This document shows positions 1 through 64,000 of a stretch of DNA of 64,000 nt, piece after piece. The stretch lies in NCBI RefSeq assembly GCF_017304615.1, contig NZ_JAFKLZ010000001.1, positions 682,001-746,000 on the forward strand, in the 5' to 3' direction. Every line of letters starts with the position of its first letter. The first letter of the stretch is position 1. This DNA comes from Sphingomonas sp. GTDB lineage: Bacteria > Pseudomonadota > Alphaproteobacteria > Sphingomonadales > Sphingomonadaceae. The position numbers were made by a program, and so were the translations under genes. The notes under the pieces were generated by a model. The model ran no database searches, was not told the origin of the DNA, and saw only the letters and a list, made by a program, of their open reading frames with translations.

Positions 1-1
1 T

Positions 2-250
2 TGGGGCATGACCCGGATGGGTCACCAGGAACTGTTCGACAAGGCCAGCAAGAAGATGAAGGCCGACATCGAGCGGCTGGAAGCGGCCGGCCCGATCGAT
101 CCCGACAAGATCCCGGAAGTGCACATCCGTGGCGACGTCAACGTTCCCTACAAGTGCGTCGGCGGGGCGATCTACACGATGCAGAGTGCGGGCTTTATCA
201 AGGTCGGCTTCATTTCGCAGCCGCCGCCCCGCGGCGGTCCTGCTTCCTGA
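2..250 (+). CDS. exbD: ExbD/TolR-type biopolymer transport protein, 5' truncated
   Basis: The reading frame is open from the window edge, so this is the C-terminal 82 residues only. The segment DKIPEVHIRGDVNVPYK followed by an amphipathic helix and GFIKVGFIS matches the periplasmic domain of ExbD/TolR, which couples the proton gradient across the inner membrane to TonB-dependent outer-membrane transport. The tail ends in a Pro/Gly-rich run. A second exbD follows after 34 bases, the arrangement expected of a tonB-exbB-exbD-exbD operon whose first genes lie outside the window. The N-terminal membrane helix cannot be seen. Confidence 0.85.
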   Translation, partial: WGMTRMGHQELFDKASKKMKADIERLEAAGPIDPDKIPEVHIRGDVNVPYKCVGGAIYTMQSAGFIKVGFISQPPPRGGPAS

Positions 251-284
251 CGCCTTCCCCCGCGACATTACGGAGTTTTGAATC

Positions 285-716
285 ATGGCAATGAGTGGCG
301 GCAGGGACGATGGCTCGCCGATGATGGACCTCAACATGACGCCGATGATCGACGTCCTGTTGGTGCTTCTCATTCTGTTCATCATGAGTATCCCGATGCA
401 GACGCATGCGGTGAAGGTCGATCTGCCGGTCCAGAATAAGGATAACAGGCCGCCTCCGGTCGAACCGCAGAAGAACAAGATTATCATCTACGCGGATGAC
501 CGGATGACCTGGAACGGCACCGAGATTGCGAACGAACAACAGCTTGCACAATATCTCGAAGCGACCAAGCAGATCGTGCCCGAGCCCGAACTGCACTTCC
601 AGCCGTCACCGGACGCGCGCTATGAGAAGGTCGATAAGGTGCTGGCGGTGATCAAGCGGTCGGGCATTACGAAGCTCGGCTTCATCGGCAACGAATATTA
701 CGCCAACGAATTCTGA
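285..716 (+). CDS. exbD: ExbD/TolR-type biopolymer transport protein
   Basis: 143 residues, full length for ExbD. The N-terminus carries the family signature DLNMTPMIDVLLVLLILFIM, one membrane helix with the conserved Asp (MIDVLLVLL) thought to carry protons in the ExbB-ExbD motor. The rest is the periplasmic domain, ending KRSGITKLGFIGN. Second of two tandem exbD genes; dual exbD is common in TonB systems of sphingomonads. An intrinsic terminator follows 18 bases after the stop, so it is probably the last gene of its operon. Confidence 0.9.
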   Translation: MAMSGGRDDGSPMMDLNMTPMIDVLLVLLILFIMSIPMQTHAVKVDLPVQNKDNRPPPVEPQKNKIIIYADDRMTWNGTEIANEQQLAQYLEATKQIVPEPELHFQPSPDARYEKVDKVLAVIKRSGITKLGFIGNEYYANEF

Positions 717-734
717 CGCTTCCTCGTCGGATGA

Positions 735-771
735 AGAAAAAGGGCGGTCGCGCGAGCGGTCGCCCTTTTTC
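735..771. terminator. Bidirectional intrinsic terminator
   Basis: GAAAAAGGGCG and CGCCCTTTTTC form an 11-bp perfect stem with extra inner pairs and a short loop. Because the stem begins in A's and ends in T's it gives a U-tract on both strands. It lies between the converging exbD (ends 716) and dcd (ends 876) and can end both transcripts. Confidence 0.8.
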
Positions 772-875
772 GTTTTCCGCCGGCCTTTTGCTGCTCCGCG
801 CGAACCAGCCTAGCAATCGCGCTTTTTTCCGGATGGCTTCGTTGCGCTCGCAAGATCGAACTTGGGCTTCGGCGC

Positions 876-1430
876 TTACAGCCTCGGCAGCGTCACCCCG
901 CGCTGGCCCATATATTTCCCCGCGCGGTCGGCATAGCTCGTCTCGCACGGCTCGTTACCCTGCAGGAACAGGAACTGGCACGCGCCCTCATTGGCGTAGA
1001 TCTTGGCGGGCAGGGGAGTGGTGTTCGAAAATTCGAGCGTCACGTGGCCTTCCCATTCGGGTTCGAGCGGAGTGACGTTCACGATAATCCCGCACCGCGC
1101 ATAGGTCGACTTGCCGAGGCAGATTACCAGCACGTCGCGAGGCACGCGGAAATATTCGACCGTGCGGGCCAGGGCGAAGCTGTTGGGCGGGATGATGCAG
1201 ACGTCGGTCTTGCGATCGACGAAGCTGTTCGCGGCGAAATCCTTGGGATCGACAGTCGCCGAATCGACATTGGTAAAGATCTTGAACTCGTCCGCCACGC
1301 GCGCGTCATAGCCGTAGGAGGACAGGCCATAGCTGATGCACCCTTCGCGCCGCTGCGCCTCGACAAACGGCTCGATCATGCCGTGTTCGGTGGCCTGTCG
1401 GCGAATCCAGCGGTCGGAGAGGATGGACAT
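876..1430 (-). CDS. dcd: dCTP deaminase
   Basis: 184 residues, the normal length. The protein starts [11 protein letters not shown] and contains SSYGYDARV, the [13 protein letters not shown] core and the C-terminal [12 protein letters not shown], all typical of Dcd, which deaminates dCTP to dUTP to feed dTMP synthesis. The frame stays open upstream of 1430, but MSILSD is the family start. A second pyrimidine-salvage enzyme, cdd, lies just upstream on the same strand (83-base gap), so the two may be co-transcribed. Confidence 0.93.
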
Positions 1431-1513
1431 GCGTTGATCGTTCCCTTCGCGCGACGATGCTGCCTGGCGGCGTGGCGGGCAAGGCGGCCTTGCGTGAAAA
1501 GTTGTGGACGGCG

Positions 1514-1948
1514 TCACGCCATCCCGAGGTTCGCCGGGCCGAAGGCGTGGGGCAGGAGGTCCGATAGGCGATATTCGGCGATTGGCCCGCCGGTCAGTCC
1601 CGAACAATAGATTGCGAGGTCGCGCTTGCCGAGCTGTGCGGCCTCGTTGAGGATCTGGCGGCAGCGGCCACATGGAAGGATCGGTTCGACGCCGCCTATC
1701 TCCCTCATTCCGCCGACGATCCCGACCGCGACGATCTCCGCCAGCCGCCCGGCGGCGCTGGCGGTCGCCGTGGCGACCGTCTCGGCGCACAGCGACAGGC
1801 CGTAGCTCGCATTCTCGAAATTCGCGCCGCCGATGACCGAGCCGTCGCTCATCAGCAGCGCGGCGCCGACCGAAAACCCCGAATAGGGCGCGTAAGCGTT
1901 CTTCGCCGCCTCGCGCGCCGCCTCGATCAATCGTTCACCGTCACTCAT
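1514..1948 (-). CDS. cdd: Cytidine deaminase
   Basis: 144 residues. Zinc-site motifs are visible: CAETVA (proton-shuttle Glu) and PCGRCRQIL (two zinc Cys), with [14 protein letters not shown] near the N-terminus as in small homotetrameric cytidine deaminases. It converts cytidine/deoxycytidine to uridine/deoxyuridine. The ATG at 1948 overlaps the stop of the upstream lysozyme gene by 4 bases (ATGA), implying translational coupling; the frame is open further upstream but that would run deep into the neighbour. Confidence 0.92.
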
Positions 1949-2616
1949 TTCGCCACCACATCCCAATTGACCGGTTCGCTGACGCCGTCGATCCGACGCA
2001 TATCGCTCGCACGCCACATCCGCCATGGCCGTGCGGCATAATCGGGCGCGAAGAAGTTCTGCGCGCTCCACACCGGGCGGTCGATTGCCTCGGTAATGTG
2101 GTACCGGGAGTCGAACGCGCGGCTGACGAACAGGATGACCGGCCGCCGAGTGTTCGCCTCGACGACTGCCAGATAGCGGCTCAGGGCGGCAACGAGGGTT
2201 TCGCGGTCGGGGCGCGTGTCGCAGCCCGCTGCGAAATCCAGCGATACGGCCGACGGTAGGGCGGCTGGGTCCTTAGGCACGGTCGTATTGAAATTGTTCG
2301 CCTGCTCATCGGCGCCTCGGCACAGCGACCAGACGTGAACAGCGCCGCGCCGCATCCCGGCGGCCGCCGCGCCGCGCCAATTGTCTTCGAACGCCGCGTC
2401 GCGGTCCGTTCCCGATGTCGCGGCGATATAGCCGAATTTCGCGCCCGCCGCTTGGACCGCAGCCCAGTCGATACTGCCGTTCGCCGCCGACACGTCGATC
2501 CCCTGAAGATCGTAGTCCGCATCGGACGGACGCCAGTTGAGCGCGTACAGATACAGCGTCCCGGCAAAGACCACCGTAATCGCCGCCAGTACGGCCCACC
2601 ATCGGACACGCGCCAC
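1945..2616 (-). CDS. GH25-type lysozyme/muramidase, membrane anchored
   Basis: 223 residues beginning at a GTG. Residues about 5-26 form an N-terminal hydrophobic helix (signal anchor or uncleaved signal). The body shows the GH25 pattern: GIDVSAANGSIDWAAVQAAG, KFGYIAATSG, then AVHVWSLC and AVSLDFAAG, where the second Asp-containing strand of the barrel is expected. Such enzymes cleave the glycan strand of peptidoglycan. Overlaps cdd by 4 bases; the UPF0262 gene ends 3 bases upstream of its start, so all three are probably one transcript. Activity is inferred from family only. Confidence 0.75.
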   Translation of the reverse strand: MARVRWWAVLAAITVVFAGTLYLYALNWRPSDADYDLQGIDVSAANGSIDWAAVQAAGAKFGYIAATSGTDRDAAFEDNWRGAAAAGMRRGAVHVWSLCRGADEQANNFNTTVPKDPAALPSAVSLDFAAGCDTRPDRETLVAALSRYLAVVEANTRRPVILFVSRAFDSRYHITEAIDRPVWSAQNFFAPDYAARPWRMWRASDMRRIDGVSEPVNWDVVAK

Positions 2617-2619
2617 GTC

Positions 2620-3108
2620 TCAGGCCCGGATGTGCAGCACGCAGATCAGCGTGAACAGCCGCCGCGCAGTGTCGAAATCGACCTCGATCTTGCCGGACAA
2701 GCGCTCCCGCAACAATTCGGCGGCATCGTTGTGGATGCCGCGCCGCGCCATATCGACCGTCTCGATCTGCGAGGGGCTAGCGTGACGAATCGCGTCGTAA
2801 TAGCTGTCGCAGATCGCGAAATAGTCCTTGATAGGGCGGCGCAGCGTACCGAGCGACAGGATCAGCGTTTCGAGCCGCGACCCGTCCTCGCGCGCCAGGT
2901 CGAGCACCAGACGCCCTTCCTCGACTCCAAGGTTCAGGAGATATGGCCCATCATAACCGTCAGGATAGTCGCGATGCGGTCGAAAGCTGTTTTCCTCGAT
3001 CAGGTCGTAGATCGCGATGCGGCGTTCCTGCTCGACATCGGCGCTGCGCCACACGATCGTGCGCTCGTCGAGCTTGATGTCCTTGATGCGATGGTTGGCC
3101 ACGCCCAC
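2620..3108 (-). CDS. UPF0262 family protein
   Basis: 162 residues. Recognised by RIKDIKLDERTIVWRSADVEQER near the start and PIKDYFAICDSYYDAIR in the middle, the signature of UPF0262, a family restricted to alphaproteobacteria with no established function. No signal peptide or membrane segment. It starts at a GTG (3108; a second in-frame GTG lies two codons on) and is first gene of the reverse-strand set UPF0262, GH25, cdd, dcd. Confidence 0.85.
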   Translation of the reverse strand: MGVANHRIKDIKLDERTIVWRSADVEQERRIAIYDLIEENSFRPHRDYPDGYDGPYLLNLGVEEGRLVLDLAREDGSRLETLILSLGTLRRPIKDYFAICDSYYDAIRHASPSQIETVDMARRGIHNDAAELLRERLSGKIEVDFDTARRLFTLICVLHIRA

Positions 3109-3203
3109 GCCCTATCGCTATCTCACGGCTTTATCCACACGGGCGTTGACCGGGCCATCGCAACGCAGTTGATGGTGGCATCAACCGGCGTAGAAGCGGA
3201 GTG

Positions 3204-4712
3204 ATGGCCACCGCGATTCATTCCCTGACGACGACCGAACCCCAAACGCTCCCGCAAAATGTGGAGGCAGAGGCGGCGTTGCTGGGCGCGATGATGATCG
3301 ACAATCGCATCGCCGACGACACCGACCGGCTGACCGCCGATCATTTCTTCGAACCGCTGCACGGGCGAATCTTCGCCGCGATCAAGAATCTGCGCGAACA
3401 TGACATGACGGCGACGCCGGTCACGTTGCGCCCGATGTTCGAGGCCGACCCGGCGATGAAGGAACTCGGCGGGCCAGGCTATCTCGCCCGGCTGACCGGC
3501 TCGGGCGCGGGCCTGATCGGCGCGCGGCAGTTCGCGCAGCAGATTTACGACCTGGCCATGCTCCGCACGCTGATCCAGGTCGGGCGCGACTTGGTCGACA
3601 ATGCGATGGACACCTCGCAGGAGGTCAATCCGCGCGCGCAGATCGAGGCAGCCGAAGAGGAACTGTTCAAGGTCGCGGCCGATGGCGGCAGCGAATCGTC
3701 GGTCAAGACTTTCGCCCAAGCCAGCACCGCGGCGATCCAGATGGCCGATCGGGCGCTCAATTCGGGCGGCGGCGTGTCGGGCGTCACCACCGGCCTGAGC
3801 TCGGTCAACGCCAAGATGGGCGGGTTTCACCGGTCCGACCTGATCATTCTCGCCGGGCGCCCGGGCATGGGGAAGACCTCGCTCGCGACCAACATCGCGT
3901 TCAACGCGGCGCAGCGTTACATGCAGGACGAGATGGACGGGATCGATCCGAAACAGCGGATCGGCGCCAAGGTCGCGTTCTTCAGCCTGGAAATGTCCGC
4001 CGACCAGCTCGCGACGCGCGTTCTGGCCGAACAGTCGCGGATTTCGAGCCAGGACCTGCGCATGGGCAAGATCAGCCAGGCTGAAATGGACCGGCTGGTG
4101 GTGACGTCGGGCGAATTGCAGAACCTGCCGTTCGTGATCGACGATACCGCGGGCCTGACGATCGGCCAGCTCCACACGCGGATGCGCCGCCTGCAGCGGC
4201 GGCATGGTGCCGATGGCATCGGGATGGTCGTCGTCGATTATCTCCAGTTGCTGACCGGCAGCGGGTCACGCGCCGGCGACAATCGCGTGCAGGAGATTTC
4301 GGAAATCAGCCGCGGGCTGAAAACCCTTGCGAAGGACTTGAACGTCCCGGTGCTGGCGCTGTCACAGCTCAGTCGTGCGGTCGAACAGCGCGAGGACAAG
4401 CGGCCGCAGCTTTCCGACCTCCGCGAATCAGGCTCGATCGAACAGGACGCCGACGTCGTGCTATTCGTCTATCGCGAGGATTATTACATCGCGGCGAAGG
4501 AGCCGAAGAAGCCGGTCGACGGCGACGACGTGAAGGTGTTCGAAGATTACGCCAAGTGGGGCCAGGACATGGAACGGGTCCATGGCCTCGCCGAACTGAT
4601 CGTCGCCAAACAGCGTCACGGATCGACCGGCAAGGTAATCCTGAAGTTCGAGCCGCAATATACGTTGTTCAGCGACTATGCCGGGGATTATACCGGGCCG
4701 GCGTACGAATAA
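3204..4712 (+). CDS. dnaB: Replicative DNA helicase DnaB
   Basis: About 502 residues. N-terminal DnaB domain (LPQNVEAEAALLGAMMID), linker, then the RecA-like helicase domain with Walker A AGRPGMGKTS (about residue 218), VVVDYLQLLTG (Walker B) and LSQLSRAVEQREDKRP. It is the hexameric replisome helicase that unwinds the fork and recruits primase. Either GTG 3201 or the next codon, ATG 3204, could be the start; ATG is chosen. Divergent from UPF0262 with a 95-base gap that must hold both promoters. Confidence 0.95.
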   Translation: MATAIHSLTTTEPQTLPQNVEAEAALLGAMMIDNRIADDTDRLTADHFFEPLHGRIFAAIKNLREHDMTATPVTLRPMFEADPAMKELGGPGYLARLTGSGAGLIGARQFAQQIYDLAMLRTLIQVGRDLVDNAMDTSQEVNPRAQIEAAEEELFKVAADGGSESSVKTFAQASTAAIQMADRALNSGGGVSGVTTGLSSVNAKMGGFHRSDLIILAGRPGMGKTSLATNIAFNAAQRYMQDEMDGIDPKQRIGAKVAFFSLEMSADQLATRVLAEQSRISSQDLRMGKISQAEMDRLVVTSGELQNLPFVIDDTAGLTIGQLHTRMRRLQRRHGADGIGMVVVDYLQLLTGSGSRAGDNRVQEISEISRGLKTLAKDLNVPVLALSQLSRAVEQREDKRPQLSDLRESGSIEQDADVVLFVYREDYYIAAKEPKKPVDGDDVKVFEDYAKWGQDMERVHGLAELIVAKQRHGSTGKVILKFEPQYTLFSDYAGDYTGPAYE

Positions 4713-4739
4713 GCTTCGCACCCGAGCGCTATTGTGTCT

Positions 4740-4798
4740 GTCACCCCGGTTGTTCGAGCGGCTGACGTAGCGGGACCCCGGCTCAAGGCCGGGGTGAC
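4740..4798. repeat. REP-like inverted repeat between convergent genes
   Basis: GTCACCCCGG (4740-4749) is the exact reverse complement of CCGGGGTGAC (4789-4798). Inside it, CCCCGGC (4776-4782) and GCCGGGG (4788-4794) form a 7-bp hairpin with loop TCAAG. This 'GTCACCCCGGCCTTGAGCCGGGG' type of element recurs in intergenic regions of sphingomonads. It sits between converging dnaB and cysH and may also serve as a transcript end. Confidence 0.7.
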
Positions 4799-4817
4799 GA
4801 AAACGAGATGCCGACTG

Positions 4818-5576
4818 TCAGAAAACCGGTTCTTCGCCCGGTTTCTCAGGGACGTGGATGCCGCATTCGGTCTTGTCCCAGCCGCGCCAGCGGCCCGCGC
4901 GCGGGTCTTCGCCGGGCTGAACTTTCGAGGTGCAGGGCTGGCAGCCGATCGAAGGATAGCCATCTGCCTCAAGCGGGTGGCGCGGCAGATTGTGCTCGGC
5001 GAAATAGGCGTCGAGATCGCCCTTCACCCAATCTCCGAGCGGGTTGACCTTCAGGCGGCCGTCCTCGATCTCGAACCGCGCGATGTTCTGGCGAGTCTGC
5101 GACTGAAACGCCTTGCGTCCCGAAATCCAGCTATCCAGCCCGGCCTTGGCGCGCTTGAGCGGCTCAACCTTGCGGATTTCGCAGCAGCCGTCGGGGTCGT
5201 AGGACCAGCGCAGCTGCTGGCTATCCTTCGCCGCCAGCACGACCGGATCGGGGGTGATCGTGCGGCTGTCGCTGAGCCCAAACGCCGCCATCAGTGTGTC
5301 GCGATACGCCAGGGTCTCTGGAAACATGCGGAGCGTGTCGACGAAGATCACCGGCGTCGCGGGATTGGCGCGCGCTGTCAGGTGGAGCAGCACTGCGCTC
5401 TCGGTTCCGAACGACGACACGACCGCGGTGTTGCCGAGCGTGCCGTCGGCGAACAACGCCTTCAGCATCGCCAGCGTATCAACGCCCGCGAAGCGCGCGT
5501 TCAGCGCGTCCGCATCGGCCTGCGTAAAGGCGGGCGCGGTGTCGATGACGTCGATCTTTCGCGCCACGCTAGCCAT
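4818..5576 (-). CDS. cysH: Phosphoadenylyl/adenylyl-sulfate reductase (APS-type)
   Basis: 252 residues. PP-loop-like SSFGTESAVLLHL near residue 53; the DGCCEIRKVEPL and SIGCQPCT motifs supply four Cys for a [4Fe-4S] cluster, which marks the APS-reducing type rather than the cluster-free PAPS type; ECGIH near the C-terminus carries the catalytic Cys. It reduces activated sulfate to sulfite, the substrate of CysI encoded two genes upstream. The start is placed at the ATG 5576, overlapping the DUF934 gene by 8 bases; last gene of the sulfur operon. Confidence 0.92.
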   Translation of the reverse strand: MASVARKIDVIDTAPAFTQADADALNARFAGVDTLAMLKALFADGTLGNTAVVSSFGTESAVLLHLTARANPATPVIFVDTLRMFPETLAYRDTLMAAFGLSDSRTITPDPVVLAAKDSQQLRWSYDPDGCCEIRKVEPLKRAKAGLDSWISGRKAFQSQTRQNIARFEIEDGRLKVNPLGDWVKGDLDAYFAEHNLPRHPLEADGYPSIGCQPCTSKVQPGEDPRAGRWRGWDKTECGIHVPEKPGEEPVF

Positions 5577-6003
5577 GCCGCAGCTTCCACACCGGCACAG
5601 CAGCGTCAGCGGCGGCCTGATAGTGAAATTCGTAGCGATCGAGCGAGGCCTTGAGCACGACCGGGTCGATCGGCGCTTCGGGTGCGAAGCTGTCGAAGCC
5701 ACAGCGGCGCATGAACGGCACCTGGTCGACCAGGACGTCGCCCGCCGCGCGCAACTCGCCAGCATAGCCCGCTTCGCGCAACACGCGCGCCGACGAATAG
5801 CCGCGCCCGTCGCGATAAGCTGGGAACGATACTTCGATTAGCGCGAGGCGGTCGAGGAAGGGGAGTAGCGCGCGCGCATCATCGCCTGACTCCAGCCGCA
5901 CCGCGGTCGCGTTGGTCTGGTCGGCGAGGAATGCGTCGAGCGTCACCGCGGGTTCGTCATGCGGCGCGTCGTCGCGGAAGCGCAGGAAATCGGCATCAGC
6001 CAT
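5569..6003 (-). CDS. DUF934 family protein of sulfite-reduction operon
   Basis: 144 residues. The segments ALIEVSFPAYRDGRGYSSAR, LREAGYAGELRAAGDVLVDQ and MRRCGFDSFA are the DUF934 pattern. The family is almost always encoded next to ferredoxin/NADPH sulfite reductase and is thought to take part in sulfite reduction, role unproven. Overlaps cysI by 8 bases and cysH by 8 bases, so it is translationally embedded between them. Confidence 0.88.
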   Translation of the reverse strand: MADADFLRFRDDAPHDEPAVTLDAFLADQTNATAVRLESGDDARALLPFLDRLALIEVSFPAYRDGRGYSSARVLREAGYAGELRAAGDVLVDQVPFMRRCGFDSFAPEAPIDPVVLKASLDRYEFHYQAAADAAVPVWKLRHG

Positions 6004-7627
6004 AGATCGCCTCCTTGAACGGCTCGAACCCCACGCGGCGATAGGTGTCGAGGAAGCGTTCCCCCTCCGCGCGCACCGCGAGATATTTGTCGGTCACGCG
6101 CTCAACCGCATCGACGATGCCGTCCTCGTCGAAACCGGGACCGGTGATCTTGCCGAGGCTGACATCCTCCGCGCCCGATCCGCCGAGCAGCAGCTGGTAG
6201 TTTTCGGTGCCTTTCTTATCGACCCCCAGGATGCCGATATGCCCGGCATGGTGGTGGCCGCAGGCGTTGATGCAGCCCGAAATCTTGAGCTTGAGTTCGC
6301 CCAGTTCGCGCTGGCGGCCAAGATCGGCGAAGCGCGTCGCGATCTTCTGCGCGACGGGGATCGAGCGCGCGTTGGCGAGGCTGCAATAATCGAGCCCCGG
6401 GCACGCGATGATGTCGCTGATCAGGTCGAGATTGGCGTCGGCGAGTTCGGCGTCGTTTAGCGCCTGCCACACCGCATACAGATCGGCCTTGCGGACATGC
6501 GGCAGGACGATGTTCTGCGCGTGGGTGACACGGAGTTCGTCGAACGAATAGCGCTCCGCGAGGTCGGCCATCACGTCGATCTGGTCAGCGCTGGCGTCGC
6601 CGGGGATGCCGCCGACCGGTTTCAGGCTGATGTTGACGATCGCATAACCCGGCGCCTTGTGGGGTTTGACGTTCTGGTCGAGCCACACCGCGAAATCGGG
6701 ATCGCTGCGGTCGATGTCATCGCTTGCGCTTGCTTCGAACGCAGGTTCGCCGAAGAAGGCGGTGATGCGGTCGAGTTCGGCCTGTGGCGGATCGATGCCG
6801 AGCGCCTTCACCAGCGCAAACTCTTCCTCAACCTGGCGGCGATATTCGTCGGCGCCGAGTTCGTGGATCAGGATCTTGATCCGCGCCTTGTAGATATTGT
6901 CGCGCCGGCCGTAGCGATTGTAGACGCGCAGGCACGCCTCCAGATAGCTCATCAGATCGTCGGCGGTGACGAAGTCCTTGATCAGCGGCGCGATCATCGG
7001 GGTGCGGCCCATGCCCCCGCCGACATAGATCGCGGCGCCAAGCACGCCGTCACGCTTCACCAGCTGGATGCCGATGTCGTGAAGCCGCATCGCCGCGCGG
7101 TCCTCATCGGCGGCGATCACCGCAATCTTGAACTTGCGCGGGAGGTAGCTGAATTCGGGGTGGAACGTGCTCCACTGGCGGAGCAGCTCGGCCCAAGGGC
7201 GCGGGTCCGCTACTTCGTCAGCCGCCGCACCGGCGAACTGGTCGGACGAGATGTTGCGGATGCAATTCCCGCTGGTCTGGATCGCGTGCATCTCGACCGT
7301 CGCGAGGTCGGCGAGGATGTCCGGCGCATCCTCAAGCTTGATCCAGTTATACTGGATGTTCTGGCGCGTCGTGAAATGCCCGTAGCCGCGATCGTACTTG
7401 CGCGCGATATGGCCGAGCATCCGCATCTGGCGGCTGTCGAGCGTGCCGTACGGCACCGCGACGCGCAGCATATAGGCGTGAAGCTGGAGGTAGAGGCCGT
7501 TCATCAGCCGCAACGGCTTGAACTGATCCTCGGTGATCTGTCCGGCAAGGCGGCGACGGACCTGGTCGCGGAATTCGTCGACGCGCGCATCGACGATCGC
7601 CTGGTCGTAGGTATCGTATTTGTACAT
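5996..7627 (-). CDS. cysI: Sulfite (nitrite/sulfite-type) reductase hemoprotein
   Basis: 543 residues. Two ferredoxin-like half domains flank the siroheme region: RKYDRGYGHFTTRQNIQYNW and QTSGNCIRN in the N-half, and CPGLDYCSLA with SGCINACGHH in the C-half, which give the four Cys that bind the coupled [4Fe-4S]/siroheme centre. It reduces sulfite to sulfide with six electrons. The operon also encodes cobA, whose product precorrin-2 is the siroheme precursor, supporting an assimilatory sulfite role over nitrite. Confidence 0.9.
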   Translation of the reverse strand: MYKYDTYDQAIVDARVDEFRDQVRRRLAGQITEDQFKPLRLMNGLYLQLHAYMLRVAVPYGTLDSRQMRMLGHIARKYDRGYGHFTTRQNIQYNWIKLEDAPDILADLATVEMHAIQTSGNCIRNISSDQFAGAAADEVADPRPWAELLRQWSTFHPEFSYLPRKFKIAVIAADEDRAAMRLHDIGIQLVKRDGVLGAAIYVGGGMGRTPMIAPLIKDFVTADDLMSYLEACLRVYNRYGRRDNIYKARIKILIHELGADEYRRQVEEEFALVKALGIDPPQAELDRITAFFGEPAFEASASDDIDRSDPDFAVWLDQNVKPHKAPGYAIVNISLKPVGGIPGDASADQIDVMADLAERYSFDELRVTHAQNIVLPHVRKADLYAVWQALNDAELADANLDLISDIIACPGLDYCSLANARSIPVAQKIATRFADLGRQRELGELKLKISGCINACGHHHAGHIGILGVDKKGTENYQLLLGGSGAEDVSLGKITGPGFDEDGIVDAVERVTDKYLAVRAEGERFLDTYRRVGFEPFKEAIYG

Positions 7628-7640
7628 CAGCGAAATTCCA

Positions 7641-7707
7641 CCGTTCGCCCTGAGCTTGTCGAAGGGCGTGCCAAGTTCACGTGCGTAGACAGGCTCAGCA
7701 CGAACGG
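7641..7707. repeat. Sphingomonad intergenic inverted repeat
   Basis: CCGTTCGCCCTGAGCTTGTC (7641-7660) and GACAGGCTCAGCACGAACGG (7688-7707) are near-perfect inverted copies (18 of 20 positions). The left arm alone also makes a CGCCC/GGGCG hairpin. The motif resembles a dispersed repeat common in sphingomonads. It fills the 94-base gap between DUF2849 and cysI inside the sulfur operon, so it could modulate mRNA processing there. Confidence 0.7.
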
Positions 7708-7721
7708 GTTGATGAGCGACA

Positions 7722-8018
7722 TCAAATCACCCAGCTGCCGGCATTGGGATCGCTCGGCTTCAGCGTGAGGTCGGGGCGCACGGTCGGGCCGAGCGCGCGG
7801 ATGCGGTCCTTGATATGCGCGGGGCGGGGGCCGTCCGGCGTCGTCTCGGCATCGATGACGTAAGCGCCATTGACGCGCTGCGCGCCGGATTCGGTCTGCA
7901 GGATCGCTTCGCCCTTCTCGCCGACGTCAGCTGCGTCCTCGACATGGCGCGACCACCCGCTGCCGGTCCACCAGGTCACGTCGCCGGTTGCGAGATCGTT
8001 GCCGGTCAGCAGCTTCAT
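7722..8018 (-). CDS. DUF2849 domain protein
   Basis: 98 residues. MKLLTGNDLATGDVTWWTG and the C-terminal half match the short DUF2849 proteins found beside cysI/cobA in alphaproteobacteria; no molecular function is established. The start overlaps the cobA stop by 4 bases (ATGA), tying its expression to cobA. No signal peptide or membrane segment. Confidence 0.85.
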   Translation of the reverse strand: MKLLTGNDLATGDVTWWTGSGWSRHVEDAADVGEKGEAILQTESGAQRVNGAYVIDAETTPDGPRPAHIKDRIRALGPTVRPDLTLKPSDPNAGSWVI

Positions 8019-8800
8019 GCGGCTGCCTCCGCCATCCGTGCCCAGCGTGCGAGCTTGTCCTCGGCGTCGGACAGTTCGACCACCTCGCCGACAACGATGA
8101 TCGCGGGACTCTGCACTTTCTCGCGTTCCACCATCGGGCCGAGATCGGCGAGCAGGGTCTTCATGGCGCGGCTACCCGCAAGCGTGCCCTTTTCCAGCAC
8201 CGCGACCGGCATGTCCGGCGCGACGCCGTCCGCCATCAATTTGTCGGCGATGTCGGGGCAAGTCGCGACGCCCATATAGATGACCAATGTCCGCCCCTTG
8301 CCGGCCAAGCCGGACCAGTCCTGATCGGCGAGTCCCTTGCACTGGCCGGCGACAAAGCTGACCGCCGATGAATGATCGCGGTGTGTTAGTGGCAACATCG
8401 CCTCAGCCGCACAACCGAGCGCGGCAGACACGCCGGGGATCACCTCGACCGGCAGGCCGGCGGCACGGACCGCTTCGACCTCTTCGCCCCCGCGGCCGAA
8501 GATGAACGGGTCGCCACCCTTCAGTCGGACGACGATCGCGCCAGTTTTTACATGAGCGACGATAAGGGCGTTGATGCCGTCCTGCGGTACCGTGTGCTTC
8601 GATCGCGACTTGGCAACCGAAATGCGATGCGCGTCAGGCGCAAGGTCGAGCACGCGCGGGTCGATCAGCCCGTCATGAACGACGACGTCGGCGGACTTCA
8701 ACGCCTCCACCGCACGCACGGTGAGCAGGCCGGGATCGCCCGGACCGGCGCCGACCAGGATGACGCGCCCGCGCGCCTGCGGATCGAGTATGCTTGCCAT
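8015..8800 (-). CDS. cobA: Uroporphyrinogen-III C-methyltransferase
   Basis: 261 residues. SAM-dependent methyltransferase fold with VILVGAGPGDPGLLTVRA, VVVHDGLID, VRLKGGDPFIFGRGGEE and VIPGVSAALG, the standard SUMT motifs. It methylates uroporphyrinogen III twice to precorrin-2, the branch point to siroheme and cobalamin; in this operon it most likely supplies siroheme for CysI. There is no CysG-type dehydrogenase/ferrochelatase part. Start at ATG 8800 (MASILD); the frame runs 12 codons further without a better start. Confidence 0.92.
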   Translation of the reverse strand: MASILDPQARGRVILVGAGPGDPGLLTVRAVEALKSADVVVHDGLIDPRVLDLAPDAHRISVAKSRSKHTVPQDGINALIVAHVKTGAIVVRLKGGDPFIFGRGGEEVEAVRAAGLPVEVIPGVSAALGCAAEAMLPLTHRDHSSAVSFVAGQCKGLADQDWSGLAGKGRTLVIYMGVATCPDIADKLMADGVAPDMPVAVLEKGTLAGSRAMKTLLADLGPMVEREKVQSPAIIVVGEVVELSDAEDKLARWARMAEAAA

Positions 8801-8858
8801 GGTGGCGCAGATGCGCCCGCCGACGCGCCGCGGCAACCGATGGATGCTTGGCCGTGGC

Positions 8859-9056
8859 CTAGCGAAACTTTCCGCGGTCGTTCGCCGCGGCGGCCAATTC
8901 CCGCGCGCGGCGCTCGAGCCGGATAGCTTCGTCGATCAAGTCGGCGGCGAAGGCGGAATCTTCCTTGCCCATCGCAATATCCAAGCAGTTTCCGGCTTCG
9001 ATATGGAGGCGAACGGCGCGGGGCGGGGCAGTGATTGTGGCCGGTTTGGTAATCAT
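8859..9056 (-). CDS. Small hypothetical protein
   Basis: 65 residues from ATG 9056 (an in-frame start at 9095 would give 78). The sequence is mostly helical, with a repeated charged pattern (DEAIRLERRARELAAA) that could form a short coiled coil. No recognised domain, signal or membrane segment. It lies 58 bases upstream of cobA on the same strand and may be the leader gene of the sulfur operon. Coding support is moderate. Confidence 0.5.
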   Translation of the reverse strand: MITKPATITAPPRAVRLHIEAGNCLDIAMGKEDSAFAADLIDEAIRLERRARELAAAANDRGKFR

Positions 9057-9135
9057 ATCAGCGTCTTTGCGGACCACCATAATGCCGCAACGCACCGGGA
9101 GTTCCCGGGCGTTGCGACAGCGTGTTGGTTCGCTT

Positions 9136-9846
9136 TTATTCCTCGCGCTGACCCATCAGGCCGAGGAGCAGCTGAAACATGTTGATCAGGTTCAGGTAGA
9201 GCGACAGCGCCCCCATGATCGCCATTTTGTCGAGCGCTTGATGTCCGCGATATTCGACGAACTCGCTCTTGAGGCGTTGCGTGTCCCAAGCCGTGAGTCC
9301 GGCGAATACGACGACGCCGACGATCGACACCAGCATCTGCAGCATCGACGAGCCGAGGAAGATGTTGACCAGGCTGACGCCGATCACCGCGATCAGCCCG
9401 ACCATCAGGAACGATCCGAGTCCGGTCAGGTCGCGCTTCGTCGTATAGCCCCACAGGCTAAGCCCCGCGAACATCGCGGCGGCGGTGAAGAAGGCGCTGG
9501 CGATGCTGGTGCCGGTGAAGACGAGGAAGATGCTCGCCATCGATACGCCCATCACCGCGGCGAACGCGAAGAAGGCGGTGCGCGCGCCGGCGGTCGTCAT
9601 CCGGTCTACCCGGAAGCTGAAGAACATCACGAACGCGAGCGGCGCGAAGATCGCCACCCACTTCAACGGCGTGCCGAAGATCAGCGCCGACAACGGCGGC
9701 GTCGCCGCGACCGCGAGCGCGACCAGGCCGGTCAGCGCAAGGCCGAGCCCCATGTTACGATATATGCCCAGCATGTAGCTGCGCAGATCGGCGTCGAACG
9801 CCGCGCTTGCCTGGTTGAGGCGGGAAAAGGGGGAAAAGGTTTCCAT
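9136..9846 (-). CDS. Bax inhibitor-1 (BI-1/YccA) family membrane protein
   Basis: 236 residues with about seven hydrophobic helices. The family motif is clear near the end: GLTAWDTQRLKS followed by ALSLYLNLINMFQLLLGLMG. Bacterial members such as YccA/YbhL are inner-membrane proteins connected with FtsH and calcium leak, though substrate is not settled. The downstream side has only the 65-residue hypothetical gene; a DUF465 gene lies 16 bases upstream on the same strand. Confidence 0.88.
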   Translation of the reverse strand: METFSPFSRLNQASAAFDADLRSYMLGIYRNMGLGLALTGLVALAVAATPPLSALIFGTPLKWVAIFAPLAFVMFFSFRVDRMTTAGARTAFFAFAAVMGVSMASIFLVFTGTSIASAFFTAAAMFAGLSLWGYTTKRDLTGLGSFLMVGLIAVIGVSLVNIFLGSSMLQMLVSIVGVVVFAGLTAWDTQRLKSEFVEYRGHQALDKMAIMGALSLYLNLINMFQLLLGLMGQREE

Positions 9847-9862
9847 GTGTCCAGGCTCCAGG

Positions 9863-10081
9863 TCAGATGGTCGCGGGGCGGCGACTGAGCACCACCCGTG
9901 CGACGCGCCGCATTTCGGCGGCGTCGGGGATGTGACGGAACAGGCGATCCTTGATCGCCAGGCGGCGTTTCTTGAGGTCGCGGACGCGAAGGGTATTGGG
10001 CGTAATGCGCGCCAGTTCGCGGCGAATCTCGCGGTTGATGAGCTGGTGGGCGGCGATCAGCCGCTCGATCATATTGGACAT
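9863..10081 (-). CDS. DUF465 (YdcH-like) protein
   Basis: 72 residues starting MSNMIERLIAAHQLINREIR, with the basic heptad core RVRDLKKRRLAIKDRLFR typical of DUF465, a small helical family of unknown role. ATG 10081 is preferred; an in-frame ATG three codons earlier is possible. Sits 16 bases upstream of the BI-1 gene and is probably co-transcribed with it. The 202-base gap to astD shows nothing else that I recognise. Confidence 0.75.
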   Translation of the reverse strand: MSNMIERLIAAHQLINREIRRELARITPNTLRVRDLKKRRLAIKDRLFRHIPDAAEMRRVARVVLSRRPATI

Positions 10082-10283
10082 GCAAGCCACTCCATCGATG
10101 GTTCATCGATCGAGGTTGATCCGGTGCTTTAGGTGGGGAGCCTTTGGGCCAAAACCGAACCTGCACCGAGTTCACCTCGATGCGGTCCGACATCACGAAG
10201 GCTTTACTAAGCCCTCGCCAGAGGGGCCCGGTCCGCAGACATTAAACTAGGGAAATTGCGGAAAGTTTCAAGCCGTATCGCGG

Positions 10284-11711
10284 TCAGGTGTCGTCCGGCT
10301 CATATTCGCGCAAGCCGACGCCGATCGACGCCCGTGCCGCGTCGGCTTCGTTCGACACGACCGGATAGGCGCAATAATCGGCGGCGTAATAGGCGCTGGG
10401 GCGGTGGTTGCCCGACCAGCCTATCCCGCCGAACGGCGCGCCCGAGCTGGCGCCGTTGGTCGGCTTGTTCCAGTTGACGATGCCGGCGCGGGCGTTGGCC
10501 CAGAACCGGTTATAGAGGTCGGGCGTCTGGGTGATCAGGCTCGCCGACAGGCCGTAGCGCGTGTTGTTCGCCTCGATCATCGCGACGTCGAAATTATCGG
10601 TGCGGATGACCTGGAGGATCGGGCCGAACAGTTCGATGTCGGGCCGGTCGTCGAGCGCGGTCACGTCGAGGATGCCGGGTGTCAGGAACGGAAGGTCAGG
10701 CTGCGGGCGCTGCATGTGGCGGATCGGTTTCGCACCGCGCAGCACCAGTTCCAGGAAACTCTCGCCGAGCATGTCGGCCGCCTCGTTGTCGATCACCGGT
10801 CCCATGAAGGGCGCCGGATTGTCATGCGGGGCGCCGACGATGAGCTTGTCGACGATCTTCCCCAGTTCGGCGATCAGCGGTTCGTAGAGCGCGTCGTCGA
10901 CGATCAGGCGCCGCGCCGCCGTGCAACGCTGTCCCGCGCTCGTGAAGGCCGACTGCACGACCAGGATCGCCGCGGCGTAGAGATCGGGCGTATCCCACAC
11001 GATGATCGGATTGTTGCCGCCCATTTCCAGCGCGAGGATCTTCTCCGGCCGCTCGGCGAACTGGCGATTGAGCGCGATCCCGGTGCGGGCCGAGCCGGTG
11101 AACAGCAGCCCGTCTATGTCGGCATGCCCCGCCAGCGCCTTGCCCTCCGCGGGGCCACCGATCAGCACGCGTGCGCAGCCTTCGGGCACGCCAGCCTCGC
11201 GCAGGCAGTCAATGAGGAACGCGCCCGACGCCGGGGTCTTTTCGGACGGCTTGAACACCACGGCATTGCCCGCGATCAGCGCCGGGACGATGTGGCCGTT
11301 CGGCAAGTGCGCCGGGAAATTGTAGGGGCCGAGCACCGCGAGCACGCCGTGCGGCTTGTGGCGCAGCGCCATGCGGCTGCCCATCGGCGCGTCCATCCGC
11401 CGTTGCCCGGTGCGTTCGGAATAGGCAGAGACCGAAATATCGACCTTGGCGATGACCGAATCCACTTCGGTCCTGGCTTCCCACAGTGGCTTGCCGGTTT
11501 CGCGCGCGATCAGGTCGGCGAAGGCGTCGGATTTCGCCCGGACGACATTGGCGTAACGGCGCAGCGTTTCGATACGGAAGGTGACGGGTTTCGCCGCCCA
11601 TTCCGCCCAGCTTGCCCGGGCGATCGCGACCTCGGTGTCAGCATCGCCGATCGCGCCGCGCCACAGCTCGGCGCCGGTTGCTGGTTCGTGGGAGATGATC
11701 TCGGCTGGCAT
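10284..11711 (-). CDS. astD: Succinylglutamate-semialdehyde dehydrogenase
   Basis: 475 residues, aldehyde dehydrogenase fold. NAD-site GPYNFPAHLPNGHIVPAL and FTGSARTG, general base in LEMGGNNP and catalytic Cys in SAGQRCTAARRLI are all visible; the NFPAHLPNGH stretch is characteristic of AstD. It oxidises N-succinylglutamate semialdehyde in the arginine succinyltransferase route. No other ast gene is in the window. selO ends 12 bases upstream on the same strand, so the two may be co-transcribed. Confidence 0.9.
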   Translation of the reverse strand: MPAEIISHEPATGAELWRGAIGDADTEVAIARASWAEWAAKPVTFRIETLRRYANVVRAKSDAFADLIARETGKPLWEARTEVDSVIAKVDISVSAYSERTGQRRMDAPMGSRMALRHKPHGVLAVLGPYNFPAHLPNGHIVPALIAGNAVVFKPSEKTPASGAFLIDCLREAGVPEGCARVLIGGPAEGKALAGHADIDGLLFTGSARTGIALNRQFAERPEKILALEMGGNNPIIVWDTPDLYAAAILVVQSAFTSAGQRCTAARRLIVDDALYEPLIAELGKIVDKLIVGAPHDNPAPFMGPVIDNEAADMLGESFLELVLRGAKPIRHMQRPQPDLPFLTPGILDVTALDDRPDIELFGPILQVIRTDNFDVAMIEANNTRYGLSASLITQTPDLYNRFWANARAGIVNWNKPTNGASSGAPFGGIGWSGNHRPSAYYAADYCAYPVVSNEADAARASIGVGLREYEPDDT

Positions 11712-11723
11712 TCGCGTATCGTC

Positions 11724-13106
11724 CTAGCGAGTTGCCGGGGCCGCGGCTAGCGCCGCGCCCATCTCGCGTATGGCGTCGACCTTTACGTAGAGCGGGGACC
11801 AATCGTCGTTTTCCGCGATGGCGGCCCAGATCGCCTCGACTTCCTCGATCAGCATCGAACACGGTTCGCCTGCCCAATATGGGTGGCTCCGGTCGGTGCG
11901 GGGGGAATAGGCGGCCAGCGCCGCGCGTGCCTCTGCCCATTCTTCCCCGTAGCTTCCCGGTAATACGCGGCCGAACGAGTCGAAGAAGAATCGGTCGATC
12001 GGTGTCGAGGTCGATCGGAGAACAGGTTCGATCGTCTGGACGAGCGCGCGGTCGGTCTCCGCGTCGCGGGGAGCCAGACCGAGCCGCCACAGTATCGCGT
12101 CGCTGACCGCGCGCTGATAGCGGTCGCCGAACGTGTCGAGCACGGCGATCAGCGGCTCCGCGTCGCAGATCGGGCGCAGCGCCACGGCGAGCTGCATCGC
12201 GTCCCAGTGGATCGCCTCGGGTTGGCGTCCGAACGCGTAAAGCCCGGCATGGTCGAAATACGCGGCGGTGAAGGCGGGGTCCCAGGTCGGATTGAAGCGC
12301 CACGGGCCGTAATCGAAGCTTTCGCCCGTGACGTTGATATTGTCCGAATTGAGCACGCCGTGGACGAACCCGGCGGCCATATAGCTTGCGGCGAGCCTCG
12401 CGGTGCGCTGGACGACGAGATCGAGCAGGCGGATGGGTGCGTCATCGCCGGGCTCCTCTTCGTAGAGGTGGCATAGGACGTAGGCGGTCAGTGCGCGCAG
12501 GCTGTCGTCTTCGCGGAAATAGGCCAACCGCTGGAACATGCCGATGCGGATATGGCTGTGGCTGAGCCGGACCAAAACTGCGGAGCGCGTGGGCGAGGGT
12601 TCGTCGTTGCGATCGAGCGCCTCGCCGGTCTCGATCAGCGAGAAACTGCGCGAGGTCGGCACGCCAAGCGCTTCGAGCATTTCGGTCGCCAGTATCTCGC
12701 GCACGCCTCCCTTCAGCGTGAGACGGCCATCGCCGAATCGGCTGTACGGCGTTTGCCCCGATCCCTTGGTGCCCAGGTCCATCAACCGTCCCGCGCCGTC
12801 GCGCATCTGCGCGAACAGGAACCCGCGACCGTCGCCGATTTCCGGGTTGTACACGCGGAACTGATGGCCGTGATAGCGGAGCGCCAGTGGCTGCTGCAGC
12901 GTGTCGTGCAGGGGCTGAAAGCGTCCGAAATGCGCGGTCCATTCGTCGTTGTTGAGCGAATCGAGTCCGACCTCGGCCGCCGCGCGATCGTTGCGGAAGC
13001 GCAGGATAGTCTGCGGAAAATCCGCTGCCGCGACGCGATCGTAGAATGCGTCGCCCAGTTCGAGGATCGTGCTTTCGGGCTGATAAGCTTGCGGCGAGGG
13101 AGGCAT
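11724..13106 (-). CDS. selO: SelO-type protein adenylyltransferase (YdiU/UPF0061)
   Basis: 460 residues. The pseudokinase-fold signature is present: RYHGHQFRVYNPEIGDGRG, DLGTKGSGQTPYSRFGDGRL, GVREILATEMLEALGVPTSRS, and FVHGVLNSDNINVTGESFDYGP (metal-binding Asn and Asp). Family members transfer AMP to protein hydroxyls and act in redox homeostasis. The usual C-terminal Cys pair of longer SelO proteins is not evident in this shorter protein. ATG 13106 (MPPSPQAYQPE) fits the family better than the upstream ATG 13145. Confidence 0.88.
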   Translation of the reverse strand: MPPSPQAYQPESTILELGDAFYDRVAAADFPQTILRFRNDRAAAEVGLDSLNNDEWTAHFGRFQPLHDTLQQPLALRYHGHQFRVYNPEIGDGRGFLFAQMRDGAGRLMDLGTKGSGQTPYSRFGDGRLTLKGGVREILATEMLEALGVPTSRSFSLIETGEALDRNDEPSPTRSAVLVRLSHSHIRIGMFQRLAYFREDDSLRALTAYVLCHLYEEEPGDDAPIRLLDLVVQRTARLAASYMAAGFVHGVLNSDNINVTGESFDYGPWRFNPTWDPAFTAAYFDHAGLYAFGRQPEAIHWDAMQLAVALRPICDAEPLIAVLDTFGDRYQRAVSDAILWRLGLAPRDAETDRALVQTIEPVLRSTSTPIDRFFFDSFGRVLPGSYGEEWAEARAALAAYSPRTDRSHPYWAGEPCSMLIEEVEAIWAAIAENDDWSPLYVKVDAIREMGAALAAAPATR

Positions 13107-13143
13107 GCGGCAATATGGCGGCGTCGCCCAACAGGACGCAACC

Positions 13144-14019
13144 ATGCCAGCTTATGAAAATCGTTACTGGGAGTCCGACGACGAAGTGCGGCTGCACTAT
13201 CGCGACTATCCGGGGCGGGAGGACCGCCCGCCGATCCTCTGCATGGCCGGGCTGACTCGCAACGCCCGCGATTTCGAGGATGTGGCGGAGCGGCTGGCGG
13301 GGGAATGGCGGATTATCGCGGTCAATTTCCGCGGGCGTGGGGGCAGCGGCGCGGCCAAGGATCCGATGACCTATGTCCCGACGACCTATGCCAGGGACGT
13401 CGAGGCGCTGCTCACGGAGCTAGGCATCGACAGTTACGTCGCGTTCGGCACCTCGCTCGGGGGGATCGTGACCATACTGCTCGCCGCCAACGCGCCGGAA
13501 AAGCTCGCGGGCGCCGTGCTTAACGATGTCGGGCCGGAGATCGAGGCGGCGGGACTATCGCGGATTCGCACCTATGTCGGCAAATCCAATGTCTGGCCGA
13601 CCTGGATGCACGCCGCGCGCGCGGTGCGCGACGGGAACGCCGACGTCTATCCGAATTACGGGATCGAGGACTGGCTGGCGATGGCCAAGCGGCTCTATCG
13701 CCTCAACAGCGCGGGCCGCATCGTGCTCGACTATGACATGAAGATCGCCGAGCCGTTCCGGGTGCCGGGCAATGAAGCCGGCCCGGACATGTGGGCGGCG
13801 TTCGACGCGCTCAGGAAGGTGCCCACCCTGATCGTGCGTGGGGCGCGGTCCGATGTGCTGGGTCAGGCGACGGCGCAGAAGATGGTCGCGCGGCTCGACG
13901 ACGCCGAACTCGTGACCGTCCCCGATGTCGGCCACACGCCGATGCTGACCGAGCCCGAAGCCGTTACGGGCATCGACCGCCTGCTGGCCAAGGTCGCGAA
14001 GGAGCGCGTCAGCGCCTGA
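13144..14019 (+). CDS. Alpha/beta-fold hydrolase
   Basis: 291 residues. Oxyanion region ILCMAGLTRNARDF, nucleophile elbow FGTSLGGIV, acid region VRGARSDVLG and catalytic His in DVGHTPMLTEPE form a complete Ser-Asp-His triad order. Substrate cannot be told. Start ATG 13144 (MPAYENRYW). It diverges from selO with only 37 bases between starts, so the two promoters must overlap or one start is further in. Confidence 0.85.
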   Translation: MPAYENRYWESDDEVRLHYRDYPGREDRPPILCMAGLTRNARDFEDVAERLAGEWRIIAVNFRGRGGSGAAKDPMTYVPTTYARDVEALLTELGIDSYVAFGTSLGGIVTILLAANAPEKLAGAVLNDVGPEIEAAGLSRIRTYVGKSNVWPTWMHAARAVRDGNADVYPNYGIEDWLAMAKRLYRLNSAGRIVLDYDMKIAEPFRVPGNEAGPDMWAAFDALRKVPTLIVRGARSDVLGQATAQKMVARLDDAELVTVPDVGHTPMLTEPEAVTGIDRLLAKVAKERVSA

Positions 14020-14060
14020 CGCCCTTGCTTGATCGTCGGCGCCGACGCTAGGGGGCGTGC

Positions 14061-15197
14061 GTGCCCGCGCCGCTCAACATCCTTCATATGCATTCGTCGT
14101 TCGATCTGGGCGGCAAGGAAGCGCGTGCGGTTCGGCTGATGAACGCGTTCGGCGACCGGGCGCGGCACACGATCGTGTCGGGCGTGCCCGATGCGCTGTC
14201 GGCGCGCGATGCGATCGCCAAGGGCATATCCTATGAAATCGCCCAGAACCCGCCGCCCTTGACCGGTCCGCCGACGCCCGGCCGGTTCGAGGCGATCGCC
14301 AAGTTCATGCGGCGTTTCGATCTGGTGCTCAGCTACAATTGGGGTGGTATCGACGCGGTGATGGCGAAGCGCGCCTTTCCCAAGGGCGCGCCGCCGGTCA
14401 TCCATCACGAGGACGGCTTCAACGCCGACGAAGCGGTGCGCCTGAAGGCGCGGCGGACGGTCTATCGCCGGATCGCGTTCGGCGCGGCGCACGCCGTGGT
14501 GGTGCCGTCGGTGACGCTCGAGCATCTCGCCAAGACGGTGTGGAAGATCGACGCACCGCTGCTCCACCGCATCTCCAACGGCATCCAGACCTCGCTCTAC
14601 GCGCGCCAGCCCGATCCCAAGGCGATCCCCGGTTTCGAGCGCAAGCCGGGCGAGATCGTGGTCGGGGCACTGGCGGGGCTTCGGGAGGTCAAGAACCTGC
14701 CCGCCTTGGTCCGCGCGGTAGCGGGGTGCTCGGCGCGGATAAGGCTCGTCATCGTCGGCGATGGGCCGGAGCGCGAGAAAATCCTGCGGACCGCAGCCAA
14801 CATGGCGATGACCGATCAGCTCGTCATGCCCGGCTTCCTGCCCGATCCGCACCGTTACATCGGCCTGTTCGACATCCTGTCCAACTCGTCGCTGAGCGAG
14901 CAATTCCCGATCTCGATCGTCGAGGGCATGGCGGCCGGCCTGCCGATCGCCGCGACCAATGCCGGCGACATGCTGCATATGGTCTCTCGCGAGAACTGGC
15001 CGCTGATCGACGAGCACCGCAACGAAGTCGGCCTGCGCGACGTGATCCAGGCCGCGGCGGAAAATCCGTCGGGGCGAGCGATCGTCGGCAAGGCAAATCG
15101 GGCCAAGGCCGTCGCCGAATATGACGAAAAGGCGATGATCGCGGCGTATCGCACGCTTTACGAAGGCGCGGTGAATAGGCCAGGGGCCTTAACCTAG
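14061..15197 (+). CDS. GT4-family glycosyltransferase
   Basis: 378 residues starting at GTG 14061, 3-4 bases after a GGGGGC purine-rich site. Two Rossmann halves are seen: LNILHMHSSFDLGGKEARAV at the start (acceptor side) and a C-half with VGALAGLREVKNLPALVRAV, IVGDGPEREK and FDILSNSSLSEQFPISIVEGMAAGLPIAA, the nucleotide-sugar-binding E-x7-E region of GT4. Likely works on a surface or capsule glycan; no glycan cluster is adjacent, so the acceptor is unknown. Confidence 0.85.
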   Translation: MPAPLNILHMHSSFDLGGKEARAVRLMNAFGDRARHTIVSGVPDALSARDAIAKGISYEIAQNPPPLTGPPTPGRFEAIAKFMRRFDLVLSYNWGGIDAVMAKRAFPKGAPPVIHHEDGFNADEAVRLKARRTVYRRIAFGAAHAVVVPSVTLEHLAKTVWKIDAPLLHRISNGIQTSLYARQPDPKAIPGFERKPGEIVVGALAGLREVKNLPALVRAVAGCSARIRLVIVGDGPEREKILRTAANMAMTDQLVMPGFLPDPHRYIGLFDILSNSSLSEQFPISIVEGMAAGLPIAATNAGDMLHMVSRENWPLIDEHRNEVGLRDVIQAAAENPSGRAIVGKANRAKAVAEYDEKAMIAAYRTLYEGAVNRPGALT

Positions 15198-15264
15198 CTA
15201 CCGTATTTACTCGCACGCATGGCACGAGACGCTATAGCGATGCGTTACTGTTCAGGAGATCGAT

Positions 15265-16668
15265 GTGTTCAAGGGCGTGAAGCCGATCATCTATAACGGC
15301 CGGGAGGTCTGGCCGCTGGTGGAAGGCGGCAAGGGCGTCGCCGCGACCAACCATGCCTCGGCTGGCGCGTGGGCGGCGGCGGGCGGCATCGGCACGGTGA
15401 GCGCGGTCAATGCCGACAGCTACGATCCCGACGGCAAGATCATTCCCCAGGTCTATCGCGCGCTGACGCGGCGCGAGCGGCACGAGGAACTGATCGAATA
15501 CGCGATCGAGGGCGCGGTCCAGCAGGTCAAGAAGGCGTTCGACATCGCCGGCGGCAAGGGCGCTATCAATATCAACGTGCTGTGGGAAATGGGCGGCGCG
15601 CAACGCGTGCTGCACGGCGTGCTGGAGAGGACGCGCGGTCTCGTCGCGGGGGTAACGTGCGGCGCTGGCATGCCGTATAAATTGTCCGAGATCGCTGCGT
15701 CCTACAACGTCAACTACCTGCCGATTGTCAGCTCCGGCCGCGCGTTCCGCGCGCTGTGGAAGCGGGCTTACTCGAAGGCGGCGGAATGGCTCGCGGCGGT
15801 GGTTTACGAAGACCCGTGGCTCGCCGGCGGGCATAACGGCCTGTCCAATGCCGAGGACCCGCTGAAGCCGCAGGACCCGTATCCGCGCGTCAAGGAACTG
15901 CGCGAGACGATGCGCGAGGGCGGCATTTCCGACGACGTGCCGATCGTGATGGCGGGCGGCGTCTGGTATCTGCGCGACTGGAACGACTGGATCGACAACC
16001 CGGAACTCGGCGCGATCGCTTTCCAGTTCGGCACGCGTCCGCTGCTGACGCAGGAAAGCCCCATTCCGGAAGGCTGGAAGGCCAAGCTGACGGACATCGA
16101 GCCGGGCGAAGTGCTGCTCCATCGCTTCTCGCCGACCGGCTTCTATTCGAGCGCCGTGCGCAATCCGTTCCTGCGCAACCTCGAAGCGCGGTCGGAGCGC
16201 CAGATCGCCTTTTCCGCGCAGGAAGCGGGTGACCATACCTTCCAGCTCGACGTCGGCGTGAAGGGCAAGAATTTCTGGGTGACGCGCAACGACCTCCTCC
16301 GCGCCCGCGAATGGTTCGGCCAGGGGTTCACCGACGCGCTCAAGACGCCGGACAATACTTTGGTGTTCGTGACGCCTGAGGAAAAGGCGATCATCCGCAA
16401 GGATCAGGCCGACTGCATGGGATGCCTCAGCCAGTGCGCCTTTTCGTCATGGAAGGACAGCGAGACCAACTCGACCGGTCGCCTCGCGGACCCGCGCAGT
16501 TTCTGTATCCAGAAGACGCTGCAGGACATCGCGCATGGGGGCGACATCGACCAGAATCTGATGTTCGCGGGTCACGGCGCGTACAATTTCAAGAAAGACC
16601 CATTTTATTCCAACGGCTTCGTGCCTACCGTGAAGCAACTGGTCGATCGCATCCTGACTGGCGACTGA
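15265..16668 (+). CDS. NAD(P)H-dependent flavin oxidoreductase (nitronate monooxygenase-like)
   Basis: 467 residues from GTG 15265 with AGGAG 7 bases upstream. TIM-barrel FMN enzyme: KGVAATNHASAGAWAAAGGIG at the start, GLVAGVTCGAGMPYKL, PIVMAGGVW and AIAFQFGTRPLLTQE for FMN-phosphate binding. It belongs to the 2-nitropropane dioxygenase superfamily but to a longer subgroup. The C-terminal extension holds DCMGCLSQCAFSSW, a Cys cluster that could bind metal or Fe-S. Substrate unknown. Confidence 0.8.
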   Translation: MFKGVKPIIYNGREVWPLVEGGKGVAATNHASAGAWAAAGGIGTVSAVNADSYDPDGKIIPQVYRALTRRERHEELIEYAIEGAVQQVKKAFDIAGGKGAININVLWEMGGAQRVLHGVLERTRGLVAGVTCGAGMPYKLSEIAASYNVNYLPIVSSGRAFRALWKRAYSKAAEWLAAVVYEDPWLAGGHNGLSNAEDPLKPQDPYPRVKELRETMREGGISDDVPIVMAGGVWYLRDWNDWIDNPELGAIAFQFGTRPLLTQESPIPEGWKAKLTDIEPGEVLLHRFSPTGFYSSAVRNPFLRNLEARSERQIAFSAQEAGDHTFQLDVGVKGKNFWVTRNDLLRAREWFGQGFTDALKTPDNTLVFVTPEEKAIIRKDQADCMGCLSQCAFSSWKDSETNSTGRLADPRSFCIQKTLQDIAHGGDIDQNLMFAGHGAYNFKKDPFYSNGFVPTVKQLVDRILTGD

Positions 16669-16740
16669 CCGCAGCGCCGCTATCGCGCGGCCAAGACATG
16701 GTTAATTGCCCGGCAACCATGAAGCGTTAGCCTTGGCGGG

Positions 16741-17436
16741 ATGAAGCGCGCGCTCGTCATCCGCCACGTCGATCATGAAGGCATTGCCGGCTATCGCGAG
16801 CCCATCGAGGCGGCGGGATACGAAATCCATCGCGTCGCCGCGCATCACGCCGGGTGCGCGGCGCTCGACATTCTGTCGCCCGATCTGATCATCGTGATGG
16901 GCGGGCCGATGGGGGTCTATGACACCGATCGCTATCCCTGGCTGAACGATGAGATCGCGGTGCTGCGGCGGCGGATCGCGACGGAGCGGCCAGTGCTGGG
17001 CGTGTGTCTCGGCAGCCAGTTGATCGCAGCGGCGCTCGGCGCGCCTGTCCGCAAGGGGCCGGCGCGCGAGATCGGGTTCGCGCCGCTGACCCTAACAGAC
17101 GCGGGTTCCGAGAGTCCGTTGCGGCACTTGGCCGCGACCGACATGCTGCATTGGCACGGCGATACGTTCGACGTCCCCGAAAGCGCCGACCTCCTCGCCA
17201 CCACGCCGCTCTATGCGCAGGCGTTCGCGCGCGGACGCCATCTGCTCGCGCTGCAATTCCACGCCGAAATGGGCGAGGACGAGCGGTTCGAGCATTGGCT
17301 GGTCAACGACGCTGCGGATATTGCCGAGGTTGGAGAAACGCCGGAAACGCTGCGCGATGCACATATCGAGAAGGGACCGGCGGCAGTTGCCGCGGGCCGC
17401 GCGATGATCGCCGAATGGCTGGCCGGGTTGGGCTAG
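16741..17436 (+). CDS. Class I glutamine amidotransferase (GMP-synthase-like)
   Basis: 231 residues. Nucleophile loop VLGVCLGSQLIAAALG, oxyanion strand VMGGPMGVYD, and HAEMGEDERFEHW for the catalytic His-Glu. Stand-alone class I GATase domain proteins of this kind hydrolyse glutamine or gamma-glutamyl compounds; no synthetase partner is adjacent. The stop overlaps the converging 2-hydroxyacid dehydrogenase gene by 4 bases. Confidence 0.85.
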   Translation: MKRALVIRHVDHEGIAGYREPIEAAGYEIHRVAAHHAGCAALDILSPDLIIVMGGPMGVYDTDRYPWLNDEIAVLRRRIATERPVLGVCLGSQLIAAALGAPVRKGPAREIGFAPLTLTDAGSESPLRHLAATDMLHWHGDTFDVPESADLLATTPLYAQAFARGRHLLALQFHAEMGEDERFEHWLVNDAADIAEVGETPETLRDAHIEKGPAAVAAGRAMIAEWLAGLG

Positions 17437-18425
17437 AGCCACCCCTCCAGCACCTGGTCCGGCGGGCGGTCCCCATCGGCCCATTGCTGGATATTGCGGA
17501 TGACGCGTTCGCCGGTCGCGATGCGCGCTTCGTAGGTGGCCGACCCCATATGCGGCAGCAGCACGACGTTCGACAGCGCGAGCAGGCGCGCGTCGATTGC
17601 CGGTTCGTGCTCGAACACGTCGAGCCCCGCGCCGGCGAGTCGCCCCGCCTCCAGTGCGTCGATCAGCGCAGCCTCGTCGATCGCGGTCCCGCGTGAGGTG
17701 TTGATCAGATAGGCTTCGGGCTTGAGCAACGCTATGCGGCGCGCATCGATGACATGCTCGGTCTGGTCGGTGTGCGGCGTGTGGATCGTCACGAAATCCG
17801 ATTCCGCCAGCATCTCGTCGAGATCGGCATGCCACGTCGCGCCGAGTTCACTCTCCAGCGCCTCCGGCAAGCGATGGCGGTTGTGATAGTGGATCGCCAG
17901 CCCGAACGCGCGCGCGCGCGCCGCGACCGCCTGGCCGATCCGTCCCATTCCGACGATGCCCAGCGTCTTGCCCCCGATCCGGTGACCCAGCATCGCGCCG
18001 GGGCTCCAGCCGCTCCACTGGCCCGACCGCGCGAGCTTCTCGCCCTCGGCCAGCCGGCGTGGCACCGACAGGATCAGCGCCATTGTCATATCGGCGGTGT
18101 CGTCCGTCAGCACGCCCGGCGTGTTGGTGACCAGGATACCGCGCGCGCGCGCCGCCTTCAGGTCGATATGATCGACACCGTTGCCGAAATTGGCGATCAG
18201 CTTCAGCCGGTCGCCCGCCGCCTCGATAATGTCCTCGTCGATCATGTCGGTCACGGTCGGGACCAGCACGTCGGCGTCCTTGACCGCCGCGATCAGTTCG
18301 TCGCGCGTCATCGCGATGTCTTCTCGGTTCAACTGCGTGTCGAACAGCTCGGCCATGCGGTCCATCACCGCGTCGCTCAGCTCGCGCGTCACGATTACTC
18401 GAGGTTTTCGTCTCGAATTGGCCAT
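17433..18425 (-). CDS. D-isomer-specific 2-hydroxyacid dehydrogenase
   Basis: 330 residues. Rossmann NAD site GKTLGIVGMGRIGQAVAAR, catalytic Arg in INTSRGTAIDE, Glu in GLDVFEHEP and His in VVLLPHMGSAT. The pattern with YHNRHRLPEALE is close to glyoxylate/hydroxypyruvate reductases (D-glycerate dehydrogenases). ATG 18425 (MANSRRKPRVIVTR) is chosen over the ATG 36 bases upstream because the family begins near PRVIVTRELS. Substrate not certain. Confidence 0.85.
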   Translation of the reverse strand: MANSRRKPRVIVTRELSDAVMDRMAELFDTQLNREDIAMTRDELIAAVKDADVLVPTVTDMIDEDIIEAAGDRLKLIANFGNGVDHIDLKAARARGILVTNTPGVLTDDTADMTMALILSVPRRLAEGEKLARSGQWSGWSPGAMLGHRIGGKTLGIVGMGRIGQAVAARARAFGLAIHYHNRHRLPEALESELGATWHADLDEMLAESDFVTIHTPHTDQTEHVIDARRIALLKPEAYLINTSRGTAIDEAALIDALEAGRLAGAGLDVFEHEPAIDARLLALSNVVLLPHMGSATYEARIATGERVIRNIQQWADGDRPPDQVLEGWL

Positions 18426-18526
18426 GCCCCAAGGCTTGGCGCTGGTTTTGGCGGAGGTCAATCGGTTGATACGAAACGGTGCTCCGCGATAGGATGGCGA
18501 CTCGATCGGGCAACAGGGGATTCAGC

Positions 18527-19024
18527 ATGCGGTACGCCGCGGCATTGGTGATCATGGCGGGGGTTCTGGCGGTGCCGGCGGTGGCGGCGCTGGTAGAAAA
18601 GAAGCCGCCTTACTTCGCCTCGCTTCAGGCGAAGGAGGTGCGGATGCGCACCGGGCCGGGTCGCAATTACCCGATCAGCTGGAAATATGTCCGTCCCGGA
18701 TTGCCGGTGAAGGTGATCGAGAATTTCAAGGAAAAGGGCGTCGGCGCGGCGTGGCGCAAGGTGGAGGATCCCGGCGGCACGCAAGGCTGGATGCAGGCCA
18801 ATCTGGTCAGTGACGCCCGTACCGCGATCGTGATGGGCGACACCGTCGACCTGCGCGAAAGCCCGAGCGTCGGCGGCAAGGTCAACTGGCGCGCGGCGCG
18901 CGGCGTGGTGGGCCGGATCAGCCAGTGCGGCAGGGGCTGGTGCTATCTCGACGTGAAGGGGCGCGGCGGCTTTGTCGAGATCAGCCACATCTGGGGCGTC
19001 GATCCGACCGAAGCGCTGGAATGA
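18527..19024 (+). CDS. Exported bacterial SH3-domain protein
   Basis: 165 residues. Signal peptide MRYAAALVIMAGVLAVPAVA, then two SH3-like halves: EVRMRTGPGRNYPISWKYVRPGLPV and DTVDLRESPSVGGKVNWRA. The pattern fits DUF1058/SH3_4 periplasmic proteins, thought to bind cell-wall or protein partners. RBS AGGGGA lies 7 bases before ATG 18527. The gene ends in an ATGA overlap with the GNAT gene, so the two are coupled. Confidence 0.8.
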   Translation: MRYAAALVIMAGVLAVPAVAALVEKKPPYFASLQAKEVRMRTGPGRNYPISWKYVRPGLPVKVIENFKEKGVGAAWRKVEDPGGTQGWMQANLVSDARTAIVMGDTVDLRESPSVGGKVNWRAARGVVGRISQCGRGWCYLDVKGRGGFVEISHIWGVDPTEALE

Positions 19025-19479
19025 TGCGGATCGAACGCGACAATCTGTCGCGGCCGCAAGTCGCGGCGCTGGTTGAGTACCACCTCCGCGAGATGCACGC
19101 GCACTCGCCTGCCTGCCAGGTCTTCGCGCTCGACAGTTCGGGGCTCAGCCGTCCCGACGTGACCGTCTGGACGGTGTGGGACGACGCCGACTTGCTCGGC
19201 ATGGGTGCGATGAAGCGGCTCGACGACGAGCATGGCGAGCTGAAATCGATGCGGACCGCGCCGGGCGCGTTGCGGCGCGGCGTCGCACGGGCCGTGCTCG
19301 AACACATGATCGGCGAGGGCAGGGCGCGTGGCTATCGGCGGCTGAGCCTCGAAACGGGAAGGACGGAGCCGTTCGAGGCTGCGCATGCTTTGTATCGGTC
19401 GTTCGGATTTACCGAAACCGGTCCGTTCGCCGACTATAGCGACACCAGTTTCAGCCGGTATTTCGTGCTCGAGCTGTAA
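19021..19479 (+). CDS. GNAT-family N-acetyltransferase
   Basis: 152 residues. Core strands WDDADLLGMGAMKRLDDEHGELKSM, acetyl-CoA-binding RRGVARAVLEHMIGEGRARG and RLSLETGRTEPFEAAHALY followed by FGFTETGPF. Most similar in pattern to small YhbS/ElaA-type acetyltransferases; substrate unknown. Begins inside the stop of the SH3 gene (ATGA). Confidence 0.82.
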   Translation: MMRIERDNLSRPQVAALVEYHLREMHAHSPACQVFALDSSGLSRPDVTVWTVWDDADLLGMGAMKRLDDEHGELKSMRTAPGALRRGVARAVLEHMIGEGRARGYRRLSLETGRTEPFEAAHALYRSFGFTETGPFADYSDTSFSRYFVLEL

Positions 19480-19561
19480 CCGGACGGCTCGGCCGATCCG
19501 CCCACTGGCGTCGCGCGCTCCAATCTGGCAGCAATCGCCCCGTAAACTGGCGGAGAGACCG

Positions 19562-21307
19562 ATGAAGGTTAGGCTGTTGAGTGCGGTTGCCTGTGTGGCG
19601 TTGGCGGCCTGCACGTCGTCCCTGCCCACGAACAATGTGACGGCGGCGACCAACACGGCGACGCCGGCGCCCGCCACCGAGCCTTGGGGTGAGTTCCGCG
19701 ATGCCTTTATCGACGGCGTGTTCAAGCTCGATCCCGCCTTCGCGGTCTATCAGGGCAAGCACGATTATGATGGTGGCATCCCCGACTGGAGTCCTGCGGG
19801 CCTGAAGGCGCAGGCCGATTTCCTCCGGAAGGCGATCAGCGATGCGCAGGCGTACGACAAGGCCAAGTTGTCGAAGCAGGATGCGTTCGAGCGCGACTAT
19901 TTGATCCAGGTCGCGCGTGGGAAGCTGTTCTGGCTGGTGGACGCCGACCAGCCGCACAGGAATCCGGCTTATTATGTCGGCGGCGGGCTCGACCCCAACG
20001 TCTATATCGCGCGCAACTATGCCGATCCGAAGACGCGGATGACCGCGATCATCAAGTTCCTGCGTCAGGTGCCGTCGGCCGCCGCCAATATCCGCACCAA
20101 CCTCAAGACCCCGATGCCGGCGAGCTTCATTCAATATGGCGTCGCTGGGTTCAGGGGCTTCGCCGACTATTACACCGGAGACGCGAAGAAAGCGTTCGCG
20201 CGCGTGCACGACAAGCAGATGCAGAAGGATTTCACCGACGCATCGACCGCGGCGTCGAAGGCGATGACCGACCTCGCCAACTGGCTCGAGGGGCAGAAGG
20301 GTTCGGCAACGCAGGACTTCGCGCTGGGCGCCGACAAGTTCCAGCGGATGCTGCTGGAGACTGAAGGCGTCGATACCCCGCTCGACCAACTCGAGGCGGC
20401 GGGTCGCGCCGACCTGAAGAAGAACCAGGACGCGCTCAAGGCGGCGTGCGACAAATACGCGCCGCGCAAGACGCTGCAGGCGTGCATGGACAAGATGAGC
20501 GCCAACAAGCCGCCGAACCTTGATCCCGTGGCCGAAGCACGGCGGCAGATCCCGATGCTCAAGGCGTTCGTGCTGGCTCACGACATTGTCTCGGTTCCCG
20601 GGACCGAACAGGCGCTGGTCGAGGAAAGCCCGCCCTATAACCGGCAGAATTCGGCCTATATCGATCCGCCCGGGCCGTTCGATAAGGGGATTCCGTCGGT
20701 CTATTATATATCGCCCCCCGACCCCTCGTGGTCGAAGGAAAAGCAGCTCGGCTTCGTGCCCGGCAAGATGGACTTGCTATTCACGTCGGTTCACGAAGTG
20801 ATGCCGGGGCACTTCGTCCAGTTCCTCCACGCCAACCGCTCGCCGTCGCTCTTCGGCCAGTTGTTCGTCGGCTACGCGTTCGCCGAGGGCTGGGCGCATT
20901 ATGCCGAGGAAATGATGTGGGATGCCGGGCTCAATGACGGCGACCCGGAAACGCATATCGGCCAGATCAGCAACGCGCTGCTGCGTGACTGCCGGTTCCT
21001 GTCGGCGATCGGGATGCACGCGCGCGGGATGAGCCAGGCGGACTCGTACAAGATGTTCCGCGAGCAATGCTATCAGGACGAAGGAAACGCCGACCAGCAG
21101 GCGGCGCGCGGGACGTACGATCCGGCCTATCTTAACTACACGATGGGCAAGCTGATGATCCGCAAGCTGCGCGACGACTGGATCGCGACGCGTGGCGGGC
21201 GGAAGGCGTGGAAGGAGTTCCACGACCAGTTCCTGTCGTTCGGCGGCCCGCCGATCCCGCTGGTCCGCGCTGTGATGATGGGGGGAGAGGCGAAGGCGGT
21301 CTTTTAG
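19562..21307 (+). CDS. DUF885 lipoprotein, putative zinc metallopeptidase
   Basis: 581 residues. Lipoprotein signal MKVRLLSAVACVALAAC with lipobox LAAC, so likely membrane-tethered in the periplasm. The DUF885 zinc site is plain: HEVMPGHF (HExxxGH) near residue 415 and EGWAHYAEEM downstream with the third ligand. These proteins are thermolysin-fold carboxypeptidase/dipeptidase-like enzymes. The stop overlaps the converging MFS gene by 4 bases. Confidence 0.85.
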   Translation: MKVRLLSAVACVALAACTSSLPTNNVTAATNTATPAPATEPWGEFRDAFIDGVFKLDPAFAVYQGKHDYDGGIPDWSPAGLKAQADFLRKAISDAQAYDKAKLSKQDAFERDYLIQVARGKLFWLVDADQPHRNPAYYVGGGLDPNVYIARNYADPKTRMTAIIKFLRQVPSAAANIRTNLKTPMPASFIQYGVAGFRGFADYYTGDAKKAFARVHDKQMQKDFTDASTAASKAMTDLANWLEGQKGSATQDFALGADKFQRMLLETEGVDTPLDQLEAAGRADLKKNQDALKAACDKYAPRKTLQACMDKMSANKPPNLDPVAEARRQIPMLKAFVLAHDIVSVPGTEQALVEESPPYNRQNSAYIDPPGPFDKGIPSVYYISPPDPSWSKEKQLGFVPGKMDLLFTSVHEVMPGHFVQFLHANRSPSLFGQLFVGYAFAEGWAHYAEEMMWDAGLNDGDPETHIGQISNALLRDCRFLSAIGMHARGMSQADSYKMFREQCYQDEGNADQQAARGTYDPAYLNYTMGKLMIRKLRDDWIATRGGRKAWKEFHDQFLSFGGPPIPLVRAVMMGGEAKAVF

Positions 21308-22731
21308 CGCGTCGTCTTAAGTGTCGGCACTTCGTCCTGCACCTCGGTCCGCTGCGGGTTGCGGATCGAGGGGCGAAGGCGTGCGATGCTGCAAAGGCCG
21401 GCGACCACGCACAGGCCGACCGACACGAGCGGCGGCACGCGGCCCGAGCCGATCTGCATCGCCAGCAGCAGCGCGACGACGGTCGCGCCGGTCGTCTGCC
21501 CGGTCAGGCGGATCGTCGATACCAGGCCACCCGCCGCCGCCGCTCGATCGCGTGGGGCGCTGCCGATGATCAGCCGTGCATTGGGCGGCAGGAAGGTGCC
21601 GAACCCCGAGCCGCATAGCGCCATCCGCCACGCAATATCGAAATAGCTGGGATGCTCAGGCAGGAACGCGATCAACAGCAAAGCTGCGATGCTGATGCAC
21701 ATGCCGATCCCGCCTAGCAGCCCGGCGGGTATCCGGTCCGACAGCCACCCGGCTAGGGGCGCGACGATCATGTTGGTCAGCGGCCACGGCGCGATCGCCG
21801 CGCCGACCATCGCCGCGCTGAACCCGAATTCCTGCGTCAGACGGAACGGCGTCGACAGCAGCAGCGTCATCGACGCGATGAACGCGGTATAGGCCCCGAT
21901 CACCGACAGCGCGATGACCGGCCGGCCGAGCAAGTCGAGCGGCAGGATCGGATTTGCATCCTCCTTCTCACGCCTGACGAAATAATAGCCGACCAGCGCG
22001 CCAGTCGCGACGATCGCGGCGGACACTACCGGACTGTTGCCATGGACCGCGCTTTCCGCCCCGCCAATGACGAGACCGAACATCGCCGCGCACATCACCG
22101 CGCCCAGCACGTCGAAATGCGCATGCCGCGGCTTGGGGTCGGGCAGAGCGCGACCGAGCATCAGGCTGAGCAGCGCGAACGGGATCGCGCAGGCGAATAC
22201 CCACGGCCACGGCGCCACGGCCAGCACCAGACCCCCGATCGTAGGCGCGGCGGCAGCCGAGCTCGACACGATTACCGAATTGATGCCTAGGCCGCGCCCA
22301 AGCTGGCTCGACGGATAGGTCGACCGGATCAACGCCGACGACACGCTGAGCGCGCCCGCCGCGCCGATCGCCTGCGCCGCGCGGACGATCAGCAGGAACG
22401 GCAGGCTCTTGGCGAAGAAACAAAGCAGGGTCGCGACGGTGAAGATCAATTGGCCCGTTTGATACATCCGCTTGAGTCCGATCCGCTCGCCGAGACCGGC
22501 GAACGGCAGGAGCAGCATCACGAGCATCAACTGATAGATCGTCACGATCGACACAACCGAACTCGACTCGACGCCCAGGTCGCGCGCGATGCTGGGCAGC
22601 GCGACGTTGGCGATGCCGCCGTCGATGATGATCAGCGCGGTGCCGCAGCACAATGCACCGATCGCGCCGTAGCGGCGGGGCAGGGGCAGGCCGTCGCTTT
22701 TGGCGGGTTCGATCTCGGGATGCGCGCTCAT
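21304..22731 (-). CDS. MFS drug-resistance transporter (DHA2-like)
   Basis: 475 residues with about 14 hydrophobic helices. Motif-like PFAGLGERIGLKRMYQTGQ after helix 2, and the SYFDIAWRMALCGSGFG stretch in the second half, fit the EmrB/QacA-type group of drug:H+ antiporters. Start ATG 22731 overlaps the upstream cupin gene by 4 bases. Substrate unknown. Confidence 0.83.
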   Translation of the reverse strand: MSAHPEIEPAKSDGLPLPRRYGAIGALCCGTALIIIDGGIANVALPSIARDLGVESSSVVSIVTIYQLMLVMLLLPFAGLGERIGLKRMYQTGQLIFTVATLLCFFAKSLPFLLIVRAAQAIGAAGALSVSSALIRSTYPSSQLGRGLGINSVIVSSSAAAAPTIGGLVLAVAPWPWVFACAIPFALLSLMLGRALPDPKPRHAHFDVLGAVMCAAMFGLVIGGAESAVHGNSPVVSAAIVATGALVGYYFVRREKEDANPILPLDLLGRPVIALSVIGAYTAFIASMTLLLSTPFRLTQEFGFSAAMVGAAIAPWPLTNMIVAPLAGWLSDRIPAGLLGGIGMCISIAALLLIAFLPEHPSYFDIAWRMALCGSGFGTFLPPNARLIIGSAPRDRAAAAGGLVSTIRLTGQTTGATVVALLLAMQIGSGRVPPLVSVGLCVVAGLCSIARLRPSIRNPQRTEVQDEVPTLKTTR

Positions 22732-23129
22732 GCCGGGGTCCAGTCCGGCGGCGCAAGTTCGAAGCCGCCGAAATCGAACCCCGGCGTCACCACGCAACTG
22801 ACCAGCGCCCAGCCTTCACGCGGTTCGGCCGCCTGCCAGGCGTTGGCGGGCACCAATATCTGGGGATTGGCCGGGTCGAGCAGGTGTTCCACCGTGGTGT
22901 CGCCGTCATGGATCAGCAACGTCAGCGGATGCCCATCGTTCCAGATCCACAATTCAGCGGCATCGACCCTGTGCCAGTGCGATCGCTCGCCCGCGTCGAG
23001 CAGGAACAGGATTGCCGTCGCCAAGTCGCGTCCGCCGCGCGGATCGGGCTGTCGCATCGTCTCGCGATACCATCCGCCCTCGGGGTGCGGCGACAGCGCA
23101 AGCGCGGCGACCAGGGGATGTGCGGGCAT
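22728..23129 (-). CDS. Cupin family (DUF985) protein
   Basis: 133 residues. LSPHPEGGWYRETMR at the start and SHWHRVDAAELWIWNDGHPL are diagnostic of the DUF985/cupin_5 small sugar-epimerase-like family; the HWHR and later strand give a possible metal site. Function not established. Translationally coupled to the downstream MFS gene (ATGA). Confidence 0.85.
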   Translation of the reverse strand: MPAHPLVAALALSPHPEGGWYRETMRQPDPRGGRDLATAILFLLDAGERSHWHRVDAAELWIWNDGHPLTLLIHDGDTTVEHLLDPANPQILVPANAWQAAEPREGWALVSCVVTPGFDFGGFELAPPDWTPA

Positions 23130-23263
23130 TGCCTTCCCTCATGCCGATTTCGCGCGCGGAAGCAACGTCGGCGGATTAACTCGCATCAAGATCAATTTCG
23201 GGAACAGGTCGGGTCGCTCGGCGGTTGTGTCGCCAGCGAAACTAAATCTGAAAGGTGGCGATC

Positions 23264-23341
23264 ATGGGTAAAGGCATTCTGTTGTGGCTGTTGGGCATTC
23301 CCATCCCCATCATCATCCTGTTGTTGCTTTTCTGGCATTGA
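23264..23341 (+). CDS. Tiny hydrophobic membrane peptide (25 aa)
   Basis: An ATG preceded 5 bases upstream by AAAGGTGG opens a 25-codon frame starting MGKGILLWLLGIPIPI and running through Ile/Leu to FWH and TGA. It is one uninterrupted hydrophobic helix with a single basic residue at the N-terminus and a central PIP kink. The good RBS, clean helix and a hairpin just after the stop argue that it is a real gene, too short for standard calling. I recall similar MGKGILLWLLGIP peptides in alphaproteobacteria, but no function. Confidence 0.6.
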   Translation: MGKGILLWLLGIPIPIIILLLLFWH

Positions 23342-23346
23342 TCGCC

Positions 23347-23377
23347 TGCCGGCCGTCTTGGATTGAGGCGGCCGGCA
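23347..23377 (+). terminator. Hairpin after the 25-aa gene, possible terminator
   Basis: TGCCGGCC (23347-23354) pairs perfectly with GGCCGGCA (23370-23377), and a further G-C and G-T pair extend the stem inward. Only a short T run (TTT) follows, so termination efficiency is uncertain. It would separate the 25-aa gene from the GH92 gene. Confidence 0.5.
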
Positions 23378-23392
23378 TGCTTTGATCGGGGG

Positions 23393-25726
23393 ATGCTGAG
23401 CCAGACGCTGCGCCGCTTGCCCGCGATCCTCGCCGGATTGGGTTTGGTCCTATCGCCGATCGCTGCGGCGACCACCGTTATACCCCTGTCAGCCGTCGAT
23501 CCGTTCATCGGAACAGGCGGGGAAGGGCATACCTTTCCCGGGGCGGTGGCGCCGTTCGGGATGGTGCAATTGTCTCCTGACACCGACGCGACGTGCGAGA
23601 TCCGCAAATGCTACCCGCACGCTGCTGGTTATCGGTACGAAGATCCGACGATCCAGGGCTTCTCGATGACCCATTTTTCGGGCGCGGGACATTCGGATCT
23701 TGGCGATTTTCTGATGATGGCGGTGTCGGGCGATGTGGTGCCCCTGGAACCCGGCGACGCTGCAAAGCCGGGAAGCGGCTACCGCTCGCGCTTCAGCCAT
23801 GACGGCGAAGTCGCGAGCCCCGGTTACTACGCCGTGACACTGACGGATGCCGGGGTCCGCGCGGAGATGACCGCGGGGACTAGGATCGGGGTCCAGCGCT
23901 ACACGTTCGGCAAGGAAAAACCGGCACACCTCGTCTTCGACCTGCGTTCCAGCCTGTACAATTATCCCGGCAAGGTATCGTGGTCGTCGATCCGGCTGCG
24001 GCCCGACGGCACGGTGACCGGGGGGCGTGAGACGCGCGGCTGGGCGCCGGGGCGCAAACTGTTCTTCGCGATGCGCTTCTCGCGGCCCTTGCTCGGCCAT
24101 GAGTTCAAGAACACCGAGACGAACGTGCCGTATCGCGGGTTCAAGGGACCGGGTCGGTCGGGTAGCGACATCGCCGAGTTGAAGGGCCGGGCGCTGGTCG
24201 TGCGGCTCGATTTCGGGACGCTCGACGCACCGCTGGAGGTGAAGGTCGGCATCTCGACGGTCGACGAGGACGGTGCGATCGCCAACCTCGCCAGCGAGCC
24301 GGGCGATTTCGATGCGATCCGCGCACGGACCGAAGCGGCGTGGAGCAAGGCGCTGTCGGTGCTCGACGTGCAGGCGAGCGGCAAGATGCGGCGCACCGTT
24401 TACACCGCGCTCTATCACGCGTTGATGGCGCCGAGCGTTCTGTCGGACGCGGATGGCCGCCATCGCGGGCCGGACGACCAGATCCACAAGGCGGAAGGCT
24501 TCACGTTCCGCTCGACCTTTTCGCTGTGGGACACGTTCCGCGCGGAGCATCCGCTACTGACGATCGTCCAGCCGCCATCGACCACCAGTGACGTCGTCCG
24601 CTCGCTGATCGCCAGTCGTGAGGCGAGTCCCTACGGCGTCCTCCCCGTCTGGCAGTTTCAGGGGCAGGAGACGTGGACGATGATCGGCTATCATGCCGTC
24701 CCCGTCATCGCCGACGCGTACCTGAAAGGGATTACGGGGTTCGATGCCAAAAAGGCGCTCGACGCGATGGTCGCTAGCGCAACCTATGCCCCTTACGGTG
24801 GGCTCGGCGACTATATGCAGTTGGGCTATGTGCCGATTGATGGCGAGCCGGAGGCGGCGTCGAAGACGGTCGAATATGCCTATGACGACTGGACGATCGC
24901 GCGGATGGCGCGGGCGATGGGGCGGATGGACGTCGCCGCGACGTTCGAGAAGCGTGCGGCCTATTGGCGCAATTCGTTCGATGCCAAGACTGGCTGGTTG
25001 CGCGCGCGCAAGGCGGACGGGAGCTTTCGCGTGCCGTTCGGTCCGACCGCGATCAACTATGGCTCCGATTATACCGAGGGCAATGCTTGGCAATATTCGT
25101 GGTTCATGCCGCACGATCAGGGCGGGCTGATCAAGCTGCTCGGCGGCGACGCGGCGACCGTCCGGAAGCTCGACGCGATGTTCGATTTCGACGTGTCGAA
25201 ACTCGACTACAGCCATGCCGAGGACATTGCCGGGCTGATCGGTCAGTACATCCACGGCAACGAGCCGAGCCACCACGTCGCCTATCTCTATGCCTTCGCC
25301 GGCGCGCCGTGGCGGACGCAGGCCCGGCTGAAGCAGATCGTCGCCAGCCAGTATAACGATACGCCCAAGGGGCTGTCGGGCAACGACGACATTGGCCAGA
25401 TGTCGGCGTGGTTGGTCTTCACCGCGCTCGGTTTCTACCCCGTCGCGCCGGGCAGCGGGCAATATGTCATCGGCCGCCCGTTCGTCGATCGCGCGACGAT
25501 CGACCTGCCCAACGGCAAACGCTTCACGATCGTCGCGGACGGGCTGAGCGACGCCAATATCTATGTCGGATCGGTCACGCTGAATGGAAAGCCGTTGACT
25601 CGTGTCTATATCACGCATGACGAGATCGAGCGCGGCGGCGAGCTTCGCTTTACGATGAGCGCGATCCCGAACAAGGCGTGGGGCCGGAGCATCGCCGCGC
25701 GCCCCTATTCGATGAGTGGATATTGA
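23393..25726 (+). CDS. GH92 family alpha-mannosidase
   Basis: 777 residues. N-terminal signal sequence (LPAILAGLGLVLSPIAAA), then the GH92 hallmarks VDPFIGTGGEGHTFPGA, GMVQLSPDT, GFSMTHFSGAGHSDLGDF, the (alpha/alpha)6 barrel with TFSLWDTFRAEHPL, TEGNAWQYSWFMPHDQGGL, YIHGNEPSHHVAYLYAFAG and GLSGNDDIGQMSAW (catalytic acids). Calcium-dependent exo-mannosidases that trim alpha-1,2-type mannans or N-glycans outside the cytoplasm. ATG 23393 follows a CGGGGG site. DUF427 follows after one base. Confidence 0.93.
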   Translation: MLSQTLRRLPAILAGLGLVLSPIAAATTVIPLSAVDPFIGTGGEGHTFPGAVAPFGMVQLSPDTDATCEIRKCYPHAAGYRYEDPTIQGFSMTHFSGAGHSDLGDFLMMAVSGDVVPLEPGDAAKPGSGYRSRFSHDGEVASPGYYAVTLTDAGVRAEMTAGTRIGVQRYTFGKEKPAHLVFDLRSSLYNYPGKVSWSSIRLRPDGTVTGGRETRGWAPGRKLFFAMRFSRPLLGHEFKNTETNVPYRGFKGPGRSGSDIAELKGRALVVRLDFGTLDAPLEVKVGISTVDEDGAIANLASEPGDFDAIRARTEAAWSKALSVLDVQASGKMRRTVYTALYHALMAPSVLSDADGRHRGPDDQIHKAEGFTFRSTFSLWDTFRAEHPLLTIVQPPSTTSDVVRSLIASREASPYGVLPVWQFQGQETWTMIGYHAVPVIADAYLKGITGFDAKKALDAMVASATYAPYGGLGDYMQLGYVPIDGEPEAASKTVEYAYDDWTIARMARAMGRMDVAATFEKRAAYWRNSFDAKTGWLRARKADGSFRVPFGPTAINYGSDYTEGNAWQYSWFMPHDQGGLIKLLGGDAATVRKLDAMFDFDVSKLDYSHAEDIAGLIGQYIHGNEPSHHVAYLYAFAGAPWRTQARLKQIVASQYNDTPKGLSGNDDIGQMSAWLVFTALGFYPVAPGSGQYVIGRPFVDRATIDLPNGKRFTIVADGLSDANIYVGSVTLNGKPLTRVYITHDEIERGGELRFTMSAIPNKAWGRSIAARPYSMSGY

Positions 25727-25727
25727 G

Positions 25728-26099
25728 ATGACTGACCGGCCCGTCCGCATTCCCGGCCCCGACCACCCGATCACGATCGAGCATAACCCGAAGCGAGTGG
25801 TCGTGACCGCGAACGGCGCGGTCATCGCGGATACCCGCAACGCGCTGATCCTGCGCGAGGCGAGCTATCCGCCGGTTCAGTACATCCCGCGCGGCGACGC
25901 GGTGATGGCGGCGCTCGCCCGGAGCGACCGTGCCACCTATTGCCCGTACAAGGGCGAGGCGTCCTATTTCTCCATCCCCGGCGTCGACCGCGGGGAGAAT
26001 GCGGTGTGGACCTACGAAACGCCGTATGACGCGGTCGCCGCGATCCGCGATCACTTGGCTTTCTATCCCGATCGCGTCACCATCGAGGAAATCGACTGA
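25728..26099 (+). CDS. DUF427 domain protein
   Basis: 123 residues. The DUF427 pattern is obvious: VTANGAVIADTRNALILREASYPPVQYIPRGDV-like core, TYCPYKGEASYFSI and AVWTYETPYDAVAAIRDHLAFYPDRV. The family is a small beta-barrel of unproven function. ATG 25728 lies one base after the GH92 stop. Confidence 0.9.
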   Translation: MTDRPVRIPGPDHPITIEHNPKRVVVTANGAVIADTRNALILREASYPPVQYIPRGDAVMAALARSDRATYCPYKGEASYFSIPGVDRGENAVWTYETPYDAVAAIRDHLAFYPDRVTIEEID

Positions 26100-26167
26100 C
26101 GTTCTTGCTGCACCGCAACATGAATGCTATATCAACTTACATGTACCTGACCGAGAAAGCCGAGCCG

Positions 26168-26476
26168 ATGCCGAGCGGCGCGACGCCCACGATCCTTCAG
26201 GCGATCGTCACGAAACATTGCGTGACCGCGACGTACAACCGCGCGCCGATCGTGCTCGCGCCGCACGTCCTGTTCATGAAGAACGACGCACTGCATGTCG
26301 GTGGGGTGACGCTGGAGCGCGACGGCATACCGCCCAAGGAATACAAGATGGGCGTGTTCAAGCTCGACGGGCTGGGCACGATCGCGATCACCGACCGCCC
26401 GTTCCAGACCAGCGAATTGTGGGACCCGGCCGACGAACGATTCGTCGCGCAGCCGCTGATGACGGTCGAGCGCTAG
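26168..26476 (+). CDS. Conserved hypothetical protein
   Basis: 102 residues from ATG 26168, which has GAGAAAG a few bases upstream; the frame is open from 26105 and ATG 26120 or 26141 are alternatives. The fold looks like a small beta-rich domain: ATPTILQAIVTKHCVTATYN, then VLFMKNDALHVGGVTLERDG and KMGVFKLDGLGTIAITDRPF. The start pattern (ILQAIVTKHCVTATYNR) resembles the beginning of WYL-type ligand domains, but the match is weak. No signal or membrane segment. Confidence 0.6.
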   Translation: MPSGATPTILQAIVTKHCVTATYNRAPIVLAPHVLFMKNDALHVGGVTLERDGIPPKEYKMGVFKLDGLGTIAITDRPFQTSELWDPADERFVAQPLMTVER

Positions 26477-26510
26477 CCCAAGCGCTGCTCCCTGTGCCAA
26501 GGTCGCCGCG

Positions 26511-27224
26511 GTGACCGAGGACAGCTCCAAAACCACGCTTTTCCGCCCCTGGCTGTGGCCAGCGCTCGGCTTGCTCGTGGTGTCGTTGGTTGGGCTCGGC
26601 GCGTATCTGGCGGATGAGCTGATCGAGGGCGAAAGCTGGGCGATCGACCAGCGGCTGTTGATGGGCCTGCGCGTGCCCGGCGACCTGCAGCAGCCGATCG
26701 GGCCGCATTGGCTCCTGCAAGCAGCGATCGACGTTTCCGCGTTGGGTGGACCGACCTTGCGAATCCTGTTCGGCGGGGCGGGGCTTGCCTGGCTGCTGTA
26801 TCGCCGACGGCGGGCGGAGGCGGGGTGGATCGCGGTGTCGCTGATCGGTGCGGCGCTCCTCAGTTCCGTCCTGAAATACGCCATCGGCCGTCCGCGTCCG
26901 GAACTCGTGCCGCACCTGGCGTACGTCACCGACCCCAGCTTTCCGAGCGGCCACAGCCTTGGCTCCGCCGCGCTCTATCTGACCCTCGCGCTGATGCTGG
27001 CGGAGGATGCCAAGAGCTGGGCGGCGCGCATCGCGATCGTCGGGTTCGGCGCGCTGCTCGTGCTGCTGATCGGGTGCAGCCGCGTGTATCTGGGCGTGCA
27101 TTGGCCGAGCGACGTGCTGGGCGGGTGGAGCTTCGGCGCCGCCTGGGCGCTGGCGGTGTATGCGGCGAACCGGTGGCTGCGGCGGAGGCGGCAGGGGCCT
27201 AAGGTCACACCAGGGTCACACTGA
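26511..27224 (+). CDS. PAP2-family phosphatase (membrane)
   Basis: 237 residues starting at GTG 26511. Five to six membrane helices and the full PAP2 active site: KYAIGRPRP, PSFPSGHS and SRVYLGVHWPSDVLGG. Enzymes of this type dephosphorylate undecaprenyl-pyrophosphate or phosphatidate-like lipids on the periplasmic side. The C-terminus is a basic Arg cluster. The 35-base gap from the preceding gene suggests co-transcription. Confidence 0.88.
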   Translation: MTEDSSKTTLFRPWLWPALGLLVVSLVGLGAYLADELIEGESWAIDQRLLMGLRVPGDLQQPIGPHWLLQAAIDVSALGGPTLRILFGGAGLAWLLYRRRRAEAGWIAVSLIGAALLSSVLKYAIGRPRPELVPHLAYVTDPSFPSGHSLGSAALYLTLALMLAEDAKSWAARIAIVGFGALLVLLIGCSRVYLGVHWPSDVLGGWSFGAAWALAVYAANRWLRRRRQGPKVTPGSH

Positions 27225-27419
27225 CGCGGTTTCCGGCTGAGGTCGCGCCCTTCGCACGGCGGCGAAAAATTTGTTGGATCGCCGCTTAACGCCGGGGGAT
27301 GGAAAGCGGGGTGGGGCTGACGGAGGGGTATCCGAGGGCGCATCGGCCAGGGTAGAGCAGGGGAAATCCTACATTGGAAGCGGGACGCTACCAGGCGTCA
27401 CCACGGCTGGGCCGCGCCG

Positions 27420-27556
27420 TCGGCGGAAATGGCGATCCGGTTCGAACAGGCGTTCGGGCTGAGCGCCGACACGCTGATGCGGAAGCAGCGGCGCACGATC
27501 TGGCGCGCGTGCGGGCGGAGGGTGGTGTCGTTGGGGTGGAGCGGGTGGCGGCTTAG
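27420..27556 (+). pseudogene. Frameshifted HigA-like antitoxin fragment
   Basis: In one frame the sequence reads SAEMAIRFEQAFGLSADTL then MRKQ; in the next frame it continues AAHDLARVRAEGGVVGVERVAA and a TAG. Together they reproduce the C-terminal half of HigA/VapI-type antitoxins, where the helix after the HTH reads like EMAIRLEKAFG..TLLRMQ..YDLA. One missing base in the MRKQ/AAHDL junction explains the frameshift. No N-terminal HTH or higB toxin is seen upstream, so this is a remnant. The rest of 27225-27604 contains nothing else I recognise. Confidence 0.6.
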
Positions 27557-27604
27557 GCCACGCTCGTTTATTGGCCTTAATCTAGAACTGAAACGGAGTC
27601 TGCG

Positions 27605-28720
27605 ATGCAGGGTCAGTGGGTTGGAGCAACAGAAGGAGACACGATCGGAAATCTGATCGTGGATTTGGACGATGAGCATAACCACTTTCGTGGCACCGCT
27701 CGATTATTCGCCACTGGCGAGCCCGGGATTGTTTGCGAGATTAAGACAGCTGATAGGTCGCCTAAGCAACAACTAGATTTCGTTCCCTTGCTTTGGATGC
27801 CAGAGGGCCAGCCGCAAATTGTGACCAGGGAAGTTATTTCGGACCTCCTACCCGACGTTAGTTTTCCGCGGACCGCCGATGTTACCCTAGAATTGATTAG
27901 TAAGAATGAACTCGCCGTAAAATGGGTTAGCGATGTTGGAACTGCTGGCCACGCATCTCTAATAAAATCTCGTGCCGAAGACCCCTCTAAACTAGAACCG
28001 ATAAGCGAGATTCTCACTTGGAAGGAGTTCAAAGATTTCGGGGTTAGCCAGGAACCCGGCAAATTTATATTTCGAGGGCAGCCGGAGGCTTTTAAACTAA
28101 GGACGGCGTTTCATCGAACGCATCGAAAAGATTTGGTTAGATTTGTAGCAGAAGACATTCCACTGGCTCGCAAGCTGCTGACTTCGCAAACTAAACACCT
28201 ATTCGATCTTTCGAAACCAGAGCAGGTTGGCGCTTTTTATAATTTACTTCAGCATCATGGTTATCCAACACCATTGTTGGACTGGACCTATTCACCATTT
28301 GTCGCCGCCTTTTTCGCCTATCGCAGAAGGCCACGGGATGCGCCCAGCGATAAGGTGCGCATTTTCGTCTTCGATAAAGCCGCCTGGGAAAGCGATTTCA
28401 GACAGCTGCAGGCAGTAAATTTTGCTGAGCATCACTTCTCCATTCTCGATGCGCTGGCAATCGAAAATCAACGGGCTACACCGCAACAGGCCCTATCAAC
28501 TCTTACGAATGTTGATGACGTCGAGAGCTATATAGCTTTTCGGGAAAAAGAACGCGGGAAGACATATTTATATGCAGTTGATTTGCCAGCAGATCTTAGA
28601 CGGGAAGTGATGGTAGAGCTTAGTTTCATGGGCATTACGGCTGGAACGCTATTTCCTGGATTAGATGGCGCTTGCGAGGCCCTTAAGGGGCGCCTGTTTC
28701 ACCAGCAGTTGGCCAAATAG
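27605..28720 (+). CDS. FRG-domain protein
   Basis: 371 residues, GGAG 7 bases before ATG 27605. Residues from about 150 show the FRG pattern: KFIFRGQPEAF, then YNLLQHHGYPTPLLDWTYSPFVAAFFA. FRG proteins have no proven biochemical function; several lie in phage or defence-associated islands. The N-terminal half is of unknown fold. The gene is visibly richer in A/T than its neighbours and is flanked by a dead antitoxin fragment, which suggests horizontal acquisition. The stop lies just 6 bases from the end of uvrD. Confidence 0.75.
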   Translation: MQGQWVGATEGDTIGNLIVDLDDEHNHFRGTARLFATGEPGIVCEIKTADRSPKQQLDFVPLLWMPEGQPQIVTREVISDLLPDVSFPRTADVTLELISKNELAVKWVSDVGTAGHASLIKSRAEDPSKLEPISEILTWKEFKDFGVSQEPGKFIFRGQPEAFKLRTAFHRTHRKDLVRFVAEDIPLARKLLTSQTKHLFDLSKPEQVGAFYNLLQHHGYPTPLLDWTYSPFVAAFFAYRRRPRDAPSDKVRIFVFDKAAWESDFRQLQAVNFAEHHFSILDALAIENQRATPQQALSTLTNVDDVESYIAFREKERGKTYLYAVDLPADLRREVMVELSFMGITAGTLFPGLDGACEALKGRLFHQQLAK

Positions 28721-28726
28721 AATTTC

Positions 28727-31036
28727 TCACCCTACCGTCACAAAACTATCCATCACGCGCTTCCGCCCGGCCGCTTCGAATTCGATTTCCAGCTTGTTGC
28801 CTTCGATCTCCTCGATCGTGCCGTAGCCGAATTTCTGGTGGAACACGCGCATCCCGATCGCCACGTCGGACCGGCCCTTGTTGCCCAGGCTCACCGCGCT
28901 GGCCCGGGCCTCCACCACCCGCGCCGGTTCGCGCGTGAAGGTGCGGCTGGTGAAGCTGCCCCCGGGTTTGGCGAAGTCCACCCCCGCGGCGCGCTGCCAC
29001 CCCGGGCCGCGGCCCGTGCCGCGCGCGACGTCGGCGAAGGGGTCGGCGCGTTCGCTCCAGTTGGCGCGCCACAGGCTCTCGCCGCCCGCCATGCTGCTTT
29101 CGCTGTCGATATGCGCTTGGGGCAATTCGGCGACGAAGCGGCTGGGGATGCTCGACGTCCATTGGCCGTAGATGCGGCGGTTGGCGGCGTGGATGATCGT
29201 CGCGCGGCGGCGGGCGCGGGTGATCGCGACATAGGCCAGGCGGCGTTCCTCCTCGAGTGAGGCGAGCCCGCCTTCGTCGAGCGAGCGTTGCGAGGGGAAC
29301 AGCCCTTCCTCCCACCCGACCAGGAACACGGTGTCGTATTCCAGGCCCTTGGCGGCGTGGATCGTCATGATCGTGACCTTGGCCTCGTCGGCGGCGGCGT
29401 CATTGTCCATCACGAGGGAGACGTGTTCGAGGAACGCGCCGAGATTTTCGTATTCCTCCATCGCGCGGACGAGTTCGGTCAGGTTTTCGAGGCGGCCGGC
29501 GGCCTCGGCCGATTTCTCCGCCTGCCACATGGCGGTGTAGCCGCTTTCGTCGAGGATCTGGCGGGCGAGGTCGGGGTGGGGGAGTTCCTGCGCCATCTGC
29601 CGCCAGCGCGCGATGTCGCCGACCAGGTTGCCGAGCGCGCGGCGCGCCTGCGGGGTCAGTTCATCGGTGTCGAGGATGCGCGCGGCGGCGGTGGTAAGCG
29701 GGACGCCTTCCGCGCGGGCGAGCTGGTGGACCTTCGCCAGCGCCTTGTCGCCCAGGCCGCGCTTGGGCGTGTTGACGATGCGTTCGAAGGCGAGGTCGTC
29801 GGCGGGCTGGGCGACGACGCGGAGGTAGGCGAGCGCGTCGCGGATTTCCTGACGCTCGTAGAAGCGGAAGCCGCCGACGATGCGATAGGGCAGACCGATC
29901 GCGATGAAGCGGTCCTCGAACTCGCGAGTCTGGTGCTGCGCGCGGACCAGGATGGCGATGTCGTCGAGGTTGGTACCGTTGCGCTGCGCGGCCTCGATCT
30001 CGTCGCCGACGCGGCGCGCTTCCTCGGGGCCGTCCCACACGCCGAGCACCTTCACCTTCTCGCCCGCGTCGAGTTCGGTCCAGAGTTGCTTGCCGAGCCG
30101 CCCGCTATTGTTGGCGATCACGCCCGACGCCGCGCCCAGGATATGCGGGGTGGAGCGGTAATTCTGTTCGAGGCGGATGACCTTCGCGCCCGGAAAGTCC
30201 TTTTCGAACTTCAGGATATTCTCGACCTGCGCGCCGCGCCACGAATAGATCGACTGGTCGTCGTCGCCGACGCAGCACAAATTCTTGCGTTCCTGAGCGA
30301 GGAGGCGGAGCCAGAGATACTGGACGCTGTTGGTGTCCTGATACTCGTCGACCATGACGTATTTGAAGCGGCGCTGATAGTCGGCGAGCACCTCGCGGTG
30401 GGTGCGCAGGATCGTCAGCATGTGCAGCAGCAGGTCGCCGAAATCGCAGGCGTTGAGCGCCTTCAGCCGCGCCTGGTACAGCGCGTAGAGCTCCCCGCCG
30501 CGGCCGTTGGCATAGCGTTCGCTTTCGCCCGCCTGGATGTCGGCGGGGACCAGGCCCTTGTTCTTCCACTCGTCGATCAGTCCGCCGAGCTGGCGCGCGG
30601 GCCAGCGTTTCTCGTCGAGGTCGGCGAGCTGGATGATCTGCTTGAGCAAACGAAGCTGGTCGTCGGTGTCGAGGATCGTGAAATTGGGGTGCAGCCCGAC
30701 GAGTTCGGCGTGGCGGCGCAGCATCTTCGCGCCGATCGCGTGGAACGTGCCGAGCCACGGCATCCCCTCCACCACGTCACCGACCAGCGCGCCGACGCGG
30801 TGCCGCATCTCGCGCGCGGCCTTGTTGGTGAAGGTGACGGAGAGGATCTCGGACGGCCACGCCTTGCGGGTGAACAGCAGGTGGGCGAGCCGCGCGGTCA
30901 GCGCGGCGGTCTTGCCCGTGCCCGCGCCGGCGAGGACGAGGACGGGGCCTTCGGTGGTGAGCACGGCGTCGCGCTGCGGCGGGTTGAGGCCGCGCAGATA
31001 GGGGGGATCGTCGGGCAGGGTCTGGGCTTGAGTCAC
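28727..31036 (-). CDS. uvrD: UvrD/PcrA-type superfamily I DNA helicase
   Basis: 769 residues from GTG 31036. SF1A motifs in order: LNPPQRDAVLTTEGPVLVLAG, Walker A GAGTGKT, LSVTFTNKAAREM, DEYQDTNSVQYLWL, DDQSIYSWRGAQ, LEQNYRST, and VTIMTIHAAKGLEYDTVFLVGWEEG with RRLAYVAITRAR. Carries the C-terminal Tudor-like region (FHQKFGYGTIEEIEG). Acts in nucleotide-excision and mismatch repair and displaces RecA. A LexA box directly abuts the start, implying SOS control. The frame continues upstream of 31036 but without a recognisable helicase sequence. Confidence 0.93.
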   Translation of the reverse strand: MTQAQTLPDDPPYLRGLNPPQRDAVLTTEGPVLVLAGAGTGKTAALTARLAHLLFTRKAWPSEILSVTFTNKAAREMRHRVGALVGDVVEGMPWLGTFHAIGAKMLRRHAELVGLHPNFTILDTDDQLRLLKQIIQLADLDEKRWPARQLGGLIDEWKNKGLVPADIQAGESERYANGRGGELYALYQARLKALNACDFGDLLLHMLTILRTHREVLADYQRRFKYVMVDEYQDTNSVQYLWLRLLAQERKNLCCVGDDDQSIYSWRGAQVENILKFEKDFPGAKVIRLEQNYRSTPHILGAASGVIANNSGRLGKQLWTELDAGEKVKVLGVWDGPEEARRVGDEIEAAQRNGTNLDDIAILVRAQHQTREFEDRFIAIGLPYRIVGGFRFYERQEIRDALAYLRVVAQPADDLAFERIVNTPKRGLGDKALAKVHQLARAEGVPLTTAAARILDTDELTPQARRALGNLVGDIARWRQMAQELPHPDLARQILDESGYTAMWQAEKSAEAAGRLENLTELVRAMEEYENLGAFLEHVSLVMDNDAAADEAKVTIMTIHAAKGLEYDTVFLVGWEEGLFPSQRSLDEGGLASLEEERRLAYVAITRARRRATIIHAANRRIYGQWTSSIPSRFVAELPQAHIDSESSMAGGESLWRANWSERADPFADVARGTGRGPGWQRAAGVDFAKPGGSFTSRTFTREPARVVEARASAVSLGNKGRSDVAIGMRVFHQKFGYGTIEEIEGNKLEIEFEAAGRKRVMDSFVTVG

Positions 31037-31040
31037 GCGT

Positions 31041-31055
31041 GAACACTTAGGGAAC
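31041..31055 (-). promoter_or_regulatory. LexA box of uvrD
   Basis: On the gene strand it reads GTTC-CCTAAGT-GTTC, an exact GTTC-N7-GTTC alphaproteobacterial SOS box. The site ends 4 bases before the GTG start, so bound LexA would block transcription and initiation of uvrD. No other such repeat is near. Confidence 0.8.
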
Positions 31056-31189
31056 GGGGGGCGGAGGGGCAACTGTCTGAGCCGCCGGCAAAGCCGTCGG
31101 CCGGATCGGCTTGCAGCCGTCCGCCGGCCGTGCGCGGTGCTGCGCTGCGCACACCGGCGCGGGCGTGGCCGCGCCTGCACCCGCGCATA

Positions 31190-31219
31190 AAAAACGGGGC
31201 GGCCCGGGAGAGCCGCCCC
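31190..31219 (-). terminator. Intrinsic terminator of the candidate small RNA
   Basis: GGGGCGGC (31196-31203) and GCCGCCCC (31212-31219) form a perfect 8-bp GC stem with an 8-base loop; on the minus strand it is followed by GTTTTTT, a clear U-tract. Confidence 0.85.
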
Positions 31220-31295
31220 GCAGTTCGGGGAGGATCGGCAACGGGGGAAAGCCGATCCAAGTCGCGGCCGGCAAGGGAAAAGCGACCGCGCGACA
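31190..31295 (-). ncRNA. Candidate trans-acting small RNA with C-rich loops
   Basis: A roughly 105-nt intergenic segment with its own putative promoter and terminator. Reading the minus strand: GTCGC...GCGAC arm pairing; then a perfect 8-bp hairpin GGATCGGC (31258-31251) with GCCGATCC and loop UUUCCCCCGUU; then CCCCG/CGGGG, loop AACUG; then the terminator stem. C- and U-rich loops (UUUUCCC, UUUCCCCC, UCUCCC) resemble alphaproteobacterial small RNAs whose CU-rich loops pair with Shine-Dalgarno sequences. No open frame fits the region. Sequence-based guess, unverified. Confidence 0.5.
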
Positions 31296-31298
31296 GCT

Positions 31299-31326
31299 TA
31301 AATAGACCCCGTTCGTAACCGATCAA
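31299..31326 (-). promoter_or_regulatory. Putative promoter of the candidate small RNA
   Basis: On the minus strand TTGATC (31326-31321) and TATTTA (31304-31299) are separated by 16 bases, a reasonable -35/-10 pair. Transcription would begin near 31293. By eye only. Confidence 0.35.
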
Positions 31327-31363
31327 TGTCGCAATTGTTGCAAATTGTCGCAGTGCCTGGCGG

Positions 31364-31663
31364 CTACCAGGAGTTGATCGTCGTGACGCTCCCTGGCTCT
31401 GGATCGTCCGGCGCGGTGACTTTCGGTGCTGGATGCTTTGCGACGCGTCGCGACGGTGCGAGCCGCAACGGCGGTTGCGGCACGGGAGCGGGCGACGGAG
31501 ACGCGGTGGGCGTCGGGCGTGGGGCGATCGGAATCGCGGTGGCGCTGGGCGAGGCGGACGGCTTGGGCTGATCGGCGGGCATTGCGCACGATCCGATCGC
31601 CAGACCGATCGCGATCGCTCCCGTCAGGCCGACGCCTGCGACGATCCAGCCGCGCCTGACCAT
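31364..31663 (-). CDS. Membrane-anchored proline-rich hypothetical protein
   Basis: 99 residues. Residues 5-25 form one hydrophobic segment (GWIVAGVGLTGAIAIGLAIG) ending in SC, a possible lipobox-like position; the rest is Pro/Ala/Ser/Thr-rich and low in complexity (PTPTASPSPAPVPQPP), so a disordered periplasmic tail is likely. No known family. It lies 16 bases after the 133-residue gene on the same strand, and the two probably form one small operon. Confidence 0.5.
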   Translation of the reverse strand: MVRRGWIVAGVGLTGAIAIGLAIGSCAMPADQPKPSASPSATAIPIAPRPTPTASPSPAPVPQPPLRLAPSRRVAKHPAPKVTAPDDPEPGSVTTINSW

Positions 31664-31679
31664 TGTGCGTGTCGCCCTG

Positions 31680-32081
31680 TCAGGAAGGGTCGCCAGCGGG
31701 CGGCGTAACGGGGAGCGGGGAGGGTGGCGCGTTAGCGGTCGACGGATCCGCAGCGGTGCCGGGCGGATCGCTGCTGGCCGGACCCTGCATTTCGGGCATC
31801 GGTTCGTTCGAGGGCGTCGGCTCGCCGTTCGTCGATCCGGCGTTGCTGATCTGCGGCGCGGCGTCGGGCTGGGCGTCGACTGCTACGTCGGCGGCGGACG
31901 GGTGCGGCGCGTTGGGATCGCCGCCGATCAGCTTCGTGCCCGCCGATGCCGTTGTGACCCCAGCGGCGCCATCGGTCGCGCGGAACGCGAGCAGGCCGAT
32001 AAGCAGCCCCGCCGTTACGACGAGACCCAGCATGATCATGAACTGGCGATCGTTCATTCCATTTCTCACGGGAGCACTCAT
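31680..32081 (-). CDS. Single-pass membrane hypothetical protein
   Basis: 133 residues. N-terminal helix IMLGLVVTAGLLIGLLAFRA then a long Pro/Ser/Ala/Asp-rich tail with no recognised domain. An in-frame ATG at 32057 could also be used. Shares the Pro-rich tail style of its downstream neighbour; both may reach into the periplasm. Diverges from the TetR gene. Confidence 0.5.
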   Translation of the reverse strand: MSAPVRNGMNDRQFMIMLGLVVTAGLLIGLLAFRATDGAAGVTTASAGTKLIGGDPNAPHPSAADVAVDAQPDAAPQISNAGSTNGEPTPSNEPMPEMQGPASSDPPGTAADPSTANAPPSPLPVTPPAGDPS

Positions 32082-32197
32082 GCGAACACGATAGCGTCTA
32101 GTGGTGAAGATTTCGGCAATGTCGCGGCAGTGCGCGGAACCGGCGGCGCGCAGATCGGTTGTCGAAATCGTCGCTGCACTGCAAAAAAAGATTGCAT

Positions 32198-32213
32198 GTT
32201 CGTTCGAACGAAC
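32198..32213. promoter_or_regulatory. Palindromic TetR operator candidate
   Basis: GTTCGTTCGAACGAAC is a perfect 16-bp palindrome, 13 bases upstream of the GTG of the TetR gene. It lies between TTGCAT (32192) and TAATTG (32214), a possible -35/-10 pair with exactly 16 bases between, so repressor binding would occlude the promoter. Confidence 0.6.
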
Positions 32214-32226
32214 TAATTGGCGATGC

Positions 32227-32862
32227 GTGGTTCAGCAGCGACTCCTGGACATTGCCATCGAGCAGTTCGGCCAGCACGGGCTGGAGGGCGTCAGCACGCG
32301 CGAAATCGCGGCGGCGGCGAACACCGCAATGTCGTCGATCACCTATCATTACGGCGGCAAGGAAGGTCTCTATCTGGCCGCCGCGGACGAAGTCGCCAAG
32401 CAGATGGGGTGTGACTGGCAGATCGACATGTTCGAGGCTGTGGTCGCGTCGGGCGATCCGGCGGCGGCGCGCGAAGCCATCGCTGATCTTACGCGCGGTT
32501 TCCTCCAGCAGCTGCAACAGCCGCAGAGCAACGATTGGGCGTTGTTCATCATGCGCGAGCAGCTTCAGCCGACCGAGGCGTTCGAGCGAATCTATGCCGG
32601 CACGATGGGCCAGACAGGAAAAGTGCTGGTCGACTTGATCTGTGTCGCGACTGGTGTTCAGGACGGCCAGGCGGCGCGGCTCGCGGCTATCTCCCTGTTC
32701 GGCCAGGTGCTGGTGATGAAGGCCGCGCGCGCGATGTGCCGCAAGATGCTCGAGCGTGAGACGCTGAGCGAAGAAATCATCGACGAATATGCCACACGGG
32801 TCGTGGCCAACATCGACGCCATCCTCGACCGGATGATCGCCGAGCGACAGGAGCAAGCATGA
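32227..32862 (+). CDS. TetR-family transcriptional repressor
   Basis: 211 residues from GTG 32227. N-terminal HTH: QQRLLDIAIEQFGQHGLEGVSTREIAAAANTAMSSITYHYGGKEGLY, typical TetR; the C-terminal DUF1956-like ligand domain matches the CecR subgroup that controls efflux operons. The frame opens far upstream, but the start must lie close to the HTH. It overlaps emrA by 4 bases and has its own palindromic operator, suggesting autoregulation and control of the downstream efflux operon. Confidence 0.85.
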   Translation: MVQQRLLDIAIEQFGQHGLEGVSTREIAAAANTAMSSITYHYGGKEGLYLAAADEVAKQMGCDWQIDMFEAVVASGDPAAAREAIADLTRGFLQQLQQPQSNDWALFIMREQLQPTEAFERIYAGTMGQTGKVLVDLICVATGVQDGQAARLAAISLFGQVLVMKAARAMCRKMLERETLSEEIIDEYATRVVANIDAILDRMIAERQEQA

Positions 32863-33974
32863 GCGAGGACAAACCCGCCGACGCGGCAGAAGCGCCCGGC
32901 ACCGACGACGCGGCGGCCGCAGAAGCCAAGACGCCGATCTTCCGCAACCCGACGTTCTGGATCATCACGATCGTGGTCGTCGCGGCGCTCGCGATCGGTG
33001 GCTTCCTTTACTACCGGCATAGCCGCCAATTCGAAACGACTGACGATGCGTTCGTCGACGCGCATATCGTGCGGATCGCGCCCGAAGTGGCGGGGACGCT
33101 GATCCAGGTCGCCGATCTCGACAATCGCCACGTCAAGGCGGGTGATCTGCTCGCCGTGATCAAGCCGAGTGGTCCGCAGGCGCAGCTTGCCGAGGCGCAG
33201 GCCGGGATCGATCAGGCGACGGCGCAATTCAGCCAGGCGCAGGCCCAGATCGCCGCCGCAATCGCGACGCGCGACCAGACGCAGTCGCAGGCGCTCGCGC
33301 CGATCGCCGCCGCGACCAAGGCGGCGCAGGATTTGGCCCGCTACGAAAGCCTGGCGAAGATCGATCGGTCGGCGGTCGCCTCGACCCAGCTCGATCAGGC
33401 GCGTGCCAATGCACGCTCAACCGCGGGGCAGGCCGCCGCTGCTCGCAAGCAAGTGTCGAGCGCCGATGCGCAAATCGCGGTCGCGCGCAAGGCCGCCGAC
33501 GCTGCCATGGCGATGATCGCCGCGCGGCGCGCGCAGGCCGATCAGGCGCGCGTGACGATCAACAACCTGCGCCTGACCGCGCCGGTATCGGGGCAGGTCG
33601 TGAACCGCTCGGTCAATGTCGGCTCCTACGTCGCGCCCGGCACGCAATTGCTGGCGATCGTCCCCGATACGATGTGGATCACCGCGAATTTCAAGGAAAC
33701 CCAGCTCAAGGACATGCGCCTGGGCCAGGAAGTCACGATCAAGGTCGATGCCTTTCCCGACGTGAAGTTCCTCGGCCGAGTGGATTCGATCCAGCGCGGC
33801 GCGGGCCAGGCCTTTGCACTGCTCCCTCCGCAGAACGCGACCGGCAACTACGTGAAGGTGGTGCAACGCGTGCCGGTCCGGATCACCTTCCTGGTCGGCA
33901 AGGACGATCCAGACCCGCGCAACTATCCGATCGGGCCGGGCATGTCGGTGGTGCCCACGGTCAAGGTGCGCTGA
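32859..33974 (+). CDS. emrA: HlyD/EmrA-type membrane fusion protein
   Basis: 371 residues. Cytoplasmic Ala-rich N-terminus, one membrane helix (ITIVVVAALAIGGFLYYRH), then DDAFVDAHIVRIAPEVAGTLIQVADLDNRHVKAGDLLAVI (lipoyl hairpin half), a long Ala/Gln coiled coil, and RLTAPVSGQVVNRSVNVGSYVAPGTQLLAI (second half). It bridges an EmrB pump in the inner membrane to a TolC-type channel. Second gene of the TetR-emrA-emrB-oprM operon. Confidence 0.88.
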   Translation: MSEDKPADAAEAPGTDDAAAAEAKTPIFRNPTFWIITIVVVAALAIGGFLYYRHSRQFETTDDAFVDAHIVRIAPEVAGTLIQVADLDNRHVKAGDLLAVIKPSGPQAQLAEAQAGIDQATAQFSQAQAQIAAAIATRDQTQSQALAPIAAATKAAQDLARYESLAKIDRSAVASTQLDQARANARSTAGQAAAARKQVSSADAQIAVARKAADAAMAMIAARRAQADQARVTINNLRLTAPVSGQVVNRSVNVGSYVAPGTQLLAIVPDTMWITANFKETQLKDMRLGQEVTIKVDAFPDVKFLGRVDSIQRGAGQAFALLPPQNATGNYVKVVQRVPVRITFLVGKDDPDPRNYPIGPGMSVVPTVKVR

Positions 33975-33975
33975 G

Positions 33976-35604
33976 ATGGCGAGCGCCGCCGCGACGGCGG
34001 ACGACGCGCCGAGAAAAGAACCGGCGCAGGACGGCTGGGACAATAGCCGTTCGGCGGCGGGGCCATACAACCCCTGGCTGATCGTCGCGATGATCTCGTT
34101 GCCGACGTTCATGGAGGTGCTCGACACCTCGATCGCGAACGTCAGCCTCGATCACATCGCCGGCGGCCTGTCGATCTCGACCGACCAGGCGACCTGGGTG
34201 CTGACCAGCTATCTGGTCGCGAACGCGGTGGTGATCCCGATCTCCGGCTGGCTGTCTAACGCGATCGGGCGGAAGCGTTACTTCCTGATCTCGATCGCGC
34301 TGTTCACCCTGTCGTCGCTGATGTGCGGGCTCGCGCCCAATATCGGCACGCTGATCCTTGCGCGCGTGTTGCAGGGGATTGGTGGCGGCGGACTGGCGCC
34401 GGTCGAACAGGCGATGCTGGTCGATACATTTCCGCCCGAAAAGCGCGGCATGGCGATCGCGGCGTTCGCGATCGTGGTAGTGGTCGGGCCGGTGCTTGGG
34501 CCGACGCTGGGCGGCTACATCACCGAAGTCGCCAGTTGGCATTGGGTGTTCCTGATCAACGTGCCGTTCGGGATCATCGCGTTCTTCCTGGCGGACATCT
34601 TCGTCGACGAACCCGAACAGGTGAAAAAGGATCGCGCCAAGATGCTCGAGGGCGGGCTGCGGATCGACGTGGTCGGCGTGATCCTTGTCGTGCTCGGCCT
34701 CGGCTTCCTCGAACTGACGCTCGATCGCGGCGAGCGCGAGGACTGGTTCTCCAGCGGAATGATCGTCGCGACGGCGACGATCTCGGCGGTGTCGCTGGCG
34801 GCGCTGGGCTTCTGGGAATGGCGGCAGAAGAACCCTGTCGTGGACGTGAAGCTGCTGAAGAACCGCAATTTCTCCGCGACGCTGATCATCATGGGCGTGA
34901 CCGGCTTGATCCTTTACGGCACCACGCAGTTGATCCCGCAGATGCTGCAGCAGGTACTGGGCTACAGCTCGTTCGATTCGGGGCTGGCGCTGACCTTCGG
35001 CGGCATCGCGACGGTGCTGATGGTGCCGTTTGCCGGCGCGATGGCGGGCAAGGTCGACGTGCGGTTGCTGCTCGGCGTGGCGTTGCTCATTCAGGCTGGT
35101 GCGCTGTGGCACATGACGCACATGAGCGCCGACATCACCTTCTTCGATGCCGCGTTCGCGCGCACGTTGCAGGCCGTCGGGTTGCCGTTCCTGTTCGTGC
35201 CGATCAATGCCGCGGCCTATAACGGCCTTGCGCGCGAGAGTACCGCGCAGGCCTCCAGCATGCTCAATGTCGCGCGCAACGTGGGCGGGTCGATCGGTAT
35301 CTCGATGTCGCAATCGTGGCTGGTCGGCGCGACGCAGACGCGGCAGTCGCAACTGGTTGAGAACCTCAACCCTCTCAATCCGAACTATACCGACTGGATG
35401 GCGCGCGCGAAAGGCGTGTTCGCCGACACGTTCGACCCTAACGCGATTCCGACCGGCGTGCTGTATCAGCAGGTCGTGCGTCAGGCGGCGATGATGGGAT
35501 TCCTCGACGTCTTCCGGTCACTGATGATCCTCGTGCTGGTGCTGACGCCGACCGTGTTTTTCCTGCGGGGCGGGAGAAGCGCAGGCGGCGGAATGGGACA
35601 CTGA
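33976..35604 (+). CDS. emrB: EmrB/QacA-type MFS efflux pump
   Basis: 542 residues, 14 helices. DHA2 signature: TFMEVLDTSIANVSLDHIAGGLSI, motif A-like GWLSNAIGRKRYFLIS, motif C-like VVGPVLGPTLGGYITE. It exports drugs by proton antiport with the fusion protein upstream and the outer-membrane factor downstream. The start lies 1 base after the emrA stop. Substrate unknown. Confidence 0.9.
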   Translation: MASAAATADDAPRKEPAQDGWDNSRSAAGPYNPWLIVAMISLPTFMEVLDTSIANVSLDHIAGGLSISTDQATWVLTSYLVANAVVIPISGWLSNAIGRKRYFLISIALFTLSSLMCGLAPNIGTLILARVLQGIGGGGLAPVEQAMLVDTFPPEKRGMAIAAFAIVVVVGPVLGPTLGGYITEVASWHWVFLINVPFGIIAFFLADIFVDEPEQVKKDRAKMLEGGLRIDVVGVILVVLGLGFLELTLDRGEREDWFSSGMIVATATISAVSLAALGFWEWRQKNPVVDVKLLKNRNFSATLIIMGVTGLILYGTTQLIPQMLQQVLGYSSFDSGLALTFGGIATVLMVPFAGAMAGKVDVRLLLGVALLIQAGALWHMTHMSADITFFDAAFARTLQAVGLPFLFVPINAAAYNGLARESTAQASSMLNVARNVGGSIGISMSQSWLVGATQTRQSQLVENLNPLNPNYTDWMARAKGVFADTFDPNAIPTGVLYQQVVRQAAMMGFLDVFRSLMILVLVLTPTVFFLRGGRSAGGGMGH

Positions 35605-35606
35605 AA

Positions 35607-37079
35607 ATGATGAAAAAACCGATCCTGATCGTGTCTATGCTGGCAGTCACCGCCTGCACCGTCGGCCCCAATTACACCAAGCCCGACATCGCGGTGCCGG
35701 CTGCCTTCGCCAGCGCGCAGGACGCGCCGCCGCCGGGGCAGGCGATCGACCCGGCGCGGTGGTGGGAGGCGTTCGGCGATCCGACGTTGACCGGGCTGAT
35801 CGACCGTGCGCTGAAGGACAATCCCGAGATCGCCATGGCGGCCAGCCGGGTGCGAGAGGCGCGGCTCGGCGAAATCCAGGCGCGCGCGCAATATAAGCCG
35901 ACGGTCGATGCGACCGCGAACGCGACTGACGTCAAGTTCAGCAAGAATGCCGGCTTCTCCTCGCTCGCGCGCGCCTTTTCCGGCGGCGGCGGGCAAGGGG
36001 GCGGTACGACGGGCGGGGTCGCGCTGCCGGGCGACAGCATCAAGACGTTCGCGGTGGGGTTCGACGCGAGCTGGGAGATCGACGTTTTCGGCGGCGGGCG
36101 GCGTGGCGTCGAGGCGGCGCTGGCGCGTACCGAAGCGGCCGAATGGAACCGCCGCGACGCCGCGGTGATGCTCGCCGCCGAAGTCGCCGACGCGTACTTC
36201 GCGATGCGGCTCGACCTCGATCAGATCGCCGTGCTGGAAAGCGAGATCGAACGGCAGAGCCGGGCGCTGCAGATTGCCGGCAATATCGCGAAGGTCGGCC
36301 TGGCCCCGGACATCGACGTGACGCGCCAGAACGGCAACATCACCGCTACGCGCGCGCGGCTCGAACCGCTCAAGGCCGATCTGGACGTGCGCAAGCATGC
36401 GCTGGGGGTGCTGCTGGGGCAAAGCCCGGACGCGCTGCTCGGTGAATTGTCCGGTCCGTTGCCTGCGCTCGCCGCGACGCCCACCATTCCGGCTGGTCTG
36501 CCGAGCGATCTGCTGCGCCGCCGCCCCGACATTCGCGCGGCGGAGCGCAACCTAGCCGCATCGACCGCCGACATTGGCGTCGCCGTGGCCGATCTCTATC
36601 CCCGGTTCAGCCTGACCGGGATCGCGCAACTGATCTCGACCTCGCTGTCCAGCCTGTTCGCCGGCGACAGCCTGCAGCTGACCGGCACGGGCGCGGCGAC
36701 CTTCCCCTTGTTCGACTGGGGTCGGCGCAAGGCGACGGTCGGGGTGCGTCAGGAACAGCGCGAACAGGCGTACCAAGCGTATCGAACCGCCGTCCTGCAA
36801 GGGCTGCGCGACGTCGAGGACGCGTTGACGCGGATCGAGGCAGAGCGGCGGCGCAACGCGTTGCTGCGGCAAGCGCTGGCCGATGCCGATCGATCGGCGG
36901 CGGCGGATCAGGCGCGCTATCAGTCCGGGCTGGTCGCGCAGGATACGGTGATCAATACGCAGGTCGATGTGCTGCGCGCGCGAGAAAACCTGGCTGCGAG
37001 CGACGCGCAGTTACGGCAGTTGAGTGTTGCGTTGTTCAAGGCGATCGGTGGCGGCTGGTCCGAAACGCCAGCCGGCTAA
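35607..37079 (+). CDS. Outer-membrane efflux lipoprotein (OprM/NodT)
   Basis: 490 residues. Lipoprotein signal ending LAVTAC, then CTVGPNYTKPDIAVPAAF, the NodT/OprM start; internal repeats such as SAA-rich helical hairpins, VREARLGEIQARAQYKP and LRRRPDIRAAERNLAASTADIGVAVADLYPRFSLTG. Completes the tripartite efflux system as trimeric exit duct. Starts 2 bases after emrB. Confidence 0.9.
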   Translation: MMKKPILIVSMLAVTACTVGPNYTKPDIAVPAAFASAQDAPPPGQAIDPARWWEAFGDPTLTGLIDRALKDNPEIAMAASRVREARLGEIQARAQYKPTVDATANATDVKFSKNAGFSSLARAFSGGGGQGGGTTGGVALPGDSIKTFAVGFDASWEIDVFGGGRRGVEAALARTEAAEWNRRDAAVMLAAEVADAYFAMRLDLDQIAVLESEIERQSRALQIAGNIAKVGLAPDIDVTRQNGNITATRARLEPLKADLDVRKHALGVLLGQSPDALLGELSGPLPALAATPTIPAGLPSDLLRRRPDIRAAERNLAASTADIGVAVADLYPRFSLTGIAQLISTSLSSLFAGDSLQLTGTGAATFPLFDWGRRKATVGVRQEQREQAYQAYRTAVLQGLRDVEDALTRIEAERRRNALLRQALADADRSAAADQARYQSGLVAQDTVINTQVDVLRARENLAASDAQLRQLSVALFKAIGGGWSETPAG

Positions 37080-37146
37080 CTATTTTAGGCGGATCGACGT
37101 CGCTTGGTCGACCCGTTCGGCCATGCTTGTTGCCGATTCGAAATGG

Positions 37147-37161
37147 TTAACAAATAGTTAA
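37147..37161. promoter_or_regulatory. CtrA-type site 1 (TTAA-N7-TTAA)
   Basis: TTAA-CAAATAG-TTAA on the plus strand; the minus strand reads TTAA-CTATTTG-TTAAC, an exact match to the full CtrA consensus. Lies 67 bases after the oprM-like stop in the long intergenic region. The rest of 37080-37505 contains the 17-codon frame, the second site and a CCTGAT/ATCAGG hairpin (37244-37260); no other gene is evident. Confidence 0.55.
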
Positions 37162-37293
37162 TTTCGCATGATTTTTGGTCAGCAAGACCGTCTTTCGGGC
37201 GTTCCCATGATCTGGATAAAGAGCGACCCGCCTCCGCTGGTATCCTGATGTAAAATCAGGAAAACCGGCGGGAAGCGGGCCGTCTAAATCGCT

Positions 37294-37347
37294 TTACCAG
37301 GGGCGAATCTGATCGCCGTGGATAAGCGCAATGAGAAACGCGAGCAT
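37294..37347 (-). CDS. Possible 17-aa microprotein
   Basis: On the minus strand GGAG lies 7 bases before ATG 37347, which opens a frame MLAFLIALIHGDQIRPW ending TAA. The N-terminal half is hydrophobic. The CtrA-type site at 37389 lies in its upstream region. No family is known to me; could be a leader peptide or chance frame. Confidence 0.3.
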   Translation of the reverse strand: MLAFLIALIHGDQIRPW

Positions 37348-37388
37348 TGCTTTACTCCTAGTGCGCCCACCCCGGGCACGGCTCATGG

Positions 37389-37404
37389 TTAATTGAAATT
37401 TAAC
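37389..37404. promoter_or_regulatory. CtrA-type site 2 (TTAA-N7-TTAAC)
   Basis: GGTTAATTGAAATTTAACC is an inverted repeat; both strands contain TTAA-N7-TTAAC, the full CtrA consensus. It lies 102 bases before the start of the EAL protein gene (37506) and 42 bases before the 17-codon frame on the other strand. Confidence 0.6.
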
Positions 37405-37505
37405 CAAAAAGCAATCGGTTCCATGGGAAGTCCGTGTCGAGCCGTTGTTGAAATTGCGGCGATTTTTAAGGGTTCCTTCAGTCCGAACGGGTATCGCCCT
37501 GAGCC

Positions 37506-38861
37506 ATGTCGCGTGCGCGCATACCGAACGAAGAGGCCGTCAAACGGTCTTCCCGGCCCGACGGAGGGGGCATCCGCCGTACCCGCAACCGCCGGACGAC
37601 GCCGGCGGTCGAGGTCTCTTCCGCCAAGCCCTGGATGGCGCAGGCGCTGCTCCAACTAACCAATCAGACCGCGTTGCGTCGGCTGCTTGGCGTCGCGCGG
37701 TCGAATGGCGTTGCGTTCGACGTCGCCGACCGCATCGCCATCTTGCTTCCGCATGCGGTCGTGACCGTTGTCGGGCGATGGACGATCGAGGTTGAGACTT
37801 CGGTCGGTGACTCGGGAGACCTTCATCGGTTCGCGGCGGTACTCGCGCGAGCGGGCGGGGATCCTTTCGATCTCGACGGCGAGCACCATGTGATCGACCT
37901 TGCGATCGGCGTTGCGGCAGGTTCGCCGGGCTTAATCGACGAAATTCGGCTGACCGAAGAGGTCGAAGACGCGCTGATCCAGTCGCGGGCCGACCACGCG
38001 CCCGTGGTGCGCGATCTCTCGCTGATCGATCCGATGGTCGATGCGATGGCGCTGAAGCGCGATCTGGCGGGCGCGGTCGATCGCGGCGAACTGTTTCTGC
38101 AGTATCAACCCAAGGTCCATGTCCGTCATCAGCAAGTCGCCAGCGCCGAAGCGCTGTTGCGGTGGCGTCACCCGAAGCGCGGTCTGATCCTACCCAACGA
38201 TTTCATCCCGCTCGCCGAAAATACTCGCGACATAGATCGCATGACCTTGTGGACGATTGAGCAGGTGATCGCCGACCAGCAGAAGCTGCGGGCCGACGGT
38301 CAGGAGATTACGGTCTTCATCAACATTTCCGGCCAGCTACTGAGCAACGCGAAATTCGTCGAACGGGTCTGTGAGATCGTCGCAGCTACCGACGTGCAGC
38401 TCGGGTTCGAAATTACCGAGACCTCGGTGATCCGCGATCCCGTGAGTGCGATCGCCAACCTCAACATCTTCGCGGATCACGGCATCGCCATCGCGATCGA
38501 CGATTATGGCGCCGGTCTGTCTAGCCTGGCTTATCTGAAGCAGCTTCCCGCGCGCGAGCTGAAGATCGACAAGATGTTCGTGCTGCAACTAACCAGCAGC
38601 AACCGCGATCCGTTGATCGTGCGATCGACGATCGACCTGGCGCATGCGCTGGAGATGGAAGTGACCGCCGAGGGCGTCGAGACGCCCGCCGCGCTTGCGC
38701 TGCTCAGCGTGATGGGGTGCGACATGATCCAGGGCTATTTGATCAGCCGTCCGGTCGAGATCGACGCGTTCCGACAGTTCATGCGCGATCACAAGGGCGC
38801 CGCACTAGTCGATTCCGCGCGAGCGACCTTCCGCGCCGGCGCTTTTCGCCGCGTCGCCTGA
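37506..38861 (+). CDS. EAL-domain c-di-GMP phosphodiesterase
   Basis: 451 residues. From about residue 195 an EAL domain: ELFLQYQPKV, SAEALLRWRHPKRG (EAL motif; Glu for metal), IDDYGAGLSSLAYL, and TAEGVET. The N-terminal third (residues 40-140) reads as a highly degenerate GGDEF-like domain with no GGDEF motif. It should hydrolyse c-di-GMP. The upstream CtrA-type sites suggest cell-cycle or motility-linked control, and a histidine kinase gene follows 45 bases later. Confidence 0.88.
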   Translation: MSRARIPNEEAVKRSSRPDGGGIRRTRNRRTTPAVEVSSAKPWMAQALLQLTNQTALRRLLGVARSNGVAFDVADRIAILLPHAVVTVVGRWTIEVETSVGDSGDLHRFAAVLARAGGDPFDLDGEHHVIDLAIGVAAGSPGLIDEIRLTEEVEDALIQSRADHAPVVRDLSLIDPMVDAMALKRDLAGAVDRGELFLQYQPKVHVRHQQVASAEALLRWRHPKRGLILPNDFIPLAENTRDIDRMTLWTIEQVIADQQKLRADGQEITVFINISGQLLSNAKFVERVCEIVAATDVQLGFEITETSVIRDPVSAIANLNIFADHGIAIAIDDYGAGLSSLAYLKQLPARELKIDKMFVLQLTSSNRDPLIVRSTIDLAHALEMEVTAEGVETPAALALLSVMGCDMIQGYLISRPVEIDAFRQFMRDHKGAALVDSARATFRAGAFRRVA

Positions 38862-38906
38862 AGCCTTAGCGGGGTTTTAACCGGCGGCATGCAAGGTGCC
38901 CGCACG

Positions 38907-41336
38907 ATGACGGCGCGCCACGTCCATCTTTTGATCGTCCTGCTCGCCGCATTGCTGTTCGGCGTGGCGCCAGCCGTCGCACAATCGAATGGCAATGCGG
39001 GCTTCGACGCGACCGTCGCCGACGCCCGCGCCAGCATGATGACCGACCCTCAGCAAGCGATCGTCAAGGCAAAGGCCGCGCGTGACATTGCCGATGCCGG
39101 TCCGGCGGCCGATCGCGCGACTCGCGTCGCGACGGCACAATGGCTGGAGGGGGAGGCGCATCTTCGCCTGAACGACCCGAAGGCCGCGGGTCCGCTGATC
39201 GAATCTGCTTACGCGACGCTCAAGAACCTCCCGGCGACCAAGCTGAAGGGCGACGTGCTGCGCTCTCGCGGCGGCTATCACGCCGCGACTGCCAATGTCG
39301 CCGCAGCGCTGGCCGACTATCAGGCCGCATTCGAAATCTACCGCGCGATCAACGACGCGCGAAGCCAAGCGATCGCTCTGCTCAGCATCGCCGGCCTCTA
39401 TCAGGATGCGGTGGACTATAAGTCGGCGCTGGCCAAATATAGCGAGGCGCTGAGCCTCTACCGCGGCGACCCGCAACTGCTGGTTGCGATGTACAACAAT
39501 CGCGGCGACGTGCTGAAGGAACTGGGCCAGTACGACAAGGCGGAAGCTGACTTTCGCGCAGCCCTGAAGCTGGCGCGCGATCTCGACAGCACGGTGATGC
39601 AAGCGCAAGTACTGCGCAACCTAGCCTGGACGCAGTTGCGCGCGGGCAAGGTCGACGCCGCCGACCAGACCGTGGCGGCGGGCTTCCGGCTGCCGCGCGA
39701 CCGCGACAGCGCCGGATCGACTGCGTTGTTCTGGTCGGTTGCGGCGCAAGTCTCCCTGCAGCGAGGCAATCTCGAGGAGGCGCGCGCGCGGATCGAGCGT
39801 GCCTTTGCCGACGTCAACGTCGCCGAACCGACGATGGTGTGGTGGCAGGCGCACAAGACCGCGTTCGACATCTACAAGAGGCTTGGCGACAACGGCCGCG
39901 CGTTGGTCCACCTCGAAGCGCTCAAACAGCTCGACGACGCCAGCAACAAGGTGGCCGCGTCGTCCAGCACCGCGCTGGCCGGGGCCAAGTTCGACCTGTC
40001 GAACAAGGAGCTGAAGATCGCAAAGCTCCAGGCTGACGACGCCAAGAAACAGGCCGAGTTTGAGCATGCACAGGCGACAACGCAGCGCTGGATCTTCATT
40101 GGGTCGGGCGTGACCGCGGTGGTCATCATCGGCATGCTCGGCTTCGGCTTGATTACGATCCGCAAGAGCCGGGATCAGGTACGCGCCGCCAACGTCGATC
40201 TCGCATCGACCAACGTCGCGCTGGGCAAAGCGCTGGCGGCGAAGACCGAGTTCCTGGCGACCACCAGCCACGAAATCCGCACGCCGCTCAACGGCATCCT
40301 CGGCATGACGCAAGTCATGCTCGCCGACCAGAAGCTCGATCCCGGCATGCGGGACCGCATCAACGTGGTGCACGGCGCTGGCGTCTCGATGCGCGCGCTG
40401 GTCGACGACATTCTCGACGTCGCCAAGATGGAGACCGGAAACCTGACGGTCGAAAAGGCGCCCGTCGATCTGCCCGCGATGCTGCGCGACGTGTCGCGGA
40501 TGTGGGAGGATCAGGCGCGGGCCAAGGGCCTGACCTTCGACCTCGACATCAGCGGCGCGCCGGGCCGGATCGAAAGCGACCCCGCGCGGTTGCGCCAGGT
40601 AGTGTTCAACCTGCTGTCCAACGCGCTCAAGTTCACGCAGGAAGGGTCGATCCACCTTTCTTCGAGCGTTATCGCGGGTGGGGAGGGTGAGCAGGTCGCG
40701 ATCGTCGTCCGCGACACCGGGATCGGCATTCCGGCCGAAAAGCTCGATCTGATCTTCGAATCGTTCCGTCAGGCCGACGCCGGCACCACGCGCCAGTTCG
40801 GCGGCACCGGCCTCGGTCTCGCGATCTGCCGCAACATCGCGCAGGCGATGGGGGGAGACGTGACGGTCGTAAGCGAGGAGGGGCGGGGATCGACCTTCAC
40901 CTTCGCCGTGCCGCTGGTGCGCATCGCGGACGAAGCGCCGGTCGCGGCGGACGACGGCAGCGGTGCGCTGTTGATCGTCGACAAGAACCCGATCAGCCGC
41001 GCGATGTTGAAGACCCTGTTCACCCCGCGCGTCGCCGCGGTGAAGGTCGCGGGGTCGATCGAGGAAGCAAAAGCGGCGATTGTTGAAGGCGGTATCGATC
41101 GCGTGTTGACCGACGAGCTTACCATCGCGATGAACGGCGACGCAGTCGATGGCGTTCGCGCGCTGACCGGCGCGCCGCTGTCGTTGCTGTGGACCAACCC
41201 CGACGACGACGTGCGCGCCCGGTTCGCGGCGGCCGGCGTGGATCAATTGATCGCAAAACCGATCGCTGGCGCAGCTTTAGTACAAGAAATCGTTACGGCG
41301 GCAGTGAATGATGATATTGCTAGCCAGGCCGCATGA
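38907..41336 (+). CDS. TPR-sensor hybrid histidine kinase
   Basis: 809 residues. Signal sequence (LLIVLLAALLFGVAPAVAQS), then about 350 residues of TPR-like helical repeats, a membrane helix (FIGSGVTAVVIIGMLGFGL), HisKA with TTSHEIRTPLNGILGM (phospho-His), then HATPase motifs (NLLSNALKFT, DTGIGIP, FGGTGLGLAI). The final 120 residues resemble a receiver but read VDKN where VDDN is usual, so phosphotransfer is doubtful. AAGGTG lies 8 bases before ATG 38907; ATG 38889 is an alternative. A single-domain receiver gene follows. Confidence 0.85.
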   Translation: MTARHVHLLIVLLAALLFGVAPAVAQSNGNAGFDATVADARASMMTDPQQAIVKAKAARDIADAGPAADRATRVATAQWLEGEAHLRLNDPKAAGPLIESAYATLKNLPATKLKGDVLRSRGGYHAATANVAAALADYQAAFEIYRAINDARSQAIALLSIAGLYQDAVDYKSALAKYSEALSLYRGDPQLLVAMYNNRGDVLKELGQYDKAEADFRAALKLARDLDSTVMQAQVLRNLAWTQLRAGKVDAADQTVAAGFRLPRDRDSAGSTALFWSVAAQVSLQRGNLEEARARIERAFADVNVAEPTMVWWQAHKTAFDIYKRLGDNGRALVHLEALKQLDDASNKVAASSSTALAGAKFDLSNKELKIAKLQADDAKKQAEFEHAQATTQRWIFIGSGVTAVVIIGMLGFGLITIRKSRDQVRAANVDLASTNVALGKALAAKTEFLATTSHEIRTPLNGILGMTQVMLADQKLDPGMRDRINVVHGAGVSMRALVDDILDVAKMETGNLTVEKAPVDLPAMLRDVSRMWEDQARAKGLTFDLDISGAPGRIESDPARLRQVVFNLLSNALKFTQEGSIHLSSSVIAGGEGEQVAIVVRDTGIGIPAEKLDLIFESFRQADAGTTRQFGGTGLGLAICRNIAQAMGGDVTVVSEEGRGSTFTFAVPLVRIADEAPVAADDGSGALLIVDKNPISRAMLKTLFTPRVAAVKVAGSIEEAKAAIVEGGIDRVLTDELTIAMNGDAVDGVRALTGAPLSLLWTNPDDDVRARFAAAGVDQLIAKPIAGAALVQEIVTAAVNDDIASQAA

Positions 41337-41400
41337 AGGCTAGGGGAGTCGTAATGTCGCAACACACCTCCCCATTGGCGGCACGCGAAAAGGCCGAACG

Positions 41401-41787
41401 ATGAACGTGATTTTCATCGAGGACGATCCGATGAACCGGCGCGTCGTCGGCGACATGCTGAACGTCGCGGGCGCGGCGATGACCGAGGCCGAAAGCGGCG
41501 AGATCGGACTCAAGCTGATCGACGAGAACGATTTCGACATGGCGCTGATCGACCTGCGCATGCCGGGGATGGACGGGATCACCGCCATCGAGAGGATTCG
41601 CCAACGCGACGACGCCAAGGCGAAGCTGCCGATCATCGTCGTCACCGCCGACACCGCGATCGACCTGCGCGAGCGATGCCTGGCGGCCGGCGCGGACGAA
41701 GTGCTGTTCAAGCCGGTCGCCATGGACGCGCTGTTCGAAGCGATGGGCCGCATCTTGGCGGGCGGCGAGGGGGACATGATCCTCTAG
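41401..41787 (+). CDS. CheY-like single-domain response regulator
   Basis: 128 residues, receiver only. IEDDPMNRR (acidic pair), MALIDLRMPGMDG (phospho-Asp), VVTAD (Thr) and FKPVAMDALF (Lys). No output domain. Its position after the hybrid kinase with a defective-looking receiver suggests that it is the working phospho-acceptor of the pair. Confidence 0.9.
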   Translation: MNVIFIEDDPMNRRVVGDMLNVAGAAMTEAESGEIGLKLIDENDFDMALIDLRMPGMDGITAIERIRQRDDAKAKLPIIVVTADTAIDLRERCLAAGADEVLFKPVAMDALFEAMGRILAGGEGDMIL

Positions 41788-41838
41788 AACGGCGCGTCGC
41801 CTGTCGGTTTGCATTTAGCCTTCCCCGCATCTCCCTCG

Positions 41839-41917
41839 TGCGCGAATTTTTGCACACCGGGTATTTGCACGAAACGTCCCCGATTTAGCGGCCGCTTTGC
41901 ACCACGCGTCCCCGATT
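41839..41917. repeat. Insertion-sequence end-like direct repeats
   Basis: TTTGCAC-GAAA-CGTCCCCGATT (41864-41885) and TTTGCAC-CACG-CGTCCCCGATT (41896-41917) are 22-bp direct repeats, 32 bases apart, and a partial third TTTGCAC lies at 41849. Repeated terminal blocks are typical of IS21-type ends. No transposase is present, so this is a scar or remote end. It sits at the left edge of the accessory region. The rest of 41788-42024 has no gene. Confidence 0.45.
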
Positions 41918-42024
41918 GGAATTCCGTCCTTCGCACGCCATCTTGGTTCCGCAGAATCCGGTGGCACCTCAGGCGGCTAGATCGGCACTGCGCGAGGTGC
42001 TGTGACTGCGAGGAGGGGCAAGCC

Positions 42025-42852
42025 ATGATCGAGGGTCAGGACGAGCTGCGGGACCTGTTGCCCGACGCGTTCTCGAAGCAGCTGCTCGATGGCGGTCTCG
42101 ACGTTCTGGGGACGGCAAACCCGATCAGGGCCCATCTCTTTGCGGCAGCGATGCGGGAAGTGATTACCTATTTGCTGCACACGATGGCTCCAGACGACGA
42201 CGTGCAGGCTGCGTCGTGGTTCAAAGCGGAGGCGGACAAGCCGACGCGCCGACAGCGCAGCACGTTCGCGGTCCAAGGCGGCCTCTCCGACAGCCTCGTG
42301 ACGAAGCTCGGCATCGATGCCTCGGAGATGCATCGGCAGATGGCGGCCGAGATGGCGGAGCTCAACAAGCGAACTCACGTAAAGCCAGGCACGCTGCTGT
42401 CGGAGGCCAATGAGATCGAAGAGTTCGCAACCGACGTCGTCGCGGCGGTCGCCGAGTTCCTGCAGGCCGTGGCCGACATGCGTGATGCAGTCGCTGACGC
42501 GGTGATCCATGGAGCGAGCGAGCAAGTGTTCGAGTCGTTCCTCCAGGAATCGAACGACATGATCGACCTGCTGTCGACGCATTCGTTCGTCGAGCAGGTC
42601 GATGTGTTGGAGCTGAGGGTCGTGAAGATCGGCGCGCACGAGATCACATACGAGGCGGAGGGGACCGTCTACGTCGAGCTCAACTACGGGTCCGGGTCAG
42701 ACCGTGCCGCCGGCGACGGCGCGACGATGAACGACGACTATCCGTTCAAGTGCCGGCTGACGGGTGGGGTTGAGAAGCTCGTAGAATTGCATGACGTGTT
42801 CGACATGGAGGTCGACACGTCCTCTTTCTACGAGGATGGGGAGGAGGAGTGA
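42025..42852 (+). CDS. pPIWI-associating nuclease-like protein
   Basis: 275 residues; strong RBS AGGAGGGG 6 bases before ATG 42025. The central block AMREVITYLLHTMAPDDDVQ, then WFKAEADKPTRRQRSTFAVQGGLSDSLV and EMAELNKRTHVKPGTLL resembles the helical part of predicted pPIWI-associating nucleases (pP_pnuc group), known from prokaryotic Argonaute-like systems. The C-terminal part contains a beta-rich region (THEITYEAEGTVYVEL-like). No pPIWI gene is visible in the window. The resemblance is recalled, not searched. Operon with the next gene (4-base overlap). Confidence 0.5.
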   Translation: MIEGQDELRDLLPDAFSKQLLDGGLDVLGTANPIRAHLFAAAMREVITYLLHTMAPDDDVQAASWFKAEADKPTRRQRSTFAVQGGLSDSLVTKLGIDASEMHRQMAAEMAELNKRTHVKPGTLLSEANEIEEFATDVVAAVAEFLQAVADMRDAVADAVIHGASEQVFESFLQESNDMIDLLSTHSFVEQVDVLELRVVKIGAHEITYEAEGTVYVELNYGSGSDRAAGDGATMNDDYPFKCRLTGGVEKLVELHDVFDMEVDTSSFYEDGEEE

Positions 42853-43664
42853 CGCATCCGTTCGTCGACCAGCCGTCGGGCTCGCGGGTGCTGGTGGTCG
42901 CAAGGTTCGACATGGTGCGGCTCGCCGCCGACCTGCGGACCGATGGCAGGCATCCCGACCTCGTCAAGGCGGTGGAGCGCGCGGCGTCTGCTGGCTCGAC
43001 CCGCGACGACCTTCGGACCGCTCTCGTGTCTCTCGATCGCATACTGGAGATGCAGGCCGAGACGGGCGACGACGGAGCGGTTGCGGTGGCTCGGGGCGAT
43101 GGCGTGGTGGCCGGAGCGTTGTTCACCCAGGCCGTCATTCTCTACGCGCGCGCCACGGCGACGGGATCCGACCGGCCCAAGCTGCTGGGCGAGGCGAAGC
43201 TCTCTGCGGAGGAGCGCGCGGTCCACGACGAGGCGATCGCGCTGCGTAGCGGCTGCATCGCGCACTTCGGACGTGGCGAGGACCTGACGGACGGCCCGAT
43301 GTTCAGGGAGGCTGTCCTGTTCAACCTGCTCCTCGTCGATGGCGCACCCAAGAAGCAGGTCTCCGTTTTTTCGACGCGGGCACATCACAAGGTGGCGTTC
43401 GCGGCGCGTCTGGCGCCTCTAATTGAGCGGCGACTCAAGGAGATCGCCGACCGCATCGACCGCCTGTTCGAAGCCGTCGACGTCGAGCTGGAGCGTGCGG
43501 GCCGAGAGGACGCGGACCTGCGTGAGTCGATGGGACGCTACGAATTCGACGTCGATGCATTCGCCGGGTCGGCGGAAGGAGCGGCGGCTCTCCGCCTCCA
43601 GCTCGCGTCCGGCACCGCCATCGACATGGACTACGTCGTCAGGGTGCCGAAGCCGGCCGGCTGA
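42849..43664 (+). CDS. Hypothetical protein, partner of pPIWI-nuclease-like gene
   Basis: 271 residues from GTG 42849, GTGA overlap with the gene upstream. Mostly helical; the middle (FTQAVILYARATATGS, then LRSGCIAHFGRGEDL) resembles the shape of HEPN-type helical bundles with an R-x4-H-like motif, but this is weak. C-terminal half has a long helix rich in Arg/Glu (ERRLKEIADRIDRLFEAV). Not recognised. The coupled start suggests function together with the nuclease-like protein. Its stop overlaps the converging gene by 26 bases. Confidence 0.55.
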   Translation: MTHPFVDQPSGSRVLVVARFDMVRLAADLRTDGRHPDLVKAVERAASAGSTRDDLRTALVSLDRILEMQAETGDDGAVAVARGDGVVAGALFTQAVILYARATATGSDRPKLLGEAKLSAEERAVHDEAIALRSGCIAHFGRGEDLTDGPMFREAVLFNLLLVDGAPKKQVSVFSTRAHHKVAFAARLAPLIERRLKEIADRIDRLFEAVDVELERAGREDADLRESMGRYEFDVDAFAGSAEGAAALRLQLASGTAIDMDYVVRVPKPAG

Positions 43665-44193
43665 CCTGGCCCGTCTGCTGGTCAGGTCCGAAGAGCAGGT
43701 CGGCGACCTCCGAAATCGTCGTCGCCTCCTGCATATTGTTGGGCTTGATCACCCGGTGATTGTTCCGAAGCGGTCGCGCGCCGGTCGCGTCGGGTCGGGT
43801 GCTTCGCGCTACCGGTGCGTCAGGCGGAATGACGAAAGATGTGCCGAGCGGTCCGCCCAGGAAGCGGAACTTCTCCAGCGCATACGTGACGGGATCATAG
43901 GTGATCCAGACGAGACATCCGGACTGCTTGGTGGTCAGGAGGAGGCTGACGGTCTGGCGGCGCGTCCCGGACCCACGATACGACGATTTGAGCTGGATGT
44001 GGCGTGGAACGCCCCTGGTCTCGATGACGATGTCGTAGCCGTATGCATCGACGTCGCCGCGCAGCACCTCGAAGTCGATGTCGCGGCGGAGCAGCTCGGC
44101 GGTGAGATCAGCGAGGAAACGGTATTCCACGACCTTCTCGATCGTGTTCGATCGTTCGGGTCGGCCGAAGCCCTTCGGCGATGGTGCGTTCAC
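43639..44193 (-). CDS. PD-(D/E)xK nuclease-like protein
   Basis: 184 residues from GTG 44193, GTGA overlap with the upstream SRAP stop (a start at 44241 is possible but would overlap it further). DVDAYGYDIVIETRGVPRHI followed by QLKSS fits the D...ExK/QxK core of restriction-endonuclease-like folds, similar in layout to DUF4365-type proteins. A conserved-looking C-terminal tail follows. Last gene of the SOS-type operon. Fold assignment by motif only. Confidence 0.5.
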   Translation of the reverse strand: MNAPSPKGFGRPERSNTIEKVVEYRFLADLTAELLRRDIDFEVLRGDVDAYGYDIVIETRGVPRHIQLKSSYRGSGTRRQTVSLLLTTKQSGCLVWITYDPVTYALEKFRFLGGPLGTSFVIPPDAPVARSTRPDATGARPLRNNHRVIKPNNMQEATTISEVADLLFGPDQQTGQVSRPASAP

Positions 44194-44840
44194 GCCGTCA
44201 CCATCGGCGGTTCGTCCGCACGGGACGCCCGTGCCGACCACGGCTGGTCGGTCCGGTTCATCACGATCAGGTCATCGGGAAAGCATCGCGCCTGGAAGGC
44301 GAGCGCATCGTCGAACCCGCCGTCGAGCCAGGTGTCGTACTCGCTCGGGTGGAGGAGCACCGGCATGCGGTCGTGGACCGGACGGATCGCCTCGTTGCAG
44401 TCGGTCATGACGCCCGAATAGACCGGGCCCCATTCGTCGCTGATCCGCCAGAGCCCGGCCCATGCGAAGATCGGCTGATCCTTGACGGTGAACCAGGTGC
44501 GCGTCTTGGACCCCTTCGCACCCTCCGCCTCGGAAAACCCCGTGAGAGGGATCAGGCAGCGCCACTCGGGCTTGCGGGCGAGTCCGACCCACATGTTCTT
44601 GGTCATGTCCGCGACGTTGTTGACCGGCTTGGGCTTGCTTTCGGGCTTCATGGTCTTGAGCCGGAGCGGAAAGCCCCAGGTCATCGACTGCATGATCATC
44701 GCTCCGTCATGCTTTCGAACGACCATTCCGGGGGCGCCTGGATAGACCTCCTCCGGAGCGTTGGACAGCGCGGGGACTTCGACGCCGAAGTGGGCGGCGA
44801 CCTCGGCCGCGCTCTTCCGGACGGTGTAGAGATTGCACAT
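44190..44840 (-). CDS. SRAP (YedK/HMCES-type) abasic-site crosslinking protein
   Basis: 216 residues. Met-Cys start (MCNLYTVRKS) provides the N-terminal Cys2 that links covalently to abasic sites in single-stranded DNA; RCLIPLTGFSEAEG has the catalytic Glu and RPVHDRMPVLL the His. TWGFPLRL and SKTRTWFTV fit the family. Length is normal. It protects or repairs abasic sites at forks. All three catalytic residues are present, unlike in its paralogue at 45821. Confidence 0.88.
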   Translation of the reverse strand: MCNLYTVRKSAAEVAAHFGVEVPALSNAPEEVYPGAPGMVVRKHDGAMIMQSMTWGFPLRLKTMKPESKPKPVNNVADMTKNMWVGLARKPEWRCLIPLTGFSEAEGAKGSKTRTWFTVKDQPIFAWAGLWRISDEWGPVYSGVMTDCNEAIRPVHDRMPVLLHPSEYDTWLDGGFDDALAFQARCFPDDLIVMNRTDQPWSARASRADEPPMVTA

Positions 44841-44868
44841 CGCCGGAGCCTATCAGAACCGATGGACG

Positions 44869-45183
44869 TCAGGAATGGTCGTCGGAAAGGCCGGCGAACC
44901 AGTCCGCATACGGCGTGTTCCGCGCCATGTGCCGGTTGAGGTCCGGAGCACCGTCGTCCCACCAGACGGGCCCGCGCTCCCCGAGTGCGCGTTTCGCACG
45001 GTCGACTGTGGCGTGTGCTTCGCTTTCGGCCAGTTCGTCGGATGAGCGCTTTGCGGCGCCGATCGCGCGGCGCGCTTCCATCAGCTGGTCGACAAAGCTC
45101 TGGCGTTCGCCGGCGTCAAGCGTCGGGTCCGACATGCGCCAGAGCCGCCCGCGAACGACGAAGTAGCGGCCGTCCGGCGTCAC
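44869..45183 (-). CDS. Small conserved hypothetical protein, AlkB neighbour
   Basis: 104 residues from GTG 45183 (a TTG at 45219 gives 116 and an 11-base overlap with alkB). Core GRYFVVRGRLWRMSDPTLD and VWWDDGAPDLNRHMARNTPY; a family of small proteins with WWDDGAPD is recurrent next to alkB and SRAP genes in alphaproteobacteria, to my recollection. No known domain. Within the tight operon. Confidence 0.65.
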   Translation of the reverse strand: MTPDGRYFVVRGRLWRMSDPTLDAGERQSFVDQLMEARRAIGAAKRSSDELAESEAHATVDRAKRALGERGPVWWDDGAPDLNRHMARNTPYADWFAGLSDDHS

Positions 45184-45208
45184 CGGATGCCCGCCTGCGA
45201 GGCGATTG

Positions 45209-45784
45209 TCAGGCTGCAAGCCGACGCGCCTTCTCGGTGAAGCTGCGGAACGTGATCGACCAGCGCGTCCGCTCCATCGGCGAGATGCTGTGCTCCCATC
45301 CTAGCCTTGCCTCGCCTGCGAGACGGTAGATCGATCTTGGGGCGAGCGGTGCCGATGCGCGGTCGAAGCCGACGGGCCGCCTGCGGCGGAAGCGCATCGT
45401 GGCGGGCTCGCCCAGCGATACGCCGATGACGTCCTCGAACACGGGCCGGTCGCGGTGCCAGCCGATGCCGGCGCCCTGATCGTATCGGATGAGAAGCGCC
45501 TGCACGAGTTCGGGGGCGGACAGCGCCGCGAACGCGGCAGCGCGGTCGCGAAGCGGCAGCAGCCAATCCGGGAGCGGATCCGTGGCCTCGAACCGGTTGT
45601 TGTCGAAGTCGTAGAGCCAGCCGAACGAGCGGGTGAGGCGGTTGCCGAGCCAGCCTTGGAAACGGAACGGCGACAGGGCCTCGGCGTCGATCCGCGCCAT
45701 CAGGTCGGCCTCGTCGGACGCGTCGATGAAGTCGTCCAGGATCGATAGTCCGGGAATGATGGGCGTGTCGAAGAGATCGGTCAT
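45209..45784 (-). CDS. alkB: AlkB-type 2-oxoglutarate/Fe(II) dioxygenase
   Basis: 191 residues from ATG 45784. GIGWHRDRPVFEDVIGVSLG carries the HxD iron ligands, WEHSISP the distal His, and TRWSITFRS the 2-oxoglutarate Arg motif. AlkB enzymes remove 1-methyladenine and 3-methylcytosine lesions by oxidation. Position in an SOS-boxed operon fits repair. Confidence 0.88.
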   Translation of the reverse strand: MTDLFDTPIIPGLSILDDFIDASDEADLMARIDAEALSPFRFQGWLGNRLTRSFGWLYDFDNNRFEATDPLPDWLLPLRDRAAAFAALSAPELVQALLIRYDQGAGIGWHRDRPVFEDVIGVSLGEPATMRFRRRRPVGFDRASAPLAPRSIYRLAGEARLGWEHSISPMERTRWSITFRSFTEKARRLAA

Positions 45785-45820
45785 CGACGTGGACGCTGCG
45801 ACCATCGGGGGAGACGGTCG

Positions 45821-46480
45821 TCAGAGAAGCGCAACTTGGGTCTTGCCGGATGCTGGCGGCTTGCCGCTGCGCCAGCGATCATCGGTGTGTTCGATGATCG
45901 TCCGCCCGGTGGGCAGGGGCGGTCGGAACTGGAAGGCGATCACGTCCTGGATCGTGCCGTGCAGCCAGCGCTCGTATTCGTGCTGGCCAAGCAGCGCCGG
46001 CTGCCGGTCGTTGTAGGGCTCGACAAGCGCGTTGGCGGACATCGTCATGCCGGCATAGACCGGGCCGAACTCGGGTGTGTTGCGGCAGAAGCCGGCCCAC
46101 GCGGACAACGGCTCGCCGTCCACGGAGAACCAGGTCCGCGTCTTAGAGCCGGGGTCGCCGTCAGGATTGGCGAAGTGCGTCAGCGGAATGAGGCATCGAT
46201 ACTTCGGATCGACGACAAGGCGCTCCCACATCGGGTTGGTCAGATCGGCGAGCAAACCGAGACGCTGCGGCGGCTCGTTGCGGATCGCCATTTCGGTCGT
46301 CTTGCGCGGGAAGCCCCACGTCATCGTCCTCAGCACCCGCCTGCCGCCGACCTCAACCACCACGAGGCCGGGGTCGCCCTCGATCGTCTCGACAGGCACG
46401 TCCATGCTCACGCCGAGTTCGGTTCCGAACTGCAGGTTGATCTCGCTGATCGTCGCCGTGTTCGCATAGAGCCGTGACAT
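45821..46480 (-). CDS. SRAP-fold protein lacking catalytic residues
   Basis: 219 residues. It aligns along its length with SRAP (TWGFPRKTTEMAI, YRCLIPLTHF, SKTRTWFSVDGEPLSAW, AFQFRPP), but starts MSRLYANT, so Cys2 is Ser; the Glu of GF-x-E is missing (HFANPDG); and the His of HDRMP is Asn (YNDRQP). A GGAGA site 7-8 bases before ATG 46480 supports that start. So it cannot perform the usual crosslink chemistry; a DNA-binding or regulatory role is inferred. First gene of the operon. Confidence 0.75.
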   Translation of the reverse strand: MSRLYANTATISEINLQFGTELGVSMDVPVETIEGDPGLVVVEVGGRRVLRTMTWGFPRKTTEMAIRNEPPQRLGLLADLTNPMWERLVVDPKYRCLIPLTHFANPDGDPGSKTRTWFSVDGEPLSAWAGFCRNTPEFGPVYAGMTMSANALVEPYNDRQPALLGQHEYERWLHGTIQDVIAFQFRPPLPTGRTIIEHTDDRWRSGKPPASGKTQVALL

Positions 46481-46519
46481 GGCCCGAGTCTCCATTCGAT
46501 TCCGACCCGCACTAGCACG

Positions 46520-46534
46520 GAACAAGTGGAGAAC
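46520..46534 (-). promoter_or_regulatory. LexA box of the SRAP/AlkB operon
   Basis: On the gene strand GTTC-TCCACTT-GTTC, an exact GTTC-N7-GTTC repeat, 40 bases upstream of ATG 46480. It would bring five genes (46480 down to 43639) under SOS control. 46535-46729 contains only the promoter space of the diverging RES gene. Confidence 0.8.
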
Positions 46535-46729
46535 AAAATAGAGTAGGGCGGGTTCCGCCCGGCCTAGCGGCCCGTTGCGCCGGCGCCGAACCCGACCACC
46601 ATGACTGATTGCCGCGCTCCCCCTTCGGCAAGCTGGCGGCGAGCGCCGGCGAGCGTGTATAGGTCGAAACTGTGGGCGCCACGGAGGCTAAGAAGAGTTA
46701 GAGCCGAGGTCGACATTGCGGAGAGGGAC

Positions 46730-47533
46730 GTGTTGGAATTTCCTCGGTGGGACAGCTATTCCCGGTTTGCACGCGCGGTCAGGTCCTGTCGGCGCTACGT
46801 GCTCGGCGAAGACGAGCGCGACTTCCTAGCCACGGTGCTCGCGACGATTCAGGACCGTGACGTCGAGTTCAAGGCAGGCAAGATCTTCTATCGCGCGCAG
46901 CTGGGCGTCGAGATCGTCGATCGCGAGGACGACGAGGGCAACTGGGTCGGGGAGGACGTGGTAGGCTTCGACGCCGCGCGTATGAAGCCGCTTTCCGATC
47001 GGGCACGGGAGGGGCGCGCGAACCCCACCGGCATCCCGGCGCTCTACGTGGGGACCAGCGCCGAGACTGCAATCTCCGAGGTCAGGCCGTGGATCGGCGC
47101 CGACGTGTCGGTGGCGATGTGCCGGCTTCTGGGGCCGATGCGGACGCTCGACTTGACCAAGGGGCACGGAAAGTCGTCATTCGCAGGCGCAGTGTTCCGC
47201 CATGTCCTCGGAGACGGGCCGCTAACCGCCGAAGACAAGGCGAAGGCGGTCTGGATAGACATCGACAATGCTTTCTCGGAACCCGTGACCTCCTCCGACG
47301 ACCGTGCCGACTACGCGCCCACGCAGGTCCTTGCCGAACTGTTTCGGAGCGCGGGGTATGACGCGATCGGCTACAAGAGCCACTTCGGCGACGATGGCGA
47401 TCGGCGTGGCTACAATCTCGCTATCTTCGATCCCGGGATGGTGGAGATAGCGAGCTGTGTTCCGTATCAGGTGAAGTCGATCAAGGTAGTCGCGGAGCAG
47501 AACGGCACGCCGTGGACTAAATCGAGGGGGTGA
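46730..47533 (+). CDS. RES-domain protein
   Basis: 267 residues from GTG 46730 with GGAGAGG just upstream (TTG 46733 or an upstream ATG at 46601 are alternatives). RES motifs: KIFYRAQLG (Arg), ALYVGTSAETAISEVRPW (Glu-Ser pair), YAPTQVLAELFRSAGYDAIGYKS. RES-type toxins hydrolyse NAD+ and normally pair with a Xre-family antitoxin; no such gene is adjacent. May act alone or be a different RES use. Confidence 0.75.
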   Translation: MLEFPRWDSYSRFARAVRSCRRYVLGEDERDFLATVLATIQDRDVEFKAGKIFYRAQLGVEIVDREDDEGNWVGEDVVGFDAARMKPLSDRAREGRANPTGIPALYVGTSAETAISEVRPWIGADVSVAMCRLLGPMRTLDLTKGHGKSSFAGAVFRHVLGDGPLTAEDKAKAVWIDIDNAFSEPVTSSDDRADYAPTQVLAELFRSAGYDAIGYKSHFGDDGDRRGYNLAIFDPGMVEIASCVPYQVKSIKVVAEQNGTPWTKSRG

Positions 47534-47536
47534 CGG

Positions 47537-48118
47537 GTGAAGGGATTGTTCTCCACGCTAGCGCTTCTCCTCGCCCTCGCCGGGCCGGCCGAGGCGCAGG
47601 ACACGGCTAGGTCGTCGGATGGACTCTACACTGTCGCGGTCGTGCCGAATGGCAAGGGCGACGAGAACGGGACGGGAGCGCAGGCGCTCGTGCTCTACAG
47701 CACGAGGGGGAGCGCCCAGCGCCGCCTGCTCGTGTCCAAGTGGAACGAGGATTACAGCCAGAACCTGGCGGGGTTGTCGAAGCCGCTGTTCTCGCTCGAT
47801 GGCGGCTACGTCTACTTCAGTTCGACGGATGCGTCGCCGAACTCGGGCTACGTCCACCGGTTCGACCTCAAGCTGGGCGTGGTCAAGTCGATCTGCCCGG
47901 GCTGGGCATTGCGCGTGATGAGGACCGGACCGTATCGCGGCTACCTGCTGGTTCAGACGCATCGCTACTGGGACCGTCAGGAGGGCGGATCCTACAACCC
48001 GGTGTTCCTGACCCATCCTTCCGGAAGGAGGATATTGATGGTGCCGGGGAGCGACAATGACGATGGCGAACTGGCCATCGATCCTTGGCTCGCGAAGATG
48101 AAGTGGCGCGCCTGGTAG
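47537..48118 (+). CDS. Exported hypothetical protein
   Basis: 193 residues from GTG 47537. Signal peptide MKGLFSTLALLLALAGPAEA with cleavage before QDTA. The mature part is beta-rich with LFSLDGGYVYFSSTDASPNSGYVHRFDL, resembling a single beta-propeller-type domain. Not recognised. It starts 3 bases after the RES gene, so may be its partner in an operon, though an exported protein is an unlikely antitoxin. Confidence 0.6.
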   Translation: MKGLFSTLALLLALAGPAEAQDTARSSDGLYTVAVVPNGKGDENGTGAQALVLYSTRGSAQRRLLVSKWNEDYSQNLAGLSKPLFSLDGGYVYFSSTDASPNSGYVHRFDLKLGVVKSICPGWALRVMRTGPYRGYLLVQTHRYWDRQEGGSYNPVFLTHPSGRRILMVPGSDNDDGELAIDPWLAKMKWRAW

Positions 48119-48144
48119 TTCTTCGCGGGCAGCCGAGTCCGAGC

Positions 48145-48166
48145 ATGAGAGCGGGAACATGCTTAG
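48145..48166. promoter_or_regulatory. Inverted repeat upstream of the czc region
   Basis: AGCATG (48145-48150) and CATGCT (48161-48166) are perfect inverted arms around a 10-base spacer in the 101-base gap before the metal-resistance genes. It could be a regulator operator; no regulator gene is adjacent. Confidence 0.3.
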
Positions 48167-48219
48167 CGACGTAAAACTGGGGTGGCGTCCGGAGCGGCGA
48201 TGCTGCTAATGGCCGCCCG

Positions 48220-48570
48220 ATGTTCCGGCTCCTTGGCCTCCTTGCGTATGTAATCGTGTCGATCACCGTCGGCATGACTTCTGTCGTGCACGCCATGGAA
48301 CCGATTGGCGGCGTCACCATCGCGGCGTCGCAGACGACGGTCGTCGCCGAGCTGGGCCATTCCCAGGGCGACTCGGACGAGGTCCCCGCTGATGGCGACA
48401 AGGGATATCCCCACCATCACGTGAGCTGCCACGGAGATCACATCGCGGCGCCGTTCAGCTGCGACGGGACGATGCTGGCCGACGCGCGCCCAGACGAGCA
48501 GTCGTCGAGAAAGCCGTTTCCGCTTGCCTCGCGCCCGACCGACCCCGCGTTGAGACCACCGCGAGCCTGA
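48220..48570 (+). CDS. Small exported His-rich protein of metal operon
   Basis: 116 residues. Hydrophobic N-terminus (LLGLLAYVIVSITVGMTSVVHA) looks like a signal sequence; the mature part has KGYPHHHVSCHGDHIAAPFSCDG, a His/Cys/Asp patch that could bind metal. Position directly before czcC suggests a periplasmic accessory of the metal system. No named family. Confidence 0.55.
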   Translation: MFRLLGLLAYVIVSITVGMTSVVHAMEPIGGVTIAASQTTVVAELGHSQGDSDEVPADGDKGYPHHHVSCHGDHIAAPFSCDGTMLADARPDEQSSRKPFPLASRPTDPALRPPRA

Positions 48571-48630
48571 CGACCACTCGCTGACCGCGCCCACGCGCGG
48601 TCCGATCTGGTTCGTCAGGAGAATATCTAA

Positions 48631-49923
48631 ATGCATCGCTATATCACGGCCTTGTTGGCCGTGGCGTCGTGCGCTTCGATGGCGCACGCGCAGACGTCGC
48701 CGCCGGTGGCGACGATCGTCCCGTCCCCCGTTGCGGCGGGGCCGGCTCTCACGTTGGATGACGCCCTCCGCATGGGAGGTGCCGCATCGCCATCTGTTGA
48801 CTCCGCCAATGCCGGGGTCCGTGCAGCCGATGCGGCTCGGACGGTCGCCGGCCTCCGGCCCAATCCAACCGCATCCGCCACGGCCGAGAACGTCGTCGGG
48901 ACGGGCCCCTATCGCGGATTCTCGCAGTCGGAGACGACCGTGTCGCTTTCGCTTCCCATCGAGCTTGGCGGCAAGCGTTCCGCTCGCCTTGCGGTGGCTG
49001 GGGCGCAGGGTGTCAGGGCACGGCTGGAAGTCGTGATCGCCGAGGCGGATCTGCGGCTCAGCATAACGCAGACCTACATCCGCGCGCTTGCCGCCGAGAA
49101 GCGCGTCACCATCGCCGAGGAGCAGTTGGGCTTTGCGTCCGAAGGCTTGCGGATCGCTCGTGACCGCGTTCAGGTCGGCGCGACGTCGCCGTTGGACGAA
49201 CAGCGCGCGGCTGTGACTGAGGTCAACGCGCGGACCGCGCTTGAGACGGCGCGCGGCGACGCGGCGGCCGCACGGAACGCGTTGAGCCTGCTGCTCGGCC
49301 AGCCGATCGACCAGCCGCTCGACATGGCCTGGTTCGACCGGCTGGGCGGCGGTGGTGGCTACGGCCCATCGGCACCATTCGAGGTCGAGGGCACGCTGGC
49401 GCTGGCGGCTGCCAGAGCCGACGTCGCCACGGCCGACGCCGGTGTGCGGCTGGCGCGATCGCAGCGCGTGCCCGATCTAACCGTCAGCACCGGCATCCGG
49501 CGACTGCAGGGCACCGGCGACAACGCCGCAGTGGTCGGCGTGTCGATCCCGATCCCGCTGTTCAACAGCGGCCGGGCGCAGCTCGGCCAGGCGATGGCCC
49601 TCAGAGACCAGGCGGAAGCCCGCCGTCGGCTGGCCGTCCTCGAGGCGCGGACCGAGATCGGCAACGCGCAGACGGAGGTTGCCAATGCTGCAGCGCGGGC
49701 GCGGGCGTCGGGACCTGCGATGGCTGCGGCCATGGAGGCCGCGCGAATTGCCCGCATCGGCTACGGCCAGGGCAAGTTCGAGCAGATCGTCCTCATCGAC
49801 GCCGAGCGCACCCTTTCCGAAACCCGTGCGTCCGCCGTGGACGCCTTCGCCGCCTATCACGACGCGCTGGCGCGTCTCGCCCGCCTGACGGCTGCGGCCC
49901 CCAATTCCGGAGACATCAAATGA
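48631..49923 (+). CDS. czcC: Outer-membrane metal efflux channel CzcC-like
   Basis: 430 residues; signal peptide MHRYITALLAVASCASMAHA, AGGAG before the ATG. TolC-type helical hairpins with repeated ARLEVV/ARTALE motifs, SLPIELGGKRSARLAVAG and TVSTGIRRLQGTGDNAAVVGVSIPIPLFNSGRAQLGQA-type half repeats. Exit duct of the CzcCBA efflux complex. Stop overlaps czcB by 4 bases (ATGA). Confidence 0.85.
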   Translation: MHRYITALLAVASCASMAHAQTSPPVATIVPSPVAAGPALTLDDALRMGGAASPSVDSANAGVRAADAARTVAGLRPNPTASATAENVVGTGPYRGFSQSETTVSLSLPIELGGKRSARLAVAGAQGVRARLEVVIAEADLRLSITQTYIRALAAEKRVTIAEEQLGFASEGLRIARDRVQVGATSPLDEQRAAVTEVNARTALETARGDAAAARNALSLLLGQPIDQPLDMAWFDRLGGGGGYGPSAPFEVEGTLALAAARADVATADAGVRLARSQRVPDLTVSTGIRRLQGTGDNAAVVGVSIPIPLFNSGRAQLGQAMALRDQAEARRRLAVLEARTEIGNAQTEVANAAARARASGPAMAAAMEAARIARIGYGQGKFEQIVLIDAERTLSETRASAVDAFAAYHDALARLARLTAAAPNSGDIK

Positions 49924-51074
49924 ATCTGAACGACAAGCGCGCGGTCGGCGGCATCGCCGCCGCCGTGCTCGTGGCGGCGGTGGGCGGCTTCTCCGTCGCA
50001 CGCTGCTCGAACGACTCGCCCAAGGCCGACGTCGCCGCCAAGCCCGAACCCGAGCCGGCCGCGCCCGACACCTTGTCGATGACCGCCACTGCGGTGACCG
50101 CAGCCGGGATCGAGACCGAGACAGTCTCCGCTGGCGGTCTCGGTGCGGAGATCATAGCGACCGCGACCGTGGCGCCGTCACCCGGCGGCGAGGCGCTCGT
50201 CACCGCCCGCGCGGGCGGTGCGGTCACGCGCATCTTCAAGCGGATCGGCGATCCAGTCCGCGTCGGCGAGACGCTGGCGATCGTGGAGAGCCGCGATGCG
50301 GCGGGCATCGTCGCCGAGCGCAGCACCGCAAACGCCAAGCTGGTGCTTGCACAGAAGGCGCTTGCCCGCGAGCGCTTCCTCTACAAGGAGCGCGTCTCGG
50401 CCAAGGTCGAGCTCGAGCGCGCCGAGGCGGAAGCGGCGGCGGCCGAGGCCGAGCTCCGCCGCGCGCAGGCGGCGGCCAGCGCTGCCGGCGTCACCGGTGA
50501 CGGACGCGGCGTCGTGGTGCGAAGCCCGATCTCCGGGCGTGTCAGCGCGGAGAGCGTGACGCTCGGCGCATTCGTCCAGCCCGAGGCCGAGCTGTTCCGC
50601 GTGTCGGACGCGAGCCGAATCCAGGTCGAGGCCGCGATCCCGGCGGCCGACGCTCAGCGCGTGGCTTCCGGTGATCGGGCGATCGTCGAGCTGCCCGATG
50701 GTCGGACGGTCGATGCGACCGTCCGGTCCGTTACAACTGCGTTGAACGGCGAGACGCGGACGGCGACGGCGGTGCTCGACGTTCCCGGCGGGCTTCAGCC
50801 CGGCCTCGCTGTCCGCGTCCGGTTGAAGCCGCAGCGCGGCGCAATGACGTCGGCGATCGTGCTGCCCGAGGACTCGGTTCAGACGGTCGACGGCCGGGAC
50901 AAGGTGTTCGTGCGGACCGGTAGCGGCTTCCGCGCCGTGGCTGTGACCCTCGGCCGTCGATCGGCCGGGCGCGTCGAGATCGTGTCCGGTCTTAAGCCCG
51001 GCCAGCAGGTCGCGACCAAGAACGCATTCCTCCTGAAGGCGGAGCTTTCCAAGGGCTCGGGCGAGGAGGAATAG
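49920..51074 (+). CDS. czcB: CzcB-like RND periplasmic adaptor
   Basis: 384 residues. Membrane/signal helix (GGIAAAVLVAAVGGFSVARC), lipoyl half ARAGGAVTRIFKRIGDPVRVGETLAIVES, coiled coil of Glu/Ala, then VRSPISGRVSAESVTLGAFVQPEAELFRV. The HlyD-type adaptor joins CzcA to CzcC. Ends 3 bases before czcA. Confidence 0.87.
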   Translation: MNLNDKRAVGGIAAAVLVAAVGGFSVARCSNDSPKADVAAKPEPEPAAPDTLSMTATAVTAAGIETETVSAGGLGAEIIATATVAPSPGGEALVTARAGGAVTRIFKRIGDPVRVGETLAIVESRDAAGIVAERSTANAKLVLAQKALARERFLYKERVSAKVELERAEAEAAAAEAELRRAQAAASAAGVTGDGRGVVVRSPISGRVSAESVTLGAFVQPEAELFRVSDASRIQVEAAIPAADAQRVASGDRAIVELPDGRTVDATVRSVTTALNGETRTATAVLDVPGGLQPGLAVRVRLKPQRGAMTSAIVLPEDSVQTVDGRDKVFVRTGSGFRAVAVTLGRRSAGRVEIVSGLKPGQQVATKNAFLLKAELSKGSGEEE

Positions 51075-51077
51075 ACC

Positions 51078-54000
51078 ATGATCGCGAACCTCATTTCTCT
51101 GTCCGTCCGCGCGAGATGGGCGGTGCTCCTCATCTTTCTCGTCGTGGCGGGCCTCGGCCTTTGGCAGCTGACGAAGCTGCCGATCGACGCGGTGCCGGAC
51201 ATCACGAACCGCCAGGTGCAGATCAACACGGTCGAGCGCGGACTTTCGCCGATCGAGATCGAGAAGCGCGTGACCTTCCCGATCGAGACGGCGCTGGCCG
51301 GCATCCCGGGGCTCGAGACCACCCGGTCGCTGTCCCGGAACGGCTTCAGCCAGGTCACGGCGATCTTCACCGATCAGACGGATCTCTACTTCGCCCGTCA
51401 GCAGGTCAGCGAGCGACTGACTCAGGCGCGCGATACCCTGCCCGATGGCGTTCAGCCGCAGATCGGTCCGGTCACGACCGGTCTCGGCGAGGTGCTCATG
51501 TATTCGGTCGGCTACGCCCAGCCGAACGGCAAGGGCGCGAAGGTCGTGGACGGCCAGCCCGGCTGGCAGTCGGATGGCAGCTACCTGACCCCGGAGGGCG
51601 ACCGGCTGACCACTGAGGTCGCCAAGGCGGGATACCTCCGCACTGTGCAGGACTGGATCATCCGACCGCAGTTGCGCACGGTTCAGGGCGTCGCGGGCGT
51701 CGATTCGATCGGCGGCTACGCGAAGACGTTCGTTGTCGAACCCGATCCGACCAAGCTCAGCGCCTACGGCATCTCCTATTCGGAGCTGGCCAAGGCGCTG
51801 GAGGCAGCGAACCTCGCTGTCGGCGCCAACTACTTCAACCGCAGCGGCGAGGCCTATCTGGTGCGCGCCGACGCACGCGTCCGCTCGATCGACGAGATCC
51901 AGACGGCGATCGTCGCGACGCGGAGCGGGGTTCCCGTCGCCGTGAAGGACGTCGCCACGGTGTCGATCGGCGGCGATCTTCGCACCGGAGCGGCGAGCAT
52001 GAACGGCCAGGAGGCCGTGGTCGGCACGGCGCTCATGCTGATCGGCGAAAACAGTCGCATCGTCGCCAAGGCGGTGGCGGAGCGGCTCGACCAGGTGACG
52101 AAGTCGCTTCCGCCCGGCGTCAAGGTGACGGTGGTGCTGGACCGGTCGAAGCTGGTGAACGCGACGGTCGCGACCGTCGAGCGCAACCTCGTCGAAGGGG
52201 CGCTTCTCGTGGCAGCGGCTTTGTTTATGCTCCTCGGCAATTGGCGGGCGGCGATCATCGCGGTGCTGGTCATTCCGTTCTCGTTCCTGATGATGGCGAT
52301 GGGGATGAACGCGTTCCGGGTGCCCGGAAACCTGATGAGCCTCGGTGCGCTGGACTTCGGCCTCATCGTCGACGGGGCGGTGATCATCATCGAGAACTGC
52401 CTAGCGCGCCTCGCACACCGGCAGGAGCACGAAGGCCGGCTGCTGACACTGCGTGAGCGGCTGGAAGAGACGATGCGGGCGGCGCAGGAGATGATCCGGC
52501 CGACCGTGTTCGGACAGGCCATCATCCTGCTCGCATTCGCGCCGCTGCTGATGTTCACCGGGGTCGAGGGCAAGACGTTCTCGCCGATGGCGATCACGAT
52601 CATGCTGGCGCTCGGCGCGGCCTTCATCCTGGCGCTGACCTTCGTGCCCGCGATGATCGCGATCCTCATCCGGGGGCGCGTCGCCGAAAAGGAGGTTTGG
52701 CTGATACGCAAGACCAAGGAGCGATATCTGCCGCTCCTCGACAAGGCGGTCGCCCGGCCGTGGACGTTCATCGTCGGCGGTCTCGCGTTCTTCCTGCTCT
52801 GCATTCCCGTGTTCGGCTGGCTTGGGCAGGAGTTCATTCCCCAGCTCGACGAGAAGAACGTCGCTCTCGCGTCGACCCGCGTGCCGTCCGTCAGCCTTGA
52901 ACAGTCGCTGAGCATGCAACGTGGCGTCGAACGCGCGGTGAAGGCCCTGCCGGAGGTGGAGACGATGTTCTCCAAGACCGGCACGGCAGAGGTCGCGACG
53001 GACCCGATGCCGCCGAACGTATCCGACGGCTTCGTGATCCTGAAGCCGCAGGAGGAGTGGCCGGCGGGCGTCAAGACTAAGGCCGACGTCCTCGCTCGCA
53101 TTGAGAAGGCGAGCGGCGGTCAGCTCGGTCAGACCTTCGAGGTCAGTCAACCGATCCAGCTGCGCTTCAACGAGCTGATCGCGGGCGTTCGCGGCGACGT
53201 CGCCATCAAGCTCTATGGCGACGACCTTGAGAAGATGAGCGCAGCGGCGGCGGACATCGTCCGCACGATTCAGGCGATACCGAGCGCGGCCGACACGAAG
53301 GCCGAGCAGGTGGGCGGTGCGCCCACCCTCGACGTCCGCTTCGACCGCAGCGCCATCGCCAGATACGGCCTCACCGTCGAGGAGGTCGCCGACACGGTGT
53401 CCGCCGCGATGGGCGGTCGTGAATCCGGCCTGCTGTTCGAAGGCGATCGCCGGTTCGAGATCTCGGTGCGGGTGCCGGACGGCACGCGGGCGAGCCTCGA
53501 CCAGGTGGCCGCCTTGCCCGTCATGTTGCCGCAGGCGGGGACTGCGCCTCGGCGGTCGGTTCCGCTTTCGGCCGTCGCGCAGTTCCGGTTCAGCGATGGC
53601 CTCAACCAGATCAGCCGGGAGAACGGAAAGCGTCGGGTGGTCATCCAGACCAACGTGCGCGGACGCGACGTCGGTTCGTTCGTCGCCGAGGCACAGGCCA
53701 AGGTCGACAAGGTGAGGCTGCCCTCTGGATCCTATCTGGAATGGGGCGGGCAGTTCCAGAACCTGCAGGCCGCATCTCAGCGCCTGTCTCTGGTCGTGCC
53801 GCTCTGCTTCGCTGCGATCTTCGGCCTGCTCTACATGGCGTTGGGCGGGTTGCGGCGCGCGGCGGCGGTGTTCCTCGCGGTTCCGTTGGGTCTCGCGGGC
53901 GGCGTCTTCACCCTGGCGGCGACCGGCATCGCCTTCTCGGTGTCGGCGGCGGTCGGGTTCATCTGCCTGGCCGGGGTCGCGGTGCTGAACGGGCTCGTCG

Positions 54001-54335
54001 TCATGTCGGCGATACGCGAGCGGCTGGAGTCCGGCGCGGGGCTGGTCGAAGCAATCCGCGACGGCATGGCGGACAAGATGCGGGCGGTCGTGATGACCGG
54101 GTTCGTGCCCGCCATCGGGTTCGTGCCGATGGCGCTCGCCCACGGGACGGGCGCGGAAGTCCAGAAGCCGCTCGCGATCACGGTGATCGGTGGGCTCGTC
54201 GCCGCGACCATCCTCACGCTGCTGGTGCTGCCGGCGATCGCCAAGGTCGTTCTGGCGATCCGGTCCCGCCGCGATGGAAGTCCGCCGCGACCGCCAGCGG
54301 GCGAGAACGGCACCATGGAAACCGGAGGACGTTGA
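51078..54335 (+). CDS. czcA: Heavy-metal RND efflux transporter CzcA-like
   Basis: 1085 residues. The HME-RND region LGALDFGLIVDGAVIIIENCL has the DFG-x-VD-x-E metal-type motif of proton-driven divalent-cation pumps (Co, Zn, Cd). Twelve-helix architecture, with two periplasmic loops and VPLGLAGGVFTLAATGIAFSVSAAVGFICLAGVAVLNG in the second half. The specific metal cannot be told. Confidence 0.9.
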   Translation: MIANLISLSVRARWAVLLIFLVVAGLGLWQLTKLPIDAVPDITNRQVQINTVERGLSPIEIEKRVTFPIETALAGIPGLETTRSLSRNGFSQVTAIFTDQTDLYFARQQVSERLTQARDTLPDGVQPQIGPVTTGLGEVLMYSVGYAQPNGKGAKVVDGQPGWQSDGSYLTPEGDRLTTEVAKAGYLRTVQDWIIRPQLRTVQGVAGVDSIGGYAKTFVVEPDPTKLSAYGISYSELAKALEAANLAVGANYFNRSGEAYLVRADARVRSIDEIQTAIVATRSGVPVAVKDVATVSIGGDLRTGAASMNGQEAVVGTALMLIGENSRIVAKAVAERLDQVTKSLPPGVKVTVVLDRSKLVNATVATVERNLVEGALLVAAALFMLLGNWRAAIIAVLVIPFSFLMMAMGMNAFRVPGNLMSLGALDFGLIVDGAVIIIENCLARLAHRQEHEGRLLTLRERLEETMRAAQEMIRPTVFGQAIILLAFAPLLMFTGVEGKTFSPMAITIMLALGAAFILALTFVPAMIAILIRGRVAEKEVWLIRKTKERYLPLLDKAVARPWTFIVGGLAFFLLCIPVFGWLGQEFIPQLDEKNVALASTRVPSVSLEQSLSMQRGVERAVKALPEVETMFSKTGTAEVATDPMPPNVSDGFVILKPQEEWPAGVKTKADVLARIEKASGGQLGQTFEVSQPIQLRFNELIAGVRGDVAIKLYGDDLEKMSAAAADIVRTIQAIPSAADTKAEQVGGAPTLDVRFDRSAIARYGLTVEEVADTVSAAMGGRESGLLFEGDRRFEISVRVPDGTRASLDQVAALPVMLPQAGTAPRRSVPLSAVAQFRFSDGLNQISRENGKRRVVIQTNVRGRDVGSFVAEAQAKVDKVRLPSGSYLEWGGQFQNLQAASQRLSLVVPLCFAAIFGLLYMALGGLRRAAAVFLAVPLGLAGGVFTLAATGIAFSVSAAVGFICLAGVAVLNGLVVMSAIRERLESGAGLVEAIRDGMADKMRAVVMTGFVPAIGFVPMALAHGTGAEVQKPLAITVIGGLVAATILTLLVLPAIAKVVLAIRSRRDGSPPRPPAGENGTMETGGR

Positions 54336-54336
54336 G

Positions 54337-54669
54337 ATGACCGAGATGAGACTCTTGCGGATCTACACCGACGAAGCCGCCTACTTCGGCGATCGCCGGG
54401 TCTACGAGGAGATCGCCGCGCGTGCGAGAGGCGGCGGCATGGCGGGTGCGACGGTGGTGCAGGCGCTGTTCGGCTTCGGCCGGTCGTCGCACACGCATCG
54501 GCGGCATGTGCTCGAGGACGAGCAGTCGCTAGTGATCGAGATCGTCGACGCGGAGGCGCGCTTGCGCGCCTTCGCCACGGCGCTCGCCGACATCGACGGC
54601 ATCGGGCTGATCACGCTCGAGACGGTCGAGGTCATCGGTCGCATACAAACCGGGGAGGTAGTCAAGTGA
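54337..54669 (+). CDS. DUF190 domain protein
   Basis: 110 residues. The DUF190 pattern: MRLLRIYTDEAAYFGDR, YEEIAARARGGGMAGATV, then QALFGFGRSS and LVIEIVDAEARLRAF. Small PII-like domain proteins, often beside ion transporters (including CrcB and efflux genes). Starts 1 base after the czcA stop and overlaps the next gene by 4 bases. Confidence 0.85.
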   Translation: MTEMRLLRIYTDEAAYFGDRRVYEEIAARARGGGMAGATVVQALFGFGRSSHTHRRHVLEDEQSLVIEIVDAEARLRAFATALADIDGIGLITLETVEVIGRIQTGEVVK

Positions 54670-55637
54670 GCGGACATTCCGGTTCGCACGACCACGCTGG
54701 ACACGATCATGGCGATGGCGGTCATGGTCACGCCCATGGAGGGCTCGGGCACGTCCACGCGCCGAAGAGCTTCGGGCGCGCCTTCGCGATCGGCACGACG
54801 CTCAACCTCGGCTTCGTGGTCGTCGAGGGCGCCTACGGCATTGTTGCGGGTTCGATGGCGCTCCTTGCCGATGCGGGGCACAACCTCAGCGACGTGTTGG
54901 GACTGCTGATCGCCTGGGGCGCGGCGACGCTGGCGAAACGGCAGCCGAAGGGGAAGTACACCTACGGACTTCGAAGCTCGTCGATACTGGCCGCCTTCCT
55001 CAACGCGCTGCTGCTGCTCGTGGCGATCACGGTCATCGCGGTCGAGGCGATCGGCCGCTTTTCCGAGCCGTCGCCGGTCGCCGGGACGATGGTGATGATC
55101 GTCGCGGGGATCGGAATACTGATCAATGGTGCGACCGCGCTATTGTTCATGAGCGGGCGGAAGGGCGACCTCAATATCAACGGCGCCTTTCTCCATATGG
55201 CGGCCGATGCCGCCGTCTCGGCGGGGGTCGTGGCGGCCGGCTTCGCGATCGTCCAGACCGGCTGGTCTTGGATCGATCCGGTCGTCAGCCTGGTGATCGT
55301 CGCCGTGATCGCGATCGGGACGTGGGGTCTGCTGCGCGACTCGGTGAACATGAGCCTGCAGGCTTCGCCGCCGGGCCTCGATCCGCAGATGGTCGGCGCC
55401 TTCCTGGAGGGGCAGCCGGGCGTGACGGCCGTGCACGACCTGCACGTCTGGCCGCTCAGCACGACCGAGACCGCGCTGACCGTCCACCTCGTGATGCCCG
55501 GCGGGTATCCAGGCGACCGGTTCACGGCCGATCTCGCCATCATCTTGAGGCAGCAGTTCGGCATCCATCACGCTACGGTGCAGATCGAGACCGATCCTGA
55601 CGCCGAATGCGTGCTCGCGCCGGACGACGTCGTATGA
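54666..55637 (+). CDS. czcD: CDF-family zinc/cobalt/cadmium exporter (CzcD-like)
   Basis: 323 residues from GTG 54666. His-rich N-terminus (SHDHAGHDHGDGGHGHAHGG), six membrane helices with LLADAGHNLSDVLGLL (HxxxD metal site) and ADAAVSAGVV, then C-terminal domain with HDLHVWPLSTTETALTVHL. Exports divalent metal from the cytoplasm by antiport. Coupled to DUF190. Confidence 0.9.
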   Translation: MSGHSGSHDHAGHDHGDGGHGHAHGGLGHVHAPKSFGRAFAIGTTLNLGFVVVEGAYGIVAGSMALLADAGHNLSDVLGLLIAWGAATLAKRQPKGKYTYGLRSSSILAAFLNALLLLVAITVIAVEAIGRFSEPSPVAGTMVMIVAGIGILINGATALLFMSGRKGDLNINGAFLHMAADAAVSAGVVAAGFAIVQTGWSWIDPVVSLVIVAVIAIGTWGLLRDSVNMSLQASPPGLDPQMVGAFLEGQPGVTAVHDLHVWPLSTTETALTVHLVMPGGYPGDRFTADLAIILRQQFGIHHATVQIETDPDAECVLAPDDVV

Positions 55638-55671
55638 TGGCCGGGCTCATGCAAAGCGGGGAGACGTCGCG

Positions 55672-56355
55672 ATGACCGGATTGACCAGCACGATCATTCC
55701 CGTGCTCGCGGTGCTGCTGGGCGCGCTGGTCTCGGTTTGGCGGCGTCCCGGCGAGGCCGTCGTTGCCGGCGTCCAGCACCTCGCCGCCGGCGTCGTGTTC
55801 GCTGCGGCCGCCGCCGAGATTCTGCCACAGGTGCTTCATGGAGGCTCGCCAGCCGCCACGTTGATAGGCGGGGCGATCGGCGTTGCCGTGATGCTCGGTC
55901 TCAAGGCGGCGGGATCGAGAATGACCGGTCCGGTCGCAATGCTCGGCGCGGTCGGGATCGACATACTGGTTGATGGGCTCGTGCTCGGCCTCGCGTTCGT
56001 TGCCGGCGAGAAGGCCGGTCGGCTGCTGACCATCGCATTGACGGTCGAGGTGCTGTTCCTGGGGCTGACGGTTACGGAGGCGCTGCAGGACAGGATCAGG
56101 TCGAAGGTCGCGATCATCGGCGCCACGCTCGGGATCGGCCTCCTGCTGCCCGTAGGCGCTTTGATCGCGACGCCGGTCGCCGCGCTCTCGCCTGCGATGA
56201 TCACGGCGTTCCTGAGCTTCGGACTAATGGCACTGCTCTATCTGGTCACCGAGGAACTGCTGGTCGAGGCCCACGAGAAGCCCGACACGCCACTGATCAG
56301 CGCGATGTTCTTCGTCGGCTTTCTCGGGCTGCTGTTGATCGAAGAGCTTTCCTAG
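55672..56355 (+). CDS. ZIP-family metal transporter
   Basis: 227 residues, about eight hydrophobic helices, with VQHLAAGVVFAAAAAEILPQVL (the His-containing ZIP signature helix) and VLFLGLTVTEAL. ZIP proteins usually import divalent metals; in a resistance operon the direction and metal are unclear. RBS GGGGAG precedes ATG 55672. End of the operon; a 13-bp-stem hairpin follows. Confidence 0.75.
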   Translation: MTGLTSTIIPVLAVLLGALVSVWRRPGEAVVAGVQHLAAGVVFAAAAAEILPQVLHGGSPAATLIGGAIGVAVMLGLKAAGSRMTGPVAMLGAVGIDILVDGLVLGLAFVAGEKAGRLLTIALTVEVLFLGLTVTEALQDRIRSKVAIIGATLGIGLLLPVGALIATPVAALSPAMITAFLSFGLMALLYLVTEELLVEAHEKPDTPLISAMFFVGFLGLLLIEELS

Positions 56356-56408
56356 GGCCGTCGGCTTTCTCGGCTAGCGGCGGCATCAAGGGAAAACCTG
56401 GTCGTCGC

Positions 56409-56444
56409 GCTCCCGCGCGCCATCCCCCTAAGGCGCGCGGGAGC
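56409..56444. terminator. Strong hairpin between convergent operons
   Basis: GCTCCCGCGCGCC (56409-56421) and GGCGCGCGGGAGC (56432-56444) form a perfect 13-bp stem with a 10-base loop. There is no T-run on either side, so intrinsic termination is uncertain, but it sits exactly between the ZIP gene (ends 56355) and arsH (ends 56458). Confidence 0.55.
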
Positions 56445-56457
56445 AAATGCCTCACAC

Positions 56458-57201
56458 TTAGCGGCGTGCGGTAGCGATTGCCGAATGATCGTCTTGTCGA
56501 CCGACGTCGCCTCGTGTCTTGCGCTCGGAGTATCGGTCGGTGAGCTGGCGCGCATGCGACCGCGTCAGCACGGTAAAGCGCACCAGCTCCTCCATAACGT
56601 CGACGATGCGATCATAATAGCTGGAAGGGCGCATGCGACCGTCTTCGCCGAATTCCTTGTAGGCCATCGCGACCGAGGACTGGTTGGGGATCGTGAACAT
56701 GCGCATCCAACGGCCGAGCAGACGGAGAGTGTTGACGGCGTTGAACGACTGCGACCCACCGGACACCTGCATCACCGCGAGAGTCCGCCCCTGCGTCGGC
56801 CGCATGCCTTTCATCTCGAGCGGCAGGTGGTCGATCTGCGCCTTCATGATTCCGGTGATCTGTCCATGGCGCTCGGGAGTGCACCACACCATACCCTCGG
56901 ACCACAGCGCGTGCTCGCGCAACTCGTGAACGGCGGGGTGGTCGTCGCCTCTCACCTGATCGGGAAGCGGCAGGTCCGATGGGTCGAAGATTCGCGTCTC
57001 GGCGCCAAACATCTGCAGCAGCCGCGCGGCTTCCTCCGCCGCCAGTCGCGAGAACGAGCGCTGCCGGAGCGACCCGTAGAGAAGAAGGATGCGCGGTGGC
57101 GGCTGGTCGTCGCCGAGTCCCGCAGCCGGGCGGGAGACGACGAATGCCGGGTCGAGCGCGGGCAGGATGTCTGCGTCGGTAAGCTGGCGGAGGCGGCTCA
57201 T
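56458..57201 (-). CDS. arsH: ArsH NADPH-dependent FMN oxidoreductase
   Basis: 247 residues. Flavodoxin-like FMN-binding start [35 protein letters not shown] and the [17 protein letters not shown] segment are ArsH hallmarks. ArsH oxidises trivalent organoarsenicals, or acts as a quinone/chromate reductase. ATG 57201 overlaps arsN2 by 4 bases; last gene of the ars operon. Confidence 0.92.
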
Positions 57202-57635
57202 GCGATTTCCTTGACGAGGTAGGCTGCGCTCCCGGGGCACAGCGTAGAGAATTGCGCCGTGGACCGTATCGCTTCGGGCGCGGCGGCACGGTCGGCGTCG
57301 CGGTAGCCGCGCGCGCGGAAGAAGTCGGCGGCGGTCGTCGTCAGGAGGTGGAGGCGCTCGACGCCGTCGCGACGCGCGACCGCTTCGGCGTGCGCCACGA
57401 GCAGGCCACCATGCCCTAGCCGCTTGCGGCTCGGCAGCACGACGAGCGAACGTAGCAGCCGGTTCGGACCATCGCCCTCGATGCCGACGAAGCCGATCGG
57501 CCCGTCCTCGTCAGAAAGCTCGAAGAGGCGGTGGCCTGGCTCGTTGAGGTCGTCGGTGGGTAGCCGCGCGGCATCGAGCGCCAACCGCATGACGTTGCGA
57601 TCGCCATCGGGAATGAGGGCGAAGGAGACCCTCAT
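57198..57635 (-). CDS. arsN2: ArsN2-type acetyltransferase
   Basis: 145 residues. GNAT fold: [51 protein letters not shown] and [17 protein letters not shown]; the [10 protein letters not shown] segment is typical of ArsN2, a GNAT family found in arsenic operons and thought to modify an arsenic-related substrate. It overlaps the aquaporin gene by 4 bases. Confidence 0.85.
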
Positions 57636-58300
57636 GTCGCCTGCACTGGATGGCCAGCGAAGAGCGTGTCGGCGATGACGTGCGCCGCGAGCGCGCCGAC
57701 GAGCTGGGCGGCGATGAAGGCAGGCACGGACGCAGGTGCTATTCCAGCGAACGTGTCGCTCAGCGAGCGCGCCACGGAGATGGCGGGATTGGCGAAGCTG
57801 GTGGACGATGTGAACCAATAGGCGGCGGTGATGTAGAGAGCGACGCTGGAAGCGACCGCCGCCGGCCGGACCTGCGTCGTGCCTAAGATGGTCAGGAGCA
57901 GACCGAAGGTAGCGACCGCCTCGCCGGTGAGCTGACCCGCACCACCCCGCGCCTTGGTCGACAGCTCGATAATGGGCACGTCGAACATCGCGTGTGCCAG
58001 CCAGACCCCCAGGACGCCGCCCGTGAGTTGGGCGGCGACGTATGCGATCGCCATGCGCGTCGAGAGGTGGCCGCGCAGCCTCATCACCAAGGTGACGGCC
58101 GGGTTGAGGTGCGCGCCCGAAACCGGTCCGAACATGGTTATGAGCACGAACAGGATGGCACCTGTCGCCAGCGTGTTGCCGAGCAGCGCGATGGCGACGT
58201 TCCCGGCGGCGAGCCGCTCGGCCATGATACCCGAGCCGATGACGGTCGCGAACAGCAGGAGGCTGCCCAGTGCCTCGGCGAGCAGCGCGCGACGCCTCAC
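57632..58300 (-). CDS. aqpS: Aquaporin of ars operon (arsenite channel, AqpS-like)
   Basis: 222 residues from GTG 58300 (GTGA overlap with arsC). Two NPA boxes are present: [11 protein letters not shown] and [12 protein letters not shown], with six helices. In S. meliloti a similar AqpS replaces ArsB as arsenite exit after ArsC reduction. No arsB or acr3 gene occurs here, so AqpS probably does the same. Confidence 0.88.
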
Positions 58301-58728
58301 GCGGGAAGGACGCGGTCGCCCGCCGCATCGACGACCTGCTCACCGTCCTCCTTGGCGAATGCACCGCGCTGCTTCCCGGGCAGGATGTCGAGCACGACCT
58401 CGGACGGCCGGCACAGGCGGACGCCGAGCGGCGTCACCACGATGGGCCGGTTGATGAGATTCGGGTGTTCCGTCATCGCGTCGATGAGGGCGTCGTCGGA
58501 CAGCGAGGTGTCGCCGAGTCCGAGATCGGCGTAGGGCGTGCCCTTCTCGCGCAGCAGGTCGCGCGGCGACATGCCCGCGCGGTCGATCAGCTGGACCAGC
58601 AGCGCACGCGCCGGCGGCGTCTTCAGATACTCGACCACGTGCGGCTCGATGCCGGCATTGCGGATCATCGCCAGCGTGTTGCGGGACGTGCCGCAGTCAG
58701 GATTGTGGTAGATTATGACGTCGGTCAT
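58297..58728 (-). CDS. arsC: Arsenate reductase (glutaredoxin-dependent)
   Basis: 143 residues. [20 protein letters not shown] carries the catalytic Cys12 of the E. coli plasmid-type Ars[10 protein letters not shown] and [11 protein letters not shown] supply the Arg anion-binding residues. Reduces arsenate to arsenite. Starts 9 bases after arsR. Confidence 0.93.
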
Positions 58729-58737
58729 GGCGGTCCC

Positions 58738-59067
58738 TCAGCAGCAGGCGAGTTCGGCGAGAAGCGGCTCGCATAGTTCTGCCCGTCCTTGGCAGCAGTC
58801 CTTGGCGAGGAACGTCATCAGCGCGCGGAGCGTGTCGATGTTCGCACGCTGAATCTGCTGACGTCCGCGTTTCTCCGACGCCACGAGACCAGCCTTTGCG
58901 AGCACGGCCAGATGGGTGGAGAAGGTGCTCTGCGTCAGCCCGCTTTCGGCGACGAGCTCGCCGGTCGAGAGACCATCGGGTTCGTGGCGGACAAGAAGGC
59001 GGAAGGCATCCAGCCTCACGGGATGTGACAGCGCGGAGAGGGCGGTCAGGGCGGAATCGGCGTTCAT
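58738..59067 (-). CDS. arsR: ArsR-family arsenite-sensing repressor
   Basis: 109 residues. Winged HTH with GELVAESGLTQSTFSTHLAVLAKAGLV. Cys occur at 91, 92, 99, 108 and 109, in the C-terminal tail, like the type-2 As(III) sites (Cys95-96-102 of AfArsR) rather than in the DNA helix as in the R773 type. Two operator palindromes lie directly upstream of its start. First gene of the ars operon. Confidence 0.92.
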   Translation of the reverse strand: MNADSALTALSALSHPVRLDAFRLLVRHEPDGLSTGELVAESGLTQSTFSTHLAVLAKAGLVASEKRGRQQIQRANIDTLRALMTFLAKDCCQGRAELCEPLLAELACC

Positions 59068-59125
59068 GCATCGGAATTACCCGATGCGATCGCGATGGTC
59101 AACAAGCATCGGACAATCCCGATGC
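59068..59125. promoter_or_regulatory. Two ArsR operator palindromes
   Basis: GCATCGG-N6-CCGATGC is present twice, exactly: 59068-59087 and 59106-59125, 38 bases apart. The nearer copy abuts the arsR ATG. Two identical 20-bp palindromes are consistent with cooperative dimer binding over the promoter. Confidence 0.75.
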
Positions 59126-59175
59126 GTTCGAGGTGGTGCTTTCCGACCTTGGTATTTGATCGCCCGACGTCATGG

Positions 59176-62481
<3,306 letters not shown>

Positions 62482-62540
62482 GGGCGCGGATCCTGGCAAT
62501 TGGTTCAGATAGGTCCGCAGACAGTGGGTGCACGAATCAT

Positions 62541-62555
62541 GTTCCCATTATGTTC
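62541..62555 (-). promoter_or_regulatory. LexA box of dnaE2
   Basis: Plus strand reads GTTC-CCATTAT-GTTC, so the gene strand reads GAAC-ATAATGG-GAAC, an exact N7 SOS box 60 bases upstream of ATG 62481. A further GTTC at 62561 extends the cluster. The expected partners imuA and imuB are absent. Confidence 0.78.
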
Positions 62556-62627
62556 CAATTGTTCGGCCGGTCAACGGCGACCCGATTCAATTATTGCAGA
62601 CCGAAACGTCGATGTGCGACAAGGTAG

Positions 62628-62698
62628 CTGGGCGTGGTCCATTGGCTGGGCACGGAGCTCCAAACTCCGCCAAGTCGGTTCGATTCCGACCGCCCGCT
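62628..62698 (+). tRNA. tRNA-Trp(CCA)-like sequence, probably defective
   Basis: A cloverleaf can be drawn: acceptor CTGGGCG/CGCCCGC (C1-C72 mismatch, T2-G71 wobble), D arm GTCC/GGGC with GG in the loop, anticodon stem CGGAG/CTCCG with loop CTCCAAA (anticodon CCA, Trp), variable loop of 4 and T arm GTCGG-TTCGATT-CCGAC. Discriminator T73, and no CCA tail is encoded. The TTC loop is perfect, but the end mismatch and missing CCA suggest a decayed or mobile-element tRNA. Verdict by eye. Confidence 0.45.
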
Positions 62699-62714
62699 CG
62701 CAAATCCATGCCCA

Positions 62715-63953
62715 GTGGCCGACGACGTGACCTGTATCTACTGCCAATCAGCCGGACCGTTCTCCGACGAGCACGTCATACCGGCCGGACTGGGGGGCGA
62801 TGACAGGGATTGGCTGCTGAAGGACGTCGTCTGTGCGGTATGCAACACGAAGGTGTTCTCGCCGCTCGAAACGAAGGTCATGCGCTCGTCGCCTCTCGCT
62901 ATCGCTCGGCTGTTCTACCAATCACGATCGCGGGATCGCGGTGGCAAGACGGTCGCGCCAACGATCCAAGCACCCGTCAGCTATTTCGACGACACCGGTT
63001 CGGGCCTGCTCCTAGAACAGCAGCTCGGGAGCGGCGGACAATCCACCGTCCATCCCCAGGTGATCGTCGTCCCGCCGAACAATATCACCGTGGCCGGCAG
63101 CGATGTCGCGACGATGAACGCGCTGGTCGATGAGCTGCGCTCGTTACCCGACACTTTGACGATCTGCGAAAAGTTTCGTGACGGCGTCGAGGTCCGCTTC
63201 GATCTGACGCCGCTGACCTGGAATGGCAGAAGTTACGTGGTCGGCGTAGCTGCGGGCCATAACAAGGCGCCAGCCGATGCCATCTGGCTCGAGCCGCTGG
63301 AGCTTCCGGCAACCGAGATCGTCGGTATCTTGACGCCTCGCGTATTCCGACGGTCGAAAGGGCCGATGGTCTGCCGTGCCGATAGCTTGGCGGATGCAGC
63401 TGTCCTGCTTTCGTTCGTCCGCGCCAACCACGAGGTTCTCGCCGTGCCGGCGGACGCAACGGCCACGGCTACCGAAACCCCGGGCATTCATTTTCGACAG
63501 ACGATGGATGAGGACGCGTATGACCGCGTTCTTACGAAGATCGGGATCAATTTGTGCGCCCATCTTTTCGGAGCGGAGGCCGTCAGGGCGCCGGCGTTCG
63601 ATCAGGCCAGAGAATTTGCCCGAACTGGTTCGGGACGTGTGAGAATGTTGCCGGTTGATCAGGCCAAGCAGTTGACCGACAAGTTCCCAAGGCTGCCGCG
63701 CCACCATCTTCTGGTGGTTTTGATCGAGCCGGCTAGCGCTGGGCAGGTCGGGCACGCTGCGGTTCTCATGCAATTCTACGGTGGCCTGATGCACGCAGTG
63801 GTCGTGGCGCAAGGTTCTTCGGGCCTCCCTTCAACATCCGACCTGATCTACGTGGTCGTGGACTACGAAGCGAACTCGATCACGCGGTGCACCCCGGATC
63901 AGTTTGCCGAGTATGCCATTAGGGTCGGAGCGGAGATGCCATTTCCGTTTTGA
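62715..63953 (+). CDS. HNH-domain endonuclease-like protein
   Basis: 412 residues from GTG 62715; a longer frame opens at 62634 but overlaps the tRNA-like sequence. The N-terminus is an HNH motif: TCIYCQSAGPFSDEHVIPAGLGG and CAVCNTKVF (two CxxC and the central EH). The remaining 330 residues show no familiar domain. May be a defence or mobile-element nuclease. 47 bases after the stop to the window end show nothing. Confidence 0.7.
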   Translation: MADDVTCIYCQSAGPFSDEHVIPAGLGGDDRDWLLKDVVCAVCNTKVFSPLETKVMRSSPLAIARLFYQSRSRDRGGKTVAPTIQAPVSYFDDTGSGLLLEQQLGSGGQSTVHPQVIVVPPNNITVAGSDVATMNALVDELRSLPDTLTICEKFRDGVEVRFDLTPLTWNGRSYVVGVAAGHNKAPADAIWLEPLELPATEIVGILTPRVFRRSKGPMVCRADSLADAAVLLSFVRANHEVLAVPADATATATETPGIHFRQTMDEDAYDRVLTKIGINLCAHLFGAEAVRAPAFDQAREFARTGSGRVRMLPVDQAKQLTDKFPRLPRHHLLVVLIEPASAGQVGHAAVLMQFYGGLMHAVVVAQGSSGLPSTSDLIYVVVDYEANSITRCTPDQFAEYAIRVGAEMPFPF

Positions 63954-64000
63954 ATGTGTGCGATCCGCCGTGTTGGCCAGCGCCTATGCGAATGCCCCGT

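Follow-up and report, generated by a model that had tools for sequence, protein, structure and literature searches.

A conserved SRAP paralogue with exchanged catalytic residues, paired with an intact SRAP in a candidate LexA-controlled module of sphingomonads and rhizobia

SRAP proteins (Pfam PF02586; e.g., E. coli YedK and human HMCES) guard abasic sites through self-sacrificing cross-links. Among the closest described systems is a gene set of Sphingopyxis granuli TFA, in which anoxic growth raises the expression of SRAP and alkB (genes 3204-3205) 8-10 fold, that of the adjoining imuABdnaE2 genes (3201-3199) 11-12 fold, and that of lexA and recA 6 fold (PMC6472365). Co-induction of SRAP and alkB beside imuABdnaE2 is hence already known for anoxic Sphingopyxis. 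The gene classes are shared with the operon presented here, whereas a dead paralogue goes without mention in the portion of PMC6472365 considered, and the two were likened by gene descriptions (genes 3204-3205 and 2555-2550 of S. granuli TFA). The ImuA-ImuB-DnaE2 mutasome is, like our putative module, SOS-controlled, often mobile and built on catalytically inactive paralogues, ImuA and ImuB being the inactive paralogues within one cassette (PMC3765255); it differs in that the operon studied here contains no polymerase and its pseudoenzyme is an SRAP. Co-transfer of error-prone polymerase genes with symbiotic genes is the subject of PMC4151985. Furthermore, SRAP-like proteins are named as putative regulatory subunits of Y-polymerases in PMC12926913, which likewise places a putatively regulatory SRAP relative with a translesion polymerase; compared by description, these proteins are tied to UmuC-like polymerases, whereas the present module is tied to ImuAB-DnaE2.

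In the window, i.e., the whole stretch of 64,000 nucleotides of Sphingomonas sp. that was analysed, the sequence and its ORF list contain five closely packed open reading frames on the minus strand (43639-46480), in agreement with an earlier sequence-only reading that had described five tightly packed reverse-strand genes. The first of them, a SRAP paralogue with exchanged catalytic-site residues, is termed dSRAP in the following. The features are:

46520-46534, minus strand: LexA-type box GTTC-N7-GTTC, 39 bases before the dSRAP ATG
45821-46480, minus strand: dSRAP, 219 aa from an ATG start, Pfam PF02586
45209-45784, minus strand: AlkB-family Fe/2-oxoglutarate dioxygenase, 191 aa from an ATG start, retaining the motif residues for iron and 2-oxoglutarate
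44869-45219, minus strand: small conserved protein, start at TTG 45219 or GTG 45183, fold without known match, homologues elsewhere with DNA-repair neighbours
44190-44840, minus strand: SRAP (gene 4), 216 aa from an ATG start, with Cys2, Asn74-Asn75, Glu104 and His156 intact
43639-44193, minus strand: PD-(D/E)xK-like protein (D...QxK; gene 5), GTG start from the sequence, overlapping the SRAP stop by 4 bases
59176-62499, minus strand: dnaE2 of a linked imuA/imuB/dnaE2 set, with a box at 62541-62555 just upstream

The intergenic gaps of 36, 25 and 28 bases given previously presuppose GTG 45183 as start of the small protein; with a start at TTG 45219, it would overlap the end of the AlkB gene by 11 bases. 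The TTG start appears at least as likely, since relatives start upstream of the conserved TPDGRYF block. The imuA/imuB/dnaE2 genes of the same genome are situated about 13 kb from the operon; imuB starts 14 bases inside the window end, and its remainder lies beyond the window.

Concerning dSRAP, the match to PF02586 lies above the cut-off (E 9.8e-10, 38.8 bits, cut-off 27.1), and the predicted model yields 21 Foldseek matches at E<=0.001 with TM scores (query) of 0.60-0.70. Among them are YedK (YedK-DNA complexes, E about 1e-8), HMCES and the structural-genomics entries 1zn6 (E 2.6e-10), 2f20, 2aeg and 2bdv. While 2f20 and 2aeg match SRAPs by sequence and were the only PDB sequences matched by the dSRAP profile, 2bdv is an entry that we take to be an SRAP structure. 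The entry 1zn6 is named as SRAP in PMC3765255. Confidence in the model is moderate (pLDDT 77.5) and lowest in the stretches 71-90 and 131-160, which contain three of the five exchanged positions. At these positions, Ser2, Gly75-Leu76, Asn105 and Asn157 of the window protein replace Cys2, the Asn-Asn pair, Glu105 and His160, the YedK numbers being taken from motif position and 2aeg rather than from a direct alignment to YedK. Among 45 distinct dSRAP copies (including the window's own and that of L008, with its tail out of frame), the Cys2 column holds Ser in 44 and Ala in one, the columns of the Asn pair hold Gly in 44 and Leu in 42, the Glu105 column holds Asn in 43 with one Asp and one Gln, and the His160 column holds Asn in all 45. 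The five positions are 93-100% conserved, compared to a mean of 72% per column. By profile and fold, dSRAP is a real member of the SRAP fold, without the catalytic site; as the replacement residues are near-constant in these copies, it is not simply decaying, and its previous designation as a dead SRAP is borne out as far as the exchanged residues are concerned. Sharing profile match and fold with YedK and HMCES, it differs from them in lacking Cys2, the Asn pair, Glu105 and His160, and a thiazolidine cross-link is therefore not expected. Median dN/dS amounts to 0.28 for dSRAP and 0.21 for its partners (241 non-independent pairs).

In a tree of 35 dSRAPs with other SRAPs, the former constitute one clade (support 100/99), according to which the copies share a single origin; the sister row of this clade is L009, an SRAP that retains Cys2 and Glu and has Gln in place of His. 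An origin as recent tandem duplicate was rejected, since dSRAP forms a separate deep clade in the SRAP tree, and so was an origin as phage gene, as matches among 50,697 phage records number only three, with identities of 27-34%. No description of a re-tooled SRAP was found in the literature searched, and the operon genes had no match in PADLOC at E<=1. Interrupted-looking copies of dSRAP exist (L061, L062, L065, L067, L068, L071), and in L008 (= L125) the frame is lost after about residue 163. Since L061, L062, L067 and L068 nevertheless encode a full-length partner SRAP, dSRAP is dispensable in places.

The partner encoded by gene 4 (PF02586, E 9e-25) is, judged by its residues, a catalytically complete SRAP that is expected to cross-link covalently to abasic single-stranded DNA. 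The distinct SRAPs found beside dSRAP retain Cys, the Asn pair and Glu in 46/46 cases and His in 45/46; a partner with Asn for His occurs in a genome of the same genus (G585). Another SRAP clade contains five of the partners, of which four come from Sphingopyxis and one is labelled Sphingomonadaceae; the pairing thus seems to have persisted through an exchange of partner.

dSRAP is rare: with strict thresholds, it was found in 15 of 397 genomes of the family and in 1 of 385 of the class. The dSRAP-SRAP pair is located on plasmids and accessory DNA of sphingomonads and rhizobia. The locus set comprises 63 loci (the window, L033-L077 minus L070, and L108-L125), 48 of which are non-redundant; L070 was left out as an ordinary SRAP (29% identity), L004-L008 are the same genes as L122, L120, L123, L121 and L125, no dSRAP accompanies the SRAPs of L009-L032, and L147, on a plasmid, stands outside the set. 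The 48 dSRAP loci are represented by the copies with the longest flanks, and several of them end within 5 kb. At 41 of them, a second SRAP is encoded on the same strand no more than 5 kb away, vs at none of 20 control SRAP places, chosen non-randomly from the search table. An SRAP within this distance is absent at seven loci; dSRAP is short or split at six representative loci, three of which belong to those without SRAP. The dSRAP-SRAP pair is the core of the module. A gene order confined to close relatives had been named beforehand as refuting the earlier reading. The core pair withstands this test, being conserved in sphingomonads and rhizobia, whereas the exact five-gene order does not.

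AlkB dioxygenases exhibit the motif HxD...H...RxxxxxR. The window AlkB shares this residue set, i.e., Fe ligands and 2-oxoglutarate motif (H110, D112, H165, R174 and R180 invariant in 8/8 sequences), but it represents a divergent subfamily well under the NCBIfam equivalog cut-off (PRK15401: 5.9e-5, 22.6 bits vs a cut-off of 267); the closest among PDB sequences is AlkB homologue 8 (9.9e-9). The proposed linkage with AlkB recurs: an AlkB gene is found within 5 kb at 14/48 dSRAP loci vs 0/20 controls, and the small protein at 17/48 vs 1/20, although AlkB, small protein and xth were searched by tblastn with sequences from the window or one plasmid, and more distant homologues near the controls may have escaped. 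The order dSRAP-AlkB-small protein also exists in L115, in L116 and on a Sphingobium plasmid, and the latter two genes form a second sub-module that is found behind imuA-imuB-dnaE2 as well. The model of the small protein (pLDDT 73, pTM 0.55) gave no Foldseek match at E<=0.001.

The label "PD-(D/E)xK-like" for gene 5 is tentative: the match to Pfam PDDEXK_5 stays below the threshold (E=0.2, 12.1 bits vs a cut-off of 26.1), and D49, D54, E58, Q67 and K69 are invariant in four sequences, two of them near-identical. Such a gene is located within 5 kb of dSRAP at one of the 48 loci, the window itself; it is therefore regarded as a chance neighbour and rejected as a module member, and the former idea of a nuclease within a single SOS unit is given up. 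Relatives occur on 37 plasmid records, three of which were inspected and exhibit other neighbours. Against the rejection speak the Sphingobium yanoikuyae plasmids NZ_CP115459 and NZ_CP139980, on which a relative (36% identity) and dSRAP lie roughly 7 and 11 kb apart, respectively.

The exact GTTC-N7-GTTC box reported before the first gene is present (GTTCTCCACTTGTTC). The match by itself is weak: four boxes were seen in the window vs 1.81 expected, with 8 of 100 shuffles reaching four, and genome-wide there are 91 vs 64 for the reversed control pattern. The position of the box before dSRAP is not due to chance, as it recurs within 80 bp upstream at 22/48 non-redundant loci vs 0/20 control SRAPs. 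For 42 distinct dSRAP starts, 18 boxes were observed, whereas the frequency of the box across these loci would predict 0.23; the locus counts comprise coding-strand boxes only and are conservative. In the genome of the window, dnaE2, imuB and imuA are preceded by boxes of opposite orientation, and the same is true of dSRAP in L123. At 18/48 loci, no forward box exists within 600 bp of dSRAP, and a promoter scan at the operon found no sigma-70 consensus promoter. A GTTC-N7-GTTC box upstream at a conserved position, by which the alphaproteobacterial LexA regulon is recognized, is hence found here as a predicted LexA site, which is in line with the SOS-type control proposed before; LexA binding, damage induction and co-transcription of the operon are what we infer. 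A gene of the imuA/imuB/dnaE2 set lies within 5 kb at 22/48 dSRAP loci vs 1/20 controls, none being found within this distance at the other 26; on a plasmid from a rhizobium, 10 bases separate the end of dnaE2 from the dSRAP start.

Our best reading, to which we assign a probability of roughly 0.5, is that of a mobile, LexA-controlled module for tolerating DNA damage: an active SRAP and a non-covalent SRAP paralogue would act together, with AlkB loosely attached and a link to the mutasome. It draws on the observed gene anatomy, the replacement and conservation of residues, the single origin, the pairing, the box position and the genomic linkage. The anoxic co-induction of related genes in another species (PMC6472365), an indirect sign of inducibility, and the precedents of ImuA-ImuB and of the SRAP-like proteins also speak for it; against it stand the rarity of dSRAP, its interrupted copies, the loci lacking a second SRAP or a forward box, the G585 partner with Asn for His and the limited confidence of the dSRAP model. 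The live SRAP would attach itself covalently, through a thiazolidine, to abasic sites of single-stranded DNA. dSRAP, having kept the fold and swapped the catalytic residues for other conserved ones, would most likely bind the same DNA (single strand or stalled-fork junction) without cross-linking; together with the live SRAP and the nearby ImuA-ImuB-DnaE2, it might serve as a non-covalent reader or regulator that chooses between shielding a lesion, repairing it and copying past it. AlkB and the small protein would be a modular add-on, by which alkyl lesions may be removed from the same strand. We infer DNA binding by dSRAP and its regulatory role, and a repair role of the putative module on alkylated or abasic DNA is plausible. 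Doubtful, by our estimate, is the further step that dSRAP founds a new functional class of SRAPs, namely a subunit whose rebuilt pocket (Ser2/Gly-Leu/Asn105/Asn157) binds lesions and which, as one of a pair with a covalent SRAP, directs the mutagenesis by plasmid-borne ImuAB-DnaE2.

The constancy of Ser2 and of both Asn residues, where a merely dead pocket should drift, would also suit a re-tooled enzyme, in which the Ser amine, after Met removal, attacks the aldehyde (Schiff base, perhaps oxazolidine), resulting in a reversible cross-link or strand cleavage, or whose Asn105 and Asn157 hold a different lesion as substrate. The C2S and C2A variants of YedK form trappable Schiff bases, and YedK without the Cys2 thiol gains lyase activity (PMC9436759); however, YedK chemistry requires Glu105 (C2A/E105Q lyase about 25-fold slower than C2A; PMC9436759), where dSRAP possesses Asn, and we regard such an enzyme as rather unlikely. 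HMCES is described as an inhibitor of mutagenic translesion synthesis (PMC9436759), which, together with the imu linkage, fits an antagonist that competes with the covalent SRAP for abasic single-stranded DNA without locking on, leaving the site open to DnaE2 and thereby increasing mutagenesis by the plasmid-borne mutasome. The 26 loci without a nearby imu gene speak against this, and exact pocket residues need not be kept for it, such that we judge it unlikely.

Quite improbable in our view is a module that shields the mobile element itself, be it the single-stranded plasmid in conjugative entry or against a glycosylase-type defence making abasic sites. The plasmid copies L072, L075 and L076 adjoin T4SS, relaxase, rep or par genes (plasmid neighbours were taken from seven records among 40 listed of 104), and 52 of the 104 plasmid records with any SRAP-type match are typed conjugative, but box position and imu linkage suit general damage control, and the window copy is situated on a 1.6-Mb contig inside a metal-resistance region. 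The occurrence of the PD-(D/E)xK gene at a single locus and the interrupted dSRAP copies might indicate an accidental pile-up of five genes in an accessory region, with dSRAP as a slowly decaying duplicate. Given the near-invariant replacement residues, the purifying dN/dS, the single deep clade and the conserved pairing and box, this is very improbable as a whole, being largely refuted for dSRAP-SRAP while it holds for the PD-(D/E)xK gene.

How a cell chooses between the SRAP shield and error-prone bypass is an open question in the field. With a conserved natural SRAP that is apparently incompetent for cross-linking, inherited beside an active one and often near mutasome genes, this choice becomes testable in a small portable system. 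If dSRAP steers plasmid-borne mutagenesis, this would bear on mobile elements altering the mutation rate of their new hosts, and if the assignment to a new class is true, mobile elements would bring along a switch of their own that sets whether an abasic or alkylated template is shielded or copied over.

The first product of the five-gene operon (minus strand, 43639-46480), here called dSRAP, scores above the SRAP family cut-off in the profile search, and the structure predicted for it finds matches among SRAP structures, including that of YedK bound to abasic DNA. In the joint alignment, its catalytic positions differ from those of the neighbouring SRAPs: among 45 distinct copies, including that of the window, Ser2 is found in 44, Gly75 in 44, Leu76 in 42, Asn105 in 43 and Asn157 in all 45, with a mean column conservation of 72%. 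Of 46 partner SRAPs beside dSRAP, all possess Cys2, the Asn pair and Glu, and 45 possess His; among 19 distinct control SRAPs, from places without dSRAP, Cys2 is missing in one and the first Asn in one. According to PMC9436759, Cys2 acts as the nucleophile, Glu105 comes next in importance, His160 assists ring opening, Asn75 is of minor weight at internal AP sites, and Schiff-base chemistry is still present in C2S and C2A. Given these published roles and the replaced residues, the normal cross-link is not expected of dSRAP; despite this expected loss, its pocket is kept constant, which suggests that dSRAP may bind DNA or a lesion.

Concerning gene context, 48 non-redundant dSRAP loci (63 before clustering) were compared with 20 SRAP loci of the same family without dSRAP. 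A SRAP lies within 5 kb of dSRAP in 41/48, in all 41 on the same strand, and within 300 bp in 26/48, whereas this is the case in 0/20 controls. The corresponding counts are 22/48 versus 1/20 for any imu gene, 17/48 versus 1/20 for the small protein, 14/48 versus 0/20 for AlkB, 10/48 versus 0/20 for xth, and 1/48 (the window) versus 0/20 for PD-(D/E)xK. A forward LexA box is situated within 80 bp in 22/48 dSRAP loci versus 0/20 controls, and within 600 bp in 30/48 versus 1/20; in 17 of 18 near boxes (42 starts) it begins 50-65 bp ahead of the dSRAP start, with varying spacer letters.

The order dSRAP-AlkB-small protein of the window is found again in L115, L116 and one Sphingobium plasmid, and another plasmid carries imuA-imuB-dnaE2, one further gene and then AlkB-small protein. 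The same-genus genome G585 exhibits the order imuA-imuB-dnaE2, arsenic-type genes, box, dSRAP, SRAP, and AlkB, small protein and nuclease gave no match there. From these gene orders, the operon in the window can be read as the usual dSRAP-SRAP pair into which an AlkB-small protein unit has been inserted, with a nuclease-like gene appended.

The sequence-only reading had described five closely packed genes behind a box, and the window agrees with this; two starts are possible for the small protein (TTG at 45219 or GTG at 45183), and the fifth gene, taken there for PD-(D/E)xK-like, resembles these nucleases only weakly. LexA binding and co-transcription are predicted from box position and gene packing. 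The genome (3.34 Mb, 8 contigs) contains two SRAP matches, both inside the operon, and the operon's AlkB matches only itself. The surroundings comprise:

41809-42852, plus strand, predicted pPIWI-associated nuclease (Pfam pP_pnuc_1/2, 8.7e-33 and 1.2e-29; PADLOC Aga_Nuclease, 2e-95)
42849-43664, plus strand, 271-aa gene with no family match, overlapping the preceding gene by four bases
46601-47533, plus strand, RES-domain gene (Pfam 1.1e-16), divergent from the operon
48631-56355 and 56458-58728, metal-efflux-like ORFs (TolC-, RND- and CDF-like) and arsH/arsC-like genes, named from reading ORFs
59176-62499, dnaE2 with its own box

The LexA box (46520-46534) sits between the operon and the RES-domain gene and might serve both; a tblastn match of the RES gene near dSRAP occurs in 1/48 loci, the window. 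In L073, another gene, annotated as RES NAD+ phosphorylase, adjoins dnaE2. The 3' end of the 271-aa gene overlaps the opposite-strand PD-(D/E)xK gene, and on a Neorhizobium plasmid a relative from the pPIWI-nuclease/271-aa gene pair is convergent to a SRAP gene.

The metal-efflux-like set and the arsH- and arsC-like ORFs (names from reading ORFs) lie between the operon and dnaE2, and the arsenic-type genes of G585 are akin to the latter. Two ImuB-like matches occur in the genome; one of them is this imuB, whose start is 14 bases inside the window end. The linked imu set of this genome (L126) has one box per gene, before dnaE2, imuB and imuA (G000:C1:744541, 747563 and 751830), all opposite in direction to the genes; imuA is about 3.6 kb from imuB.

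The small protein (44869-45219) is a member of an uncharacterised repair-linked family, to judge from its relatives. On other plasmids, these have Ku no more than 4 kb away, accompany imuA-imuB-dnaE2 together with an exonuclease gene, or neighbour a SRAP adjoining a MobF relaxase. In L051, the interval from LexA box to dSRAP contains a 53-aa ORF (4830-4991) whose C-terminal ...ITDDEIPW resembles the acidic tail of single-strand-binding protein; the box distance is identical in L053 and L054. A related gene of at least 151 aa occupies this place in the Sphingopyxis loci L033 (4535-4990), L066 (4535-4990) and L041 (4416-4994), with the tail ...EIPW or ...EIPY and 6-10 bases from its end to dSRAP.

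In a tree of 93 SRAPs, all 35 dSRAPs fall into one clade with a long stem (support 100/99). The adjoining row, L009, has Cys2 and Glu with Gln in place of His, a pattern that might resemble a stepping stone towards dSRAP; the most divergent dSRAP, L063, retains one Asn and has Gln in place of Glu. Of 36 partners, 31 are placed in one other clade, which also holds the control-type row L010. Since the remaining five, four of them from Sphingopyxis, belong to a different SRAP lineage, the pairing seems to have outlived a partner change. Median dN/dS is 0.28 for dSRAP and 0.21 for the partner (241 of 741 pairs, non-independent, with dS 0.05-1.2). Contrary evidence comes from the interrupted-looking copies L061, L062, L065, L067, L068 and L071 and from L008, where the dSRAP frame is lost late in the gene.

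dSRAP is a rare accessory gene, present in 15/397 family genomes (11/96 genera) at E<=1e-75 and in 1/385 class genomes, the window's own, at E<=1e-45. The contig scan yielded 39 loci, 38 with dSRAP, from sphingomonads, rhizobia and one Rhodospirillales assembly. Among the plasmid matches listed (best 40 of 104 records), 28 rows have at least 48% identity, and two further rows at 43% could be ordinary SRAPs.

SRAP beside mutagenic polymerases has been described (PMC3765255, in whose accessible part the word AlkB is absent). SRAP and alkB near imuABdnaE2 are reported to be induced under anoxic growth alongside lexA and recA (PMC6472365), and SRAP-like proteins are tied to UmuC-like polymerases as putative regulatory subunits (PMC12926913). 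The literature search, with most subscription journals outside its reach and hence not proof, brought up no publication describing a conserved SRAP with replaced catalytic residues.

We favour dSRAP as a non-covalent SRAP paralogue that would join the active SRAP and the ImuA-ImuB-DnaE2 mutasome on damaged single strands, AlkB being an add-on. Behind this reading we rank, in descending order, a re-tooled enzyme, an antagonist of the shielding by SRAP, and a module protecting the mobile element itself.
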